Below are positions 1 to 55,756 of a stretch of 55,756 nucleotides of DNA, piece after piece (position 1 is the first letter of the stretch; each line of letters starts with the position of its first letter). Under the pieces are notes generated by a model. That model was not told where the DNA came from and made no database searches. It saw nothing but the letters and a program-made list of their open reading frames with translations. The position numbers were made by a program, and so were the translations under genes. The stretch spans positions 1 to 55,756 of the forward strand of contig NZ_JADYUD010000012.1 in the NCBI RefSeq assembly GCF_021531595.1, read 5' to 3'. The stretch comes from Fusobacterium perfoetens (GTDB lineage Bacteria; Fusobacteriota; Fusobacteriia; Fusobacteriales; Fusobacteriaceae).

Positions 1-70
1 CTTCTCCTTTTTCATTTCCAATTCCACAGACAAATTTTGTTCCCCCAGCTTCTATTCCACCAATTATCAT
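1..70 (-). CDS. ROK-family sugar kinase, N-terminal fragment
   Basis: Only the first 23 codons lie in the window; the gene continues past the left edge. Translation from ATG at 70 starts MIIGGIEAGGTKFVCGIG, the ROK-family phosphate-binding start (E-x-G-G-T-K) seen in fructokinase and glucokinase-like enzymes. An AGGAGG ribosome site sits just upstream. It is the last visible gene of the PTS/GH1 operon, so it plausibly phosphorylates a sugar released by the glycosidase. A terminator-like hairpin lies between it and the GH1 gene. The substrate cannot be read from the fragment. Confidence 0.8.
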   Translation of the reverse strand, partial: MIIGGIEAGGTKFVCGIGNEKGE

Positions 71-83
71 AAATCCTCCTATT

Positions 84-129
84 AAAAAAGACTTTCTAAT
101 TCTAGAATATTACTTTGATTAGAAAGTCT
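84..129 (-). terminator. Hairpin with T-tract between GH1 and ROK genes
   Basis: A 12-bp perfect inverted repeat (arms 89-100 and 118-129, 17-nt loop) is followed on the minus strand by six T residues. It has the form of an intrinsic terminator. It ends about 14 bases before the ROK start codon, leaving no room for a separate promoter, so it would act as a partial terminator that lowers ROK expression relative to the PTS genes. This role is inference. Confidence 0.6.
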
Positions 130-142
130 ATTGTTTTAAAAA

Positions 143-1519
143 TTAATATCCATTATTTTTTGCAACTTCCTTGAACCATTTAGCATGTTCTTTTATCTTT
201 CTTTCTCCTGTTTCAAGGTCAAGTCTGTAAAAACCATATCTTCTTTTAAATGAATTAAGCCAAGACCAGTTGTCTATAAATGTCCATTGATGAACTCCAA
301 AACAATTTGCTCCTTCTTGAATAGCTTTGTGTAATTCATCAAGATGTTCTATTAAAAGATTAGTTCTGAAGCTATCATCTATTCTTCCATCTGGAAGAGT
401 TTTTTCTGAATCTAAGCTCATAGCAATTCCTATCTCTCCAATATACCAAGGAATGTTATTATAATTTTCTTGAATATTTTTTGCTATATCATATAATGCT
501 ACAGGATGAATTTCATTTCCATCTCTATAAGGATTAAACCTTCCATTTTCTTTTATATGATATTCAAAGTAATATTCAGGTTCAGTAAATTCTTTAGGTG
601 TTTTTTCAACAGCTTTTACTCTTCTTGGCACATAATAATTTACACCTAAATAATCAACTTTTGAATTTAAGATAATACTTTTTTCTTCCTCTGTTGTTTC
701 AGGAAGCATATTATGTTCTTTTAAAATTTCAATTAAATCTTGAGGGAATTCTCCTTTTACCATAGGGTCAAGAAAACTTCTGTTAAAGAAAAGATCTGCT
801 ATGTGAGCAGCTTTTTTATCTTCTGGTCTTTCATCTCTTGTATAAGTCGGTGTTAAATTTAAAATTACTCCTATTTTTCCATCAAGTTTTTGTCTTCTGT
901 ATTCCTGTACTGCTTTTGCATGAGCTAGTATTATATTATATGCTACTTGAACAGCAAGTCTCATATCTTTTTTACATGGATAATGGAAATTATATAAATA
1001 TCCTCCCTCCACAGGGACTATTGGCTCATTAAATGTAGTCCAGTATTTAACTCTGTCTCCAAAAAGTTCAAAAGCTTTTTTAGCGAAAATAACAAATAAT
1101 TCTATTGTTTTTTTATTTTCCCAACCACCAAGTTCTTCTTGCAGATTAGCAGGCATATCAAAATGATAAAGATTTATTATTGGTTCAATTCCATTTTTTA
1201 TAAGTTCATCAATATATTCATTGTAAAATCTTACTGCATCTGGATCAACTTCACCAGTATAAAAATCTTTTATAAGTCTTGACCATTGTATTGAAGTTCT
1301 AAAAGAGTTAAAATTAATTTCTTTCATTAATTTTATATCTTCTTTAAATTTATTATAAGTATCACAAACTACATATGGAGAAATTTGATTATAAAATCTT
1401 TCAGGTTCTTTTTCAAACCAAATATCCCATATTGATTTGTTTATTTTATTTGTAATTCCTTCTGTTTGAGGTCCACTGGCAGCAGCTCCCCAAAAAAAGT
1501 TCTCTGGAAATTTTTTCAT
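143..1519 (-). CDS. Glycoside hydrolase family 1, probable 6-phospho-beta-glucosidase
   Basis: 458 residues, the normal length for GH1. It is expected to hydrolyse 6-phospho-beta-glucosides or galactosides delivered by the adjacent PTS, in the cytoplasm. The acid/base motif TFNEP is at 162-166 (Glu165). The nucleophile region reads YIGEIGIAM with Glu362, an unusual form of the common TENG motif. The segment SWLNSFKRRYG (419-429) has Ser419 where non-phosphorylated-sugar enzymes carry Glu, plus Arg426 and Tyr428 in the phosphate-binding pattern, supporting a 6-phosphoglycoside substrate. It starts at ATG 1519 with AAGGAG upstream, 21 bases after the IIA gene. Glucoside versus galactoside preference is not decided. 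Confidence 0.85.
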   Translation of the reverse strand: MKKFPENFFWGAAASGPQTEGITNKINKSIWDIWFEKEPERFYNQISPYVVCDTYNKFKEDIKLMKEINFNSFRTSIQWSRLIKDFYTGEVDPDAVRFYNEYIDELIKNGIEPIINLYHFDMPANLQEELGGWENKKTIELFVIFAKKAFELFGDRVKYWTTFNEPIVPVEGGYLYNFHYPCKKDMRLAVQVAYNIILAHAKAVQEYRRQKLDGKIGVILNLTPTYTRDERPEDKKAAHIADLFFNRSFLDPMVKGEFPQDLIEILKEHNMLPETTEEEKSIILNSKVDYLGVNYYVPRRVKAVEKTPKEFTEPEYYFEYHIKENGRFNPYRDGNEIHPVALYDIAKNIQENYNNIPWYIGEIGIAMSLDSEKTLPDGRIDDSFRTNLLIEHLDELHKAIQEGANCFGVHQWTFIDNWSWLNSFKRRYGFYRLDLETGERKIKEHAKWFKEVAKNNGY

Positions 1520-1540
1520 TATGTTTTCTCCTTAAATTAT

Positions 1541-1843
1541 CTATATTTTTTCATATAAAGATATAATTTCTGTTATAAGCTCTCTTGCAAGAATAGAAGT
1601 CATTAGATGGTCTTGAGCATGAACCATAAGTAAACCTATTTCAACTTTATTTCCATCAGCTTCCTGACAGATTAAATCAGTTTGTATGTGATGTGCTTTA
1701 AGTGAAGCTTGTTTTGATTCTTCCAATAATTCTTTTGCTTTTTCAAAATTTTTATTTTTTGCCTGTGCTAAAGCTTCAAATGCTAAACTTCTTGCTTCTC
1801 CAGCATTTCCTACAAGCTCCATTGCTATAGTTTCTATATCCAT
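1541..1843 (-). CDS. PTS lactose/cellobiose-type IIA component
   Basis: 100 residues, matching the PTS lactose/cellobiose IIA family (helical bundle, forms trimers). The motif VHAQDHLMT at 74-82 carries the histidine phosphorylated by HPr (His75), with His79 nearby. It passes phosphate to the IIB protein encoded next door. The ribosome site is AAAGGAGAG. It lies between the IIB gene (34-base gap) and the GH1 gene (21-base gap) in one minus-strand operon. Cellobiose or chitobiose versus lactose cannot be separated by sequence reading alone. Confidence 0.9.
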   Translation of the reverse strand: MDIETIAMELVGNAGEARSLAFEALAQAKNKNFEKAKELLEESKQASLKAHHIQTDLICQEADGNKVEIGLLMVHAQDHLMTSILARELITEIISLYEKI

Positions 1844-1877
1844 ATTAATCTCTCCTTTTATTATTTTTTACTTATTA

Positions 1878-2186
1878 TTATGACTTTATTAATTTGACAG
1901 CTTGAGATAAAACTTTTTTTCCGTCCATTGTTCCATAATCCTTAGTATCTATTACTGCAACTTTTTTTCCAAAATTTTCTGCAATATTTTTAAATTCTTC
2001 TAATTTAAATCTTACTTGTGGACCAAGAAGAGCTACATCATATTCTTTTATCTCATCTTCAAACCTATCAAGACCAACAGCATTAATTTCAACAGGGACT
2101 TTATGCTCCTCTGCAACTTTTCTCATTTTATTTACAAGTAAACTTGTTGACATTCCTGATGAACAGCATAGTAATATTTTTTTCAT
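1878..2186 (-). CDS. PTS lactose/cellobiose-type IIB component
   Basis: 102 residues, the normal size of a free-standing cellobiose IIB. The N-terminus has the phosphocysteine loop C-S-S-G-M-S-T-S, with Cys8 the likely phosphorylated residue and an extra Cys7 beside it. It receives phosphate from IIA and passes it to sugar bound by IIC. GGAGG lies upstream of ATG 2186. It sits 32 bases downstream of the IIC gene in the operon. Confidence 0.9.
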   Translation of the reverse strand: MKKILLCCSSGMSTSLLVNKMRKVAEEHKVPVEINAVGLDRFEDEIKEYDVALLGPQVRFKLEEFKNIAENFGKKVAVIDTKDYGTMDGKKVLSQAVKLIKS

Positions 2187-2218
2187 AATTTTTCCTCCAT
2201 ATATTATATAAATTGTTT

Positions 2219-3511
2219 TTAAATTTCTAAATCTAAGTCTAAGTCATCTTCATTTTCTTCTTCTGCAGCAATAGCCTGTTTATCCAAAATTTTAATAAAT
2301 GGCAGCCAGATAATAAATACTATAAAGAAGTTAATAATCTGCAGAACTCCTCCCATCATTGAGTTTGTTGCAAGAGTACCACTAAAGAAAATTGGTACAG
2401 TCCAAGGAACTGTTACTCCTGTTGGGATTGGGGCAAGACCTATTGCCATCATAAAATATGTAAATATTACAACAACTACTGGAGCAATCATCCATGGAAT
2501 AAAAATAAGTGGATTCATAACTATTGGTAAACCAAAAATAATAGGTTCATTTACATTAAATATTGCAGCAGGACCTGCCATTTTTCCAAGTTCTTTAAGC
2601 TGTCTGCTTTTTACTACAAATAAAAGAGTAAAAGCTACAGCAAGAGTCATTCCTGTTCCTCCAAGTCCTACAGTATATGTTTCCATAAATTGTTTTGTAA
2701 TGATATTTGGAAGTTCTCCGCCTGCTTGATATGCTTCAAAATTTTGGAGTGCTAATGTATTCCAAACAGGATCTAAAACAGAATTTACTATTACTTGTCC
2801 ATGTAAACCAAAGAACCATAAAAGTTGAATCATCAAAATAGCAATTATTGTTGCAAATAATCCTCCTCCAAGTTTAATAAGCGGAGTCTGTATTGTTGTA
2901 AAAATAAAATCATGTATATTATTAAAAGATGTAAGAGAAAATAAGATTCTTACAACCAAAAATACAGTTAAAGTTAAAAAAGCTGGAATTAATGCAGAAA
3001 AAGATTTTAATACTGCAGGTGGAACACTATCTGGAAGTTTTATTGTCCAACCTCTTAAAACAGCTTTTCTATATAATTCTGCTGCAATAATTGAAACTAA
3101 AATTCCAACAAACATTCCTTTTGCTCCTAATCTGTCTAAAGGCATAGCTCCTTTTTCTAAAGGTGTAACTAAGAAAAAAGCAGAAATAGCTACTGCAGAT
3201 CCAAATATTCCCTCTATGCCATATGATGTAGTTAAGAAATATCCTATTCCCATAACAACAAACACTGTCATTATAAGCATACTTCCTTCTGCAGCAGGAG
3301 CAAGAGCATCTTTTAAAACTTGAACTTTGTCTTTACTCATTATTAAAGTAAGAAATGGTAGATTTGATATTACTACAAATATAGAACCAAATATAGTAAG
3401 TGGAAATGAAAGCATAAAAGCATCTTTTAAAACATTTAAATATCTGCTCTGCCCAAGCTTTTCAGCAATAGGAAGAAGATATTTTTCTAATACAAACATA
3501 AATTTATTCAT
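2219..3511 (-). CDS. PTS lactose/cellobiose-type IIC permease
   Basis: 430-residue polytopic membrane protein of the cellobiose IIC family, the sugar channel of the PTS. The family signature around the substrate site, NEPIIFGLPIVMNP, is present near residue 320. About ten hydrophobic segments are visible, and the protein ends in a very acidic cytoplasmic tail (EEENEDDLDLDLEI). It is the first gene of the operon, with a GGAGGG ribosome site and a strong promoter 35-63 bases upstream of the start codon. Confidence 0.9.
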   Translation of the reverse strand: MNKFMFVLEKYLLPIAEKLGQSRYLNVLKDAFMLSFPLTIFGSIFVVISNLPFLTLIMSKDKVQVLKDALAPAAEGSMLIMTVFVVMGIGYFLTTSYGIEGIFGSAVAISAFFLVTPLEKGAMPLDRLGAKGMFVGILVSIIAAELYRKAVLRGWTIKLPDSVPPAVLKSFSALIPAFLTLTVFLVVRILFSLTSFNNIHDFIFTTIQTPLIKLGGGLFATIIAILMIQLLWFFGLHGQVIVNSVLDPVWNTLALQNFEAYQAGGELPNIITKQFMETYTVGLGGTGMTLAVAFTLLFVVKSRQLKELGKMAGPAAIFNVNEPIIFGLPIVMNPLIFIPWMIAPVVVVIFTYFMMAIGLAPIPTGVTVPWTVPIFFSGTLATNSMMGGVLQIINFFIVFIIWLPFIKILDKQAIAAEEENEDDLDLDLEI

Positions 3512-3512
3512 A

Positions 3513-3544
3513 AGTTATCCCTCCAAAGATTTTTTTTGATAACT
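3513..3544 (-). promoter_or_regulatory. Inverted repeat around the IIC ribosome site
   Basis: A 7-bp inverted repeat (AGTTATC 3513-3519 and GATAACT 3538-3544) flanks the GGAGGG ribosome site of the IIC gene. In RNA it could place the site in a loop; in DNA it could be an operator just downstream of the -10 box. Short and unproven. Confidence 0.3.
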
Positions 3545-3545
3545 C

Positions 3546-3574
3546 ATTATTACATTTTCCAAAAAAAGTGTCAA
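3546..3574 (-). promoter_or_regulatory. Promoter of the PTS operon
   Basis: On the minus strand TTGACA (3569-3574) and AATAAT (3546-3551) are separated by 17 bp. A TGT just before the -10 makes an extended -10. The spacing and -35 match the sigma-70 consensus. Confidence 0.75.
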
Positions 3575-3620
3575 ATTTCAAGAAAATTAGTATTATTTTC
3601 GTTTGATAAAATAGAAGTGA

Positions 3621-3649
3621 TTGCAAAAATATAGATTTTATAGTATTAT
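3621..3649 (+). promoter_or_regulatory. Promoter of the Rep-like gene
   Basis: TTGCAA (3621-3626) and TATTAT (3644-3649) with a 17-bp spacer, about 90 bases before the chosen start codon of the downstream gene. Confidence 0.55.
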
Positions 3650-3741
3650 CTAAATAGTAATTGAAAAAAATATTTTTATTTTTTCGTCTGTTTTTAAAGA
3701 AAAATTTTAAAAAAAATTTATTTTTTTGGAAAGGAATTTTT

Positions 3742-4827
3742 ATGGAAATAAATATTGAAATAATTCCAAAGTATGTAAAACCTGAATTTCAGCTTTTAAA
3801 TATGCTTATTGAAGATATTTTAAAAAATAAAAAACTTATTTACAGTCTTTCTGAAATTTCAGTTCCAAGTTTAAAAGGAAGTAAGCTTTTATTTTTAGAA
3901 AGATTTGTAAAAAAGGGAATACACTACACTTTTAAAGAAAATAGTGGGATTATTCTCCCTGTGTCTCATTATAATATTTCAAAAAATAATATTTCATTTT
4001 TCTTAAGTGATACTTTTAAAAAAGCCATTTTAGAAGAAAATATTTTCTCTGTATTGGAGCTTAAATATATTTTAAAATTTGAAGAAAATTTCACTAAATA
4101 TTTCTATTATAATTTTATTACAGATGTTGAAGATGAAAAAAATATAATTATCTCTTTAGAAGATTTAAGAAATCTTCTTAATTTGAAAGAATATGAAAGA
4201 TTTTATGATTTTGAAATAAATATTTTAAAAAAATTAAAAAAAGATATAGATTTGAAAACTAATTATATTTTAGGATATGAAAAAATTAAAAGTGGTGAAT
4301 TTAAAAATAATAAAGTCACTGCTATTGAATTTTCCATTTACAATAAGATTTCAAAAATAAAGAATGAACAGGTTAATGAACTTATGACTTTAATTGCTTC
4401 TCATGTAAAAGATTTTAAATATACATATAATATTTTATATAAAGCACTAGAATATCTTCCTCTTGAAGAATTAAAAAAATATCTAAAACTAATTTTAAAA
4501 AATATCCCAAATAATTCTAATATAGATGAAGAACTTAATAAGTTTATTAATAATAAATTTAGGCTTAGTAAATATGAGAAAATATATGAAATTTCTGAAA
4601 ACTTTAAAAATCCATTGAAAATGCAAAATTTTATTTATAAAAAATTGGCAGGGATGGTGGATTTAGAATTTTTAAAAGATAATCTTACTTCAACAGAATT
4701 TTTAAAAAAAATATACTTTGCAAAAGATGGAGAGCAGTTATTTTTTGAAAATGAAAATATAATAATTTCTATAAAATACTTTAGAAGTAAAGAAAGTTCT
4801 ATTGAAGTTTTTCAAAGAAAAGAATAA
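3742..4827 (+). CDS. Rep_3-like replication initiator homologue
   Basis: 361 residues from ATG 3742, chosen because GGAAAGGA lies just upstream; an in-frame TTG at 3661 would add only a Lys/Phe-rich stretch with no ribosome site. The middle of the protein (YERFYDFEINILKKLKKDI, then YEKIKSGEFKNNKVTAIEF) resembles the tandem winged-helix region of plasmid Rep_3/RepB initiators, where a linker between two winged helices is followed by a Y-E-x-I-K-x-G motif and a strand ending in A-I-x-F. The C-terminal third is Lys/Leu-rich and helical and resembles nothing I know. No iterons, parA or other plasmid genes are nearby, so it may be a chromosomal relative with another role. Family assignment is by pattern only. 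Confidence 0.5.
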   Translation: MEINIEIIPKYVKPEFQLLNMLIEDILKNKKLIYSLSEISVPSLKGSKLLFLERFVKKGIHYTFKENSGIILPVSHYNISKNNISFFLSDTFKKAILEENIFSVLELKYILKFEENFTKYFYYNFITDVEDEKNIIISLEDLRNLLNLKEYERFYDFEINILKKLKKDIDLKTNYILGYEKIKSGEFKNNKVTAIEFSIYNKISKIKNEQVNELMTLIASHVKDFKYTYNILYKALEYLPLEELKKYLKLILKNIPNNSNIDEELNKFINNKFRLSKYEKIYEISENFKNPLKMQNFIYKKLAGMVDLEFLKDNLTSTEFLKKIYFAKDGEQLFFENENIIISIKYFRSKESSIEVFQRKE

Positions 4828-4860
4828 AATATTGTTACTTGTATCACATTTAAAAAATTT

Positions 4861-4980
4861 TTTTTACAATTTTTTTGATAATAAAAACATAAAAAAACCT
4901 CTCTTGATATTAGTTAATTATATTTATAATTCATTAATAATCAAAAGAGGTTTTTATTTATATAAAATTTATTATATTAC
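4861..4980 (-). repeat. Dispersed repeat, copy 1 (decayed IS left end?)
   Basis: Read on the minus strand from 4980, this segment matches 30133-30236 on the plus strand at roughly 85-90% by eye over about 100 bases. Shared parts in order are a TATAAT hexamer, a long imperfect palindrome, GAGG plus seven T, and an ATG followed by a short homologous reading frame (here MFLLSKKL then stop; MSLLPKEL in the other copy). Most differences are transitions. It occupies the gap between two convergent genes. Confidence 0.65.
4892..4956. terminator. Bidirectional terminator between the Rep-like gene and livK
   Basis: Arms AAAACCTCTCTTGAT and ATCAAAAGAGGTTTT bound a long A/T-rich stem with T-tracts on both strands. 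It lies between the converging Rep-like and binding-protein genes. It coincides with the palindrome of the dispersed repeat. Confidence 0.6.
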
Positions 4981-4999
4981 TAATTTTTTTCTTAATATT

Positions 5000-6136
5000 T
5001 TATTTTAATTTTGAATCAAAAACATATTCTCCATTTGTAATTTTTAAAATTGTAACAGCCTTTACAGGATTGTTGTGTTCATCAAAAGTTAAATATCCTG
5101 TGATACCATCATACTCAATATTTTTTAAAGCATTGACTATGGCATCTTTATCAGTAGTTCCTGCATTTTCAACAGCTTTTTTAACCATATATATTGCATC
5201 ATATCCTAAAGCAGAGAAAGCTGATGGATCTTCTTTATAAGTATCTCTATATGATTTTAAAAAGTTTTGAATTTTTGAAGATGTATCTTGCATAGAAAAA
5301 TGATTTGTGAAATAAGAATTTTCTATTGCATTGTAAGAAGTTGAATCAAGAGTTTTTGCAATTCCATCCCAACCATCAGAACCAATAAATATAGCTTTTA
5401 CTCCTACTTCTCTTGCTTGTGTTGCAATCAAAGAAGCTTGTTCATAATATTCTGGAACAAGAAGAACATCAGGTTGTTCAGCAGCTATCTTTGTAAGCTG
5501 AGCTCTGAAATCTTTATCTCCGTCAGCATATCCTTCTTTTGCAATAATTTTTATTCCTGAAATATCAGCTTGTTCAATAAAAGCTTTTGCAATTCCATCA
5601 GAATAATCACTTGAATTATTTATCATAATAGCAGCAGTTTTTGCATTAAGTCTTTCTTTTGCAAGAATAGCTAAAACTTTTCCTTGATAAGGATTTGTAA
5701 AACATACACGGAAAATACTTGGTCCAGCTTCTGTGATGTCAACTTGTGTTCCTGTTGGAGTAATCATAGGTATATTATCTTGAGCTGCGATTTCAGCAAC
5801 AGCAAGAGATGGTTTTGAAGTAATTTCTCCAATTATTGCAGAAGCTCCTTTGTCAATAAGTTTATTATAAGCCATAACAGCTTCTGTTGAATCTCCCTTT
5901 GTATCAAGAGTAATGTATTCAACTTTTTTTCCAAGAATTCCTCCGTTTTTATTTATTTCATCAACAGCAAGATTTGCTCCATTTGTTGTAGTTACTCCAT
6001 AAATTGCAAGTGAACCTGTAAGAGGTGCAAGACCTCCTATTTTTATTGTTTCAGTTTCAACAGTTTTTTCACCTCCACCACAAGCAGTAAATAACACAGT
6101 AGCTCCTATCATTATGGCATTTTTGATTTTGTTCAT
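5000..6136 (-). CDS. livK: Branched-chain amino-acid-type substrate-binding lipoprotein
   Basis: 378 residues, Peripla_BP_6 (LivJ/LivK) family. The N-terminus is a lipoprotein signal with lipobox FTAC and lipidated Cys19. The mature part opens with IKIGGLAPLTGSLAIYG, the typical LivK start, and continues with two lobes (for example YNKLIDKGASAIIGEITS and LLVPEYYEQASLIATQARE). It would bind a branched-chain amino acid or similar ligand at the cell surface for an ABC importer, but no livHMGF genes are next to it, so its permease must be elsewhere. GGGGGA is the ribosome site, and a TATAAT lies at 6158-6163 with a poor -35. Exact ligand unknown. Confidence 0.8.
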   Translation of the reverse strand: MNKIKNAIMIGATVLFTACGGGEKTVETETIKIGGLAPLTGSLAIYGVTTTNGANLAVDEINKNGGILGKKVEYITLDTKGDSTEAVMAYNKLIDKGASAIIGEITSKPSLAVAEIAAQDNIPMITPTGTQVDITEAGPSIFRVCFTNPYQGKVLAILAKERLNAKTAAIMINNSSDYSDGIAKAFIEQADISGIKIIAKEGYADGDKDFRAQLTKIAAEQPDVLLVPEYYEQASLIATQAREVGVKAIFIGSDGWDGIAKTLDSTSYNAIENSYFTNHFSMQDTSSKIQNFLKSYRDTYKEDPSAFSALGYDAIYMVKKAVENAGTTDKDAIVNALKNIEYDGITGYLTFDEHNNPVKAVTILKITNGEYVFDSKLK

Positions 6137-6183
6137 AGAAAATTCCCCCTTTGAAATATTATAAATTTTTAAATAGATTACAA

Positions 6184-6215
6184 AATAAAAAAGACAGCTT
6201 TGTAAGGCTGTCTTT
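6184..6215 (-). terminator. Intrinsic terminator
   Basis: A 9-bp stem AAAGACAGC / GCTGTCTTT with an 8-nt loop and a T-tract on the minus strand. It lies upstream of livK and downstream of the 48-residue gene, and is the second of two terminators in that gap. Confidence 0.65.
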
Positions 6216-6251
6216 AACTACACAACTATTTATTACATATTTTCAATTTAA

Positions 6252-6299
6252 AAAATAAAATTTCTGATGTTTTATTCTTTAGCTTAAATAAAAACATCA
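6252..6299 (-). terminator. Terminator of the 48-residue membrane peptide gene
   Basis: The stem TGATGTTTTTATT / AATAAAACATCA (one bulge) is followed on the minus strand by a T-rich run. It starts 10 bases after the small gene's stop codon. Confidence 0.5.
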
Positions 6300-6308
6300 T
6301 AAAAAATT

Positions 6309-6455
6309 TTAAATCTGAATATATTTAAATAAGAGGTTAAAAATATAATTATACCATGCCTTAACAAAATTATTTGTGTATTTTTTTGTAGAATATAAAA
6401 GCAGCAGTGTAAACAGCAGAGTTACAACAAATAATAAGTTAAGTAGCATTAGCAT
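6309..6455 (-). CDS. 48-residue single-span membrane peptide
   Basis: Unrecognised small gene. From ATG 6455 it encodes a Leu-rich transmembrane segment (about residues 2-21, MLMLLNLLFVVTLLFTLLLL), then a basic and aromatic tail (STKKYTNNFVKAWYNY). Support for it being real is an AGGAGG ribosome site, a promoter with TATACT and a 17-bp spacer at 6503-6531, and a terminator right after its stop. It stands alone between livK and the GNAT gene. A role as a membrane regulator or as a toxin-like peptide is possible but nothing shows it. Confidence 0.55.
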   Translation of the reverse strand: MLMLLNLLFVVTLLFTLLLLYSTKKYTNNFVKAWYNYIFNLLFKYIQI

Positions 6456-6502
6456 ATTTTAAAACCTCCTTTTGTGAAATTGTTTTGTTTTTTGTTAAAA
6501 CA

Positions 6503-6531
6503 AGTATAGAACAAAATCATAAAAAAAGCAA
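6503..6531 (-). promoter_or_regulatory. Promoter of the 48-residue peptide gene
   Basis: TTGCTT (6526-6531) and TATACT (6503-6508) with a 17-bp spacer on the minus strand, about 40 bases before the small gene. Confidence 0.65.
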
Positions 6532-6603
6532 GAAAAATTTCAAAAAATTTTTTAATTTATAAAAAAAATGTTGAAAATATCAAAAGGTATAACTTTTAAT
6601 TTT

Positions 6604-7467
6604 CTATTTTATATTCAATATCATTTCATATTGCATAGAAGAAATTTGAAATCCTAGATTTATTAAAAAGTTTTCCATATTCTTATATTTTCTGTCTATA
6701 TTAATAAGTTTTATAGAATTTGAATCAGTATTTTTTACCAGTTCATACAAAATATTTTTTCCTATACTTTTATTTCTATAATTTTTATTTACTGCTAATT
6801 GTGGTATTTTACCAGATTTTTTTTCAATAATACCATAGCCTATTATATTTTTTTTATCTTTAACTACTATATAGGTAAATATTTCTTTTGTAGCTTTTAT
6901 TGAATCTATTGAGTTCTGCCAAGAGGGAGAAAAATCCCAAAAACTTTTAAAAATACTCCACATACTTTCATCTATATCTGTGATTGCTTCTATAGTATAA
7001 GAGCTAGATATAAAAGAAACAGAAGGTTTAATATCTGCTTGTAATACAGAAAAATTTCTTGTTATTTGAAAACCTTGTGATTTATAAAGTTCAAAAGCTT
7101 TTATATTATTTTGTATTACTTCAAGAAGATATTGTTCTATATTATTTTCTTTTAAAATTTCTGTTACTTTTACAATCATTTTTTTAGAAAAACCACAGGT
7201 TCTATAATCAGGTATAATAGCTGTTCCCATATCATAAGCAGTTTCTTTACCATTCCATTTTCTTTTTCCATTTAAAACAAAACCTATAAGTTTATTATTA
7301 TGAAATAATCCTAAAGATATACAGGGATTAAATCCTTTATTGATAAGCATTGTTTTAAAATCTTCATAAGGCAGAAAAAGATTTACAGAATAATCAGAAA
7401 AGGCTTCCATAAAGCTATCATATATTATTTTTGTGTCAATGTCATTTAAAGTTTTAAATAAATACAT
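6604..7467 (-). CDS. Tandem GNAT-domain acetyltransferase
   Basis: 287 residues from ATG 7467, chosen for the AAGGGAG site just upstream over an earlier in-frame ATG at 7497. There are two GNAT folds in a row. The first has its acetyl-CoA loop region around DYRTCGFSKKM and the C-terminal IQNNIKAFELYKSQGF pattern; the second has LAVNKNYRNKSIGKNIL and ends KNMENFLINLGF. It probably transfers an acetyl group to an amine on a small molecule or protein; the substrate is unknown. It lies downstream of the TPR gene at the end of the long minus-strand array, about 95 bases after it. Confidence 0.7.
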   Translation of the reverse strand: MYLFKTLNDIDTKIIYDSFMEAFSDYSVNLFLPYEDFKTMLINKGFNPCISLGLFHNNKLIGFVLNGKRKWNGKETAYDMGTAIIPDYRTCGFSKKMIVKVTEILKENNIEQYLLEVIQNNIKAFELYKSQGFQITRNFSVLQADIKPSVSFISSSYTIEAITDIDESMWSIFKSFWDFSPSWQNSIDSIKATKEIFTYIVVKDKKNIIGYGIIEKKSGKIPQLAVNKNYRNKSIGKNILYELVKNTDSNSIKLINIDRKYKNMENFLINLGFQISSMQYEMILNIK

Positions 7468-7562
7468 ATTTTCTCCCTTAGTAATATAAATAAACAAATA
7501 TATTTTTAAAATTATAGAAAAATAATATTCTATAAATTAAGCTAAATAAGATGTAGCAGAAA

Positions 7563-10196
7563 TTAATTGTTTAATTGATTCAAAATCTTTTTTAGTTCAG
7601 AAGAATTAGCTATTTCTCCACCAATATATGAATCAGCTTCTTTTAAATATTCATGAGCTTTTTCTTTTTCATCAATAAGTGCATAACACCAAGCAAGTTC
7701 TAATTCTGTCCAACCTCTAAATTCACCTTTTTCTTTAGAAACTTTTAAAATATCTATAGCTTTTTGAATTTCTCCCAATTTTCTGTAACAAGAACCAAGA
7801 TGATAAGAAATCCATTCATTGTCAGGATTTATAAATTTAGCTTTTTCAAAATATTTAACAGCTTCTTTATTTTTTCCAAGTTTTGATAAAGCAAATCCAA
7901 TCTGTCCATTAATCCATTCATCGTCTCTTCCAAGTTCTATAGCTTTTTGAAAATATTCTAAGGCTTCTTGATATTTTTCAGGTTCTCCACTTAAATTCCA
8001 ACCAATTTCAGAATATAGCCAAATATCATTTCTTCCTAGCTTTTCAGCTTCATAAAGATATTTTAAAGCTTCTTCAGAGTTATTCATTCTTCCATAAAGA
8101 TAAGCTATTTGAGAATTAACAGAGTCAGTATTACCTATTTCTGTTACAACAAAAGATTTAAGCTTTGCAATGGCTTCTTCTGTTCTTCCCATATTTTCAA
8201 GACATTCAGCTATTTCAGAGACTATCCATTCATCATTTCTGCCTAGCTCTTCAGCTTTTTGATAATATTCTAATGCTTTATCATATTTTTTAAGTTTTTT
8301 CAAAGAGAAAGCCATTTCAGAATAAACCCATTCATCATTTTTTCCTAATTCTACAGCTTTTTCAAAATATAATAATGCTTCATCATATCTTTCTAATCTA
8401 TTTAAACAGAAACCTGTTTCAGTGTTAATCCACTCATCATCTCTTCCAAGTTTTTTAGATTTTTCTAAATAAGGAAGTGCTTCATTGTATTTTCCTAAAT
8501 GGTCAAGCCAATATCCAAGTTCTCCATTTAAAGGGATATCATCTTTTCCTAATTCTAAAGCTTTTTCATAATATTCAAGTCCTTCCTTAACTTTATCTAA
8601 TCTTACAAGAGAATATCCAAGTTCAAAGTAAATCCATTCATCATCTCTTCCAAGTCCTTTGGCTTTTTCTAGGTAAGGAAGAGCTTTATCATATTTGTTA
8701 AGATGATTATATGCCCAACCAATTTCAGAATTAATCCAAATATCATCTCTGCCTAAATTTTTAGTTTTTTCTAAATATTCAAGTCCTTTTTTACAATCAT
8801 TTTTTATATTATCATATATCCAAGCTAACTCACAAAGAATATAAATATCTTCAGAATCTATTTCTAATCCTTTTTGATAATTTTCTAAAGCTTCATCATA
8901 TTTTTCTAATTCTTTATACAAATCTCCAAGTCTTGCATATACCCAAGAATCATTTCTTCCAAGTTCTACGGATTTTTCATATTTTTCAATAGCTTCTTTA
9001 TATTTTTCTAATCCACCAAGACAATATCCTAGCTCAGAGTTAACCCAAATATCATCTCTACCTAAAGAAATAATATTTTGTAAATATTCGTAGGCTTTTT
9101 CATACTCTCTTAAGAAATCATATGCCCAAGCAAGTTCTGATTCAGTAGCTATAATATCATTAGTATCTTTTGCTAAATCTCTAGCTTTTTGGAAATATTC
9201 CAAAGCTTCATCATTTTTCTCTTCGTCAAGCTTTCTATTTCCCAAGTCAGAATAAACCCATCTTAAAAGAGTATCTCCGTCAGGTTCGTTAGGATTTAAT
9301 TCAAGACATTTTTCAAAATATTTTTTAGCTTCTTCTAAATATTCTGGATTTTCTTTGGCTTTTTCAGAATAGTAATAAGAATATCCTACACGGAAATTCC
9401 AAATAGAATCATTTTCTCCATCATCTTTTAAAGAAAGTAAAACTTTAAGTCCCTCTTCACATTGATTGTTGTTATTATATGCTCTTGCAAGTTTTCCAAG
9501 AATATCATAGTTTAAATCCTCTTTAGGTAAAGAAGTAATTATATTAATAATATCTTGATTTTTATCTTGCTTATGAAGAATATCTAATTCTTTTTCTAAA
9601 TCACTTTTGTTGGCAAAAGATTGATATAACTCTTCATCATCAATATTTATCAATCTTTCTTTTGAGTTTTTATCTGCTTCTTCATCTATGTAGTGAGAAT
9701 TTGCATAAGCATATCCTCTGTCATTTTCTATATCATCTTTTAAAGTTAAAAATTCATAATCATTTGGTACAAGTTCAAGTCCTTTATCTATTGCATTAAA
9801 AGCTTCATCTAAAAGATTATATTTGTAACAAAGTCTACCAAGTTGTAGCCAACCCCAAGGATATGAAGGATCTACTTTTGTTCCAAGTCTACTATATTCT
9901 AAAGCTTCATCAAATCTTCTAAGATAAACTAAAGCACAAGAATATCTATAGCACCAAATCCCATTTTTTATTCCCTCATTTTTTACTTTAGCAAGTGTTT
10001 TTTCTGATAACTCATAATATTCGTAGGAATCCATATTGTTGTAAACATAAGCTCTCCAAAGTGCCACTTGTAAATCATTATTCATTTCTTCGTCAGTATA
10101 ATTATTTTCTTTTTGTATTTCTTCTAGACTTCTTAAAATATCATCTAAGTATGCTTCTTCAAATATTTTATTCCATTTTTCTGTAATTATAGCCAT
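7563..10196 (-). CDS. Large TPR-repeat protein with periodic G-R-D-D-x-W motif
   Basis: 877 residues, almost entirely tetratricopeptide helices. No signal peptide and no membrane segment, so cytoplasmic. From about residue 380 onward each 34-38-residue unit ends in a near-constant block of the form LGRDDEWIxxELG; ten variants can be counted (for example LGRDDIWVNSELGY, LGRNDEWIVSEIAE, LGKDDIPLNGELGY). The invariant Trp and acidic pair suggest a uniform solenoid surface for a peptide or protein partner. The ribosome site is AAAGGAGG. It is the second-to-last gene of the putative immunity array. No enzymatic domain is visible. Confidence 0.8.
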   Translation of the reverse strand: MAIITEKWNKIFEEAYLDDILRSLEEIQKENNYTDEEMNNDLQVALWRAYVYNNMDSYEYYELSEKTLAKVKNEGIKNGIWCYRYSCALVYLRRFDEALEYSRLGTKVDPSYPWGWLQLGRLCYKYNLLDEAFNAIDKGLELVPNDYEFLTLKDDIENDRGYAYANSHYIDEEADKNSKERLINIDDEELYQSFANKSDLEKELDILHKQDKNQDIINIITSLPKEDLNYDILGKLARAYNNNNQCEEGLKVLLSLKDDGENDSIWNFRVGYSYYYSEKAKENPEYLEEAKKYFEKCLELNPNEPDGDTLLRWVYSDLGNRKLDEEKNDEALEYFQKARDLAKDTNDIIATESELAWAYDFLREYEKAYEYLQNIISLGRDDIWVNSELGYCLGGLEKYKEAIEKYEKSVELGRNDSWVYARLGDLYKELEKYDEALENYQKGLEIDSEDIYILCELAWIYDNIKNDCKKGLEYLEKTKNLGRDDIWINSEIGWAYNHLNKYDKALPYLEKAKGLGRDDEWIYFELGYSLVRLDKVKEGLEYYEKALELGKDDIPLNGELGYWLDHLGKYNEALPYLEKSKKLGRDDEWINTETGFCLNRLERYDEALLYFEKAVELGKNDEWVYSEMAFSLKKLKKYDKALEYYQKAEELGRNDEWIVSEIAECLENMGRTEEAIAKLKSFVVTEIGNTDSVNSQIAYLYGRMNNSEEALKYLYEAEKLGRNDIWLYSEIGWNLSGEPEKYQEALEYFQKAIELGRDDEWINGQIGFALSKLGKNKEAVKYFEKAKFINPDNEWISYHLGSCYRKLGEIQKAIDILKVSKEKGEFRGWTELELAWCYALIDEKEKAHEYLKEADSYIGGEIANSSELKKILNQLNN

Positions 10197-10293
10197 AGTT
10201 CCTCCTTTAGATTGCTAAAGTTATGTTTGTATAATTTTTCTATTAGACGAAATTTTTTTATAATTTGCTGTTTAAATATAAAATATTTAAATT

Positions 10294-10791
10294 TTAACTT
10301 TCCCAAGTAATATCCACTATTTCTCCATTTTTATCAGTAACTATAACTAAAATTTCATCACTTATCTCATCATCAAGGATATAATCCCAAATAGCATAAT
10401 ATTCCTCACCATTTATATTTTCATATTCAGGATAAATTCCTATTCTGTTAAGTTTTAGTGCCGAAAGAATTTGTCTGTCTATAGGTAAATTTTTATCACA
10501 ATTATCTAATGTTCCATTTTCTTCAATACTTTCCATTAATTCTTCAGAGTGAAAATCAATCCATTCTTTAGTTACACCATCATTTTCAAAATCTTTTATA
10601 ATCTCTTTATCAATTTTTTCTTTGAATGTTTCCAATTTAGAAATATATTCTTCATATTCTTTTACCCAATTATTTTCTCCAAGAACTGCGTCACTGTTTA
10701 TATCAAGCTGTATTTCTCTGTTTTGAAGTTCTATTGTTGTTTCAAGATAATCACTATTAAAATCTACATTTTTAAAATATTTTATTTCCAT
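10294..10791 (-). CDS. DUF2004-like protein
   Basis: 165 acidic residues, cytoplasmic. The ending, ISDEILVIVTDKNGEIVDITWES, and the opening F-x-x-V-D-F with alternating strands resemble DUF2004 proteins, which are often found beside other immunity-type families. AAAGGAGG precedes ATG 10791. It lies between the KptA and TPR genes. The family name is tentative; function unknown. Confidence 0.45.
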   Translation of the reverse strand: MEIKYFKNVDFNSDYLETTIELQNREIQLDINSDAVLGENNWVKEYEEYISKLETFKEKIDKEIIKDFENDGVTKEWIDFHSEELMESIEENGTLDNCDKNLPIDRQILSALKLNRIGIYPEYENINGEEYYAIWDYILDDEISDEILVIVTDKNGEIVDITWES

Positions 10792-10803
10792 AATTCCTCC
10801 TTT

Positions 10804-11361
10804 TTATCTAATAACTTTATTCCATAAAATATATCTGCTTGGAATATCATCACATAACCAAACTTTATTTTCTGACAGATAGAATTTATGTCCTATGCTT
10901 TTAAGTTCTTCTATATCTATTGGAAGAATAATTACTTCTCCGTGTCTTTGTCCAACATTTCTAGCAGTTTCAATGTCCATTGATAGATGAACATATTGTC
11001 TATTCATTTTTAAAATTCCTTTTTCTTTTATACTTTCTAAAAATCTAGTGGTTGTTCCGTGATATAGGATTTTTGGTGGTGTCATCTCTTTAAGGTTTAG
11101 TTCTACTTCTATAGAATGTCCTTGACTAGCTCTGATTTTAGTTTTATCTTCATTGAAACTATATCTTTTTTTATTATTTTCTCTGACTATTCTTTCTAAA
11201 ATCTCCATATCAATATATCTTTCAGAAAGTTTTACTTTTTCTATCAGTTCTTTTACATCAGCCCAGCCATTTTTATCTAAAGTTATCCCTATTGTTTCAG
11301 GTTTGTGTCTAAGGACAAGACTTAAAAATTTTCCTAGTTTTACATCATCTATTTTTTTCAT
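10804..11361 (-). CDS. kptA: RNA 2'-phosphotransferase, Tpt1/KptA family
   Basis: 185 residues, full family length. The known reaction is NAD-dependent removal of an internal RNA 2'-phosphate, giving ADP-ribose 1'',2''-cyclic phosphate. Motifs are all present: LSLVLRHKPE with Arg18-His19, the GW of NGWADV, RASQGHS with Arg77, YHGTT at 100-104, VHLSMD, and GQRHG with Arg139, so the catalytic Arg-His-Arg-Arg set looks intact. Its start overlaps the upstream PH-like gene by 4 bases (ATGA), indicating translational coupling. Bacteria lack the tRNA splicing that makes its canonical substrate, so its job here is open; the fold is an ADP-ribosyltransferase fold. Confidence 0.88.
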   Translation of the reverse strand: MKKIDDVKLGKFLSLVLRHKPETIGITLDKNGWADVKELIEKVKLSERYIDMEILERIVRENNKKRYSFNEDKTKIRASQGHSIEVELNLKEMTPPKILYHGTTTRFLESIKEKGILKMNRQYVHLSMDIETARNVGQRHGEVIILPIDIEELKSIGHKFYLSENKVWLCDDIPSRYILWNKVIR

Positions 11362-11834
11362 AACTCCCTCTCCTTATAGTTTTCAATTTTTCTTTTCGGA
11401 AGTTTTGCCCCTATATTATTTAAAATCTCCCAAAAGTTTCTATAATCTTTTGAGGATATAATATAGTTTTTATTTTCCATAGTTATTTTTATTCTATAAT
11501 AATAAATCCAAAGTTTTGGTATAAACTCACTTTTTATAAAATCAATTTTTTGTATATCTTTTTTCTGTATTCTTATCTTTCTTCTCAAAATAGGATAAAA
11601 AAATATCAATTCATAATGGGTAATTTTAAGAGTTTTATAAAAAATAAAATCCCTTATAAATATAAATCCATAAAAAACTCCTAATAAAATTGTAAAAACA
11701 GTATAACTATTTTTTGAAAAGGAAACTCCTGTCTTTAGTCCAAAATAAACTATAAAGCAGGAAAATCCTATAAAAAAACTATCTACTATTTTAGATAAAA
11801 TATTTATTTTGCTTTTTATCTTATAGTTTTCCAT
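11358..11834 (-). CDS. Membrane protein with PH-like domain
   Basis: 158 residues. Two hydrophobic segments at about 14-33 and 42-62 are followed by a beta-rich C-terminal part (LKITHYELIFFYP... IRIQKKDIQKIDF... YRIKITMENKNYIISS) with the look of a bacterial PH-like (YdbT/bPH_2) domain. It ends overlapping kptA by four bases. AAGGAGAG precedes its start. Function unknown. Confidence 0.5.
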   Translation of the reverse strand: MENYKIKSKINILSKIVDSFFIGFSCFIVYFGLKTGVSFSKNSYTVFTILLGVFYGFIFIRDFIFYKTLKITHYELIFFYPILRRKIRIQKKDIQKIDFIKSEFIPKLWIYYYRIKITMENKNYIISSKDYRNFWEILNNIGAKLPKRKIENYKEREL

Positions 11835-12022
11835 AAAACTCTCCTTCTCTGCTTTAATACTGATTATTTCTATGTTGGTAGGTCTAATTATTTTTATAAT
11901 TTGGTTACTCTACATAAATCAGTAGAAAATCCTCGGGACAAGGATTGGACACCCTTGTCCTTTCCCTAAAACTTTTTTTACTTTCAGTATATAGCATAAA
12001 AATCTTTCTTCTATTTTATATT
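11835..12022 (-). other. Intergenic gap with a GC-richer hairpin
   Basis: A 188-base break in the tightly packed array. It contains a perfect 8-bp inverted repeat (11936-11943 and 11953-11960, GGACAAGG / CCTTGTCC) in a patch clearly richer in G and C than the surroundings. There is no T-tract directly after the stem on either strand. A 30-codon reading frame across it lacks a ribosome site. It could be an old insertion scar or a small RNA structure. Confidence 0.4.
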
Positions 12023-12340
12023 TTAAAAAAATATTAACCACTCTGAATGACTAAGTATTGCATATATAATTTTTCTTTTAGGCTCTTTATTTTTAAAAAC
12101 TTTAATAACTATATAGAGAATACTTAAAAAATTTATAAGAAGTAAAATTCTAAAAAGTATTAAATCATAAAAACCTAAAAATCCTATAAAAATTTCAGGT
12201 ATTATAACAAAAACATCATAAAGTTTATTAATTATAAAAAGCTTTTTTAAATCTTTATACTTTCTTATAAAAAGAAAATATATAAAAGTATAAAAAAGAA
12301 CTGCAATTAAAAAGATAATATAAATTATTTCCATTTCCAT
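12023..12340 (-). CDS. Small membrane protein (about 3 spans)
   Basis: 105 residues, very hydrophobic, with spans near 5-24, 42-65 and 66-82 separated by short basic loops (RKYKDLKK, KNKEPKRK). Not recognised. It starts 4 bases after the stop of the polytopic protein gene upstream, with GAGG before ATG 12340, so the two are probably cotranslated and may work together in the membrane. Confidence 0.55.
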   Translation of the reverse strand: MEMEIIYIIFLIAVLFYTFIYFLFIRKYKDLKKLFIINKLYDVFVIIPEIFIGFLGFYDLILFRILLLINFLSILYIVIKVFKNKEPKRKIIYAILSHSEWLIFF

Positions 12341-12344
12341 TTTA

Positions 12345-13628
12345 TTATTCCTCTTCTTTTAAATAAAAATCTATTAAATAAAGTGATACTATAAAATTTA
12401 TAAAATATACAAATCCTGTAAAACCTCCATTTAGAATACTAATTATTAGAAAAATATCTTCTCCTACTAAAATTATTAAAACTTTTGGATTTAAAAATTT
12501 TTTAGTTTTTCTAAAACCATCTTTTAATGCTGCCATAAACTTTTTATCAACTAAAACTCCTAATACTTGGAAATTTATAATTAACCCTATAAAATTTATC
12601 ATTACAGCAAGTAAAATATGTAGAACTAAAGGATTAAGAATAAGAATATTCATATCAATAGTATAATTTATAAATATGGCAATTCCAAGGAATAACAAAC
12701 CTATAATATTAACAGCTAAAGTATTAAAAAATTTCTTAAAATTCATTGGCTTAGTCTGAACTTTTCCATTAATTTTAATCAGCATATTTAAAATTAAAAT
12801 TTCTACTATTACTACTAATAATAAGGCTATAATCCCACCTGCTATTATTAAAAATATTATATTTTCTCTCATCATACTGACAGCCATAATATATGTAGAA
12901 ATTATAATCCCTGCTCCAATAGTTAATCCTGCTATGCTTAATATGTATTTTGCATAAAATCCTAAAGATTTTTTTCTTAATCTATAAGTAACCTCATCTT
13001 TTTTATCTGAAATTAGAAAGTTTTTAAAAACCAATATTAAAAAGCATATAAAAGTTACTATAAAGAAAAGAAAAAATATATTTAAAAAATCATAGCAAAC
13101 ATCAGTATTTAGTCCATAATATATTAAAACAGAGATATACAGAGTAAAGATTATTCCATAAAATGGAACTAAAATCCTTGAAGATTTTTCTTTAAAATAT
13201 CTAAACATATCAACTACTGCTATTTTATATTTTAAATTTTTAACAACAGAATACAAAAATCCCATTACAAAAATAGATACTATAATATCAGTAGATACTG
13301 TTTTTAAATTAAAGAAAAGTATTTGATTATTACTTAAAAATTCCTCTCTATCTAAAATTTCTATCTGTTTGTAAAGTAGAAGAGCATTTAAAGAAAAAAT
13401 TCCCAAATAGATTAAAAAATTTATTAATATGTCTTTCCATTTTTTAGTTTTATATTCCTCTATAAAAAGTATTGTTAATATCAGTGGAACAAAAACAGTA
13501 AAAGTTTCTACTTTTATATCAAATCTATTTACTCCAAATACAACAAGCAGATTTAATAAAAATATTATAACTATTCTAAATGGTTTTTTATAAAGTTCTG
13601 ATACACTGATTTTAAATATTTCTGACAT
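12345..13628 (-). CDS. Polytopic membrane protein of unknown function
   Basis: 427 residues with about ten transmembrane segments, no signal peptide and a short acidic C-terminus (FYLKEEE). An N-terminal cytoplasmic stretch SEIFKISVSELYKKPFR precedes the first span, a layout seen in small-molecule or lipid membrane proteins, but no family motif is recognisable. AAAGGAG precedes ATG 13628. It sits between the ankyrin-SUKH gene and the 105-residue membrane protein. If the array is an immunity locus, it could protect the membrane, but that is only inference. Confidence 0.55.
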   Translation of the reverse strand: MSEIFKISVSELYKKPFRIVIIFLLNLLVVFGVNRFDIKVETFTVFVPLILTILFIEEYKTKKWKDILINFLIYLGIFSLNALLLYKQIEILDREEFLSNNQILFFNLKTVSTDIIVSIFVMGFLYSVVKNLKYKIAVVDMFRYFKEKSSRILVPFYGIIFTLYISVLIYYGLNTDVCYDFLNIFFLFFIVTFICFLILVFKNFLISDKKDEVTYRLRKKSLGFYAKYILSIAGLTIGAGIIISTYIMAVSMMRENIIFLIIAGGIIALLLVVIVEILILNMLIKINGKVQTKPMNFKKFFNTLAVNIIGLLFLGIAIFINYTIDMNILILNPLVLHILLAVMINFIGLIINFQVLGVLVDKKFMAALKDGFRKTKKFLNPKVLIILVGEDIFLIISILNGGFTGFVYFINFIVSLYLIDFYLKEEE

Positions 13629-13651
13629 AATATCAGCTCCTTTTAAAGCTC

Positions 13652-14725
13652 TTAATCTAAAAAGCTTCCAACAATCTCTTCACAGTTATTTATAAAATAG
13701 CTCCAATCTCCTATTTTAAAGATTTCTTCATGTTCTGCGTCAAAAATATATATGTTTTTTTCTTTAGGATACCATAAAAAATGAAACCAATAGTTTTCTA
13801 AATCTTTTACTAAAGAAAGATATTTTTTTCTTTTCCAAGTCATTTCAACTGTATCTTCCAATTTCCAAAATTCAATATATTTACTATCAATATTCTCTGA
13901 AAATTCTATTTTTAAATCTCCCTTATTAAAGAACTCTACCATATCTTTTGGCAGTTTATATTTTTTTATTATACTTTTTCTAGCTTCTTCATTGTGAAAA
14001 TCTACTGGCTCTAAACTTTTAATATAATCTATCATCTCTTGATTTTCATTTAAAACTGCTATTGTATATGGTCTTTCTCCAAACTTGTTTTTAATTGTTA
14101 TATCAGCTCCCTTTTCAACGAGCCATTTTACTAATTTAAGAGAATCTGTAGTAGCAGCTACTATTACAGGAGTTGAGTTATCAGTAAAAACTTGGTCATA
14201 TTCGTGATAATTTATATCAGCTCCATAGTCTAAAAACATTTGAGCTAATTTTTGATTTCTATCATAGACAGCTTTTCTTAAACAATTATTTCCATATTTT
14301 TTAACAGTTACTCCATATTTCTCAAAAACATCTATATTTTTAAAATTTTTTCCATAATAAATATCAGAGTAAATTCTTTCGTATTGTTTTTTAGTGAGAT
14401 TTTCTAATGCTCCGTGCTTTATAAATAATTCACACATCTCTGAAGATAAAAAACGAGCTGCACTTGAAATAGGAGTTCCCCAATCGTCTACATCAGCTTT
14501 CACATTTACTCCTTTTTCAATTAACCATAAGATAACTTCTTCTTTAATACATTGTATAGCTATCTCCAAAGGAGTTTCTGTTATAAATTCGCTTAAAGTA
14601 ATTTTTTTATTTATATCCCAGCCGTTTTTTAATTCTTTCTCTAAATTTTCTACATCACTGTTTAAGATATACTCTACAACTTGAGGTACTTTTTCAAAGT
14701 TTCCAAGATAACCAATTTTGTACAT
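13652..14725 (-). CDS. Ankyrin-repeat protein with C-terminal SUKH-like domain
   Basis: 357 residues. Residues about 15-240 hold ankyrin repeats, some degenerate (ETPLEIAIQCIKEEVILWLIEKG, TPVIVAATTDSLKLVKWLVEKGAD). From about 262 the sequence LPKDMVEFFNKGD ... WFHFLWYPKEKNIYIFDAEHEEI resembles the SUKH (SMI1/KNR4) fold used by many immunity proteins. AAGGAGGG precedes ATG 14725. The ankyrin and SUKH types are both named immunity families of polymorphic toxin systems, so a fusion of the two is a strong hint of an immunity role. The SUKH call is by pattern. Confidence 0.6.
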   Translation of the reverse strand: MYKIGYLGNFEKVPQVVEYILNSDVENLEKELKNGWDINKKITLSEFITETPLEIAIQCIKEEVILWLIEKGVNVKADVDDWGTPISSAARFLSSEMCELFIKHGALENLTKKQYERIYSDIYYGKNFKNIDVFEKYGVTVKKYGNNCLRKAVYDRNQKLAQMFLDYGADINYHEYDQVFTDNSTPVIVAATTDSLKLVKWLVEKGADITIKNKFGERPYTIAVLNENQEMIDYIKSLEPVDFHNEEARKSIIKKYKLPKDMVEFFNKGDLKIEFSENIDSKYIEFWKLEDTVEMTWKRKKYLSLVKDLENYWFHFLWYPKEKNIYIFDAEHEEIFKIGDWSYFINNCEEIVGSFLD

Positions 14726-14736
14726 AAGTTCCCTCC

Positions 14737-15231
14737 TTAGTTTTTATAGTTTATAGTTTTTAATAAACTTCCATCAGTTTTATAGAACTTCCATTCTCCA
14801 ACTTTTTTTCCTTCTTTATACATACCTTCTGAAGAAAGGCTTCCGTTCTCATTATAATATTTCCAAAGTCCTATTTCATCTCCTTGAAAAACTTCTCCCT
14901 CTACTTCTAACTGTCCATTTGGATAATATCCTCTATATTTTCCTTTTCTATCCTTTAAATTTTGTTCAAATTTTAAATTTCCATTTTTATAGAAAACTTT
15001 TATATTTTTCATATCTCCATTTTTAAAAGTTGCAATTTGAGATAAATTTCCATCTTCAAAAAACTCTTTAAATTCTCCATTAAGTTTTCCATTTTTAAAA
15101 TTTTCAATAGATTTTACTTGCCCATCTTTATATTTTTTAATAATCTGTCCAGTAAAATTATCTTCTATTTGATAAGCAAAAGAATAAAAACTTACAAGAC
15201 AGAATAGAACTGATAAAATTAACTTTTTCAT
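14737..15231 (-). CDS. YwqK-type MORN-repeat protein, exported
   Basis: 164 residues. A signal peptide (about 1-19, cut after SFYSFA) is followed by repeated MORN_2 units of the form Y-x-D-G-x-x-K-S-x-x-x-F-K-N-G-K-L-N-G, as in the YwqK antitoxin family. It would act in the periplasm or on the cell surface. YwqK-type proteins are described as antitoxins or immunity partners of secreted toxins. It lies 11 bases before the ankyrin-SUKH gene, after the CbrC-like gene. AGAGGT is its ribosome site. Confidence 0.7.
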   Translation of the reverse strand: MKKLILSVLFCLVSFYSFAYQIEDNFTGQIIKKYKDGQVKSIENFKNGKLNGEFKEFFEDGNLSQIATFKNGDMKNIKVFYKNGNLKFEQNLKDRKGKYRGYYPNGQLEVEGEVFQGDEIGLWKYYNENGSLSSEGMYKEGKKVGEWKFYKTDGSLLKTINYKN

Positions 15232-15242
15232 AAATTTTACCT

Positions 15243-16326
<1,084 letters not shown>

Positions 16327-16335
16327 AGTCCACCT

Positions 16336-16860
16336 CTAATCAAAGAAATTTTTTATCTCTTTTCTTTTATCCAAAATTTCAAAAAGTTCGTCCATATCTA
16401 AATCAAACATCTTGCTTTCATCATCTATCTTAGAAAAATAATAATTTACTTTTTCTTCTCCAAACTCTTTTTCTAATTCTTCCCACTCACTTTTTAGCAG
16501 AGGGACAAAAGCCAGAGTATCATTTCCTAAACTTTCCATAAATAATCTTATCTCATATTCAGGTTGGATAATTCTATTTAAAGTTTTGATAGTTGTATCT
16601 CTATCAGAACCCTTTTTATCAGGATAAGATATTTTATATTCTTTTCCTTTCCATTCTATAAATATATCAAATCCCATTTCATTATCAGCATCTTTATTTT
16701 TTCCAAAAAGTTCTCCTGATTGAATTACTCCCTCTATATAATTTATTATATCTTCATCATACTCTCTCCAATCTATCCAAACAAGTCTTTGGCTGTTTTC
16801 CCAAAAATTATCAAAACTTTCTCTATCTTCATTTTTTAAAAATTCTCTCATATACTCCAT
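16336..16860 (-). CDS. Unrecognised acidic cytoplasmic protein
   Basis: 174 residues from ATG 16860, preferred over an upstream TTG because GAGGTGG sits right before it. Notable segments are LVWIDWREYDEDIINYIEG, an RDTTIKTLN motif and GNDTLAFVPL. I do not recognise a family by name; the compact alpha/beta look, acidity and place in the array fit another single-domain immunity-type protein. No signal or membrane segment. Confidence 0.55.
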   Translation of the reverse strand: MEYMREFLKNEDRESFDNFWENSQRLVWIDWREYDEDIINYIEGVIQSGELFGKNKDADNEMGFDIFIEWKGKEYKISYPDKKGSDRDTTIKTLNRIIQPEYEIRLFMESLGNDTLAFVPLLKSEWEELEKEFGEEKVNYYFSKIDDESKMFDLDMDELFEILDKRKEIKNFFD

Positions 16861-16888
16861 AATCCACCTCAAAATTTTTCTAAATCAT

Positions 16889-17752
16889 TTAATAGCATTG
16901 AAGAATTAACCAGACATTATCAAAGTTTTTATTCTTTAAATCTTCTTTTCTGATATTAAAATATATTTTTCCGCTGTCTCCAAAGTATAATCCATAATCT
17001 CCAATTTCCAATTCACTTACCTGCATAAGTAAAATCCACTCTTTTGCATTTTCTTTTATAGATTTTTTAACTTCATCACTGCCATATTTTATAGGAGCAG
17101 AGCCGTAATAGATATTTTTTCCAGCCACTCCCTCACACTCTTCCCAATATTCTCCTTGGATAAGTTCAGGGTGTCCTAAAAGTTTTGTAGTGTCAGCTTT
17201 ATATCCCAATTCCTCTAAATCTTTTTCAAATTCTTTTTCTTTTCTATCCATTTCTTCATCACTATCATCAGGGTCATAATAATCTAAAAAATCAATAGGA
17301 TAGTCATTCATACTTTCAAAATTTATTTTAGATTCAGGAATTATACAATCTTTTTCCATATCTTCAGGAAAATCAGCAGAAACTAAATCTTCTATCTCTC
17401 CGTCATAATAGAAAACTTTTGCACTTCCTCTGTCTTGCGGAGAAAATCCCCAAGTCATAGTAAATAATTCATAGAAAAAATATAACATTCCTTTTTCAGG
17501 TAAAAGGCTTTCTTTATCATATTTATAGACTTCTTCACAATTAATCTGCATTAAAAATGAAAGTGGTCTGTTTTCAACTATTTTTTTATAATCTTCTCCT
17601 TCATAATAAAACCATTGAAAATCTTTTGGTAAATCAGGTTTCCCGCCAATCTTTGAAGTTCCTTTTGGCAGTTTTTCCTTATTTTCATCTTCAGAATAAT
17701 TTATTAAAATTGCATTTCTCTTTGAAATTTCAAGCATATTTTTATCTAGCAT
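16889..17752 (-). CDS. DUF1963 (YwqG-like) protein
   Basis: 287 residues from ATG 17752 (AAAGGAG upstream); the in-frame codon at 17788 lacks a ribosome site and would overlap the previous gene more. DUF1963 marks: SKIGGKPDLPKDFQWF near the start, PLSFLMQINCEEV, a GMLYFFY strand, then LGHPELIQGEYW and the ending LEIGDYGLYFGDSGKIYFNI. The family occurs widely in toxin-immunity neighbourhoods; the biochemical role is unknown. It follows the DUF4253 gene by 14 bases. Confidence 0.85.
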   Translation of the reverse strand: MLDKNMLEISKRNAILINYSEDENKEKLPKGTSKIGGKPDLPKDFQWFYYEGEDYKKIVENRPLSFLMQINCEEVYKYDKESLLPEKGMLYFFYELFTMTWGFSPQDRGSAKVFYYDGEIEDLVSADFPEDMEKDCIIPESKINFESMNDYPIDFLDYYDPDDSDEEMDRKEKEFEKDLEELGYKADTTKLLGHPELIQGEYWEECEGVAGKNIYYGSAPIKYGSDEVKKSIKENAKEWILLMQVSELEIGDYGLYFGDSGKIYFNIRKEDLKNKNFDNVWLILQCY

Positions 17753-17766
17753 ATTAAAACTCCTTT

Positions 17767-18531
17767 CTAATCCCACCAAAAATACCATACACTAGAATTA
17801 ACTAAACTTCCTGCAAGTTGTCCAAGAGTTTCATAACTTTGGTCTACATCAGGGCAATATCCATACATCTCTACTGCTGTTTCCATAGCTGTTTCTTTAT
17901 CAGTAATGATTTTTTCAATTTTATACTCCAATACATCGTGAGTTATTGTAATAGGTACAGCTCCAAATTTTTCATACCAATATCTTGATATTGCCATATG
18001 TTCTGATGTGCTAGGACATTCATTCCAATTTCCCATAGGAAACCAAGCAAATATCTCCCAAGGATTTTTCACAGGAACTTTTACTATAAATAGTTCTTCA
18101 GGTTTATCTGTATCATAATTTAAAAATCCTATTGGAGAATTAAGCTTTTCTTCTTCAGTTTCTTCAAACTCTCCAAGTATCTCTTCACTAAAAGATATCT
18201 CATCATCTTCAGCTTCTGTTTTTCTTATATTTATTAAATCTCTTAAAATATTTTTCCCACCCTCTGAAAAAATAGATGAGATATATCTTTTTCTATAATC
18301 TCTTACATCTTCTATATTAAACTCTTCATCATCTGATATATTAAAAGATAAACTTTCTAAAAGAGTTTCATCAACAGTTACAATCACAGGAAAATATCCT
18401 TTTTCTTTTCCCTCTTTGCTGTATTTTTCAAATTTTTCCATAATTTCTTCATATGTATTATTAGGAAAATACTCATATTCACAATCAAAAAATTCTACAA
18501 ATTCCTTTGCTAAATCACTCATATTTAACAT
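17767..18531 (-). CDS. DUF4253 protein
   Basis: 254 residues. The C-terminal domain is clear DUF4253: PVKNPWEIFAWFPMGNWNEC, then ISRYWYEKFGAVPITITHDV, YGYCPDV and the terminal SVWYFWWD. The N-terminal 100 residues are acidic and variable. Function unknown, cytoplasmic. It begins two bases after the stop of the SUKH/DUF4241 gene, so translation is probably coupled. Confidence 0.85.
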   Translation of the reverse strand: MLNMSDLAKEFVEFFDCEYEYFPNNTYEEIMEKFEKYSKEGKEKGYFPVIVTVDETLLESLSFNISDDEEFNIEDVRDYRKRYISSIFSEGGKNILRDLINIRKTEAEDDEISFSEEILGEFEETEEEKLNSPIGFLNYDTDKPEELFIVKVPVKNPWEIFAWFPMGNWNECPSTSEHMAISRYWYEKFGAVPITITHDVLEYKIEKIITDKETAMETAVEMYGYCPDVDQSYETLGQLAGSLVNSSVWYFWWD

Positions 18532-18533
18532 AA

Positions 18534-20624
18534 TTATTCCTCCTCTTCGTCAGAATATTCTTTTTCAATATCTATAAAGTGAATATAGAATCCACAAAGT
18601 TCTCCTTTTTCATCATATCCAAAATAGCAAGGATAATATCCATCTCCCCAGCCTGACGCAAAAACAGGAATATTTAAGTCAGTATCAGGAATTATAAAAT
18701 TAGCCCAATCTCCACAATCTCTTTGATATTTAGGAAACTTTTTAAAACTTTCTTCTAACAGTTCTTCAAAAATATCATCATAAGGATTGTCTGCATTTCC
18801 CTCTTCTTCAAGTTTTTTCCAATATTTTGAATACTCATCTTGAGATTTTTTATCTGCTACACACCCCATTCCTGCGTCAACACCAAATCCATAGAACTCA
18901 TCTTCTCCTGCTTCGTCCATTTCTTTTTCATTTCCTGTTACAGCTAATTCATAAACAACTGGTTTATTTTTATTAAATTCAACTTTTACACAAGCATATC
19001 TGTTTCCATAATCTTCACTTAGTACTACAGCTATTTTTACAGGAAATTTTCCAACAGGAGTTTTTTGAAGAAATGTTTTTGCTTCTCCAAGTTCTACCAA
19101 AGGATCACAAGCTAGAATCTCTCCTGTAGGAAGATTAACTTCTCCAATATCTAAAGTATCAATTTCCATTTCTCCTATTTTCTTTTCAGTGAAATAGCTC
19201 TCTAAATCTATCTTACATCTAAATTTTTCTTTGTTTCTTTCATACATTTCTTGCCAATTTTTTTCCATATTTTTTTCCCCCTCTGAATAATTTAAAAAAT
19301 CTATTTTCATACCAATTCTATTTCCCAATTCTTTTAATTTTTTTAGATTTTCTTTATTTACAGGGAAAATAGAATAGCTGTCAGAGCTAGTATTAATATT
19401 TCCAATGAAAATATCTTTTTTACTGAATACCTTGTTAAACTCTTCACTCCAAATCTCTATATCATCATCTTCATCAAGGTTTAAGTCTTCAATATTACAA
19501 ATATTTTCAGCTATGCCAACTTTTTTCATTACATCAGAAATCATTTGAAAATCTTCTAGCTCACATTTCCAATCTAGATAGCAAATATATCCATTTTCAC
19601 TTAAAAATAAAATCATAGCCACAATCTTTAGTTCTATTTTTTTAAATTTAATTTTTTCTTTATCAGAAAGATTATTTATTTCATCATTAATATATCTTAA
19701 ATTTATATCGTTTCTTAAATAATTACGAAAATCTTCAAAAATAAGTTCCAATTTTTTTATAATTTTTCTATCATTGGCAGAGAGGATACCAGCTATTTTT
19801 AATAAAATTTTGTCAGCATAAGAAGTTTCATCTTTTTTTACACTTGGTTTTATTAATAGACATTTCTCAAACTTATCATCTTTCATTTGAAAAATATAGA
19901 TTTTATCTCCCTCATAATCATAAATTGAATAAGTAGGAAATTTTAAATTTCTCTCTTTTATTCCAAATGGATTTTTTAGTAGCTCATCTTTTGATATTTT
20001 TTTATCTGATAAAAGAGAATCTATCTCTTCACTATCAAAAGTTAAAAAATAAAATTCACTGCTTTGTAAATTATCTAAGATTTGTAATATTATAAAAGTA
20101 TCAATATCATCTGTTACTTTTTCCCAAGAATATAAATCATCATTGGTTGTCATATATACAGGGGGATTTTCCAAAGCTAAGTCCTCTTTTTTTATACCTG
20201 CATTCCATACACCTTGATTTTCAGTCCAAAATATTAAAAAATTATCTGTTTTCTCTAAAGCCTTTTCTATCTCGTCATTGGAAACTTCATCATCTTCTAA
20301 AGCTTCTCTCTCCCAAGTGTGAGAAAATCCAATCTCATCTAAATTTAAAATACTGCTGAAACAACTGTTTATCTCTAAATCTCCGCATTCGTGATAATAT
20401 CTTCTTAAAACTTTTGGAAAATTGGTTTTTAATCTGATTTCAGTTCTGTTTATCTCTTCCCAGCTTATTTTATAATTATTATTTACCGAATTATTTCCAA
20501 AAACTTTTGTAAAAACAGGACTATTAAAAAAGTTTTCTGAATTTGGAGTAGTAGTTACTCTGTTAATCTTTTTTCTATATAATAGTTTAACTAAATGCTC
20601 TGCTGATAAATTATATCTCTCCAT
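18534..20624 (-). CDS. Multi-domain immunity-type protein: SUKH + DUF4241
   Basis: 696 residues from ATG 20624 (AAAGGTGG upstream; an ATG at 20660 has no site). Residues about 45-190 look like a SUKH domain (ISWEEINRTEIRLKTNFPKV, then FLIFWTENQGVWNAGI and P-P-V-Y). A middle part around 320-450 may be a DUF6630-type domain (weak). Residues about 460-690 are clear DUF4241: the run L-D-I-G-E-V-N-L-P-T-G-E-I-L-A-C-D-P-L, the motif YGFGVDAGMGCVAD and the ending FASGWGDGYYPCYFGYDEKG. Fusion of several such domains in one chain is the hallmark of so-called poly-immunity proteins. Confidence 0.75.
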   Translation of the reverse strand: MERYNLSAEHLVKLLYRKKINRVTTTPNSENFFNSPVFTKVFGNNSVNNNYKISWEEINRTEIRLKTNFPKVLRRYYHECGDLEINSCFSSILNLDEIGFSHTWEREALEDDEVSNDEIEKALEKTDNFLIFWTENQGVWNAGIKKEDLALENPPVYMTTNDDLYSWEKVTDDIDTFIILQILDNLQSSEFYFLTFDSEEIDSLLSDKKISKDELLKNPFGIKERNLKFPTYSIYDYEGDKIYIFQMKDDKFEKCLLIKPSVKKDETSYADKILLKIAGILSANDRKIIKKLELIFEDFRNYLRNDINLRYINDEINNLSDKEKIKFKKIELKIVAMILFLSENGYICYLDWKCELEDFQMISDVMKKVGIAENICNIEDLNLDEDDDIEIWSEEFNKVFSKKDIFIGNINTSSDSYSIFPVNKENLKKLKELGNRIGMKIDFLNYSEGEKNMEKNWQEMYERNKEKFRCKIDLESYFTEKKIGEMEIDTLDIGEVNLPTGEILACDPLVELGEAKTFLQKTPVGKFPVKIAVVLSEDYGNRYACVKVEFNKNKPVVYELAVTGNEKEMDEAGEDEFYGFGVDAGMGCVADKKSQDEYSKYWKKLEEEGNADNPYDDIFEELLEESFKKFPKYQRDCGDWANFIIPDTDLNIPVFASGWGDGYYPCYFGYDEKGELCGFYIHFIDIEKEYSDEEEE

Positions 20625-20652
20625 ATAACCACCTTTTGTAAAATATAAAAAA

Positions 20653-20720
20653 ATGCTCATGACAAAACTATTTCTTGACTTTTCAAAAAATAATTTATGT
20701 CATAAGCACCACCTCTTTTT
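20653..20720 (-). ncRNA. Structured leader, copy A
   Basis: On the minus strand: AAAAAGAGGTGG, then arm TGCTTATGACA, an A/U-rich stem, the tip TTGA-AAAG-TCAA, the closing arm TGTCATGAGCA and a run of T. It is paralogous to 28304-28374: outer arms, tip and purine-rich 5' flank are kept, whereas the middle of the stem differs in sequence but still pairs. It lies between the DUF5713 gene and the 696-residue gene. It could be an attenuator or a processing site inside the operon. A conserved start (ATG ACA, here followed at once by TAA) sits in the 5' arm. Confidence 0.55.
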
Positions 20721-20735
20721 AAGTTTTATCTGATT

Positions 20736-21065
20736 TTACCAATCTCTTTCTCTTATGGCTTCCTCTATATCAATATCTATTTCAAAATAATTAAGAATTT
20801 TTTCAACAGTTACTCCGATACTATCTCTTGCCACTGTTTCAATTTCACTATCATTTTCATCAAACTCTTCTTGTAAATCATTAATTTTTTCTGTCATTTC
20901 ATCAAGTTTTTCTTGAACTTCTTCTAAATCCTCATATTCTTCTTTTTCTAAAAACTCAACTACTTCCACTATACAATCTTTTACTTTATCTACTAAAAAT
21001 CTTGGATAATAATCATCATTATACATATCTTCCAAATAAATAAAATCAGAATTTAATTTTTTCAT
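20736..21065 (-). CDS. DUF5713-like protein
   Basis: 109 residues, all-helical and acidic. The block DDYYPRFLVDKVKDCIVEVVEF, the helix of LDEMTEKINDLQEEFDENDSEI and the ending IEEAIRERDW fit DUF5713. Cytoplasmic, function unknown. It starts 11 bases after the DUF4274 gene and is followed by structured leader copy A. Confidence 0.7.
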   Translation of the reverse strand: MKKLNSDFIYLEDMYNDDYYPRFLVDKVKDCIVEVVEFLEKEEYEDLEEVQEKLDEMTEKINDLQEEFDENDSEIETVARDSIGVTVEKILNYFEIDIDIEEAIRERDW

Positions 21066-21075
21066 AACTTACCTC

Positions 21076-21657
21076 CTATTCTTCATCTAATGCTTCATAA
21101 AGTTTATCTAAAATAGGTATAATATCATCAGGTATTCCCTCTCCCCAATTTGGACTTTCCAAAACTTCTCCCTCTAAAGCTATATACATTTCTTCAGGTA
21201 TCTTAGCTTTCATCTCATCTTTCTCAACTTCATTTGTCCAATCATATCCAGAATACACATCATTTTTAGGATTAAAAGCATATTTTTGATTTTTATAAAA
21301 TCCTGAAAGATAATTTTTTTCAAGAGTTTCTACAATATCATAATCTTCTAAAACCCAATCACCCTCCTCTTCACATTCTTCTCTATTTTTATATTTTTTA
21401 AAAAATTGAGGATTCATATACCAATATAAAAATAAAGCTGTTCCCTTGTCAGTATCAGGCTGTTCTGCTATCCATTTGATAACTTCCTTAGAATTATCAA
21501 AGTTCCAATCTATTGCCAAAAGCTGTCTTTCTTTTGGAGTGTTTTTCTTTAGATAATCTATAATTAAAGCTGTTTCTAACTCATCAAATTCATCTTCATC
21601 AATTTCTACATTTTCCCAGTCAAAATCTTCTCTTAAAATATCTTCTATTTTTAGCAT
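21076..21657 (-). CDS. DUF4274-like protein
   Basis: 193 residues. The segment TPKERQLLAIDWNFDNSKEV ... DTDKGTALFLYWYMNP matches the core DUF4274 pattern (a W-N-x-D strand, then D-x-G-T-A-L-x-x-x-W). The rest is acidic. GGAGGG precedes ATG 21657. It lies between creD-like and DUF5713 genes. Function unknown; the family is typical of immunity neighbourhoods. Confidence 0.65.
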   Translation of the reverse strand: MLKIEDILREDFDWENVEIDEDEFDELETALIIDYLKKNTPKERQLLAIDWNFDNSKEVIKWIAEQPDTDKGTALFLYWYMNPQFFKKYKNREECEEEGDWVLEDYDIVETLEKNYLSGFYKNQKYAFNPKNDVYSGYDWTNEVEKDEMKAKIPEEMYIALEGEVLESPNWGEGIPDDIIPILDKLYEALDEE

Positions 21658-21675
21658 AAAATCCCTCCTAATTTT

Positions 21676-22980
21676 TTATATTTCCTCAGAAGTTTCAATG
21701 TTTCTTGTAATATACATCATTACATAAAGAACTGTCATAAGTAAAAGAGTTCCTGTTATAAGAGCATATTGCTCCATCTTTAAAATAGAATAAAGCACTG
21801 CATATATTCCTGATAAAAATACTAACATTCCAACTCCATATTTACTATTTTTAGTTACAGCTTTTATATATAATGAATTTGGAATTACTACCATCAGGGT
21901 AGCAATTATATAAGCTAAATTAAAACTAAAATATTCAGACATTGAAAGCAGAACTAAATAAAACATTGTAAGAGAAAATCCAACCACTCCATATTGGACA
22001 TAGTGAGTAAATCTTTTGCTTGTTACTTCAAAAATATATACTACAAAAAGACTTAACATTATAAACAGCATACTATATTTTACAGCTCTCATAACTTGTC
22101 TGTAATGAGTTACCCCCTCATATAAATCTACTCCGATTTTTCCCTCTGTAATATCTGAGTAATATCCATCAACAAAATCCTGTTTATAATTTCTTACAAA
22201 AGAAGATACTTCCCATTCTGCCTTAAATCCATTTTCATCAATTACTTTTGTGCTTGGCAAAATTCCATAAAATTTTGGAGCTTTCCAAGTTGATTCTACT
22301 TCAAAATGATTTTCTCTACCAAATGGCAGAACTTCAATGCCACCATTTCCTCTTAAACTAAATTTAATAGAAAAATATATTTTATCTTTTTGTAATAAAT
22401 TTTCATATATTCTTCCAGATACTCCTGTATTTAACGGATATTGTTTAATACCTGTTCCAGATTCTAATTTTATATCTTTTCCCTCTACTTTCATTTCTTC
22501 AACTTTCATTAAAGATTTAGTATCTGTTATTCCTATTCCAATTCCTATATTGTATGGATATATATTATTATTAGGCAATACATTTATTAATTTAGGAAAT
22601 TCTCCCTCTAAAATAATATCTCCATTATATACAGTTGTTTTATAAATCCCTCTTTCTCTTACTTCATCTTTTAAATTAACTTTTACATTTAATTTATCTG
22701 GCAAAATAATATAATCTTTTACAACTGAACTTTCTATTTTTTTCCCAGAATCATTATATTCTATTTTTTTATCACTGTATGGTATTATTAAAAATACTCC
22801 TCCAATAGTTTGTTTTCTTCCCCACTCATTTCCAATTTCTTCTACCATATTATTATATGAATAACCTCTGTCATCTATTATTCTGTGAATAAAAAACATT
22901 GGTATTTGGAGAAGAACTGCTAAAACAAAAAGAAACCCAATCTTTTTTACAAGTGAATTATTATCTTTTAAACTAATCAT
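21676..22980 (-). CDS. creD: CreD-family inner membrane protein
   Basis: 434 residues from ATG 22980 (GAAGGTG upstream; the GTG at 22989 overlaps that site). One N-terminal span, then the CreD signature LLQIPMFFIHRIIDDRGYSY and WGRKQTIGGVFLIIPY, a large beta-rich outside domain, and about five C-terminal spans from residue 300. E. coli CreD is tied to envelope stress and colicin E2 tolerance and is regulated by CreBC. No creBC genes are nearby; here it is placed within the immunity-type array, next to another colicin-tolerance family (CbrC). The molecular role is unknown. Confidence 0.85.
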   Translation of the reverse strand: MISLKDNNSLVKKIGFLFVLAVLLQIPMFFIHRIIDDRGYSYNNMVEEIGNEWGRKQTIGGVFLIIPYSDKKIEYNDSGKKIESSVVKDYIILPDKLNVKVNLKDEVRERGIYKTTVYNGDIILEGEFPKLINVLPNNNIYPYNIGIGIGITDTKSLMKVEEMKVEGKDIKLESGTGIKQYPLNTGVSGRIYENLLQKDKIYFSIKFSLRGNGGIEVLPFGRENHFEVESTWKAPKFYGILPSTKVIDENGFKAEWEVSSFVRNYKQDFVDGYYSDITEGKIGVDLYEGVTHYRQVMRAVKYSMLFIMLSLFVVYIFEVTSKRFTHYVQYGVVGFSLTMFYLVLLSMSEYFSFNLAYIIATLMVVIPNSLYIKAVTKNSKYGVGMLVFLSGIYAVLYSILKMEQYALITGTLLLMTVLYVMMYITRNIETSEEI

Positions 22981-23011
22981 AATTATCACCTTCTGAAATT
23001 TTCGTTAAAAT

Positions 23012-23971
23012 CTATTCAGACATTATAAGCATTTCAAGAATTTCTGTATATCCTTTTTCACTAGCATAATATTCAGGAGATTTTCCATTATTATCTGTTA
23101 TTTTAGTATCAGCACCATGATTTATAAGTTCTAAAACATTATCTTTCTTTCCCCATAAAACTGCTGTTATAAGAGGAGTTTCTCCATTTTTATTTCTGGA
23201 ATTTGGATTTCCACCATTTTCCAATAAAATTTTACAGATATTTTGATTATTTTTTTTAGCACTAAAATGAAGAGGAGATTCACCATTATTTGCAGCTAGG
23301 TTAACATCAGCTTTATTTTCAATTAATAACTCTGCAATATATTGATTTTCATTTTTTACTGCTAAAATAAGAGGAGTTTCTCCACTGTCATTAATATTAT
23401 TTATTTCAGAGGAAGAAGATTTTAAGAGAGCTTTTACCACTTCACTTTGATTATTATAACAAGCTTGATGTAAAGGTGTATTTCCAAAATTATCTTTTTC
23501 CCCTGCTGACAAAAAATTTACAAGTTCTTTTAATCCATTTGTAGTTGCATAATCTATTGGAAGATGTCCTTCATTATCTTTTAAAGTTGTATCAGCTCCA
23601 AGTTCTATACATTTAAAAGCAGCTTCACTTTTATTCTGCATAATAGCATATATAATTGGAGTTCTTCCTTTAAAGTCAAGAGCATTTATATCTCCACCGT
23701 TTTTTACCAACAATTCTAAAATATCTTTATTTCCTTTCACAGCTCCTTGATGAAGAGGGGTTATACTGTTATTGTCTCCTAAATTAACATCAGCTCCAGC
23801 TTCTATTAAAAGTTTTACAATTTCTCTGTCTCCCTCCCCACAGCTGTAAAAAAGACCTGTTCTTCCCATATCATCTCTTTCATTTATATCTATTTTTTTT
23901 GAGTTCAGAAATACTTTTATAATAGATTTCTGTCTGTTTTTGCAGGCTGTTATAAATGAATTTGCTCCCAT
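23012..23971 (-). CDS. Ankyrin-repeat protein (about 9 repeats)
   Basis: 319 residues made almost wholly of canonical ankyrin repeats (G-x-T-P-L-H-x-A-x-x-x-x), beginning near residue 5 and running to the end, with fewer decayed units than the neighbouring ankyrin genes. No signal peptide or other domain. AGGAGG precedes ATG 23971, four bases after the stop of the next ankyrin gene upstream. Expected to bind a protein partner; in polymorphic toxin loci ankyrin proteins serve as immunity proteins. Confidence 0.85.
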   Translation of the reverse strand: MGANSFITACKNRQKSIIKVFLNSKKIDINERDDMGRTGLFYSCGEGDREIVKLLIEAGADVNLGDNNSITPLHQGAVKGNKDILELLVKNGGDINALDFKGRTPIIYAIMQNKSEAAFKCIELGADTTLKDNEGHLPIDYATTNGLKELVNFLSAGEKDNFGNTPLHQACYNNQSEVVKALLKSSSSEINNINDSGETPLILAVKNENQYIAELLIENKADVNLAANNGESPLHFSAKKNNQNICKILLENGGNPNSRNKNGETPLITAVLWGKKDNVLELINHGADTKITDNNGKSPEYYASEKGYTEILEMLIMSE

Positions 23972-23975
23972 AAAT

Positions 23976-25460
23976 CTAACCTCCTATATTTATAAGATAC
24001 TGTGCTAATTTTTCTTTTTTCATTTTTAAAGCTGTATCTAAAGCAGTTTCTCCTTTGTTATTTGTAATAGAAGTGTCTACATTATAATTTTCTAAAATTT
24101 CCAAAGCTTCTATTCCCTCTTCCTCTCTCCAAATATTAGAAAGTAACATAAGAGGTGTTTCTCCGTCTATATTTTTACTGTTAGGATCAGCTCCATTCTC
24201 CATTAAAAGCTCTGTCATATCTGCTATTTTATCCCCGCCGTTTTTAAATAATTTATGAAGAGGGGTATTTCCGTTTTTATCTCCTATATTTACATCAGCT
24301 CCGCTGTCTATTAATTTTTCAAAAATAATAAACTCTGCTTTTTCTTCTTCAATCCAATTAAATCTATTTGAAATACTGCATAATAAATTAACTGGTGTAT
24401 TGTATTCATCATCAACATAACTGTTTAAAAAATTTTTATCTTTCAGATAATATTTAGTTATCTCTTGAAAATTTTCTTTTGTCTTTTTACCTTTAATATT
24501 TATTCCTGTATTTATCATAGTCTTAGCAAAGTAATAAAAACTGTTTAGTCCGTTTTCACCATCTCTTTCACAAACATCAGCACCATTTTCTATAAGAATT
24601 TTTACAATATCTTTGTGCAGATGTTTTGAAGCTATGGCAAGAGGGGAGAGTTTTTTAAGCTCTCCCATATTTCCCTCATAAATTTCATTTAAATCACTTT
24701 TTCTTAATATATATTCTTTTACTATATCCTCATATCCAAACCAGCAGGCTTCATGCAGACCAATTCCAAAAGTCTTGTCATCTTCATCTGCATTTTTTAA
24801 TAATGAGCAGGCTCTTTTATTTCTTGTTTCAAAAGCTAAATCATAAGCAAGTTTTTCTATTGCTGTTTTTGTATCAATATCTATACCGGAATTTAAAATT
24901 GCTTTTATAGTTCTTAAATATGGCTCTTCTTGTTTTTTATATTCTTCCTCATTTTTTAAATAGTAATCTATTCTATGCAGTGAAGCACAGGCAATATGCA
25001 AAACATTCCAGCCATTTGATAAAATTGGTTTATCATATTTTATTCCCAGCTCATTCATTATTTCAAAAATTGTGTATTTTTGATAATCGGCACATTTATG
25101 ATAAAATATCTCTCCTGATTCATCTCTTTTATTTATATTTCCGCTATTTTCTGTAAGAATTTTTATTATCTTTTTTATATCTTTATATTTTTCTTCAGGA
25201 TTTTTTATATCATTCAGCATAAAAAACGGTGTCTGTCCATATTTGTTAGTTTTAAAAATTTTTGTCTTTCCTTGAAGTTTTGCTGTCATGAAAAAATATT
25301 CAAAAATTTCACTGTCAGCAAATTTTGCAGTAATATGAAAAACTGTATTTCCATAAGAATCTTCATCATCTGGCTGATATTTTTCATACTCCTTTTTTCT
25401 TTCTTCAAAAGATAAGTTTTTTCTATAAAGTTCCTGCAGAGAATATACATCAATTTCCAT
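23976..25460 (-). CDS. Ankyrin-repeat protein, long and partly degenerate
   Basis: 494 residues. Ankyrin units are recognisable at several places (YGNTVFHITAKFADSEIFEYF, LSPLAIASKHLHKDIVKILIENGAD, NGNTPLHKLFKNGG, NGADPNSKNIDGETPLMLLSN), with loose helical regions between. No signal peptide. Its ATG shares bases with the stop of the DUF1266 gene (TAATG), so translation is coupled. The pair of adjacent ankyrin genes probably arose by duplication. Confidence 0.8.
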   Translation of the reverse strand: MEIDVYSLQELYRKNLSFEERKKEYEKYQPDDEDSYGNTVFHITAKFADSEIFEYFFMTAKLQGKTKIFKTNKYGQTPFFMLNDIKNPEEKYKDIKKIIKILTENSGNINKRDESGEIFYHKCADYQKYTIFEIMNELGIKYDKPILSNGWNVLHIACASLHRIDYYLKNEEEYKKQEEPYLRTIKAILNSGIDIDTKTAIEKLAYDLAFETRNKRACSLLKNADEDDKTFGIGLHEACWFGYEDIVKEYILRKSDLNEIYEGNMGELKKLSPLAIASKHLHKDIVKILIENGADVCERDGENGLNSFYYFAKTMINTGINIKGKKTKENFQEITKYYLKDKNFLNSYVDDEYNTPVNLLCSISNRFNWIEEEKAEFIIFEKLIDSGADVNIGDKNGNTPLHKLFKNGGDKIADMTELLMENGADPNSKNIDGETPLMLLSNIWREEEGIEALEILENYNVDTSITNNKGETALDTALKMKKEKLAQYLINIGG

Positions 25461-26659
25461 TATAGCACCTCTTCAATCCAAGGATTTCTTAACCACTCTC
25501 CATCTTCTTCCTCACCTGTTTCAGTTAAAAGACCTTCCAAGGCTTCTACTGTTTCGTAATAACGGCTGTATGTTTCAGACGGGTCTTTTCTGTAAGTCCA
25601 GAACAATCCTCCTACAATATACGATATTCCAAATTCTTTCCAAGAATTGAAGGTACCAATCATAACACCTGCTATTTTATCTAGTATTTCCCAAGCTTCC
25701 TCTTCACTTATATAATTCATAAAATATGACCAGCGAACTATTGCGGCAGCTCTTCCATAATCCCAGCCAAGCATAATATTTTCTGGAAGCTTGTCTTTGA
25801 AATATTTTGTAAACTCAAATCCATTTTTTACAATTTCAATTTCTTCTTCGTCCATATCTTCATTTATAAGTTCATCAACAGTATCTGCATTTGCATAACC
25901 TAAATATTCATCTGTATGCCCTTCATTTAATAACCATGCTATAGTATTATAGACATCATCTTTATTTTCTATTCCCCAAAATTCAGTAAGAATATAATTT
26001 ATTCTATCATGGAAAAATTCATTGTGTTCTTCCACATCTAAAGTATCATTATCATGCCCGTTAATGTAAGATAAAATTCCTGAAAGCATAATTTCAAATT
26101 TTTCTATATATTCGTCACCATTTTTTACTTTTATTTTATTTCCTTCAGGTAATGAATCATACATATTTTGGATTAAAGTTCCTACATCCTCCAAAGAAAC
26201 ATCTTCTTCTAACCCATTCCACATATTCATCTGGTTTTCATAATAGTTCTGCATATCTTCCGGTGTTAATTTTGTAAAATCTTCTATTCCTGTCATAGCT
26301 TGAAATTGTTTCATCTGCTCGGATATAATATCCTGAAGATTTGTATTTCCAGATGAAAACATTTCATTCATGGCATTTGTTACTTCTGCAGCTTGGGCTT
26401 CTATTGCATTAGTTCCATTTTTAACAGCTTCCTCTTTGGCTTCCTGCATTTTTTTCATTATTGCAGCTGTATCTACTCCGGGAACTGCATTTTGAATTGC
26501 TTCTATATCTATGTTATTTTCTAAATCAGCCATAGAATTTTCAAGAGCCTGTTTCATTAAATCTCCCATATTTTCAAAATTTTCTCCGTAAATATCTTTC
26601 ATATGCTGTTTCATTAATTTTTCCATTTCCTCTTGAGCTTTTTTTACTTCATTAGACAT
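25460..26659 (-). CDS. DUF1266-domain protein
   Basis: 399 residues. The N-terminal half is a long helical, Met/Glu/Gln-rich region. The C-terminal half is DUF1266: LGWDYGRAAAIVRWSYFMNY, ISEEEAWEILDKIA and FNSWKEFGISYIVGGLFW. The family includes E. coli YbeR/YbeU and has no known activity. AGGAGG precedes ATG 26659. It is coupled to the downstream ankyrin gene. Confidence 0.75.
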   Translation of the reverse strand: MSNEVKKAQEEMEKLMKQHMKDIYGENFENMGDLMKQALENSMADLENNIDIEAIQNAVPGVDTAAIMKKMQEAKEEAVKNGTNAIEAQAAEVTNAMNEMFSSGNTNLQDIISEQMKQFQAMTGIEDFTKLTPEDMQNYYENQMNMWNGLEEDVSLEDVGTLIQNMYDSLPEGNKIKVKNGDEYIEKFEIMLSGILSYINGHDNDTLDVEEHNEFFHDRINYILTEFWGIENKDDVYNTIAWLLNEGHTDEYLGYANADTVDELINEDMDEEEIEIVKNGFEFTKYFKDKLPENIMLGWDYGRAAAIVRWSYFMNYISEEEAWEILDKIAGVMIGTFNSWKEFGISYIVGGLFWTYRKDPSETYSRYYETVEALEGLLTETGEEEDGEWLRNPWIEEVL

Positions 26660-26676
26660 AATTTTTACCTCCTAAA

Positions 26677-26859
26677 TTAAAAATTTTTAAAATAGTTATA
26701 AAGGCAGATAAGTCCTAAGCCTATTACTACTGATATAAAAATAATCGTTGTAAATTTTAAATTATATTTTAGCTGTTTAAAAATAAAAATTGTACAGCCG
26801 ATTATCATATAAATAACTATTGCTCCACATATAAGAGCCACTATATCAAAATTTTTCAT
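26677..26859 (-). CDS. Small two-span membrane protein
   Basis: 60 residues with two hydrophobic helices (about 6-28 and 36-56) around a short basic loop (KQLKYNLKF). The ribosome site is weak (AAGGAAATAGTG). It fills the gap between the zinc-ribbon gene and the DUF1266 gene with 17- and 21-base spacing, which is the best evidence for it being real. Not recognised. Confidence 0.5.
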   Translation of the reverse strand: MKNFDIVALICGAIVIYMIIGCTIFIFKQLKYNLKFTTIIFISVVIGLGLICLYNYFKNF

Positions 26860-26880
26860 ATTATCACTATTTCCTTAGTA

Positions 26881-27984
26881 TTAAGTCTGCTGGTGAAACA
26901 TAGTAATTATATTACAATCAGGACATATTTCTATATACAAAGTTCCCTCTGCACTATCCATTATAGTGTCCCAATGAATTTGAGCAAGATACTTCATTTT
27001 CTTTCCACACTCTGGACACTCTCTGTATTCTCCGTCCTGCACCCAGTTGGCAAATCCGCCTATTGTACTTACATCATCTGTAAATGTACCATAAAATAAT
27101 GGTTTTTCTTTGTCAGAAACAACAAATTTATTATTTACCATTTCATCTATTATATCTTCTCTAAAATAATTTTCTTCTTCTCCGTCATATTCTAAAATCT
27201 CATTAGTTCCATCAAGATTAAATTTATTTGAAATTCCCTCACTTAAAGTTACACAGTTAGGACAACAGCTTGCAGTGATAATGCCATCTAATCCTAAAAA
27301 TGAAAATCTTTCATCTCTTCCGTCTATCACAAGAATATCTATTATCTCTCCACCACAGTGTGGACATTTTTCCCCTCTTTTTCTGGCGATAAAAGTTCCA
27401 TTTTCATCTTTTTTCTCTCCCTTTTCAAAAGAGAAACACTTATCATAATTAAGTTTTATATAATTATTATCACTGTCAAAAGTCCAACCACCCTCTTCAG
27501 CATAAATGTCTGAATCTACATAAAGTTTTTTTCTCCAAGGTCTAGGATTTATTTTAAGCTCATATAAAGTGTTTTGTGATTTTCTATCTCCTATCATTGC
27601 AAGACATTGTAAAAGCAAACCACCTTCATTGGCAGACTTTACATTCATAATTTTTTCTATTAATCTATCCCTTACCTCATCACTTGCTTTATAGTATAAC
27701 TCACTTGGATAGAAAATCTCTCTTTCACAAGCTGTTTTAGAAAATTCTTCTACATATATCCCCTTTGTCATTAAATCTTGAAAAATTTCATATTCATCAG
27801 TTTTATAAAAATTATCTTCTGTTGAAACTTTTAATTTTTCTATCACTTGATTTATTTTTTCTTTTATCTCTTTATCAGTCCAATTATCAACTTCTTCTCT
27901 ATGTTTCTTTGCTCTGCACTTCCAACATAAACCTTCAAATCCTAAAGGTGTTCCACATTCTGGGCATTTATATTTTAAACTCAT
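26881..27984 (-). CDS. Zinc-ribbon protein with DUF1963-like end
   Basis: 367 residues. There are zinc-ribbon cysteine pairs at the start (CPEC 8-11, CWKC 20-23), the middle (CPHCGGEI, CCPNC) and the end (CPECGKKMKYLAQIHWD, then CPDC). The last 60 residues, with IGGFANWVQDGEY and a final QQT, resemble the C-terminus of cysteine-containing DUF1963-type proteins. A HEAT-like helical part may lie between the ribbons. AAGGAGG precedes ATG 27984. It is the second gene of the array; function unknown. Confidence 0.6.
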   Translation of the reverse strand: MSLKYKCPECGTPLGFEGLCWKCRAKKHREEVDNWTDKEIKEKINQVIEKLKVSTEDNFYKTDEYEIFQDLMTKGIYVEEFSKTACEREIFYPSELYYKASDEVRDRLIEKIMNVKSANEGGLLLQCLAMIGDRKSQNTLYELKINPRPWRKKLYVDSDIYAEEGGWTFDSDNNYIKLNYDKCFSFEKGEKKDENGTFIARKRGEKCPHCGGEIIDILVIDGRDERFSFLGLDGIITASCCPNCVTLSEGISNKFNLDGTNEILEYDGEEENYFREDIIDEMVNNKFVVSDKEKPLFYGTFTDDVSTIGGFANWVQDGEYRECPECGKKMKYLAQIHWDTIMDSAEGTLYIEICPDCNIITMFHQQT

Positions 27985-27994
27985 ACTGACCTCC

Positions 27995-28267
27995 TTATTT
28001 TTTCAGCCATAAAGATAAAGAAAAAATTATAATAATTGCTCCAAATAATCCTGTAAAAAATCTAAATCCCCCTTCTCCAAAGATTTCATAGACAGTTCTC
28101 ATAAATCTTTTTGATCCTGTAGGATTACAAATCCAGTTCCATTTAAAAATAGCTCCAAAGAAAAGCAGTCCTCCTCCTATTAATCCTACAAGATATGGGT
28201 ATCTTCTTAAATAAGGATCTATCTTTTCCATAAACTTTATATATAAATCACTAATTGGATTATTCAT
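27995..28267 (-). CDS. Small membrane protein, first gene of the array
   Basis: 90 residues from ATG 28267 (AAAGGAG upstream). Two hydrophobic segments (about 27-45 and 66-86) and a basic ending. The same frame stays open upstream through the structured leader to an ATG at 28363, but the stretch in between is leader palindrome, so the internal start with its own site is preferred. Not recognised. Confidence 0.55.
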   Translation of the reverse strand: MNNPISDLYIKFMEKIDPYLRRYPYLVGLIGGGLLFFGAIFKWNWICNPTGSKRFMRTVYEIFGEGGFRFFTGLFGAIIIIFSLSLWLKK

Positions 28268-28303
28268 AGCTCTTCTCCTTTCTTTGAAATTTTTAAATAA
28301 AAA

Positions 28304-28374
28304 ATGCTCATGACAAAAATGTTTTTTGACTTTTTCAAAAAACATTTTTGTCATAAGCATCACCTCTTTGTTGT
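28304..28374 (-). ncRNA. Structured leader, copy B
   Basis: Minus-strand RNA: AAAGAGGTG, then a stem of about 26 bp closed by TGCTTATGACA / TGTCATGAGCA, including 19 perfectly paired bases (28311-28329 with 28335-28353), a purine loop, and a T-run after the stem. It lies in the 5' leader of the whole array, about 40 bases downstream of the promoter at 28413-28441. An AUG at the start of the stem is preceded by GAGG at good spacing and is in frame with the first gene, so a leader peptide could be made. Confidence 0.6.
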
Positions 28375-28412
28375 TAGGGTATAAAGCTTTGTAATCTATT
28401 TAACTTAGTATA

Positions 28413-28441
28413 AGTATACTATAAAAAAATTCTTTTAACAA
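28413..28441 (-). promoter_or_regulatory. Promoter of the immunity-type array
   Basis: TTGTTA (28436-28441) and TATACT (28413-28418) with a 17-bp spacer on the minus strand. A second TATACT lies at 28407-28412. It drives structured leader copy B and the genes below it. Confidence 0.65.
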
Positions 28442-28530
28442 TATTTTTTCTAATTAAAAAATAAGTTTTTAATATTTTAAAAGTATAGTTGAATTTTTAA
28501 TGTGTACTAATACAATTTCTTTTGGAAACA

Positions 28531-28559
28531 TTGAATATTTTTTGTAATTTTGTAATAAT
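28531..28559 (+). promoter_or_regulatory. Promoter of pdxST
   Basis: TTGAAT (28531-28536) and AATAAT (28554-28559), 17-bp spacer, with TGT before the -10. The predicted leader is about 75 bases. Confidence 0.6.
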
Positions 28560-28578
28560 AGGATTAAGATAAAAACAC

Positions 28579-28590
28579 ATCAGTACTGAT
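28579..28590 (+). promoter_or_regulatory. 12-bp palindrome in the pdxS leader
   Basis: ATCAGTACTGAT is a perfect 12-bp palindrome about 20 bases downstream of the -10 box. Placed like an operator for a dimeric repressor; no regulator is known from the sequence. Confidence 0.35.
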
Positions 28591-28639
28591 TAAAAAGCAT
28601 CTAAATTATCAACTATCACATATAACAAAGGAGAAGAAA

Positions 28640-29515
28640 ATGTCTAGATACGAATTAAATAAAAATTTAGCACAAATGTTAAAAGGTGGAGTTATTATGG
28701 ATGTAACTACTCCAGAGGAAGCTTTAATTGCAGAAAAAGCTGGTGCTTGTGCAGTAATGGCTTTGGAAAGAGTACCTGCAGATATCAGAAAAGCTGGTGG
28801 AGTTGCAAGAATGTCAGATCCTAAGATGATAAAAGAAATTCAAAAATCTGTATCAATTCCAGTGATGGCAAAAGTAAGGATAGGACATTTTGTAGAAGCT
28901 CAGATATTAGAATCATTAGAAGTAGATTATATAGATGAAAGTGAAGTATTAACACCTGCAGATGATAGATTCCATATTGATAAAACAAAATTTCAAGTTC
29001 CTTTTGTATGTGGAGCTAAAAATCTTGGAGAAGCCCTTAGAAGAATCCAAGAAGGTGCAAGTATGATAAGAACAAAAGGAGAACCTGGAACAGGAGATAT
29101 AATTGAAGCTGTAAAACATATGAGAAGAATGAATGAAGAGATAAGAAGAATAGCAGGAGTTGATAAATCTGAATTATATAATTGTGCAAAAGAGTTAGGT
29201 GTTCCTTATGAATTATTAAAATATGTACATGAAAATAAAAAACTTCCTGTTGTAAATTTTGCTGCAGGAGGAGTAGCAACACCTGCAGATGCAGCATTAA
29301 TGATGCAGTTAGGGTGTGATGGAGTATTTGTTGGTTCAGGGATATTTAAATCAGGTGATCCTGCTAAAAGAGCAGCAGCAATAGTTAAAGCTGTAACTAA
29401 TTATAATAATCCAAAAATTCTTGCAGAAGTTTCAGAAGATTTAGGAGAAGCTATGGTAGGAATTAATGTATATAGCTTAAAAGAAGAAGAAAAAATGGCT
29501 GATAGAGGGTATTAA
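28640..29515 (+). CDS. pdxS: Pyridoxal 5'-phosphate synthase, lyase subunit
   Basis: 291 residues, the highly conserved PdxS/Pdx1 (beta/alpha)8 enzyme. With ammonia from PdxT it combines ribose 5-phosphate and glyceraldehyde 3-phosphate into pyridoxal phosphate, as a dodecamer in the cytoplasm. Visible marks are [13 protein letters not shown] with Asp21, the Schiff-base Lys78 in [10 protein letters not shown], and Lys146 in [16 protein letters not shown] precedes ATG 28640. pdxT follows after a single base. Confidence 0.97.
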
Positions 29516-29516
29516 T

Positions 29517-30098
29517 ATGAGAATAGGAATACTTGCTTTACAAGGTGCTTTCTTAGAACATAAAAATATATTAGATACTTTGGGAGTAGAAAATATTTAT
29601 GTAAAAACAAAACAAGATTTAGAAAATATAGATGGGATAATTCTTCCTGGAGGAGAAAGTACAGCTATGGGAAAACTCTTAAGAGATTTTGATATTTTAA
29701 ATATCTTAAAAGAGAAAGTAGAAAGAGGATTTCCTGTTTTTGGGACTTGTTCAGGAATGATATTGCTCGCAAAAGAACTTGTAAATGATGAGACAAAACA
29801 TTTATCTACAATGAATATTTCAGTAAAAAGAAATGCCTATGGGCGTCAGCTTGGAAGTTTTAAAACACATGAAAATTTTAAAGGAATTGATGAAAAAGTA
29901 GAGATGACATTTATACGAGCTCCCTATGTTGAAAAGGTAGGGGAAGGAGTAGAAATTTTAGCAAAAGTTGATGATAAAATAGTTGCTGTAAAAGAAAAAA
30001 ATATGCTTGCAATTTCATTTCATCCAGAACTAACGAAAGATTTATCAGTTCATAAATATTTTTTAAAAATGGTAAAAACTTTTTTACCAAAAGTGTAA
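29517..30098 (+). CDS. pdxT: Pyridoxal 5'-phosphate synthase, glutaminase subunit
   Basis: 193 residues, class I glutaminase that feeds ammonia to PdxS. The catalytic triad is visible: Cys78 in FGTCSGM, His169 and Glu171 in FHPEL; the GGEST oxyanion region is at about 45-49. The start follows the pdxS stop as TAATATG, indicating coupled translation. Length is normal for the family. Confidence 0.96.
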   Translation: MRIGILALQGAFLEHKNILDTLGVENIYVKTKQDLENIDGIILPGGESTAMGKLLRDFDILNILKEKVERGFPVFGTCSGMILLAKELVNDETKHLSTMNISVKRNAYGRQLGSFKTHENFKGIDEKVEMTFIRAPYVEKVGEGVEILAKVDDKIVAVKEKNMLAISFHPELTKDLSVHKYFLKMVKTFLPKV

Positions 30099-30132
30099 AT
30101 AATTTATAAGAAATAGGAAGAGAGAAGATAAA

Positions 30133-30236
30133 GTAGTATAATAAATTTTGTGTAAATGAAAATCTCTCTTGATTATTAATGAATTATAGGTATAATTTAA
30201 TTAATATCAAGGGAGGTTTTTTTATGTCTTTATTAC
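30133..30236 (+). repeat. Dispersed repeat, copy 2 (IS left end?)
   Basis: Matches 4980-4861 read on the minus strand. It contains TATAAT at its left part without a -35 box, a palindrome of about 25 bp per arm (30164-30216), then GGGAGG, seven T and ATG. The palindrome plus T-run could also serve as the terminator of pdxST. Confidence 0.65.
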
Positions 30237-30370
30237 CAAAAGAACTTATCAAAAAAATTGTTAGAAAAGGAAATTTTAAGTTCTCTAAACTTCAAGACAA
30301 GGAATATCTTTTGTTCAGGAGTGAATTTAATTTTATTAGATATATATTAACAACTTTCATATATTTTTAA
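30224..30370 (+). pseudogene. Fragment of a possible transposase start
   Basis: 48 codons from ATG 30224, preceded by GGGAGG. The first 20 residues, MSLLPKELIKKIVRKGNFKF, have the amphipathic Lys/Ile pattern of transposase N-termini; the rest (an F/Y/I-rich run) looks like non-coding sequence read through to a stop. The other repeat copy encodes the same first residues and then stops after eight. Hence a truncated remnant rather than a working gene. IS family not determined. Confidence 0.4.
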
Positions 30371-30676
30371 TTTGTCAATAATATATGTGTGCCCTTTATG
30401 GGTATCATATCATTTCAAAAAATATTTTAGGGACATAATAAATTAGATATTTCAAAATGATTAATATACACTACAGAGGAAAAGGATAGTCTTTATTGAC
30501 TGTCCTTTTTTATAATAAATTAAATGAAATTATTTGAAAATATAATAATTTTTTAGAAGAAAGATGTATATTTAATAATATTTAAGACTTTTATAAGTGG
30601 TAAAAAAATATATACAAGGAAAAAAAATTATAATATAATATATAATGGAGAAAATTAAAAAAATGGAGGGAAAAAA
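30371..30676 (+). other. Gap before the urease operon
   Basis: About 300 bases, very A/T-rich. The first part holds a terminator at 30484-30511. From 30516 to the ureA ribosome site there are several TATAAT-like hexamers (around 30630-30652) but no convincing -35 box, so the urease promoter cannot be named. No open frame with a ribosome site was seen. Confidence 0.5.
30484..30511 (+). terminator. Intrinsic terminator upstream of ureA
   Basis: GGATAGTC / GACTGTCC (8 bp, one G-U pair), 6-nt loop, followed by six T. It ends a transcript entering from the pdxST/repeat side and insulates the urease operon. Confidence 0.7.
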
Positions 30677-30979
30677 TTGAAACTAACTCTTAGAGAAAAA
30701 GAAAAACTTCTTATAGTTGTAGCAGCTGAAGTAGCTAGAAGAAGAAAAAATAAAGGTTTAAAACTTAATTATCCAGAAGCAATTGCACTTATTACAGATG
30801 AACTAATGGAAGGTGCTAGAGAAGGAAAAAGTGTTGAAGAATTAATGAGTTTTGGAAGAACTATTCTTACTAGAGATGATGTAATGGAAGGAGTTCCAGA
30901 AATGATTGAAACAGTACAAGTTGAAGCAACTTTCCCAGATGGGACAAAACTTGTAAGTGTTAAAGATCCAATTGAATAG
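30677..30979 (+). CDS. ureA: Urease gamma subunit
   Basis: 100 residues, standard UreA. The start is TTG at 30677: the family start [18 protein letters not shown] follows at once, GGAGGG is 6 bases upstream, and the nearby ATG is out of frame. It contains [10 protein letters not shown] and ends [19 protein letters not shown]. Structural subunit of the nickel enzyme that hydrolyses urea to ammonia and carbamate. First gene of ureABCEFGD. Confidence 0.96.
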
Positions 30980-30987
30980 GAGGCATA

Positions 30988-31296
30988 ATGAAACCAGGAG
31001 AATATATTTTAAGAAAAGAGAAAATAGTGTGTAATGCTGGAAAAGAAGCTATTACATTAAGAGTTATAAACAGAGGAGACAGAGCTATACAAATAGGATC
31101 TCATTTTCATTTTTATGAAGTAAATCCGATTCTTGAATTTGACAGAGCAAAAGCATATGGTAAAAGATTGGATATAGCAGCTGGAACTGCAGTAAGATTT
31201 GAGCCAGGAGATGAAAAAGAGATAAGACTTATAGATATAGCAGGAAACAGAAAAGTATATGGATTAAATGATAAAGTAAACGGAGCTTTAGACTAG
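30988..31296 (+). CDS. ureB: Urease beta subunit
   Basis: 102 residues, standard UreB with [11 protein letters not shown] at the start and the family block [15 protein letters not shown], then [26 protein letters not shown]. Separate from ureA (not fused as in Helicobacter). AGGAGG ribosome site, 8 bases after ureA and 8 before ureC. Confidence 0.97.
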
Positions 31297-31304
31297 GAGG
31301 AAAA

Positions 31305-33020
31305 ATGAGCTTTGAAATAGGAAGAAAACAATATGCTTCTATGTATGGTCCAACTACTGGAGATAGTATAAGACTTGCTGATACGGAGCTTTTTATTAGA
31401 ATAGAAAAAGATTACACTACTTATGGTGAAGAATGTAAATTTGGTGGTGGAAAATCTCTAAGAGCAGGAATGGGACTTAATCCTGTTGAAATGAGAGATA
31501 ATGAGAAAGTTGTTGATACAATAATTACAAATGCAGTTATTCTTGACTACACAGGAGTATATAAAGCTGACATTGGTATAAAAGATGGGAAAATAAAATT
31601 TATTGGTAAAGGTGGAAATCCAGATATGATGGATAATGTAGACTTTATCGTATCTGCAAGTACAGAAGTTATAGCTGGAGAAGGGACAATAGTTACAGCA
31701 GGTGGAATTGACACCCATGTTCACTATATAACTCCTGAAATAGTAGAAACTGCTTTAAGTGGAGGACTTACTACTCTTATAGGAGGAGGAACAGGACCAG
31801 CAGAAGGAACAAAAGCTGTTACTTCAACTCCTGGAGCTTGGCATATTCACAGAATGCTTGAATCAGCAGAAGGATTTCCTATTAACTTTGGTTTTTTTGG
31901 AAAGGGAAGTGGAGCTGTAGAAGGGCCTAATGAAGAACAAATAGAAGCTGGAGCAATAGGATTAAAAGTTCACGAAGACTGGGGAGCAACAAGATCAGCT
32001 ATTGATAATGCTTTAAAATGTGCAGATAAATATGATGTTCAAGTTGCACTTCACTCTGATACACTTAATGAATTTGGATTTGTTGAAGATACTATTGATG
32101 CTATAAAAGATAGGGTAATTCATACTTTCCATACAGAAGGAGCAGGTGGAGGACATGCACCTGATATTGTAAGAATGGCATCATTTAACAATGTACTGCC
32201 AGCATCAACTAACCCTACTAAGCCATTTACAGTAAATACAATTGCTGAGCACTTAGATATGCTTATGGTTTGTCATCACTTAGATCCTAAAGTGCCTGAA
32301 GATTTAGCTTTTGCTGACTCAAGAATAAGAGAACAGACAATAGCAGCAGAAGATATTCTTCAAGATATGGGGGCTTTAAGTATTATGAGTTCAGATGCTC
32401 TTGCTATGGGAAGAATTGGAGAAGTTGTGATGAGAACTTGGCAGACTGCTCATAAAATGAAACTTCAAAGAGGTATCCTAGAAGGAGACGAGGAATATTG
32501 TGATAATAACAGAGCTAAGAGATATATTGCTAAATATACAATTAATCCTGCTCTTGCTCACGGTATATCTGAATATGTAGGTTCTGTTGAAGTAGGAAAA
32601 TATGCTGATTTAGTTATATGGGAACCTGCTTTCTTTGGAGTAAAACCAAAAATGGTAGTAAAATGTGGAATGGTAGCTCAGGCAGTAGTGGGAGATGCTA
32701 ATGCAACAATTCCTACACCTGAACCAATGATAATGAGAAATCAGTTTGGTGGATATGGAAAAGCAATAGGAAGCACATCAATAACTTTTGTTTCAACTTA
32801 TGCTTATGAAGATAAAATTAAAGAAAAATTAGGATTAAATAAAATAGTTTTACCAGTTAGAGGGCACAGAGCTCTTACTAAAAAAGATATGAAACTAAAT
32901 AATGCAACTCCAGATATAACAGTAGATCCTCAAACATATGATGTAAGAGTAGATGGAGAGCTTATAACTTGTGAACCATTAAAAGAGTTACCAATGGCTC
33001 AGAAATATTTCTTATTCTAA
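31305..33020 (+). CDS. ureC: Urease alpha (catalytic) subunit
   Basis: 571 residues, full length. The dinuclear nickel site is complete: His138 and His140 (DTHVHYI), carbamylated Lys221 (GLKVHEDWG), His250, His276 ([11 protein letters not shown]) and Asp364 ([10 protein letters not shown]); the flap has Cys323 and His324 (MVCHHLD). All are offset by +4 from Klebsiella numbering. Cytoplasmic. It starts at ATG 31305 with AGGAGG. Confidence 0.98.
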
Positions 33021-33038
33021 TTTTAGGAGGATAATAAA

Positions 33039-33482
33039 ATGATATTAGATAAAATTCTTGGAAATATAAAAGATATGAAAGATATACATTGTCATATTGA
33101 AAGAGTTTATTTAGAAAGTGATGAACTTTTAAAAAGAGTTTTAAGAGTAACTTCTGATCATGGACATGAATATGGAATCTCTCTTCCAAAAGGAAGCGAA
33201 ATGAAAGATGGAGACATTTTATTTAATGACGGGCATAATATAATAGTTATTTCTGTTAAAGAAGATGATGTAATAGTTATTACACCTAGAGATATAAATG
33301 AAATGGGAGAGATAGCTCATAATCTTGGAAATAAACATCTTCCTATTCAAATTGAAGATGGAAAAATAATTATACAATACGATTATCTGATAGAAAAATT
33401 TTTACAAGATTTAAAAGTTAACTTTGAAAGAAAAAATATGAAATTAAAGCAGGCATTTAGACATGTTGACCACAGCCATTAA
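33039..33482 (+). CDS. ureE: Urease accessory nickel chaperone UreE
   Basis: 147 residues. The N-terminal peptide-binding-like domain with HGHEYGISLPKG, then the metal-binding domain with NLGNKHLPIQIE carrying the conserved His. The C-terminus is only modestly His-containing (RHVDHSH). It delivers nickel to the UreC apoprotein with UreDFG. AGGAGG upstream; its stop is immediately before the chosen ureF start. Confidence 0.94.
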   Translation: MILDKILGNIKDMKDIHCHIERVYLESDELLKRVLRVTSDHGHEYGISLPKGSEMKDGDILFNDGHNIIVISVKEDDVIVITPRDINEMGEIAHNLGNKHLPIQIEDGKIIIQYDYLIEKFLQDLKVNFERKNMKLKQAFRHVDHSH

Positions 33483-33483
33483 T

Positions 33484-34164
33484 ATGAAAATTCTGAATGT
33501 TATGCAGATTTGTGATTCTAACTTTCCTGTAGGTTCTTTTAATCATTCTTTTGGTATGGAAACATATTTAAGAGATGGAGATATAAAAGACACAAAAACT
33601 TTAAAGATTTGGTTGCTTTCATATCTTAGATATCAGTTTATATATAATGATGGTTTTGCCATAAGAATAGTTTTTGAAAAATTAAAAGAGAATAAAAGAG
33701 ATGAAATTTGGAAATTAGATAGAAAATTAACTGTACAGAACACTTCAAAAGAAAGCAGAGATGGAGCTAAATTAGTTGGACAGAGAATGATAAAAACTTA
33801 TCTTGAACTTTATGATGTTCCTCTTCTAAAAGAATATGAGGAGAGAATAAGAAAAAAGATATCTTTTGGTCATCCTGCTATTGCTACAGCAATACTTTTG
33901 AATTATTTAGAAATATCTTTAGAAGATACTATTTTATATTATATGTACAGCACAATTTCAACTTTAATTCAAAATGGTGTAAGAGCTATACCTTTAGGAC
34001 AGAAAGATGGGCTTATTTTAATGCAGAAATTTTTTCCTATTTTTCAAAAACTGTTGGCTGAAATAATGAGTTTAAAAGATGAAGATTTTGGATTAACAGT
34101 TCCAGGATTAGAAATATCACAAATAAACCACGAAGAATTAATATTCAGATTATTTATGTCATAA
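33484..34164 (+). CDS. ureF: Urease accessory protein UreF
   Basis: 226 residues from ATG 33484. This start gives the family N-terminus (LNVMQICDSNFPVGSFNHSFGMET) and overlaps the ureE stop as TAATATG; an ATG at 33463 would overlap ureE by 20 bases without a good site. All-helical; contains RMIKTYLELYD and the C-terminal PGLEISQINHEELIFRLFMS. It forms the UreD-UreF-UreG activation complex. Confidence 0.92.
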   Translation: MKILNVMQICDSNFPVGSFNHSFGMETYLRDGDIKDTKTLKIWLLSYLRYQFIYNDGFAIRIVFEKLKENKRDEIWKLDRKLTVQNTSKESRDGAKLVGQRMIKTYLELYDVPLLKEYEERIRKKISFGHPAIATAILLNYLEISLEDTILYYMYSTISTLIQNGVRAIPLGQKDGLILMQKFFPIFQKLLAEIMSLKDEDFGLTVPGLEISQINHEELIFRLFMS

Positions 34165-34182
34165 AATTAAAAGGAGGGATAA

Positions 34183-34794
34183 ATGGAACCAGTAATAATT
34201 GGTGTAGGTGGACCAGTAGGTTCTGGAAAGACTCTTCTTATAGAAAGAGTTACAAGAATAATGGCAGCAGATTATAAAATTGCTGTTATAACTAATGATA
34301 TATATACAAAAGAAGATGCTATGTTTATGGTAAAGAATTCTGTTTTACCTGAAGATAGAATAATTGGTGTAGAGACAGGAGGTTGTCCTCATACTGCTAT
34401 AAGAGAAGATGCTTCTATGAACTTTGCAGCGATAGACGAATTAAAAAGTAGATTTGATGATTTAGATATAATTTTTCTTGAAAGTGGAGGAGATAATTTA
34501 GCTGCTACTTTCAGTCCTGATTTAGTAGATTTTTCAATCTATATAATTGATGTGGCTCAAGGAGAAAAAATTCCTAGAAAAGCAGGACAAGGAATGATTA
34601 AGAGTGATATGTTCATCATAAATAAAATAGATTTAGCACCATATGTTGGAGCAAATCTTGATGTAATGAGAGAGGACACAAAAGTTTTCAGAAAAGAAAA
34701 AGACTTTATATTTACAAATCTAAAAACAGATGAGGGTGTAAATAAAGTTATTGACTGGATTAAATCTAATTGTCTTTTAGAGGGGCTTAAATAG
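34183..34794 (+). CDS. ureG: Urease accessory GTPase UreG
   Basis: 203 residues. P-loop GGPVGSGKT at 9-17, [11 protein letters not shown], the metal-binding [12 protein letters not shown] with Cys-Pro-His, [15 protein letters not shown] and the NKID guanine motif. GTP hydrolysis by UreG drives nickel insertion into urease. AAGGAGGG precedes ATG 34183; ureD begins directly at its stop (TAGATG). Confidence 0.97.
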
Positions 34795-35655
34795 ATGAGA
34801 GAAAAAATCACAATAGATGATTTAAGGAAAAATAATCTTGCTGGGTATACAGAGCTTGTATTACAAAAAACTCCAAGGAGAACAGGAGCAAAGAAAAGTT
34901 ATACAGTAGGAGCTGCAAAAATTTCTCCAGCTATATATCTTGATGATGATACTATACCATGCTATTATCTTATTCAATTAGGTGGAGGATATATTGAGGG
35001 AGAATATTATGAAAATAATATAAAACTAGAAAAAGGAAGTGAAGCTATTTTAACAACACAGGCTTCAAGCAAAATATATAAAAGTGAAAATGGCATTCCT
35101 TCAAAACAGTATACTAATTTGTATCTTGAAAAAGACAGTAAGCTTGAGTTTATAAATGATAGTGTGATACTTTATAAAGATGCTGTTTATGAGCAGAGCA
35201 CAGATATTTATCTAGAAGATGGAAGCACTTTGATTTATTCTGATGGAATTACTTCTGGATGGTCTCCAGATGGTAAACTTTTTCAATATAAAAGTGCAAG
35301 AATAAGAACGAATCTTTATCTTGAAGAAGAACTTATTTATTTAGATAATTTAAAAATAACTCCTAGTGAATATGAAGTCCAAAGTTTTGGTATTCTTGAA
35401 GGATATAAAAATTTTGGAACTATGTTAGTCATAGATAAAAGAGTAAATAAAGAGCTGATTAAAAAGTTAAGAGAAGAAACTAAAGATTTGAATTTAGATG
35501 TAAAATTTGGAATTTCTCTTCTTGAAAAAAATGGCTTTATAATCAGAGTCCTTGGAAATCTTACTCAGGATATTCAAAGGGTTATAAATAAAGTTCATAC
35601 TTATTTAAGAAAAGAATTTTTTGAACAGGAAGAATTAGATTTAAGAAAATATTAA
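34795..35655 (+). CDS. ureD: Urease accessory protein UreD (UreH)
   Basis: 286 residues. Recognised by QLGGGYIEGEYYENNIKLEKG, then ILTTQASSKIYKS (the family TTQ/TTPxxxKxY block) and SDGITSGWSPDGKLFQY. It is the scaffold that docks UreF-UreG on urease. Start is immediately next to the ureG stop, with coupling but no strong ribosome site. Sequence is more divergent than the other subunits, normal for this family. Confidence 0.93.
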   Translation: MREKITIDDLRKNNLAGYTELVLQKTPRRTGAKKSYTVGAAKISPAIYLDDDTIPCYYLIQLGGGYIEGEYYENNIKLEKGSEAILTTQASSKIYKSENGIPSKQYTNLYLEKDSKLEFINDSVILYKDAVYEQSTDIYLEDGSTLIYSDGITSGWSPDGKLFQYKSARIRTNLYLEEELIYLDNLKITPSEYEVQSFGILEGYKNFGTMLVIDKRVNKELIKKLREETKDLNLDVKFGISLLEKNGFIIRVLGNLTQDIQRVINKVHTYLRKEFFEQEELDLRKY

Positions 35656-35666
35656 TTTTTATATAA

Positions 35667-35714
35667 AAAGAGCTGAATGAATCAAAGTTTAATTGATTTA
35701 TTGCAGCTCTCTTT
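35667..35714 (+). terminator. Hairpin after ureD
   Basis: AAAGAGCTG...AATCAA pairs with TTGATT...CAGCTCTCTTT, bounded by A and T runs. It sits between the urease genes and the metal-importer genes. The T-run after it is poor, so it may let some transcription through to the importer. Confidence 0.5.
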
Positions 35715-35733
35715 AATATTAATAAGGAGAATT

Positions 35734-36675
35734 ATGAATTTAAAAAAAATAATAGCAGGAGGTTTGATATTATATTCTTCTGCTTTTGCTTATGAACCAA
35801 TTAAATATATATTTGATGATGGAGTTTATAAAAAAGAAATAATTGTTACTAAATCACCTGAAAAGGCAGTAACACTGGCACAATTTATGACTGAAACTCT
35901 TTTAGCTCTTGGCTTGGAAGATAAGATGACAGGAACAGCTCTTTTAAATGAAGAAATTTTACCAGAATATAAAGAGGCTTATGAAAAAATACCAGAATTA
36001 GAAATGGGAGAAGGGCATTCAATATCAAAAGAATCATTTATAGCAACTGAAGCAGATTTTGTATCTGGATGGGAGCAATCAATAACAGAAGAAGCTACAG
36101 GATCTTTAGAAGAGTTAGAAGCGAGAGGAATAGTTCCTTTTGTATCTAGTGGATTAGCACCAGATGCAACTATTGAAAGTGTGTATAATGATTTTATGCT
36201 ACTTGGAAAAATATTTGAAGTTCCTGAAAGAGCTAAAGAAATTGTAATTAAAATGAAAAATGAAGTTAAAAATATAAGTGAAAAAACAAAAGATATAAAA
36301 AATAGACCTAGAGTATTAATCTATGATTCAGGAGAAGGGGAGGCTTTTGTTGGAGGATCTGGGCTTCCTAATAATCTTATTGAACTTGCTGGAGGAGAAA
36401 ATATTTATAAAGATTTAGGTCAGGATTATGCTGCAGTTTCCTTTGAAGATATTGTTCAAAGAAATCCTGAAATAATAGTTGTAACAGAATATTATTCAGG
36501 AATTACAGGAGATGAAAAAATTAAGTTTTTAAAAAATAATCCAGCTTTAAAAGATATAGATGCTATAAAAAATAATAGAATTTATAAAATTGGACTTATT
36601 GATTTAGCTCCAGGAATAAGAAACTCAAAAGCAGTAGGTAAATTATACAATATGTTTTATGGAAATGAAAAGTAA
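35734..36675 (+). CDS. Metal/chelate ABC importer, substrate-binding protein
   Basis: 313 residues from ATG 35734 (AAGGAG upstream; a preceding ATG at 35677 lies inside the terminator hairpin). A signal peptide cut near SSAFA (about residue 20) and a Peripla_BP_2/BtuF-type fold: KSPEKAVTLAQFMTETLLALG, LEMGEGHSISKESFIAT, VEVPERAKE-like linker helix, and ISFEDIVQRNPEIIVVTEYY-type motif. It binds a metal chelate in the periplasm. Placement right after the urease genes suggests nickel, but this protein has no His-rich site. Confidence 0.75.
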   Translation: MNLKKIIAGGLILYSSAFAYEPIKYIFDDGVYKKEIIVTKSPEKAVTLAQFMTETLLALGLEDKMTGTALLNEEILPEYKEAYEKIPELEMGEGHSISKESFIATEADFVSGWEQSITEEATGSLEELEARGIVPFVSSGLAPDATIESVYNDFMLLGKIFEVPERAKEIVIKMKNEVKNISEKTKDIKNRPRVLIYDSGEGEAFVGGSGLPNNLIELAGGENIYKDLGQDYAAVSFEDIVQRNPEIIVVTEYYSGITGDEKIKFLKNNPALKDIDAIKNNRIYKIGLIDLAPGIRNSKAVGKLYNMFYGNEK

Positions 36676-37736
36676 TGAAGATGAGAGAAAGAAGATATAA
36701 AATAATTTTTTTAATTCTTTTGGGAATGTTAGCACTTAGTATTTTGATAGGTATTTCTTTTGGAAGCAGTTATATTTCTGTAAAATCTGTTTATCAATTT
36801 CTGAGTAATAAACTTTTACATAAAGAAATATTTTTGGTTTCATGGAAAAAAAATATAGAAGCTATTATTTGGGAAATAAGAGTTCCAAGGGTTCTGCTTT
36901 CTGCAATAACAGGGGGAGGGCTTGCAATTTCAGGAGTTTTAATGCAATGTATAACTAAAAATCCAATAGCAGATCCATATATTTTAGGAATATCTTCTGG
37001 GGCTTCAGCTGGAGCAGTGGCAGTTATTATTTTTGGGGGAACAAGTATAGGAATGTTAGGAATAACAGGAGGAGCTTTTGTTGGTGCTCTTTCTTGTGGA
37101 ATTATTGTTTTTATAATAGGAACAGAAAATGGGAAGAATATATCAACAGTAAGACTTATACTGACTGGGCTGGCTGTTTCAACTATTTTTTCATCTATAA
37201 CTAATATTTTGGTCTATTCAGCCAAGAATTCTAATCAAGTAAGATCTGCTGTTTTTTGGAGTATGGGAAGCTTAGGAAGAGCTAAATGGGGAGAATTATT
37301 AATTCCATTTCTAGCATTAGTAGTTGTTTTTATACTTTCTCTTCTTTTATCTAAATCACTTGATATTTTACTTCTAGGCGATAATACTGCAAAAATGATT
37401 GGAATGGATATTGGAAAAATAAAAACTATTATTATACTTTCATCTACTATTTTAATTTCAATTTTAGTATCTCTAACAGGATCAATAGGATTTATAGGAC
37501 TTATAGTTCCTCATATATGCAGATACTTTTGTGGAAGTTCACATAAAAAGTTACTGATTCTTTCAATTTTAGTAGGAGCAATATTTTTAATTCTTTGTGA
37601 CACAATAGCCCGTACGATTTTTCCTCCAAGAGATGTTCCGATTGGAATAATAACTTCTATTATTGGTGGGCCTTTTTTCCTTTTTATGATAGGAATAAAA
37701 AGTTTTTCTTTAGGAGGTAAAAATGGTAGAAGTTAA
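36675..37736 (+). CDS. FecCD-type ABC importer permease
   Basis: 353 residues, about ten spans, FecCD/BtuC family. Visible marks: IREVPRVLLSAITGGGLAISG-type entry (IWEIRVPRVLLSAITGGGLA), QCITKNPIADPYILGISSGA, and the coupling region ...SIGFIGLIVPHICRYF. Its start overlaps the previous stop (TAATG). It would form the membrane channel with the neighbouring ATPase. Confidence 0.9.
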   Translation: MKMRERRYKIIFLILLGMLALSILIGISFGSSYISVKSVYQFLSNKLLHKEIFLVSWKKNIEAIIWEIRVPRVLLSAITGGGLAISGVLMQCITKNPIADPYILGISSGASAGAVAVIIFGGTSIGMLGITGGAFVGALSCGIIVFIIGTENGKNISTVRLILTGLAVSTIFSSITNILVYSAKNSNQVRSAVFWSMGSLGRAKWGELLIPFLALVVVFILSLLLSKSLDILLLGDNTAKMIGMDIGKIKTIIILSSTILISILVSLTGSIGFIGLIVPHICRYFCGSSHKKLLILSILVGAIFLILCDTIARTIFPPRDVPIGIITSIIGGPFFLFMIGIKSFSLGGKNGRS

Positions 37737-38565
37737 AAATCTTTTTTATAAAACAAAAGATAAAATTATTTTGAATGACATATCTATAAAATTTCCTGAA
37801 AAAAAATTCATAGGAATAATTGGCCCTAATGGTGCTGGGAAATCTACTCTTTTAAAAAATATTTATGGAGTATTAACTCCAAATAGTGGAAATATTTTTA
37901 TTGATAACAAGAATATAAAAAAGATGAATGGAAAAGAAAGAGCCAAAAAAATTGCTGTTTTATCTCAGGAGGACAGAGAAAATTTTGATTTTAGCATTGA
38001 AGATATAGTGGAAATGGGAAGATATCCTTATAAAAGTATATTTGAAAACTACTCTAAAAAAGATAGAGATATTGCATTTAATATGTTGAAAAAAACAGGA
38101 ATGGAAGATTATATAGGCAGAAATTTTAAAGATTTGTCAGGTGGAGAAAAGCAGAGAGTTTTAATTGCCAGAGCTTTGGCACAAGATGCTCCTATATTAA
38201 TACTTGATGAACCTACTAATCATTTGGATATTGGTTATCAACTTCAACTCTTGCATCTTATAAAACATTTAGATAAAAGTGTAATTGCTGCATTGCATGA
38301 TCTTAATGTTGCTGCTATATTTTGTGATTATATTTATATATTAAAAGATGGAAAACTTATAGAAGAGGGGATACCAGAAAAAGTATTAAACAAAGAGAAT
38401 TTAAAAAATATTTTTAATATAGAATGTTCTATTGGAAAAAATCCAATAAATGATAAAATTCAAATATCATACACTACAAGTCATTACCATGTTAATGGAA
38501 TAGGAAGTGACCATTTTCATGAAGATCATTTTACAGGAGTTCATACACATATTATAGAAAAATAA
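37723..38565 (+). CDS. ABC importer ATPase with His-rich C-terminal tail
   Basis: 280 residues. Walker A GPNGAGKST (about 33-41), signature LSGGEKQR, Walker B LILDEPTNHLD and H-loop ALHDLN are intact, as in FecE/BtuD-type ATPases. The last about 30 residues are unusual: HYHVNGIGSDHFHEDHF then VHTH, seven His in 27 residues, a likely metal-binding tail. Overlaps the permease gene by 14 bases. The tail and the urease neighbours point to nickel (or cobalt) import or its regulation. Confidence 0.9.
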   Translation: MVEVKNLFYKTKDKIILNDISIKFPEKKFIGIIGPNGAGKSTLLKNIYGVLTPNSGNIFIDNKNIKKMNGKERAKKIAVLSQEDRENFDFSIEDIVEMGRYPYKSIFENYSKKDRDIAFNMLKKTGMEDYIGRNFKDLSGGEKQRVLIARALAQDAPILILDEPTNHLDIGYQLQLLHLIKHLDKSVIAALHDLNVAAIFCDYIYILKDGKLIEEGIPEKVLNKENLKNIFNIECSIGKNPINDKIQISYTTSHYHVNGIGSDHFHEDHFTGVHTHIIEK

Positions 38566-38599
38566 TTCTTTAATTATAATAAAATTTATATAAACAAAA

Positions 38600-38646
38600 A
38601 ATAAGACTGTTGCAATAAAAATTTTACAATTTGCAACAGCCTTATT
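38600..38646. terminator. Bidirectional terminator
   Basis: AATAAGACTGTTGCAA / TTGCAACAGCCTTATT, 16-bp stem with one G-U pair and T-runs on both strands, between the importer ATPase gene and the Cys-rich gene after feoB. Confidence 0.75.
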
Positions 38647-38659
38647 ATTAAGTTTTGTA

Positions 38660-38806
38660 TTATTTTTTATAACTGCAGTTTTTGCTACAATTTTTACATC
38701 CACCACAACAACCTTTTCCATTTTTTTTATCTATATATATTTTTCTTAAGGCTATACATATACAGAATAATATAATTATTAAAATAATAAAACTTAAGAA
38801 GTTCAT
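38660..38806 (-). CDS. FeoB-associated small Cys-rich membrane protein
   Basis: 48 residues. An N-terminal single span (about 3-19) is followed by a basic linker and a Cys-rich end (GKGCCGGCKNCSKNC). Proteins of exactly this plan are known as FeoB-associated Cys-rich proteins. Its ATG at 38806 overlaps the end of the feoAB gene (stop at 38808), so it is translationally coupled, with AGGAG about 11 bases upstream. Likely part of the ferrous iron transporter; the six clustered Cys may bind metal. Confidence 0.8.
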   Translation of the reverse strand: MNFLSFIILIIILFCICIALRKIYIDKKNGKGCCGGCKNCSKNCSYKK

Positions 38807-38807
38807 A

Positions 38808-41159
38808 CTATATTTCTCCTAAAAGTGTTCCTATAATTTTAATTCCAAAAGCAGCAAACCAAGCAATTACACATTGTCCAAAAGCAACGACGAAAGCCCA
38901 TTTTCCTCCAAGTTCTTTTTTTACAGCTGCCACAGCTGCTACACAAGGAGTGTAAAGCAGACAGAACACTAAAAGTGACATTGCAGAAACTGGTGTAAGA
39001 ACATTAAGAAGATTTTTTGTTGTTCCAAATAGAACTGATAAAGTTGAAACAACACTTTCTTTTGCCATGAATCCACTTATTAAAGCTGTGGATATTCTCC
39101 AATCTCCAAATCCTAAAGGTTTAAATATTGGAGCGATAACTCCTGCTACAGCTGCAAGAATACTGTCCTGAGAATCTTCAACTACATTAAAGCTTAAATT
39201 AAAAGTTTGTAAGAACCAAATAAGAATAGTTGCGATAAAAATTACTGTAAATGCTCTCTGTAAAAAATCTTTAGCTTTTTCCCAAAGAAGATGTCCTACA
39301 TTTTTCATTCCTGGCATACGGTAATTTGGAAGCTCCATTACAAAAGGAACTGCTTCTCCTTCAAAAAGAGTTTTTCTCATAAGAAGTGCCATAAGAACAG
39401 CCATAATAATTCCACCAAAATATAGACATATCATAACAAAAGCTCCCTTATCTGGAAAGAATGCTGCAGTAAAAAATCCATAAATAGGAAGTTTAGCAGA
39501 ACAGCTCATATAAGGAGTAAGAAGTATTGTCATTTTTCTGTCTCTTTCAGAAGGAAGAGTACGGCTTGCCATGATTCCAGGTACAGTACATCCAAATCCA
39601 ACAAGCATAGGAACGATACTTCTTCCTGAAAGTCCTATTTTACGAAGAAGTTTATCCATAACAAAAGCAACTCTTGCCATGTAACCACTGTCTTCTAAAA
39701 GTGACAAGAAGAAGAATAAAGTAACAATAACAGGAAGGAAACTTAATACACTTCCGACACCTGTGAAAATACCATCAATAATTAATGAACTTATAACTTC
39801 ATTTACTTTTCCACTTGTAAGAAAATCAGCAACAGCTTCAGTTCCCCAGCCTATAAATATTTCTAAAATATTAGAAAGCCATGCTCCAATAACATTAAAT
39901 GTAAGCCAGAATACCATTGCCATTATACCTATAAAAGCAGGAATAGCTGTATATTTGCCAGTAAGAACTTCATCAATTTTTCTGCTTCTTATATGTTCTT
40001 TACTTTCTTTTGGTTTAATGACTGTTTCATCACACACTTTTTTTATGAAATTAAATCTCATATCTGCTATAGCAGCAGCTCTGTCTAATCCTCTTTCTGT
40101 TTCCATTTGTTTTATAATATACTCAAGGGTTCTTTTTTCATTTTCATCAAGATCTAATTTTTCAAGAATCAAATGATCTCCCTCAGCTAACTTGCTTGCA
40201 GCAAAACGAACAGGAATTTTAGCTTTTTTAGCATGGTCTTCTATTAAATACATAATTCCATGAAGACATCTGTGAACAGCACCACCATGATTATTTTCAT
40301 CACAGAAATCATGTCTTTCAGGGCATTCTTGATATTTCGCTACATGGACAGCATGGTCAATCAATTCATTTATTCCTTCATTTTTAGAAGCGGAAATAGG
40401 AATTACAGGAATTCCTAGCTTTTCTTCCATTTCATTTACCAGAATAGATCCTCCGTTTTCTCTTATTTCATCCATCATATTAAGAGCAAGAACCATTGGA
40501 ACATCAAGTTCCATAAGCTGCATTGTAAGATAAAGATTTCTTTCTATATTTGTGGCATCTACAATATTTATTATTCCTTTTGGATCTTCATGAAGAAGAA
40601 AAGCTCTTGTAACAACTTCTTCACTTGAATAAGGAGACATTGAATATATTCCAGGCAGATCAGTGACAAGAGTATTATTATATCCTTTTATAACTCCATC
40701 TTTTCTGTCAATAGTAACTCCAGGAAAATTTCCAACATGTTGATTTGAACCAGTTAATTGATTAAAAAGAGTTGTTTTTCCACAGTTTTGATTTCCTGCA
40801 AGAGCAAATGTAAGTTTAATATCTTCAGAAAGAGGATTTTCTTCAGATTTTTTATGATATTTCCCTCCTTCTCCAAGACCAGGATGAGATATTGGTTTTA
40901 CAGGTTTGCTTTCTTTTTTTATTTCTTCTTTTTCACGAATATCTGTAATTTCTATTTTTGCAGCATCAGCTAAACGAAGTGTAAGTTCATAGCTGTTTAT
41001 ACGAATCTCTATAGGATCTCCCATTGGAGCATGTTTCATCATAATAATATCAGCTTTTGGAATAATTCCCATGTCTAAAAAATGCTGACGAAGAGCTCCA
41101 TTTCCTCCAACAGAAAGGACTGTTGCCATTTTCCCTATGGGTAAATCTTTTAATGTCAT
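38808..41159 (-). CDS. feoB: Ferrous iron transporter, FeoA-FeoB fusion
   Basis: 783 residues. Residues 1-75 are a FeoA SH3-like domain (LPIGKMATVLSVGGNG...RLADAAKIEI). After a charged linker, the FeoB G domain begins with GNQNCGKTT at 122-130, then HVGNFPGVTIDRK, the DLPGIYSM switch, and the NMMDE guanine-binding part. The C-terminal half has the Gate regions (VPMLVGFGCTVPGIMASRTL, LTPYMSCSAKLPIYGFF) of the iron-permease domain. GTP-linked Fe(II) uptake across the inner membrane. A separate feoA is not needed because it is fused. AGGGAGGAAG precedes ATG 41159. Confidence 0.96.
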   Translation of the reverse strand: MTLKDLPIGKMATVLSVGGNGALRQHFLDMGIIPKADIIMMKHAPMGDPIEIRINSYELTLRLADAAKIEITDIREKEEIKKESKPVKPISHPGLGEGGKYHKKSEENPLSEDIKLTFALAGNQNCGKTTLFNQLTGSNQHVGNFPGVTIDRKDGVIKGYNNTLVTDLPGIYSMSPYSSEEVVTRAFLLHEDPKGIINIVDATNIERNLYLTMQLMELDVPMVLALNMMDEIRENGGSILVNEMEEKLGIPVIPISASKNEGINELIDHAVHVAKYQECPERHDFCDENNHGGAVHRCLHGIMYLIEDHAKKAKIPVRFAASKLAEGDHLILEKLDLDENEKRTLEYIIKQMETERGLDRAAAIADMRFNFIKKVCDETVIKPKESKEHIRSRKIDEVLTGKYTAIPAFIGIMAMVFWLTFNVIGAWLSNILEIFIGWGTEAVADFLTSGKVNEVISSLIIDGIFTGVGSVLSFLPVIVTLFFFLSLLEDSGYMARVAFVMDKLLRKIGLSGRSIVPMLVGFGCTVPGIMASRTLPSERDRKMTILLTPYMSCSAKLPIYGFFTAAFFPDKGAFVMICLYFGGIIMAVLMALLMRKTLFEGEAVPFVMELPNYRMPGMKNVGHLLWEKAKDFLQRAFTVIFIATILIWFLQTFNLSFNVVEDSQDSILAAVAGVIAPIFKPLGFGDWRISTALISGFMAKESVVSTLSVLFGTTKNLLNVLTPVSAMSLLVFCLLYTPCVAAVAAVKKELGGKWAFVVAFGQCVIAWFAAFGIKIIGTLLGEI

Positions 41160-41215
41160 AATGACTTCCTCCCTAAACTCATAAACTTTTTCTTTTAAAT
41201 TAATGTACAGAAATC

Positions 41216-41244
41216 AGTATATTCCAATTATATATCATTGTCAA
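41216..41244 (-). promoter_or_regulatory. Promoter of feoAB
   Basis: TTGACA (41239-41244) and TATACT (41216-41221), 17-bp spacer: near-consensus. The spacer is A/T-rich with TGATATATAATT, which could host an iron-responsive repressor, but a clear Fur box is not seen. The leader would be about 50 bases. Confidence 0.75.
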
Positions 41245-41360
41245 GTTATACATAATTTTTAAAGTATTGATTAAGGCTTGCAATTTTTTCTAAATTAGTT
41301 AGAAATATTTAAATAAAATTTTTGAAAATTTTATTTTGTTATGATATCATAAAAAAGAGT

Positions 41361-41437
41361 GGCTCTATAGCTCAATTGGATAGAGCATCTGACTTCGGAT
41401 CAGAGGGTTTGGGGTTCAATTCCTCATGGGGCCGCCA
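41361..41437 (+). tRNA. tRNA-Arg(TCG)
   Basis: 77-base cloverleaf with encoded CCA. Acceptor GGCTCTA pairs with TGGGGCC (two G-U pairs), D arm GCTC/GAGC, anticodon stem TCTGA/TCAGA with loop CTTCGGA (anticodon TCG), T arm TGGGG/CCTCA with loop TTCAATT. Encoded CCA ends at 41437. A terminator follows directly. No integrase lies next to it. Confidence 0.9.
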
Positions 41438-41456
41438 TTAACTTAATATAAAAAAT

Positions 41457-41490
41457 AAATCCTGTTGTAAAATTAATTACAACAGGATTT
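41457..41490. terminator. Bidirectional terminator between tRNA-Arg and mscL
   Basis: AAATCCTGTTGTAA / TTACAACAGGATTT, 14-bp perfect stem and 6-nt loop, with A/T runs on both sides. Confidence 0.85.
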
Positions 41491-41495
41491 TTATA

Positions 41496-41897
41496 TTATT
41501 TATTTTTTAAAATGTCACGGATTTCAGTAAGAAGAATTTCTTCTTTAGAAGGAGCAGGTGGTTCTTTAGGAGCTTCTGCTTTTTCTTTCTTTAATTTATT
41601 TATTATTTTTATCATGATAAAGATACATAGAACTATTATAATAAAATCTAATGTTGTCTGAAGGAAAACACCATATTTTATTATGACAGGTGAGCCATCA
41701 GGTTTGCTTGCAGGAATAGTCAAAGCAAGACTGGAAATATCAATTCTTCCTGTAAATATTCCTATTAAAGGCATTATAATGTCATTAACAAGACTTGAAA
41801 CAATTTTTCCAAATGCTCCACCTATGATAACACCAACAGCCATATCCATAACATTACCACGAACTGCAAAATCTTTAAATTCTTTAATAAATGACAT
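41496..41897 (-). CDS. mscL: Large-conductance mechanosensitive channel
   Basis: 133 residues, standard MscL. It starts [30 protein letters not shown], the conserved N-terminal helix and first pore helix; the second span is near 75-97 and the C-terminal helical bundle ends [13 protein letters not shown]. Homopentamer in the inner membrane, opens under hypo-osmotic stress. GGAGGG precedes ATG 41897. Confidence 0.96.
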
Positions 41898-41939
41898 TTA
41901 TTCCCTCCTTTTTATAAAAAAATCACATCTTACATTATT

Positions 41940-41968
41940 ATGTTATAATAGATAAGAATAAAAGTCAA
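41940..41968 (-). promoter_or_regulatory. Promoter of mscL
   Basis: TTGACT (41963-41968) and TAACAT (41940-41945), 17-bp spacer on the minus strand. Confidence 0.5.
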
Positions 41969-41973
41969 TAAAT

Positions 41974-42987
41974 TTAAATAAATATATTAATCAAAATAAA
42001 AGCTGCTATTACTTGACATGTTCCAACAGCAAGTCCATAAATCATTCCTTTAGGTCCTTCTGAAATTAAATCTTTAAATTTAACTCTCATACCAATGGCA
42101 GCAAGAGCAATTATTTCAAATTGCTGGCTTATAGTTTTTGCCCCCTTAGTGAAAGCTTCAGGAAGAAGATGGGCTGTGTGTAAAGATGCCATTATAAAAA
42201 ATCCTATAATAAACCAAGGAATACCAGCTTTTATTTTACTATCTTTTTTATTTTTTTCTTTTGTAAAAATATGTTTTTCTTCGTGTTCTGCATTGATATG
42301 AGAATAAGAAAGTGCCACAAGAACAATAAAAATTATACGAATGATTTTAAAAATAGTAGCAACTTCTGTAACTTCAGGATTTACAAGCTGTCCTCCTGCA
42401 ATAACTTGTCCTATTGATTGAAGAATTCCTCCAATCATAGCAGAAGTTTGTAAAGTTTCATGTTTATAAAGGATTTCAGTAATTAAAGGAAGAAGGACCA
42501 TAAGTATTGTTCCAGTTACATTTACTATTGTAATAGATAGTCCTTTATCTTTTGTATCAGCATCAAGAACGGGAGAAACAGTTGCTATTGCTGATGATCC
42601 ACATACAGCATTTCCAGCTCCCATAAGAAGACAGAACTTTTTGTTAAATCCTATTTTACGCCCTATTATATATGCAGCAAAGATTGTAGTAATCATTTGA
42701 CATAAAATAAATCCTATTCCTGAAAGTCCAAGAGCTGCAATATCTTTAAGCATAAGAGCAGCACCTGTAAGAACAATAGAATATTCTAAAAGATTTTTTT
42801 CAGAAAAACGAGTCCCTTCATCAAAACAATCTTTATTTAAAAAAGTATTTCCACATAAAATACCTATTCCTATTGCAAAAAGTGCTGATCCTATAGTAGG
42901 AAAAAATTCTGCAATTTTTTGAGATAAAAAAGAAATTATTACACATGCAAGAAATCCTGGTGCAGTTTTTACAATAAAGTTTTTCAT
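41974..42987 (-). CDS. yeiH: YeiH/UPF0324 family membrane transporter
   Basis: 337 residues with about ten spans. Family marks: GFLACVIISFLSQ at the start, IGILCGNTF, LLEYSIVLTGAALML, MGAGNAVCGSSAIA and LAAIGMRVKFKDLI. Members are putative anion (sulfate) exporters. It diverges from a LysR gene across a 114-base gap, the usual yeiH-yeiE arrangement, so the LysR protein probably controls it. AGGAGG precedes ATG 42987. Confidence 0.88.
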   Translation of the reverse strand: MKNFIVKTAPGFLACVIISFLSQKIAEFFPTIGSALFAIGIGILCGNTFLNKDCFDEGTRFSEKNLLEYSIVLTGAALMLKDIAALGLSGIGFILCQMITTIFAAYIIGRKIGFNKKFCLLMGAGNAVCGSSAIATVSPVLDADTKDKGLSITIVNVTGTILMVLLPLITEILYKHETLQTSAMIGGILQSIGQVIAGGQLVNPEVTEVATIFKIIRIIFIVLVALSYSHINAEHEEKHIFTKEKNKKDSKIKAGIPWFIIGFFIMASLHTAHLLPEAFTKGAKTISQQFEIIALAAIGMRVKFKDLISEGPKGMIYGLAVGTCQVIAAFILINIFI

Positions 42988-43020
42988 TAAATAATCCTCC
43001 TAAAAATTTTACTTTTCTAC

Positions 43021-43052
43021 TTGATTATAAAAAAAATTTATTATAAAATCAA
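43021..43052. promoter_or_regulatory. Superimposed divergent promoters yeiH / lysR
   Basis: Plus strand: TTGATT 43021-43026, TAAAAT 43044-43049, spacer 17. Minus strand: TTGATT 43047-43052, TATAAT 43024-43029, spacer 17. The -10 of each overlaps the -35 of the other, so both share the same 32 bases and RNA polymerase should bind only one at a time. Confidence 0.65.
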
Positions 43053-43101
43053 ATTAGTATTTTTACTTAATTAATAAGAAAAATTTATAAGAGGTGATAA
43101 A

Positions 43102-43992
43102 ATGCTTGAACAAAAACTTTATACTTTCATAAAGCTTGCTGAATGTGAAAGTACTACACAGGCTGCCTTGGAACTTCATATGACACAGCCAGCTGTAAGT
43201 CAGCAACTTAAAGCACTTGAAACTGAATATAATATAGAACTTTTTAATCGTGAAGGAAGAAGGATAATTCTTACAGAAGAGGGAAAACAATTTTATAATA
43301 TGGTAAAAAAGATGGTTACTATGGAACAACAGTTTGCTGAAATAATAAAACAGCCTGTTGTTAAAACTATAAGATTTGGAGCAACCCTTTCTATAAGTGA
43401 GGGAATAATGCCTTATCTCCTTCCTAAAATGATAGATTATTGGAAAGATATAAGATTTGAGTTAACAACTCAGAATACCCGTGAACTTTTAAAGGAACTT
43501 GAAGAGGGAACAATTGATTTTGCACTTATTGAAGGAAATTTTAATCAACAGAAATATGCTCATGCCCCCTTTATGAAGTCTAAATTTTCAGGATTTTGTA
43601 AAAAAGGAAGTAAGTATAAAAATTTTAAGAGACTTGAAGAATGTACTTCTGCACCTATTATATTAAGAGAAAAAGGAAGTGGAACAAGAGCTATATTTGA
43701 AAGTGAGTGTCAAACATATAATATAAGCACTGAAGATTTTATTTTTTTCCATGAAATAGACAGTATTCCCGTGATTTTAAATCTTATAAAAAGTGATTCA
43801 GGAATTACTTTTGCTTATAACTGTGCTGTACAAAATGCATTAAAGAATGATGAAATAGAAGAAATTATTTTAGAAAATTTTTCTCTTGAAAGGGACTTTT
43901 CTTTTGTTGCCTTGCCAAACATGCTAAAAACAGATAAACTTTTTGAGATCTGTGATGTTATTAAAGAACTTATGAAAAATTTGAAAGTCTAG
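43102..43992 (+). CDS. LysR-family transcription regulator (YeiE-like)
   Basis: 296 residues. N-terminal winged helix (ESTTQAALELHMTQPAVSQQLKALE, about 17-40) and a C-terminal effector-binding fold (IRFGATLSISEGIMPYLLP, DFALIEGNF, REKGSGTRAIFE). Divergent from yeiH, which it probably regulates together with its own gene. AAGAGGTGATAAA is upstream of ATG 43102. The effector is unknown. Confidence 0.88.
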   Translation: MLEQKLYTFIKLAECESTTQAALELHMTQPAVSQQLKALETEYNIELFNREGRRIILTEEGKQFYNMVKKMVTMEQQFAEIIKQPVVKTIRFGATLSISEGIMPYLLPKMIDYWKDIRFELTTQNTRELLKELEEGTIDFALIEGNFNQQKYAHAPFMKSKFSGFCKKGSKYKNFKRLEECTSAPIILREKGSGTRAIFESECQTYNISTEDFIFFHEIDSIPVILNLIKSDSGITFAYNCAVQNALKNDEIEEIILENFSLERDFSFVALPNMLKTDKLFEICDVIKELMKNLKV

Positions 43993-43997
43993 AAAAT

Positions 43998-44038
43998 AAA
44001 AAGATTGCTTTCTGATATTTTTAGAGAGCAATCTTTTT
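43998..44038. terminator. Bidirectional terminator lysR / DUF1653
   Basis: AAAAAGATTGCTTTCT / AGAGAGCAATCTTTTT, 16-bp stem with one G-U pair and T-runs on both strands. Confidence 0.8.
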
Positions 44039-44057
44039 AAAATTATTTTATATATCT

Positions 44058-44285
44058 TTATTCTTCTATTAACTCAAAACGATATTTTTGAGAAATATTT
44101 GGATATTTTTCTTTGTCTACTTCAGAGGCAAACATATCATAAGGTCTTGCAAAAATTCCAAATTCTCCGTAAAGAGCCTGATATATTACAAGCTTTTCTC
44201 TTGTTTCAGTGTGTGTAGCAATATATAGAACTTTATAATTATTTCCTTTAAAATGCCTGTAAATTCCAGTTTTTATTTCTCTCAT
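44058..44285 (-). CDS. DUF1653 protein
   Basis: 75 residues, typical DUF1653: [43 protein letters not shown] and a final phenylalanine-containing strand. A small beta-rich cytoplasmic protein of unknown function. AGGAGG precedes its start, 14 bases after the ABC-F gene. Confidence 0.85.
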
Positions 44286-44299
44286 GATAACTTATCCTC

Positions 44300-45853
44300 C
44301 TAAACCACTTTAGTTGTCCAATCCTCAACATTCCAAACTTCAGTAACGATATCCATATAGAAATCAGGTTCATGGCTTACTAAAACAACAGTTCCTTTGA
44401 ATTCTCTTATTGCTTTTTTAAGCTCTTCTTTTGCTTCAACATCAAGATGGTTTGTAGGCTCGTCAAGAACAAGGAGATTTATTTCTCTGTTCATAAGTTT
44501 ACAAAGACGAACTTTTGCATTTTCTCCTCCAGAAAGAACTTTCATCTGGCTTGTAATATGGTCTCTTGTAAGTCCACATTTTGCAAGAGCTGCTCTTGCT
44601 TCTGCATTTGTCATACTTGGAAATTCATTCCAAATTTCATCAAGAGCTGTTGTTGATGTGGCAATTTCTTCTTGCTCAAAATAACCAACTTCTAAAAATT
44701 GTCCATGTTCAACCTCTCCTGAAACAGGCTTTATAAGTCCTAGCATAGTTTTTAAAAGAGTAGATTTTCCTAAACCATTAACACCTTTTATTGCTATTTT
44801 TTGATTACGCTCTACTGTAAAATTAAGAGGCTTTGTAAGAGGTTCTCCATATCCTATAACAAGATTTTTAGCAGTAATGACTTCACGGCCAGGAGTACGA
44901 GCCTCTTTAAAGCTAAAAATAGGTTTTGGTTTTTCTCTTGCCATTTCAATAATGTCCATTCTGTCAAGTTTTCTTTGACGGTCTTTTGCAAGATTTGTTG
45001 TTGCAACACGGGCTTTATTACGGGCAATAAAATCTTTTAAGTGCTCTATTTCTTTTTGCTGTTTTTTATATGCTTGTTCCAATTGTCTTTTTTTCAATTC
45101 ATACATTTCCTGAAATTGATAATAATCTCCTGTATATCTTGTAAGCTCTGCATTTTCCATGTGATATATTACATTTGTTACAGAATTTAAAAATGGAATA
45201 TCATGTGAAACTAAGATAAAAGCATTTTCATAGTTCTGTAAAAAATTTTTAAGCCATGCAATATGATTTTCATCAAGAAAGTTAGTAGGCTCATCAAGTA
45301 TAAGTATCATAGGATTTTCAAGAAGAACTTTAGCAAGGAGTATCTTAGCTCTTTGTCCTCCAGAAAGTTCTGTTACATCTCTTTCAAGTCCTATATCCAT
45401 AAGCCCAAGTCCTGCTGCATATTCCTCTATTTTTGAGTCTAGAGAATAAAAGTCTCCGCTTTCAAGAATACTTTGTATTTCCCCTACATCTTCCATAAGA
45501 ATATCCATTTCTTCAGGAGTACAGTCTCCCATCTTATCATAAATAGCAATCATTTCTTTTTCAAGTTCAAACATATGGTTGAAGGCTGAACGAAGAATAT
45601 CACGAATTGTTTTTCCTTTTTCAAGAGTACTATATTGGTCAAGATAACCTGTTGTAATATGGTTACACCATTCAACCTTTCCTTCATCAGGCATAAGTTT
45701 TCCTGTAATAATATTAAGGAAAGTGGATTTTCCTTCTCCATTAGCTCCAACAAGCCCTATATGTTCACCTTTTAAAAGACGGAAAGATACATTTTCTAAA
45801 ATTTGTCTTGCTCCGAATCCATGGCTGACATTTGTGACATCTAAAATACTCAT
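44300..45853 (-). CDS. ABC-F family ATPase
   Basis: 517 residues with two ABC modules and no membrane part: Walker A GANGEGKST (about 36-44) and GVNGLGKST in the second half, signatures LSGGQRAK and LSGGENAKVR, Walker B motifs LILDEPTNFLD and LVLDEPTNHLD. The linker between modules is Lys/Arg/Gln-rich (the P-site tRNA-interacting region). ABC-F proteins act on the ribosome. This one is of the YkpA/YbiT type by general plan. Translation factor versus antibiotic protection cannot be told by eye. Confidence 0.9.
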   Translation of the reverse strand: MSILDVTNVSHGFGARQILENVSFRLLKGEHIGLVGANGEGKSTFLNIITGKLMPDEGKVEWCNHITTGYLDQYSTLEKGKTIRDILRSAFNHMFELEKEMIAIYDKMGDCTPEEMDILMEDVGEIQSILESGDFYSLDSKIEEYAAGLGLMDIGLERDVTELSGGQRAKILLAKVLLENPMILILDEPTNFLDENHIAWLKNFLQNYENAFILVSHDIPFLNSVTNVIYHMENAELTRYTGDYYQFQEMYELKKRQLEQAYKKQQKEIEHLKDFIARNKARVATTNLAKDRQRKLDRMDIIEMAREKPKPIFSFKEARTPGREVITAKNLVIGYGEPLTKPLNFTVERNQKIAIKGVNGLGKSTLLKTMLGLIKPVSGEVEHGQFLEVGYFEQEEIATSTTALDEIWNEFPSMTNAEARAALAKCGLTRDHITSQMKVLSGGENAKVRLCKLMNREINLLVLDEPTNHLDVEAKEELKKAIREFKGTVVLVSHEPDFYMDIVTEVWNVEDWTTKVV

Positions 45854-45944
45854 ATAATCATAAACTCCTTTATATTAAAAACATTTTTTATACAATACAT
45901 ATCAGTATATCAAAAAAATTAATTTTTGAAAAGAAATAAAATAG

Positions 45945-45972
45945 AAAAAGCCTCAAAGATATGAGGCTTTTT
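45945..45972. terminator. Bidirectional terminator after the AGCS gene
   Basis: AAAAAGCCTCA / TGAGGCTTTTT, 11-bp stem with 6-nt loop, between the symporter gene and the ABC-F gene, both on the minus strand. Confidence 0.85.
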
Positions 45973-46005
45973 AAAGAGAATTTTATTTATTATATTATTT
46001 ATATT

Positions 46006-47412
46006 TTAATCCCAGCATTCTACATTTTCTGTAATTCCAACTTCTTTAGCTTTAAATACAGGATCTTTTCCAGCTTTTTTCTGAGCAATATAGTCATCAA
46101 GGCATCTTTTTGCAATACCTCCAAGTCTTGTAATTGCATAAATATTTATAAATGCCATAAGTGCCATAAATAAATCTGCAAGATTCCATACAAATGTAAG
46201 TTCTGCAACACTTCCGAAACTTATCATAAATAAGCAGGCAACTCTATAAATATTTAAGAAAAATTTGTTTTTAGGACATAAAAACTGGATATTAGCTTCT
46301 CCATAATAATAGTTTCCAACAAGAGAACTGAAAGCAAAAAGGAAAATGCATATTGCTACGAAAGGCCCTCCGAAACTTCCTATTTGTGAAGTAAGAGCTT
46401 CTTGAGTAAGAGCGATTCCATCAGCTGAAGATGTTTTGTATGTTCCAGAAACAAGGATTAAAAAAGCTGTTGCACTGCATACAACAAGAGTGTCAGTAAA
46501 TACAGCAAGTGTTTGAACAAGTCCTTGTTTTACAGGATGAGTAACATGTGCTGTTGCAGCTGCATTTGGAGCACTTCCCATTCCTGCTTCATTTGAGAAT
46601 AATCCTCTTTTTATTCCTTGCATAACAGCAGCTCCTAAAGCTCCTCCCATAAATTGTTCAGGTCCAAGAGCACTTTTTACAATAAGAACTATTATTCCAG
46701 GAAGTTTATTTATATTTATAGCTAAAACAGCAAGAACTATTAAAACATAAATTACAGCCATGAAGGGAACTATTTTTTCAGAAATACTTGCTATTCTGTG
46801 AATTCCACCAAAAATTACAAGACCAGTAAGAATAAATAAAGTTATTGCTACAGAAGTTCTTCCTATTCCAAAAGCATTTTCAAAAGCAAATGAGATAGTA
46901 TTTGCTTGAACAGAGTTGAATACTAATCCATAAGTTATTGATATTAAAACAGCAAATACTAAACCAAGCCATCTGCAGTGAAGAGCTTTTTCAATATAGT
47001 AAGCAGGTCCTCCTTTAAAAGCTGTTCCATTTTTTTCCTTATAGACTTGTGCTATTGTACTTTCAACAAAGGCTGATGCAGAACCTAAAAGAGCTATAAG
47101 CCACATCCAGAAAACTGCTCCAGGTCCTCCAGCAGCAACAGCAAGAGCAACTCCTGCTAGGTTTCCTGTTCCGACTCTTGAAGCTGTACTTATACAAAAT
47201 GCTTGGAATGAAGATATTCCATGTTTAGCTTCTCCTGTTCCTTCTTTTAAAAGGATAACCATTTCTTTCATCATTCTAAATTGAACAAAATTATTTTTTA
47301 ATGTAAAATAAATTCCAGCTCCAATAAGAATAATAATAAGTAAATATGACCAGAAAATATTATTTAAAAAATTTACAATTGTAGATATTGCAGATATTAT
47401 ACCAAAATCCAC
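46006..47412 (-). CDS. AGCS-family alanine/glycine:cation symporter
   Basis: 468 residues with about ten spans. Family blocks: ISSFQAFCISTASRVGTGNLAGVALAVA-type region (ASRVGTGNLAGVA), GGPGAVFWMWLIALLGSASAFVES, GGPAYYIEKAL and GMGSAPNAAATAHVTHPVKQG. It imports alanine or glycine with sodium. The start is GTG 47412 with AGGGGGG upstream. A promoter lies at 47468-47496. Confidence 0.93.
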   Translation of the reverse strand: MDFGIISAISTIVNFLNNIFWSYLLIIILIGAGIYFTLKNNFVQFRMMKEMVILLKEGTGEAKHGISSFQAFCISTASRVGTGNLAGVALAVAAGGPGAVFWMWLIALLGSASAFVESTIAQVYKEKNGTAFKGGPAYYIEKALHCRWLGLVFAVLISITYGLVFNSVQANTISFAFENAFGIGRTSVAITLFILTGLVIFGGIHRIASISEKIVPFMAVIYVLIVLAVLAININKLPGIIVLIVKSALGPEQFMGGALGAAVMQGIKRGLFSNEAGMGSAPNAAATAHVTHPVKQGLVQTLAVFTDTLVVCSATAFLILVSGTYKTSSADGIALTQEALTSQIGSFGGPFVAICIFLFAFSSLVGNYYYGEANIQFLCPKNKFFLNIYRVACLFMISFGSVAELTFVWNLADLFMALMAFINIYAITRLGGIAKRCLDDYIAQKKAGKDPVFKAKEVGITENVECWD

Positions 47413-47467
47413 TCTTAATCCCCCCTTAAATGTTAACAGTTAATTAATTAAAAAATTATATGAAAAG

Positions 47468-47496
47468 ATTATAGCTTATTGACAAAATAAATGCAA
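47468..47496 (-). promoter_or_regulatory. Promoter of the AGCS symporter gene
   Basis: TTGCAT (47491-47496) and TATAAT (47468-47473) with 17-bp spacer on the minus strand. Confidence 0.65.
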
Positions 47497-47647
47497 ATAT
47501 TTTTTATAAAATATATAGATATTTTTTATAAATACTTCATAAATTAAAAGTATTTTATTTTTGTTTGTAAAAATTTTAAAGTCTAAAAAAATTTTATTTA
47601 TTACAAGAAGTGGCTTTAGAATTTATAAATATATGATACAAAAGAAA

Positions 47648-47668
47648 AGCGCGATGAGTAATCGCGCT
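47648..47668. terminator. Terminator of the racemase-family gene
   Basis: AGCGCGAT / ATCGCGCT, 8-bp G/C-rich stem with 5-nt loop and T-runs on both strands, just after the racemase-family stop. Confidence 0.8.
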
Positions 47669-47673
47669 ATTTT

Positions 47674-48324
47674 TTATAATAGTTCTATCATTTTATCAGC
47701 TGGATCTACAACATTAAGTTTTGTTGATGCAATAATTTCTTTTTTGATATAAGGGAAATGCGTACATGCTAAAATAATAGCTTTTGAATTTATCTCAGGT
47801 TCTATTTTTTCAAAGAAATTTAAAAGATCTTTTACAGCTGCTTTTTCCATGATGTTTTCTTTATCTCTATATTCTTCTATTTTATTTACAAGGCTTAAGA
47901 ATCCAACTGAAAGAAATTTTATTTTAGGATTTATAGCTTTAATAAATTCTTCTATATTTTTAGTGGAGATACTATTTGCTGCCATAAGGAAAATAAAGTC
48001 ATAGTCATTTCCTATAAGGCTATAAGCATCATAGGGTGTTATAATTTTAAAATTAATTTTTTCAGCGAGTTTTTTAAAATCTACAGCACTGCTTAATGAG
48101 TTGCAGTAGACAAAACAAGAATCCATATTATTTTTTTTCATGTGAATAAGTTTATTAAGTACGATATTTTCAAGTTCTTCTTTTGATAAAAATTGTAGTC
48201 TATCTTGTTCGTAACAGTTTTTTGAGATAGAATATCCGAAGGCATCAAAGCCCCTTTCTTTTAAAAGATTTACTCCCATTTCAGTATCAATTACAGTTCC
48301 TGCCATAACACCTATTTTTTTCAT
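47674..48324 (-). CDS. Aspartate/glutamate racemase-family protein
   Basis: 216 residues. Two catalytic-type cysteines in the family contexts YCNSLSSA (Cys74) and ACTHFPY (Cys187), and MAGTVIDTEMG at the start. A two-base-free (cofactor-free) racemase mechanism is expected. It is shorter and more divergent than typical MurI, so it may be an Asp or other amino-acid racemase. The ribosome site is AGGTGG. A promoter with an extended -10 lies upstream. Confidence 0.75.
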   Translation of the reverse strand: MKKIGVMAGTVIDTEMGVNLLKERGFDAFGYSISKNCYEQDRLQFLSKEELENIVLNKLIHMKKNNMDSCFVYCNSLSSAVDFKKLAEKINFKIITPYDAYSLIGNDYDFIFLMAANSISTKNIEEFIKAINPKIKFLSVGFLSLVNKIEEYRDKENIMEKAAVKDLLNFFEKIEPEINSKAIILACTHFPYIKKEIIASTKLNVVDPADKMIELL

Positions 48325-48358
48325 GACTCACCACCTGAATGAAAATATATTTATTAAT

Positions 48359-48387
48359 ATTTTAACATATAAAGATTTTAAAAACAA
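48359..48387 (-). promoter_or_regulatory. Promoter of the racemase-family gene
   Basis: TTGTTT (48382-48387), TAAAAT (48359-48364), 17-bp spacer, TG one base before the -10. Confidence 0.55.
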
Positions 48388-48454
48388 TGTCTTGTAAATT
48401 TATATGGAAATACTGACTTTTTATACAAAGATTACATTAATTTTATCTTTCTGA

Positions 48455-48483
48455 TTGATTTTTTTTTTCAGATAAGTTATTCT
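48455..48483 (+). promoter_or_regulatory. Promoter of the repeat lipoprotein gene
   Basis: TTGATT (48455-48460) and TATTCT (48478-48483), 17-bp spacer. Confidence 0.45.
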
Positions 48484-48513
48484 TTATGTATGTGATATTG
48501 TAGGAGGCCGAAA

Positions 48514-49659
48514 ATGAAAAAAATTTTAACTTTATTTCTTTTAGTTATTCTTTTAACTTCTTGTGGAGACAAGGTTGATGATAAAGGTTTCTATATTGAG
48601 GGAAAAAATATTCGTATGAATAAAATAACAAAATCTTTTTATGATGAAGAAGGTTATGATATAGATGGTTATAATAAATATGGCTTTAATAGAAATGGTT
48701 ATGATAAGCAAGGTTATAACTCACTTGGCTATGATAAAAATGGGATAAACAGAAGAGGGTTTGATGAAAATGGAGTTTATCATAATAAATATAGATTTGA
48801 TAAAATGATGGAAGAAAAAGGTCTGAGTTTTGAAGAAGCAAAAGAATATATGGTCAAAAGATATTCTTTAAAGAATACATATATGTATTCAGCTGGAAAA
48901 AGTGAATTTGAAACTACAAAAGAATATATGATTCGTCTTCAGAAAGATCAGAAAAAATACTTAAATTTTCTTATAGATTCATATTTTATATATGATGCAG
49001 GAAGAATGAATATAGAATATAATGCAGACACTCAGGAAATGATTTTTACAGTTTATTCTTATGAAGATATAGAGACAGTAAAGGAAAGTGACGGAAAAAC
49101 AGAAAGAAAAGTAAAACATTTTTCTATTCCATTTAAATCAAAAGAGGAATACCGTTTAAAAATGAGTGTAGAGGAAGCGAGAGACTTTGATAAAAGCAAG
49201 GTAAAAATAAGAATGATAGTAAGTCCTCTTTATGAAGCGATAGCTGGAGATACAAAGGTAATTAATGAATATGGAGCTCAGGAAAAAACAGAGAGAAATA
49301 TTGATTATGACAGAAAAACAGATGATTATAGAAGTATCATAGGATATAGAATTTATGATGATAAAAAAGTATACTATGAGCAAATGATGGATATAAATAT
49401 GAGGGAAGCTTTTATAAAATATGCAGAAACTCTTATTGATACAAAGGCAGTTCAGCAGCAGTATTACCCTGCAAGAATTTACAAGAAAGATGATAAAATA
49501 CATTTTATAAAAGAGGAGTATATAAGAAATTCATTTAAAAATAAATTTATAAGATATATTTATGATTTAAAGACAAAGAAGATAGTAAAAGACAGAAAAC
49601 TTGAAAATTATACAAGTTTTGATATAAGAAGAGAGTATAAAAATTGGCAGAAATTTTAA
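48514..49659 (+). CDS. Lipoprotein with short G-Y-D/N repeats
   Basis: 381 residues. A lipoprotein signal ends in LLTSC (Cys17). Residues about 45-95 contain seven or so short tandem units of the form G-Y-D/N-x-x-G-Y/F (EEGYDIDGYNKYGFNRNGYDK, with the same period continuing), probably a surface-exposed repeat. The remaining 280 residues have a mixed alpha/beta pattern that I do not recognise. AGGAGG precedes ATG 48514. Predicted to be on the outer surface or periplasmic side. No neighbour suggests a role. Confidence 0.65.
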   Translation: MKKILTLFLLVILLTSCGDKVDDKGFYIEGKNIRMNKITKSFYDEEGYDIDGYNKYGFNRNGYDKQGYNSLGYDKNGINRRGFDENGVYHNKYRFDKMMEEKGLSFEEAKEYMVKRYSLKNTYMYSAGKSEFETTKEYMIRLQKDQKKYLNFLIDSYFIYDAGRMNIEYNADTQEMIFTVYSYEDIETVKESDGKTERKVKHFSIPFKSKEEYRLKMSVEEARDFDKSKVKIRMIVSPLYEAIAGDTKVINEYGAQEKTERNIDYDRKTDDYRSIIGYRIYDDKKVYYEQMMDINMREAFIKYAETLIDTKAVQQQYYPARIYKKDDKIHFIKEEYIRNSFKNKFIRYIYDLKTKKIVKDRKLENYTSFDIRREYKNWQKF

Positions 49660-49671
49660 TCAGAAAATAAA

Positions 49672-49697
49672 AAAGCCTGTGGATTTCCACAGGCTTT
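49672..49697. terminator. Bidirectional terminator lipoprotein / csp
   Basis: AAAGCCTGTGG / CCACAGGCTTT, 11-bp stem, with A and T runs on both sides. Confidence 0.85.
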
Positions 49698-49708
49698 AAT
49701 TTTTAGAA

Positions 49709-49912
49709 CTATTTAACAGTAACAACATTAGCTGCTTGAGGTCCTTTTTGTCCCTCTTTAACATCAAAAGTTACTTTTTCTCCTTCTTCTAAAGTTTTGA
49801 ATCCTTCTTTTTGAATTTCAGAGAAGTGTACGAATAAATCTTTTCCTTCTTCAGAAGTGATGAATCCGAATCCTTTTTCAGCATTAAACCATTTTACTGT
49901 ACCTTTGTTCAT
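49709..49912 (-). CDS. Cold-shock protein, CspA family
   Basis: 67 residues, single cold-shock domain. RNP-1 KGFGFIT at about 13-19 and RNP-2 LFVHFSEI are present. It binds single-stranded nucleic acid and melts RNA structure. The gene has a consensus promoter and a leader of about 120 bases with two competing hairpins, as is typical of CspA genes. GGAGG is the ribosome site. Confidence 0.95.
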
Positions 49913-49925
49913 TTAAAATACCTCC

Positions 49926-50001
49926 ATAAAAATACTTTTTATTAGTGAATAGAAAAACAGATATTAGCTTTGATACTTAAAGTATTTTTATTAAAGATAC
50001 T
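49926..50001 (-). promoter_or_regulatory. Foldable leader of the cold-shock gene
   Basis: Two mutually exclusive pairings are visible: a 13-bp perfect inverted repeat (49926-49938 and 49979-49991) whose near arm abuts the GGAGG ribosome site, and a nested hairpin AAGTAT...ATACTT (49980-50001) that uses part of the same arm. A temperature-dependent switch between them would fit a cold-shock gene; this is inference. Confidence 0.45.
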
Positions 50002-50042
50002 TATAATTCAAATCTATACTTCCTTTACTCTATTACAAGCAG

Positions 50043-50071
50043 ATTATATCTTATTCTTTTTTATTTGTCAA
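50043..50071 (-). promoter_or_regulatory. Consensus promoter of the cold-shock gene
   Basis: TTGACA (50066-50071), TATAAT (50043-50048) and 17-bp spacer, all at consensus. Predicted leader about 125 bases. Confidence 0.8.
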
Positions 50072-50135
50072 TATAATTTGCAGTAATTTTATAAAAATTA
50101 TGTATTATAAAAGTCAGAATAATACTTTTTTCAGA

Positions 50136-52634
50136 TTATTGTTTCTTTTTCCACTCTATAATCATATTTTTTGATTTTTCTACAATTTCTTCCATAGTAT
50201 TATCTTCAGGGAAAACATCTCCAAGAACTTCTATTTCAACATTTCCAGATTTAGGGAAAGAACTTCCAAATGGCATAGCTTCATAGAATCCTTTTATTCC
50301 TATTACAGTTACAGGAATATTAAGCTCTTTTGAAAGAATTGCGAAGAATTTTTTAAATTCATGTACTTCTCCATCTCTCGTTCTTGCACCTTCAGGGAAA
50401 ATTACAAGATTTTTATTTTCTTTTAAGACTTCAGCTGCAATCTGAAGACTTTCTTTCAGATTTTTATTGATATCAACTAGAACAATATTTCCACGGTCAG
50501 CAAAAAATCTTCTTATTGGTTTTTCAAAATGTTTTTTTATAGCAAAGAAGTAAGTATCTTTTGCTTGCTTGTAACTAAAAATATGTCCAAGAGCAAAGGC
50601 ATCAGCAAAACTTTCATGGTTAAGAACATAAATTCTAGGTTCATTGCTTATTTTTTCCAATCCTTTTTTAGTAAGTCTCAAATAAAACTTAAAAATAGGT
50701 GCTGTAAGAATTCTAAATAATCCAACTGCCCAAGATTTTGGAAGCTGATAATCTATTTTTTCATTGAAGATATCTTTCCAATTTACACTTTCCTTATGAT
50801 AAGCATTACTGTGAACTCTTATATATTCACAAATATCTCTTATAACTTTTATTCCACCAGCTTCATCTTCATTTACTGTAAAATCAAATGTTTTCTCAAT
50901 GAAAGCATTCATTTCTACAACATCAAGGGAATCAAGACCTAAATCTATTTCTATATGAGAATCTGGAGTAATATCAAGATCATGTTCTTTTTTCATGTAT
51001 GAAGCAAGAGCCTGGAATTCTCTTGTACTGTATTCTTTATCATCTTTTTTTATAGCTTGTTCTTTTTTATTTTCTTCTGCTTTTGGTTTATCAAGATTAT
51101 TGATAATATCTTTAAGCATAAACCTTCTTAATTTTCCAAGCTTTGTTTTTGGAAGCTCTTCTTTTACAATTTTAATTTCAAGAATTTTTCTGTAAGCAGG
51201 AGCTTTTACATTGTAGCTATCAATAATTTCCCATTTTAAAGTCTCTGTAATATTTGTAATTTTTCTTTCTTTAACTTTTTCAAAATCAGGATATACAAGA
51301 GCTAAAAGGTGATTATTATGCTCTACAACAGCAATATCTGTAATAAGGTCAGTTCCTTTTGAAATTTCATTTTCTATATCAGCAGGATTTATATTTTTAC
51401 CATTTGAAAGAACTATCATTTCTTTTTTTCTTCCTACAATGGAAATATATCCATCTTCTATTTTACCAAGATCTCCTGTATGAAACCATCCTTTGTGGTC
51501 AATGACTTCTTCTGTTGCATCAGGTCTTTTATAATAACCTTTCATAACATTTCTTCCCTTGACAATAATTTCTCCGTCATCAGCAAGTTTTGCACTTACT
51601 CCAGGAATAGTAGTTCCTACTGTTCCTATGTGAATATCATCAGGTCTATTGAATGCTATTATAGGAGATGTTTCAGTAAGCCCATATCCTTCAAGAACTT
51701 TTATTCCTAAAATTTTAAAATCTTCTAAAATATTAGGTTCAATTTTAGCTCCTCCAGAAACTAAAAATCTTATATTTCCTCCAAGTCCTTCATGAACTTT
51801 TTTAAATATAATTTTACTTAGTGTTTGGCTTTTAATTTTTTTGCATATATTAAACATTTTTAAAGCCATTCCATTGGCTTTTATTTTTCCCATAATTCCT
51901 TTATGAATCATTTCCCATAATCTTGGAACTCCTACAACTATTGTTATTTTATATGTTTTTAGGGCATTTTGAATAGCTTGTGCAGAAAGTTCATCATTTA
52001 TAACAATAAGAGTTCCTATGTGAATAGCCATCAAAAGATTTATTGATAAAGGAAGTACATGATGATAAGGAAGCAGAGCAAGAACTCTGTCCTGAGGAGT
52101 TGCAAGCTTAATTTCTGTAATTGCATCAACATTAGACATTAAATTGTCAAATGTAAGAACAACACCTTTAGGTTTTCCAGTAGTTCCTGATGTATAAAGA
52201 AGAACTCCTGTATCTTCTGTATCAGGGGAATAAATTACATATTCGTCAACTTTAAAATTCTCAGGAACAGAGAGAACATCAACATTAATTATTTCTATCT
52301 CTTTTCCTGAAAGCTTTACAGCTTCTTCTGCAGTGTGTAGGTTTTTCTCAGATGTAAATATATATTTTGGATCTGCATCTGAAAGAATATATTCTAATTC
52401 TTCAGCTGTATATCCAGCATCAATATTCACAGGTATACCTTTACTGTTCCAAATTCCGAAAAAACTGCATATAAATTCAGGCCTATTTTCCATAAAAATA
52501 ACAGCTTTATCTTCATTTTTTTTCATTATTAATAAAGAAGAAAAATATTTAGACATTTTAATAATATCTTTATATGTATATTTTTTATCTTTATAGATAA
52601 CAGCCTCTTTGTTGAAATCTGTTACAAATTTCAT
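50136..52634 (-). CDS. Fused acyl-activating enzyme, ACP and PlsC acyltransferase
   Basis: 832 residues from ATG 52634 (AGGAGG upstream; an in-frame start at 52664 lacks a site). Three parts: an AMP-binding synthetase (YTSGTTGKPKG at about 147-157, GYGLTETSP, GDLG, catalytic Lys at about 501 in TKLGK), an acyl carrier domain (DLGLDSLDVVEM with phosphopantetheine Ser569), and a PlsC acyltransferase (NHESFAD about 672-678 and FPEGART about 746-752). It likely activates a fatty acid, loads it on its own ACP and transfers it to a lysophospholipid or glycerol phosphate, in the manner of E. coli Aas but with an extra carrier domain. Confidence 0.87.
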   Translation of the reverse strand: MKFVTDFNKEAVIYKDKKYTYKDIIKMSKYFSSLLIMKKNEDKAVIFMENRPEFICSFFGIWNSKGIPVNIDAGYTAEELEYILSDADPKYIFTSEKNLHTAEEAVKLSGKEIEIINVDVLSVPENFKVDEYVIYSPDTEDTGVLLYTSGTTGKPKGVVLTFDNLMSNVDAITEIKLATPQDRVLALLPYHHVLPLSINLLMAIHIGTLIVINDELSAQAIQNALKTYKITIVVGVPRLWEMIHKGIMGKIKANGMALKMFNICKKIKSQTLSKIIFKKVHEGLGGNIRFLVSGGAKIEPNILEDFKILGIKVLEGYGLTETSPIIAFNRPDDIHIGTVGTTIPGVSAKLADDGEIIVKGRNVMKGYYKRPDATEEVIDHKGWFHTGDLGKIEDGYISIVGRKKEMIVLSNGKNINPADIENEISKGTDLITDIAVVEHNNHLLALVYPDFEKVKERKITNITETLKWEIIDSYNVKAPAYRKILEIKIVKEELPKTKLGKLRRFMLKDIINNLDKPKAEENKKEQAIKKDDKEYSTREFQALASYMKKEHDLDITPDSHIEIDLGLDSLDVVEMNAFIEKTFDFTVNEDEAGGIKVIRDICEYIRVHSNAYHKESVNWKDIFNEKIDYQLPKSWAVGLFRILTAPIFKFYLRLTKKGLEKISNEPRIYVLNHESFADAFALGHIFSYKQAKDTYFFAIKKHFEKPIRRFFADRGNIVLVDINKNLKESLQIAAEVLKENKNLVIFPEGARTRDGEVHEFKKFFAILSKELNIPVTVIGIKGFYEAMPFGSSFPKSGNVEIEVLGDVFPEDNTMEEIVEKSKNMIIEWKKKQ

Positions 52635-52650
52635 TATAAAATCCTCCTTC

Positions 52651-52797
52651 TTAGAGATTATCAATTATCTCTTCTAACTCTTTTTTATCTTCTGAATTCA
52701 AGTCTATTCCCTTTTTTAGTTTGTATAAAATTTCAGAATCTTGTCCTGTCATACTTTTTTCTAATATTTTTATAATAAGCTTTATATAAAAATTCAT
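52651..52797 (-). CDS. 48-residue acidic/basic helical protein
   Basis: Unrecognised small gene upstream of the acyl-activating fusion gene. AAAGGAG precedes ATG 52797. The product is amphipathic and charged (KLIIKILEKSMTGQDSEI, then LNSEDKKELEEIIDNL). It is packed between the TrhA gene (34-base gap) and the fusion gene (16-base gap), and probably belongs to the same operon. It may be an accessory factor; no function can be assigned. Confidence 0.55.
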   Translation of the reverse strand: MNFYIKLIIKILEKSMTGQDSEILYKLKKGIDLNSEDKKELEEIIDNL

Positions 52798-52831
52798 TTA
52801 TTCTCCTTTAAAAATTGATATTTTAAAATCT

Positions 52832-53461
52832 TTAAAACGCAGGCAGATAATATATTGAAAAGAAATTACAAATACTTCCTCCTATTACAAAAAGATGCCA
52901 TATAGCATGTCCAAATTTAATTTTTTTTATCATATATACAATAGCTCCTAGTGAATAAGTTATTCCTCCTGCAATAAGACAGTAAAGAGAAGCTGTGCTT
53001 AAACCTACTTTAATATCTTTAAAAACAAATACTACCATCCAACCCATAAAAAGATAAATTAATGTTGAAACGAGTTTAAATCGTCCTGTGAAAAATATTT
53101 TAAATATTACTCCGATGAGAGTAAGTCCCCATTGAGCAAAAAATATAATCCATTTTATTTTTCCAGTAAGAATTGTAAAAATATATGGTGTATAAGAAGC
53201 AGAAATTAAAATATATATTGCTACATGATCAAGTATTCGGAATATTTTTTTTGCTCTTCCCATTTTTAGTATATGATATGTTCCTGACATTGTATATAAA
53301 AAAATAAGAGCAGTTCCAAAAATAATACTTCCAATAATATAATTTTTTTCACCTATTTTAACTGAATGACAAATAAGAGCAATAAGCCCAGAAATAGCCA
53401 TTCCAGCACCAATGTAGTGTGTTATTGCACTTAGATATTCTTCATAGTTTTCTTTTGACAT
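52832..53461 (-). CDS. trhA: TrhA/hemolysin III family membrane protein
   Basis: 209 residues, seven spans, PAQR-like hemolysin III fold. Metal-site motifs: SGTYHI near residue 60, ILDHVAIYIL, and the C-terminal KFGHAIWHLFV. E. coli TrhA takes part in membrane-energetics/lipid homeostasis. It is first in a probable three-gene minus-strand unit with the small gene and the acyltransferase fusion. AAAGGAGG precedes ATG 53461. Confidence 0.88.
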   Translation of the reverse strand: MSKENYEEYLSAITHYIGAGMAISGLIALICHSVKIGEKNYIIGSIIFGTALIFLYTMSGTYHILKMGRAKKIFRILDHVAIYILISASYTPYIFTILTGKIKWIIFFAQWGLTLIGVIFKIFFTGRFKLVSTLIYLFMGWMVVFVFKDIKVGLSTASLYCLIAGGITYSLGAIVYMIKKIKFGHAIWHLFVIGGSICNFFSIYYLPAF

Positions 53462-53568
53462 GGATATACCTCCTTTAAGTATTATAATAGCTCATTAATA
53501 TAAAAATGTCTATTATTTTCGGTTTTTAAGGCTCTTTATATGCAGATGTGCACTATTTCAAAATGCCA

Positions 53569-53597
53569 TTGTATTTTTTTTGTTTTCGTGGTAAAAT
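53569..53597 (+). promoter_or_regulatory. Promoter of pssA
   Basis: TTGTAT (53569-53574) and TAAAAT (53592-53597), 17-bp spacer, 40 bases before pssA. Confidence 0.55.
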
Positions 53598-53609
53598 CAA
53601 GTGATTTTA
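53592..53609 (+). promoter_or_regulatory. Operator-like palindrome at the pssA promoter
   Basis: TAAAATCA-AG-TGATTTTA, an 8+2+8 perfect dyad that overlaps the -10 box. Placed to block polymerase when bound; regulator unknown. Confidence 0.4.
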
Positions 53610-53636
53610 TTATTAGTATAGGGAAGTGATTAAAAA

Positions 53637-54356
53637 ATGGTAGAAAAGAAATATATAGCACCTAATGCAATAACAGCTGCTAATATGCTTCTAGGTTATT
53701 TAAGTATAACTTCATCAATTAGAGGGAATATAGATTATGCAATATGGTTTATATTTTTAGCTATGGTGTGTGACGGACTTGACGGAAAAACAGCAAGAAA
53801 ACTTGATGCTTTCAGTGAATTTGGTAAAGAATTTGATTCATTTTCTGATGCAATTTCTTTCGGAATAGCTCCAAGTATTTTAGTTTATTCAATTCTTTCA
53901 ATGTATCCTAAATTTGTTTCAATAGTAATTCCTGTAGCTTTTATATATGCCCTTTGTGGAGTTATGAGACTTGTTAAATTTAATGTTATAACAACAGCTT
54001 CTGAAGAAAAAGACGATTTCAGTGGAATGCCTATTCCAAATGGAGCAGCTTCTGTAATTTCTTATCTTCTTATCTGTCAGGCTCTAGAAAAGCATTTTGA
54101 CTATCAGTTTTTTAATGTAGAAGTGTTTATAGCAATAACTATTATAGCAGCTATTCTTATGGTATCAACTATAACATTCCTTACTCCTGACAAGGTATTC
54201 AGAATTCCTAAAAAATTTATGATGCCTTTTGTTATTCTTGTTTTAGTAACATTAAAATACAGTATGTTTATAGTTTCTTTCTACTACATAATATATAACT
54301 TATTCCAATATCATTTATATAGAAAAGAAATGAAACATTCAACAGATAAAGAATAA
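53637..54356 (+). CDS. pssA: CDP-diacylglycerol-serine O-phosphatidyltransferase
   Basis: 239 residues, CDP-alcohol phosphatidyltransferase fold with about six spans. The catalytic motif D-x2-DG-x2-AR-x8-G-x3-D-x3-D is complete at residues 46-71 (DGLDGKTARK with Asp46, Asp49, Arg54, Gly63, Asp67 and Asp71). It makes phosphatidylserine, the precursor of phosphatidylethanolamine. It starts at ATG 53637 with a weak GGGAAG site. Confidence 0.95.
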   Translation: MVEKKYIAPNAITAANMLLGYLSITSSIRGNIDYAIWFIFLAMVCDGLDGKTARKLDAFSEFGKEFDSFSDAISFGIAPSILVYSILSMYPKFVSIVIPVAFIYALCGVMRLVKFNVITTASEEKDDFSGMPIPNGAASVISYLLICQALEKHFDYQFFNVEVFIAITIIAAILMVSTITFLTPDKVFRIPKKFMMPFVILVLVTLKYSMFIVSFYYIIYNLFQYHLYRKEMKHSTDKE

Positions 54357-54379
54357 TAATATTATTTATTATTAATAGC

Positions 54380-54404
54380 AGAGAGTGATTTCGTATCACT
54401 CTCT
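54380..54404 (+). terminator. Terminator of pssA
   Basis: AGAGAGTGAT / ATCACTCTCT, 10-bp stem, 5-nt loop, followed by TTTATTG, 24 bases after the pssA stop. Confidence 0.75.
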
Positions 54405-54427
54405 TTATTGTATTTAACGGAGGTTTT

Positions 54428-55462
54428 ATGAAAATATTAATTGTCAGATTCAAACAGATAGGAGATTCTATCCTTGCTTCACCTATGTGTAATACATTGA
54501 AAAAGTCTTTTCCTGATGCAGAGGTAGATTATGTTGTGTATGAACATGTAGCTCCAATTTTTGAAAATCATAAATATATTGATAATGTAATTTCTATATC
54601 TAAAGCTGAGCAGAAGAATCCTTTTAAATATTTAGCAAAGGTGTGGAAAGTTACAAGAAAAAAATATGATATAGTTATAGATATTATGTCAACTCCTAAA
54701 AGTGAAGTCTTTACTTTGTTTTCTCCTGGAGCAGAATACAGAATAGGAAGAAAGAAAAAACATAGAGGCTATACATATACTCATAAAATAGAAGAGCCAA
54801 GAGATACAAAAGATAAGGTTGATAAATTCTTAAAAATGCTTAAACCTTTAGAAGAAAAATATGATATTAAGTATGATTCAAATTATATAATAACAATTAC
54901 TCCAGAAGAAAAAGAATATATGAAAAATAAAATGGAAAAAGCAGGGGTTGATTTTTCAAAACCAGTAGTAGCTTGTGCTATAAATTCAAGAGTTCCTGCA
55001 AAAGTTTATCCAGTGGACAATATGACAAAAGTTATAAAAAAACTTCTTAATGATTTAGATATACAAATAATTTTTTATTATTCTCCAGATGAAAAGGCTT
55101 TTGCTAAAAATGTTCATGAAAATATGCTTGAAAACGGCAAAAGAATATTTTCAAATATAGAAACATCTTCAATAAGAGAACTTGGAATGCTTCTTTCAAA
55201 TTGTGATATGTTTTTTGGAAATGAGGGAGGGCCAAGACATCTTGCTCAAAGCTTAGATGTTCCTAGTTTTGCAATATTTAGCCCTAGTTCAAGTAAAAAA
55301 GAGTGGCTTTCAAATGCAAATGACAGACATCAAGGAGTAGAGCCTTATGATTTAAAAGAAAATACAGAGGGTATGACAAGAGATGAAGTATATAGATTGA
55401 TTACTCCTGAATATGTGGTATCAAAAGTAGAAGAAATGTTTTCAAAATATGTAAATAAATAA
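54428..55462 (+). CDS. Glycosyltransferase family 9 (heptosyltransferase type)
   Basis: 344 residues. The GT9 opening ILIVRFKQIGDSILASPMC, and the second Rossmann part with LLSNCDMFFGNEGGPRHLAQSL and FAIFSPSSS, are clear. GT9 enzymes transfer a heptose from ADP-heptose to lipopolysaccharide core at the inner membrane. GGAGG precedes ATG 54428. The exact acceptor is unknown. Confidence 0.9.
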   Translation: MKILIVRFKQIGDSILASPMCNTLKKSFPDAEVDYVVYEHVAPIFENHKYIDNVISISKAEQKNPFKYLAKVWKVTRKKYDIVIDIMSTPKSEVFTLFSPGAEYRIGRKKKHRGYTYTHKIEEPRDTKDKVDKFLKMLKPLEEKYDIKYDSNYIITITPEEKEYMKNKMEKAGVDFSKPVVACAINSRVPAKVYPVDNMTKVIKKLLNDLDIQIIFYYSPDEKAFAKNVHENMLENGKRIFSNIETSSIRELGMLLSNCDMFFGNEGGPRHLAQSLDVPSFAIFSPSSSKKEWLSNANDRHQGVEPYDLKENTEGMTRDEVYRLITPEYVVSKVEEMFSKYVNK

Positions 55463-55504
55463 AAAAGATTGTTGTATTTTTTAAATAATCTTAATAATCA
55501 AAAG

Positions 55505-55538
55505 TGCTGAAAAGATGTTTTTCTTTTTGGCATTTTTT
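55505..55538 (+). terminator. Terminator of the glycosyltransferase gene
   Basis: TGCTGAAAAGA / TCTTTTTGGCA, 11-bp stem with two G-U pairs, followed by six T. Confidence 0.65.
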
Positions 55539-55605
55539 CTTTTAAATAAAAAATATATTAAATAGCAGAAATTATAAGAATAATCTTTATTTTTTTATAA
55601 AAATA

Positions 55606-55661
55606 AAAAGAAGCTGAACAAATCAATGATATAAAATCACCAATTTACAACAGCCTCTTTT
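55606..55661 (-). terminator. Hairpin after the right-edge ROK gene
   Basis: A long imperfect stem with outer arms AAAAGAAGCTG and CAGCCTCTTTT, T-run on the minus strand, 8 bases after the ROK stop codon. Confidence 0.55.
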
Positions 55662-55668
55662 GATAAAA

Positions 55669-55756
55669 TTATTTTTGCAATGTTAATGCTAATGCTCCTA
55701 ATAATCCTGCATTGTCACCTAATTTAGGATATACTATATACTCATCTATTTTTTCT
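55669..55756 (-). CDS. ROK-family sugar kinase, C-terminal fragment
   Basis: The last 28 codons of a gene that begins beyond the right edge; the read ends in YPKLGDNAGLLGALALTLQK. The G-D-N-A-G-x-x-G-A motif is the ROK C-terminal signature. It is on the same strand as the left-edge ROK gene. The two fragments do not overlap, so whether they are copies cannot be judged. Confidence 0.7.
   Translation of the reverse strand, partial: EKIDEYIVYPKLGDNAGLLGALALTLQK

Follow-up and report, generated by a model that had tools for sequence, protein, structure and literature searches.

How is a large bank of immunity genes kept under control, and why does one such bank in Fusobacterium perfoetens carry the same hairpin twice? 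To our knowledge, cellular control of the expression of large immunity-gene banks has been little explored. The window, meaning the whole 55,756-nt stretch of DNA analysed, holds an immunity-type array (Table 1) whose genes belong to several unrelated families (Imm17, SUKH-like, ankyrin, MORN and several DUFs), as in a polyimmunity locus; no toxin domains were found among the array proteins scanned. A KptA/Tpt1 RNA 2'-phosphotransferase gene (10804-11361, minus strand) also lies in the array and might repair RNA damage inflicted by toxins. The two hairpins, copy A (20653-20715) and copy B (28304-28366), are both on the minus strand, and each has a 27-pair stem, a U-run and, on the 5' side, the flank GAGGUG. 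On balance, though by no means firmly, we read both as cis-acting transcription attenuators, that is, intrinsic terminators opened by ribosomes.

Table 1. Positions in the window of the two hairpin copies and of the array genes around them
Feature	Position	Strand	Basis or remark
Copy A hairpin	20653..20709	-	Folding and covariance search; upstream ORF GUG-CUU-AUG-ACA-UAA in the 5' arm
Copy A Shine-Dalgarno-like flank GAGGTG, conserved	20710..20715	-	Modelled duplex with the canonical anti-SD, -12.6 kcal/mol
Copy A U-run (terminator tail)	20647..20653	-	Sequence
Copy B hairpin, 27-pair stem	28304..28360	-	Folding and covariance search; upstream ORF start AUG-CUU-AUG-ACA in the 5' arm
Copy B Shine-Dalgarno-like flank GAGGTG, conserved	28361..28366	-	Modelled duplex with the canonical anti-SD, -13.2 kcal/mol
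Copy B U-run (terminator tail)	28299..28304	-	Terminator scan: scored terminator-like
Copy B promoter-like sequence, TTGTTA, 17 nt, TATACT	28413..28441	-	Consensus match only; overlaps box AGTATACTTATACTAAG
Immunity-type gene array	7563..28267	-	Imm17, DUF1266, ankyrin, CreD, DUF4274, DUF5713, fusion gene, DUF4253, DUF1963, DUF2262, UPF0167, MORN, KptA, TPR
Imm17-family gene, first of the array, directly 3' of copy B	27995..28267	-	PF15562, E 2.3e-9
DUF5713 gene, ending just upstream of copy A	20736..21065	-	Domain search
SUKH-like + DUF6630 + DUF4241 fusion gene, directly after copy A	18534..20660 (708 aa); 18534..20624 (696 aa from ATG 20624)	-	Domain search

The two copies align with 87% identity over 71 nt and share GAGGTG(G/A)TGCTTATGACA ... 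TGTCATGAGCATTTTTT, with a mid-stem that differs in sequence. The pattern GAGGTGNTGCTTATGACA matches the window at exactly these two places even when three mismatches are allowed, against a chance expectation of 0.09. As RNA, A folds at -30.1 kcal/mol (z-score -7.4) and B at -37.2 kcal/mol (z-score -9.6), energies equalled by none of 200 shuffles; the stem of copy A carries a bulged U. Folding of the plus strand is weaker, partly because its lower stem has an A-C mismatch in place of a U-G pair. A stable stem-loop followed at once by a U-run is the anatomy of an intrinsic (Rho-independent) terminator, and both copies have it; a terminator scan scored copy B as terminator-like and did not list copy A despite the same anatomy. 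The TTGA...TCAA tip, A-rich loop, T-run and GAGG site named in a first-pass annotation of this DNA are all present as described. That annotation also placed one copy at the opening of the array and the other before the fusion gene, which is right once B is taken as the opener and A as the internal copy, lying between the DUF5713 gene and the fusion gene. An AUG does stand at the stem foot with GAGG in both copies, whereas the stop said to follow it at once in copy A comes one codon (ACA) later.

Homology searches extend the pair to a family. A first covariance model built on six copies and a second built on 24 matches were run against genomes at genus, family and phylum level (98 genomes in the phylum set), and 24 convincing copies emerged in nine of the 98 genomes, confined to two genera of the same family. 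The window's own genome holds a third copy elsewhere, and relatives hold more: accepted copies fall in the window's genus (G000, three; G001, two; G002, four; G003, one; G005, four) and in a second genus (G029, four; G070, one; G073, one; G078, four). Weak matches of 34-37 bits in three other genera (G068, G009 and G038) were excluded from the 24. A match at G000:C19 (39.9 bits) was rejected as an ordinary terminator with a weak flank and no gene directly behind it; the 24 sequences of model R2 and alignment A3 include this match and lack copy B, and the MAFFT alignment A6 omits it. The first-pass annotation had proposed a search of relatives and a lookup in Rfam. The former yielded these homologues in nine genomes, and in Rfam 15 no family scored above its gathering cut-off, the matches at a permissive threshold being mostly eukaryotic microRNA models that fit any long hairpin. 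The element is thus a previously uncatalogued RNA family. A pattern scan of a named genome collection gave no match, though the pattern fits A and B and near relatives are perhaps missing from that collection; a protein scan of the same collection gave only two distant matches.

Selection on RNA structure across this family is strongly supported. In alignment A3, which was fitted to the model, 95.6% of cells pair, compared with 52-63% when the partner is slid by one to three columns. Two-sided changes occur at 13 of 30 pairs, in 38 cells versus 12.2 in shuffles, and no shuffle out of 500 does as well; these covariation counts carry no phylogeny model. Alignment A3 leans towards the covariance model, and the test was therefore rerun on a sequence-only MAFFT alignment, where 7 of 18 predicted pairs still show two-sided changes. 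Sense folding beats antisense folding in all 25 matches scored, by a mean of 11.6 kcal/mol, and this suggests that selection acts on the RNA, not on the DNA. Covariation among homologues was the test on which the first-pass annotation had staked its idea of compensatory change, and both alignments show it clearly. Copies A and B alone give less, with one clean two-sided pair (A-U versus G-C) and mostly one-sided differences, so the idea holds through the 24-copy family rather than through the pair from which it was drawn.

The same stems raise another possibility, namely that the element serves RNA processing or stability, either as a long duplex for RNase III to cut or as a 5' hairpin whose 30S site protects the mRNA against decay from that end. 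Predicted stems of about 25-33 pairs exceed most terminators in the same DNA and are long enough for RNase III; being AU-rich and longer than a terminator needs, they would also suit that enzyme, and a ribosome-bound 5' end can stabilise mRNA, as established in Firmicutes. Neither role requires an invariant U-run directly after the stem, however, and we hold this explanation to be improbable.

Placement ties the element to genes. All 24 copies are sense to their operon, 17 of them ahead of its first gene and seven at junctions inside arrays. A promoter score of at least 7 is reached by 15 of the 17 operon-head copies versus none of the seven junction copies, the score being a plain consensus match of a kind common in this AT-rich DNA; at operon heads, the predicted -10 usually lies 23-55 nt upstream of the element. 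Behind the copies stand Imm17-headed arrays, a 156-157-aa membrane protein with MORN genes (A4), DUF2207 proteins, MORN operons, and the DUF4241 fusion gene or a 232-241-aa gene. Immunity-type genes, MORN-repeat genes or associated membrane genes are present in nearly all element operons; copy G078c, by contrast, precedes a DUF6847 gene. Genes of 606-608 aa behind two copies had been taken for two-partner secretion transporters; this was wrong, as they encode DUF2207 membrane proteins. Among 61 genomes of the family, all nine element carriers have an A4 or Imm17 gene and no element-less genome has A4, an association whose Fisher values are not independent evidence because the genomes are related. 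In G070, A4 and Imm17 genes share one apparently fused operon with an HTH regulator gene at its head, and the element is absent there.

Further observations concern the promoters and flanks. Box AGTATACTTATACTAAG (window 28404-28420, minus strand) is nearly palindromic and overlaps the -10; it recurs at the third copy of this genome, and its exact matches in this genome are only at these two element promoters. Judged by sequence, it is a possible candidate operator. Related HTH regulator genes adjoin arrays in three relatives (L056:7112-7609, L060:6842-7339 and L067:2465-3010); two of them lie upstream of the element, and the third heads an apparently fused operon that lacks it. In G001 (L008, about 3395-4729), the end of a CreD gene appears fused, directly ahead of the hairpin, to the end of a DUF5713 gene, which looks like a deletion of the genes between them.

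These positions bear on whether the element could be a mobile or recombinogenic palindrome, a MITE- or REP-like repeat or a site of cassette exchange, lying in intergenic gaps by chance. The flanking gene content of junction copies differs between genomes, and recombination breakpoints therefore do fall near the element. Yet a repeat of this kind would be expected to scatter in both orientations, and what is observed is a set of sense copies immediately before genes of a few operon types, with only three in the window's own genome. The covariation preserves RNA rather than DNA pairing, and searches of plasmid and phage collections for the element gave no match. A mobile palindrome, one of the three roles first proposed for A and B, is thus disfavoured and has very little probability left. 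The other test set for the pair, that copies should not lie at random relative to genes, comes out in the element's favour, with copies at operon heads and array junctions and all of them sense.

The most constant unpaired positions of the family are the GAGGTG flank, at 1.4-2.0 bits per position, and the U-run, which is near invariant. Beside the stems of 34 ordinary strong hairpin-plus-T-run sites in the same DNA, a 5-base Shine-Dalgarno core never occurs and a 4-base core occurs twice; the home-made scan behind this comparison recognised only nine element copies and is usable for the flank, not for abundance. Modelled with the canonical 16S rRNA end, GAGGUGAU pairs as strongly as the ribosome-binding sites of the array's own genes. 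The canonical anti-SD is assumed for the host, whose own 16S 3' end was not found in the draft assembly, probably because the rRNA is missing from the draft. A modelled ribosome footprint on the well-spaced AUG weakens the hairpins from -30/-35 to -4/-3 kcal/mol. No antiterminator fold is shared or consistent among the copies, and the nascent leaders fold no better than shuffles (z near 0 in 17 of 17).

One might then regard the element as a fixed partial terminator, which would set a constant low expression and a step-down at the internal junction while its ribosome site had no regulatory role. Its terminator anatomy, its placement and the lack of an RNA antiterminator all agree with this, but GAGGUG is conserved beside the stem as it is not in ordinary terminators of the same DNA, and we think the explanation unlikely.

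An ORF starts with AUG or GUG at the stem foot in all copies, and most have a second, in-frame AUG well spaced from GAGG, which is replaced by AUA in two copies and missing in two more. In 13 of the 24 copies the stop falls at the tip of the hairpin, and in most others within an arm; in copy B it lies beyond the hairpin, and the ORF reads in frame into the Imm17 gene. The peptide ranges from four residues up to such an in-frame run into the next gene, with an 8-residue MLMTLIVF-like form in about half of the copies that may reflect the stem sequence alone. A conserved leader peptide, with regulatory codons or stalling, was considered and rejected, as both sequence and length vary among copies. 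If translation matters, therefore, it probably does so through initiation or occupancy and not through the peptide.

Attenuation is the simplest reading because the terminator anatomy lies directly behind promoters. Since the leaders share no antiterminator, the hairpin would need some other opener, for which the conserved ribosome site beside the stem is an obvious choice. The family, the selection on structure, the terminator anatomy, the conserved Shine-Dalgarno, the placement and the lack of a shared antiterminator are shown computationally; from them we infer termination in the cell, its control by the ribosome and any inducing signal. The intrinsic terminator, a long stem with a U-run, would act a short way behind the promoter of an immunity-type operon or, for copy A, at an array-internal junction. 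A strong Shine-Dalgarno abuts the stem, and the start codon of the very short upstream ORF lies in its 5' arm. If no ribosome has loaded before polymerase completes the hairpin, the terminator would fold and the downstream operon would stay untranscribed; a 30S subunit or ribosome initiating at the site would cover most of the 5' arm, so that the hairpin would stay open and polymerase could read on. A signal would change the loading or dwell time of the ribosome, and one candidate is stalling by toxins or drugs that damage translation. A bolder form, in which the leader family couples interbacterial immunity arrays to the state of translation, toxin-stalled ribosomes on the leader ORF holding the terminator open and thereby switching on the entire bank of antidote genes, seems to us a long shot. 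Among the three roles first suggested for A and B, attenuation through a translated tiny leader fits best, given the conserved Shine-Dalgarno and U-run and the lack of an RNA antiterminator; its leader peptide, by contrast, is not conserved. Points against an attenuator are this variable peptide with its inconstant stop, a well-spaced AUG that some copies lack, AU-rich stems longer than a terminator needs, the gene behind G078c, the fused G070 operon that has no copy at its head, an anti-SD that is assumed, and promoter matches of a kind frequent in AT-rich DNA.

The opening factor could also be a protein acting in trans, a specialised NusG/LoaP-like or other antiterminator that binds the hairpin and for which GAGGUG is part of a recognition site rather than a ribosome site. 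In favour of such a factor are a leader that recurs over several operons, as a regulon needs, and over very long arrays, a lower stem that is partly conserved in sequence as well as paired, and the HTH regulator genes that adjoin some arrays. Many lower-stem positions covary, however, which fits pairing better than base-specific recognition, and the most constant unpaired part matches the canonical anti-SD. We give this explanation a small share of the probability and prefer opening by the ribosome.

The element resembles known leader-ORF attenuators without belonging to them. In Bacillus subtilis vmlR, translation of a leader ORF decides termination through separate anti-antiterminator, antiterminator and terminator hairpins, and stalling antibiotics induce the gene (PMC9226507). 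Like vmlR, the element has ahead of the structural gene a promoter, a Shine-Dalgarno, a very short upstream ORF and an intrinsic terminator, in that order, so that a short ORF with a ribosome-binding site lies between promoter-like sequence and terminator. In contrast to vmlR, the start of its ORF lies within the 5' arm of the terminator itself, no antiterminator fold is seen, and immunity-type arrays lie downstream. We class it as a variant rather than a member because a separate antiterminator and conserved regulatory codons are absent. In pneumococcal patAB, a stem-loop of the leader acts as a terminator and reduces expression, and in one mutant a restored pair restores the terminator (PMC4319486). 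Both systems have a terminator-type stem-loop upstream of genes, whereas patAB, in the available part of that account, is a single locus with different genes and a predicted antiterminator, and no Shine-Dalgarno at the stem foot is described.

On the gene side, Zhang et al. (2012; PMC3482391) describe, for polymorphic toxin systems, polyimmunity loci in several phyla with families such as Imm17, SUKH and ankyrin. The arrays studied here share with them a series of unrelated immunity genes; in the accessible portion of that paper, gene content is described, no leader RNA appears and the word "terminator" is absent. Orphan immunity gene arrays are likewise found in the acquired interbacterial defence arrays of Bacteroidales, a different lineage, to judge from the part of that literature at hand. 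A full-text literature search on attenuation of polymorphic-toxin immunity genes returned nothing relevant, a weak indication, as most subscription papers lay outside the search.

If the attenuator reading is true, a small RNA switch gates whole immunity arrays by a simple design, a ribosome site at the terminator's own foot and no antiterminator. The element would then be a marker for finding immunity operons and would open the question of whether translation stress opens immunity arrays.

The window also holds unrelated features. On its minus strand, 31458-31743 matches the 5' ureB small RNA of Rfam above the cut-off, antisense within a 571-residue ORF (31305-33020), and may reflect only similarity to urease coding sequence. 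A different hairpin repeat occurs at 30121-30263 (plus strand) and 4851-4992 (minus strand), the copies being 82-86% identical, with a third at G000:C3:33454-33595 (95%). In the copy at 30121, the 3' arm holds AAGGGAGG, followed by U7 and AUG, and by its sequence this hairpin could hide a ribosome site.
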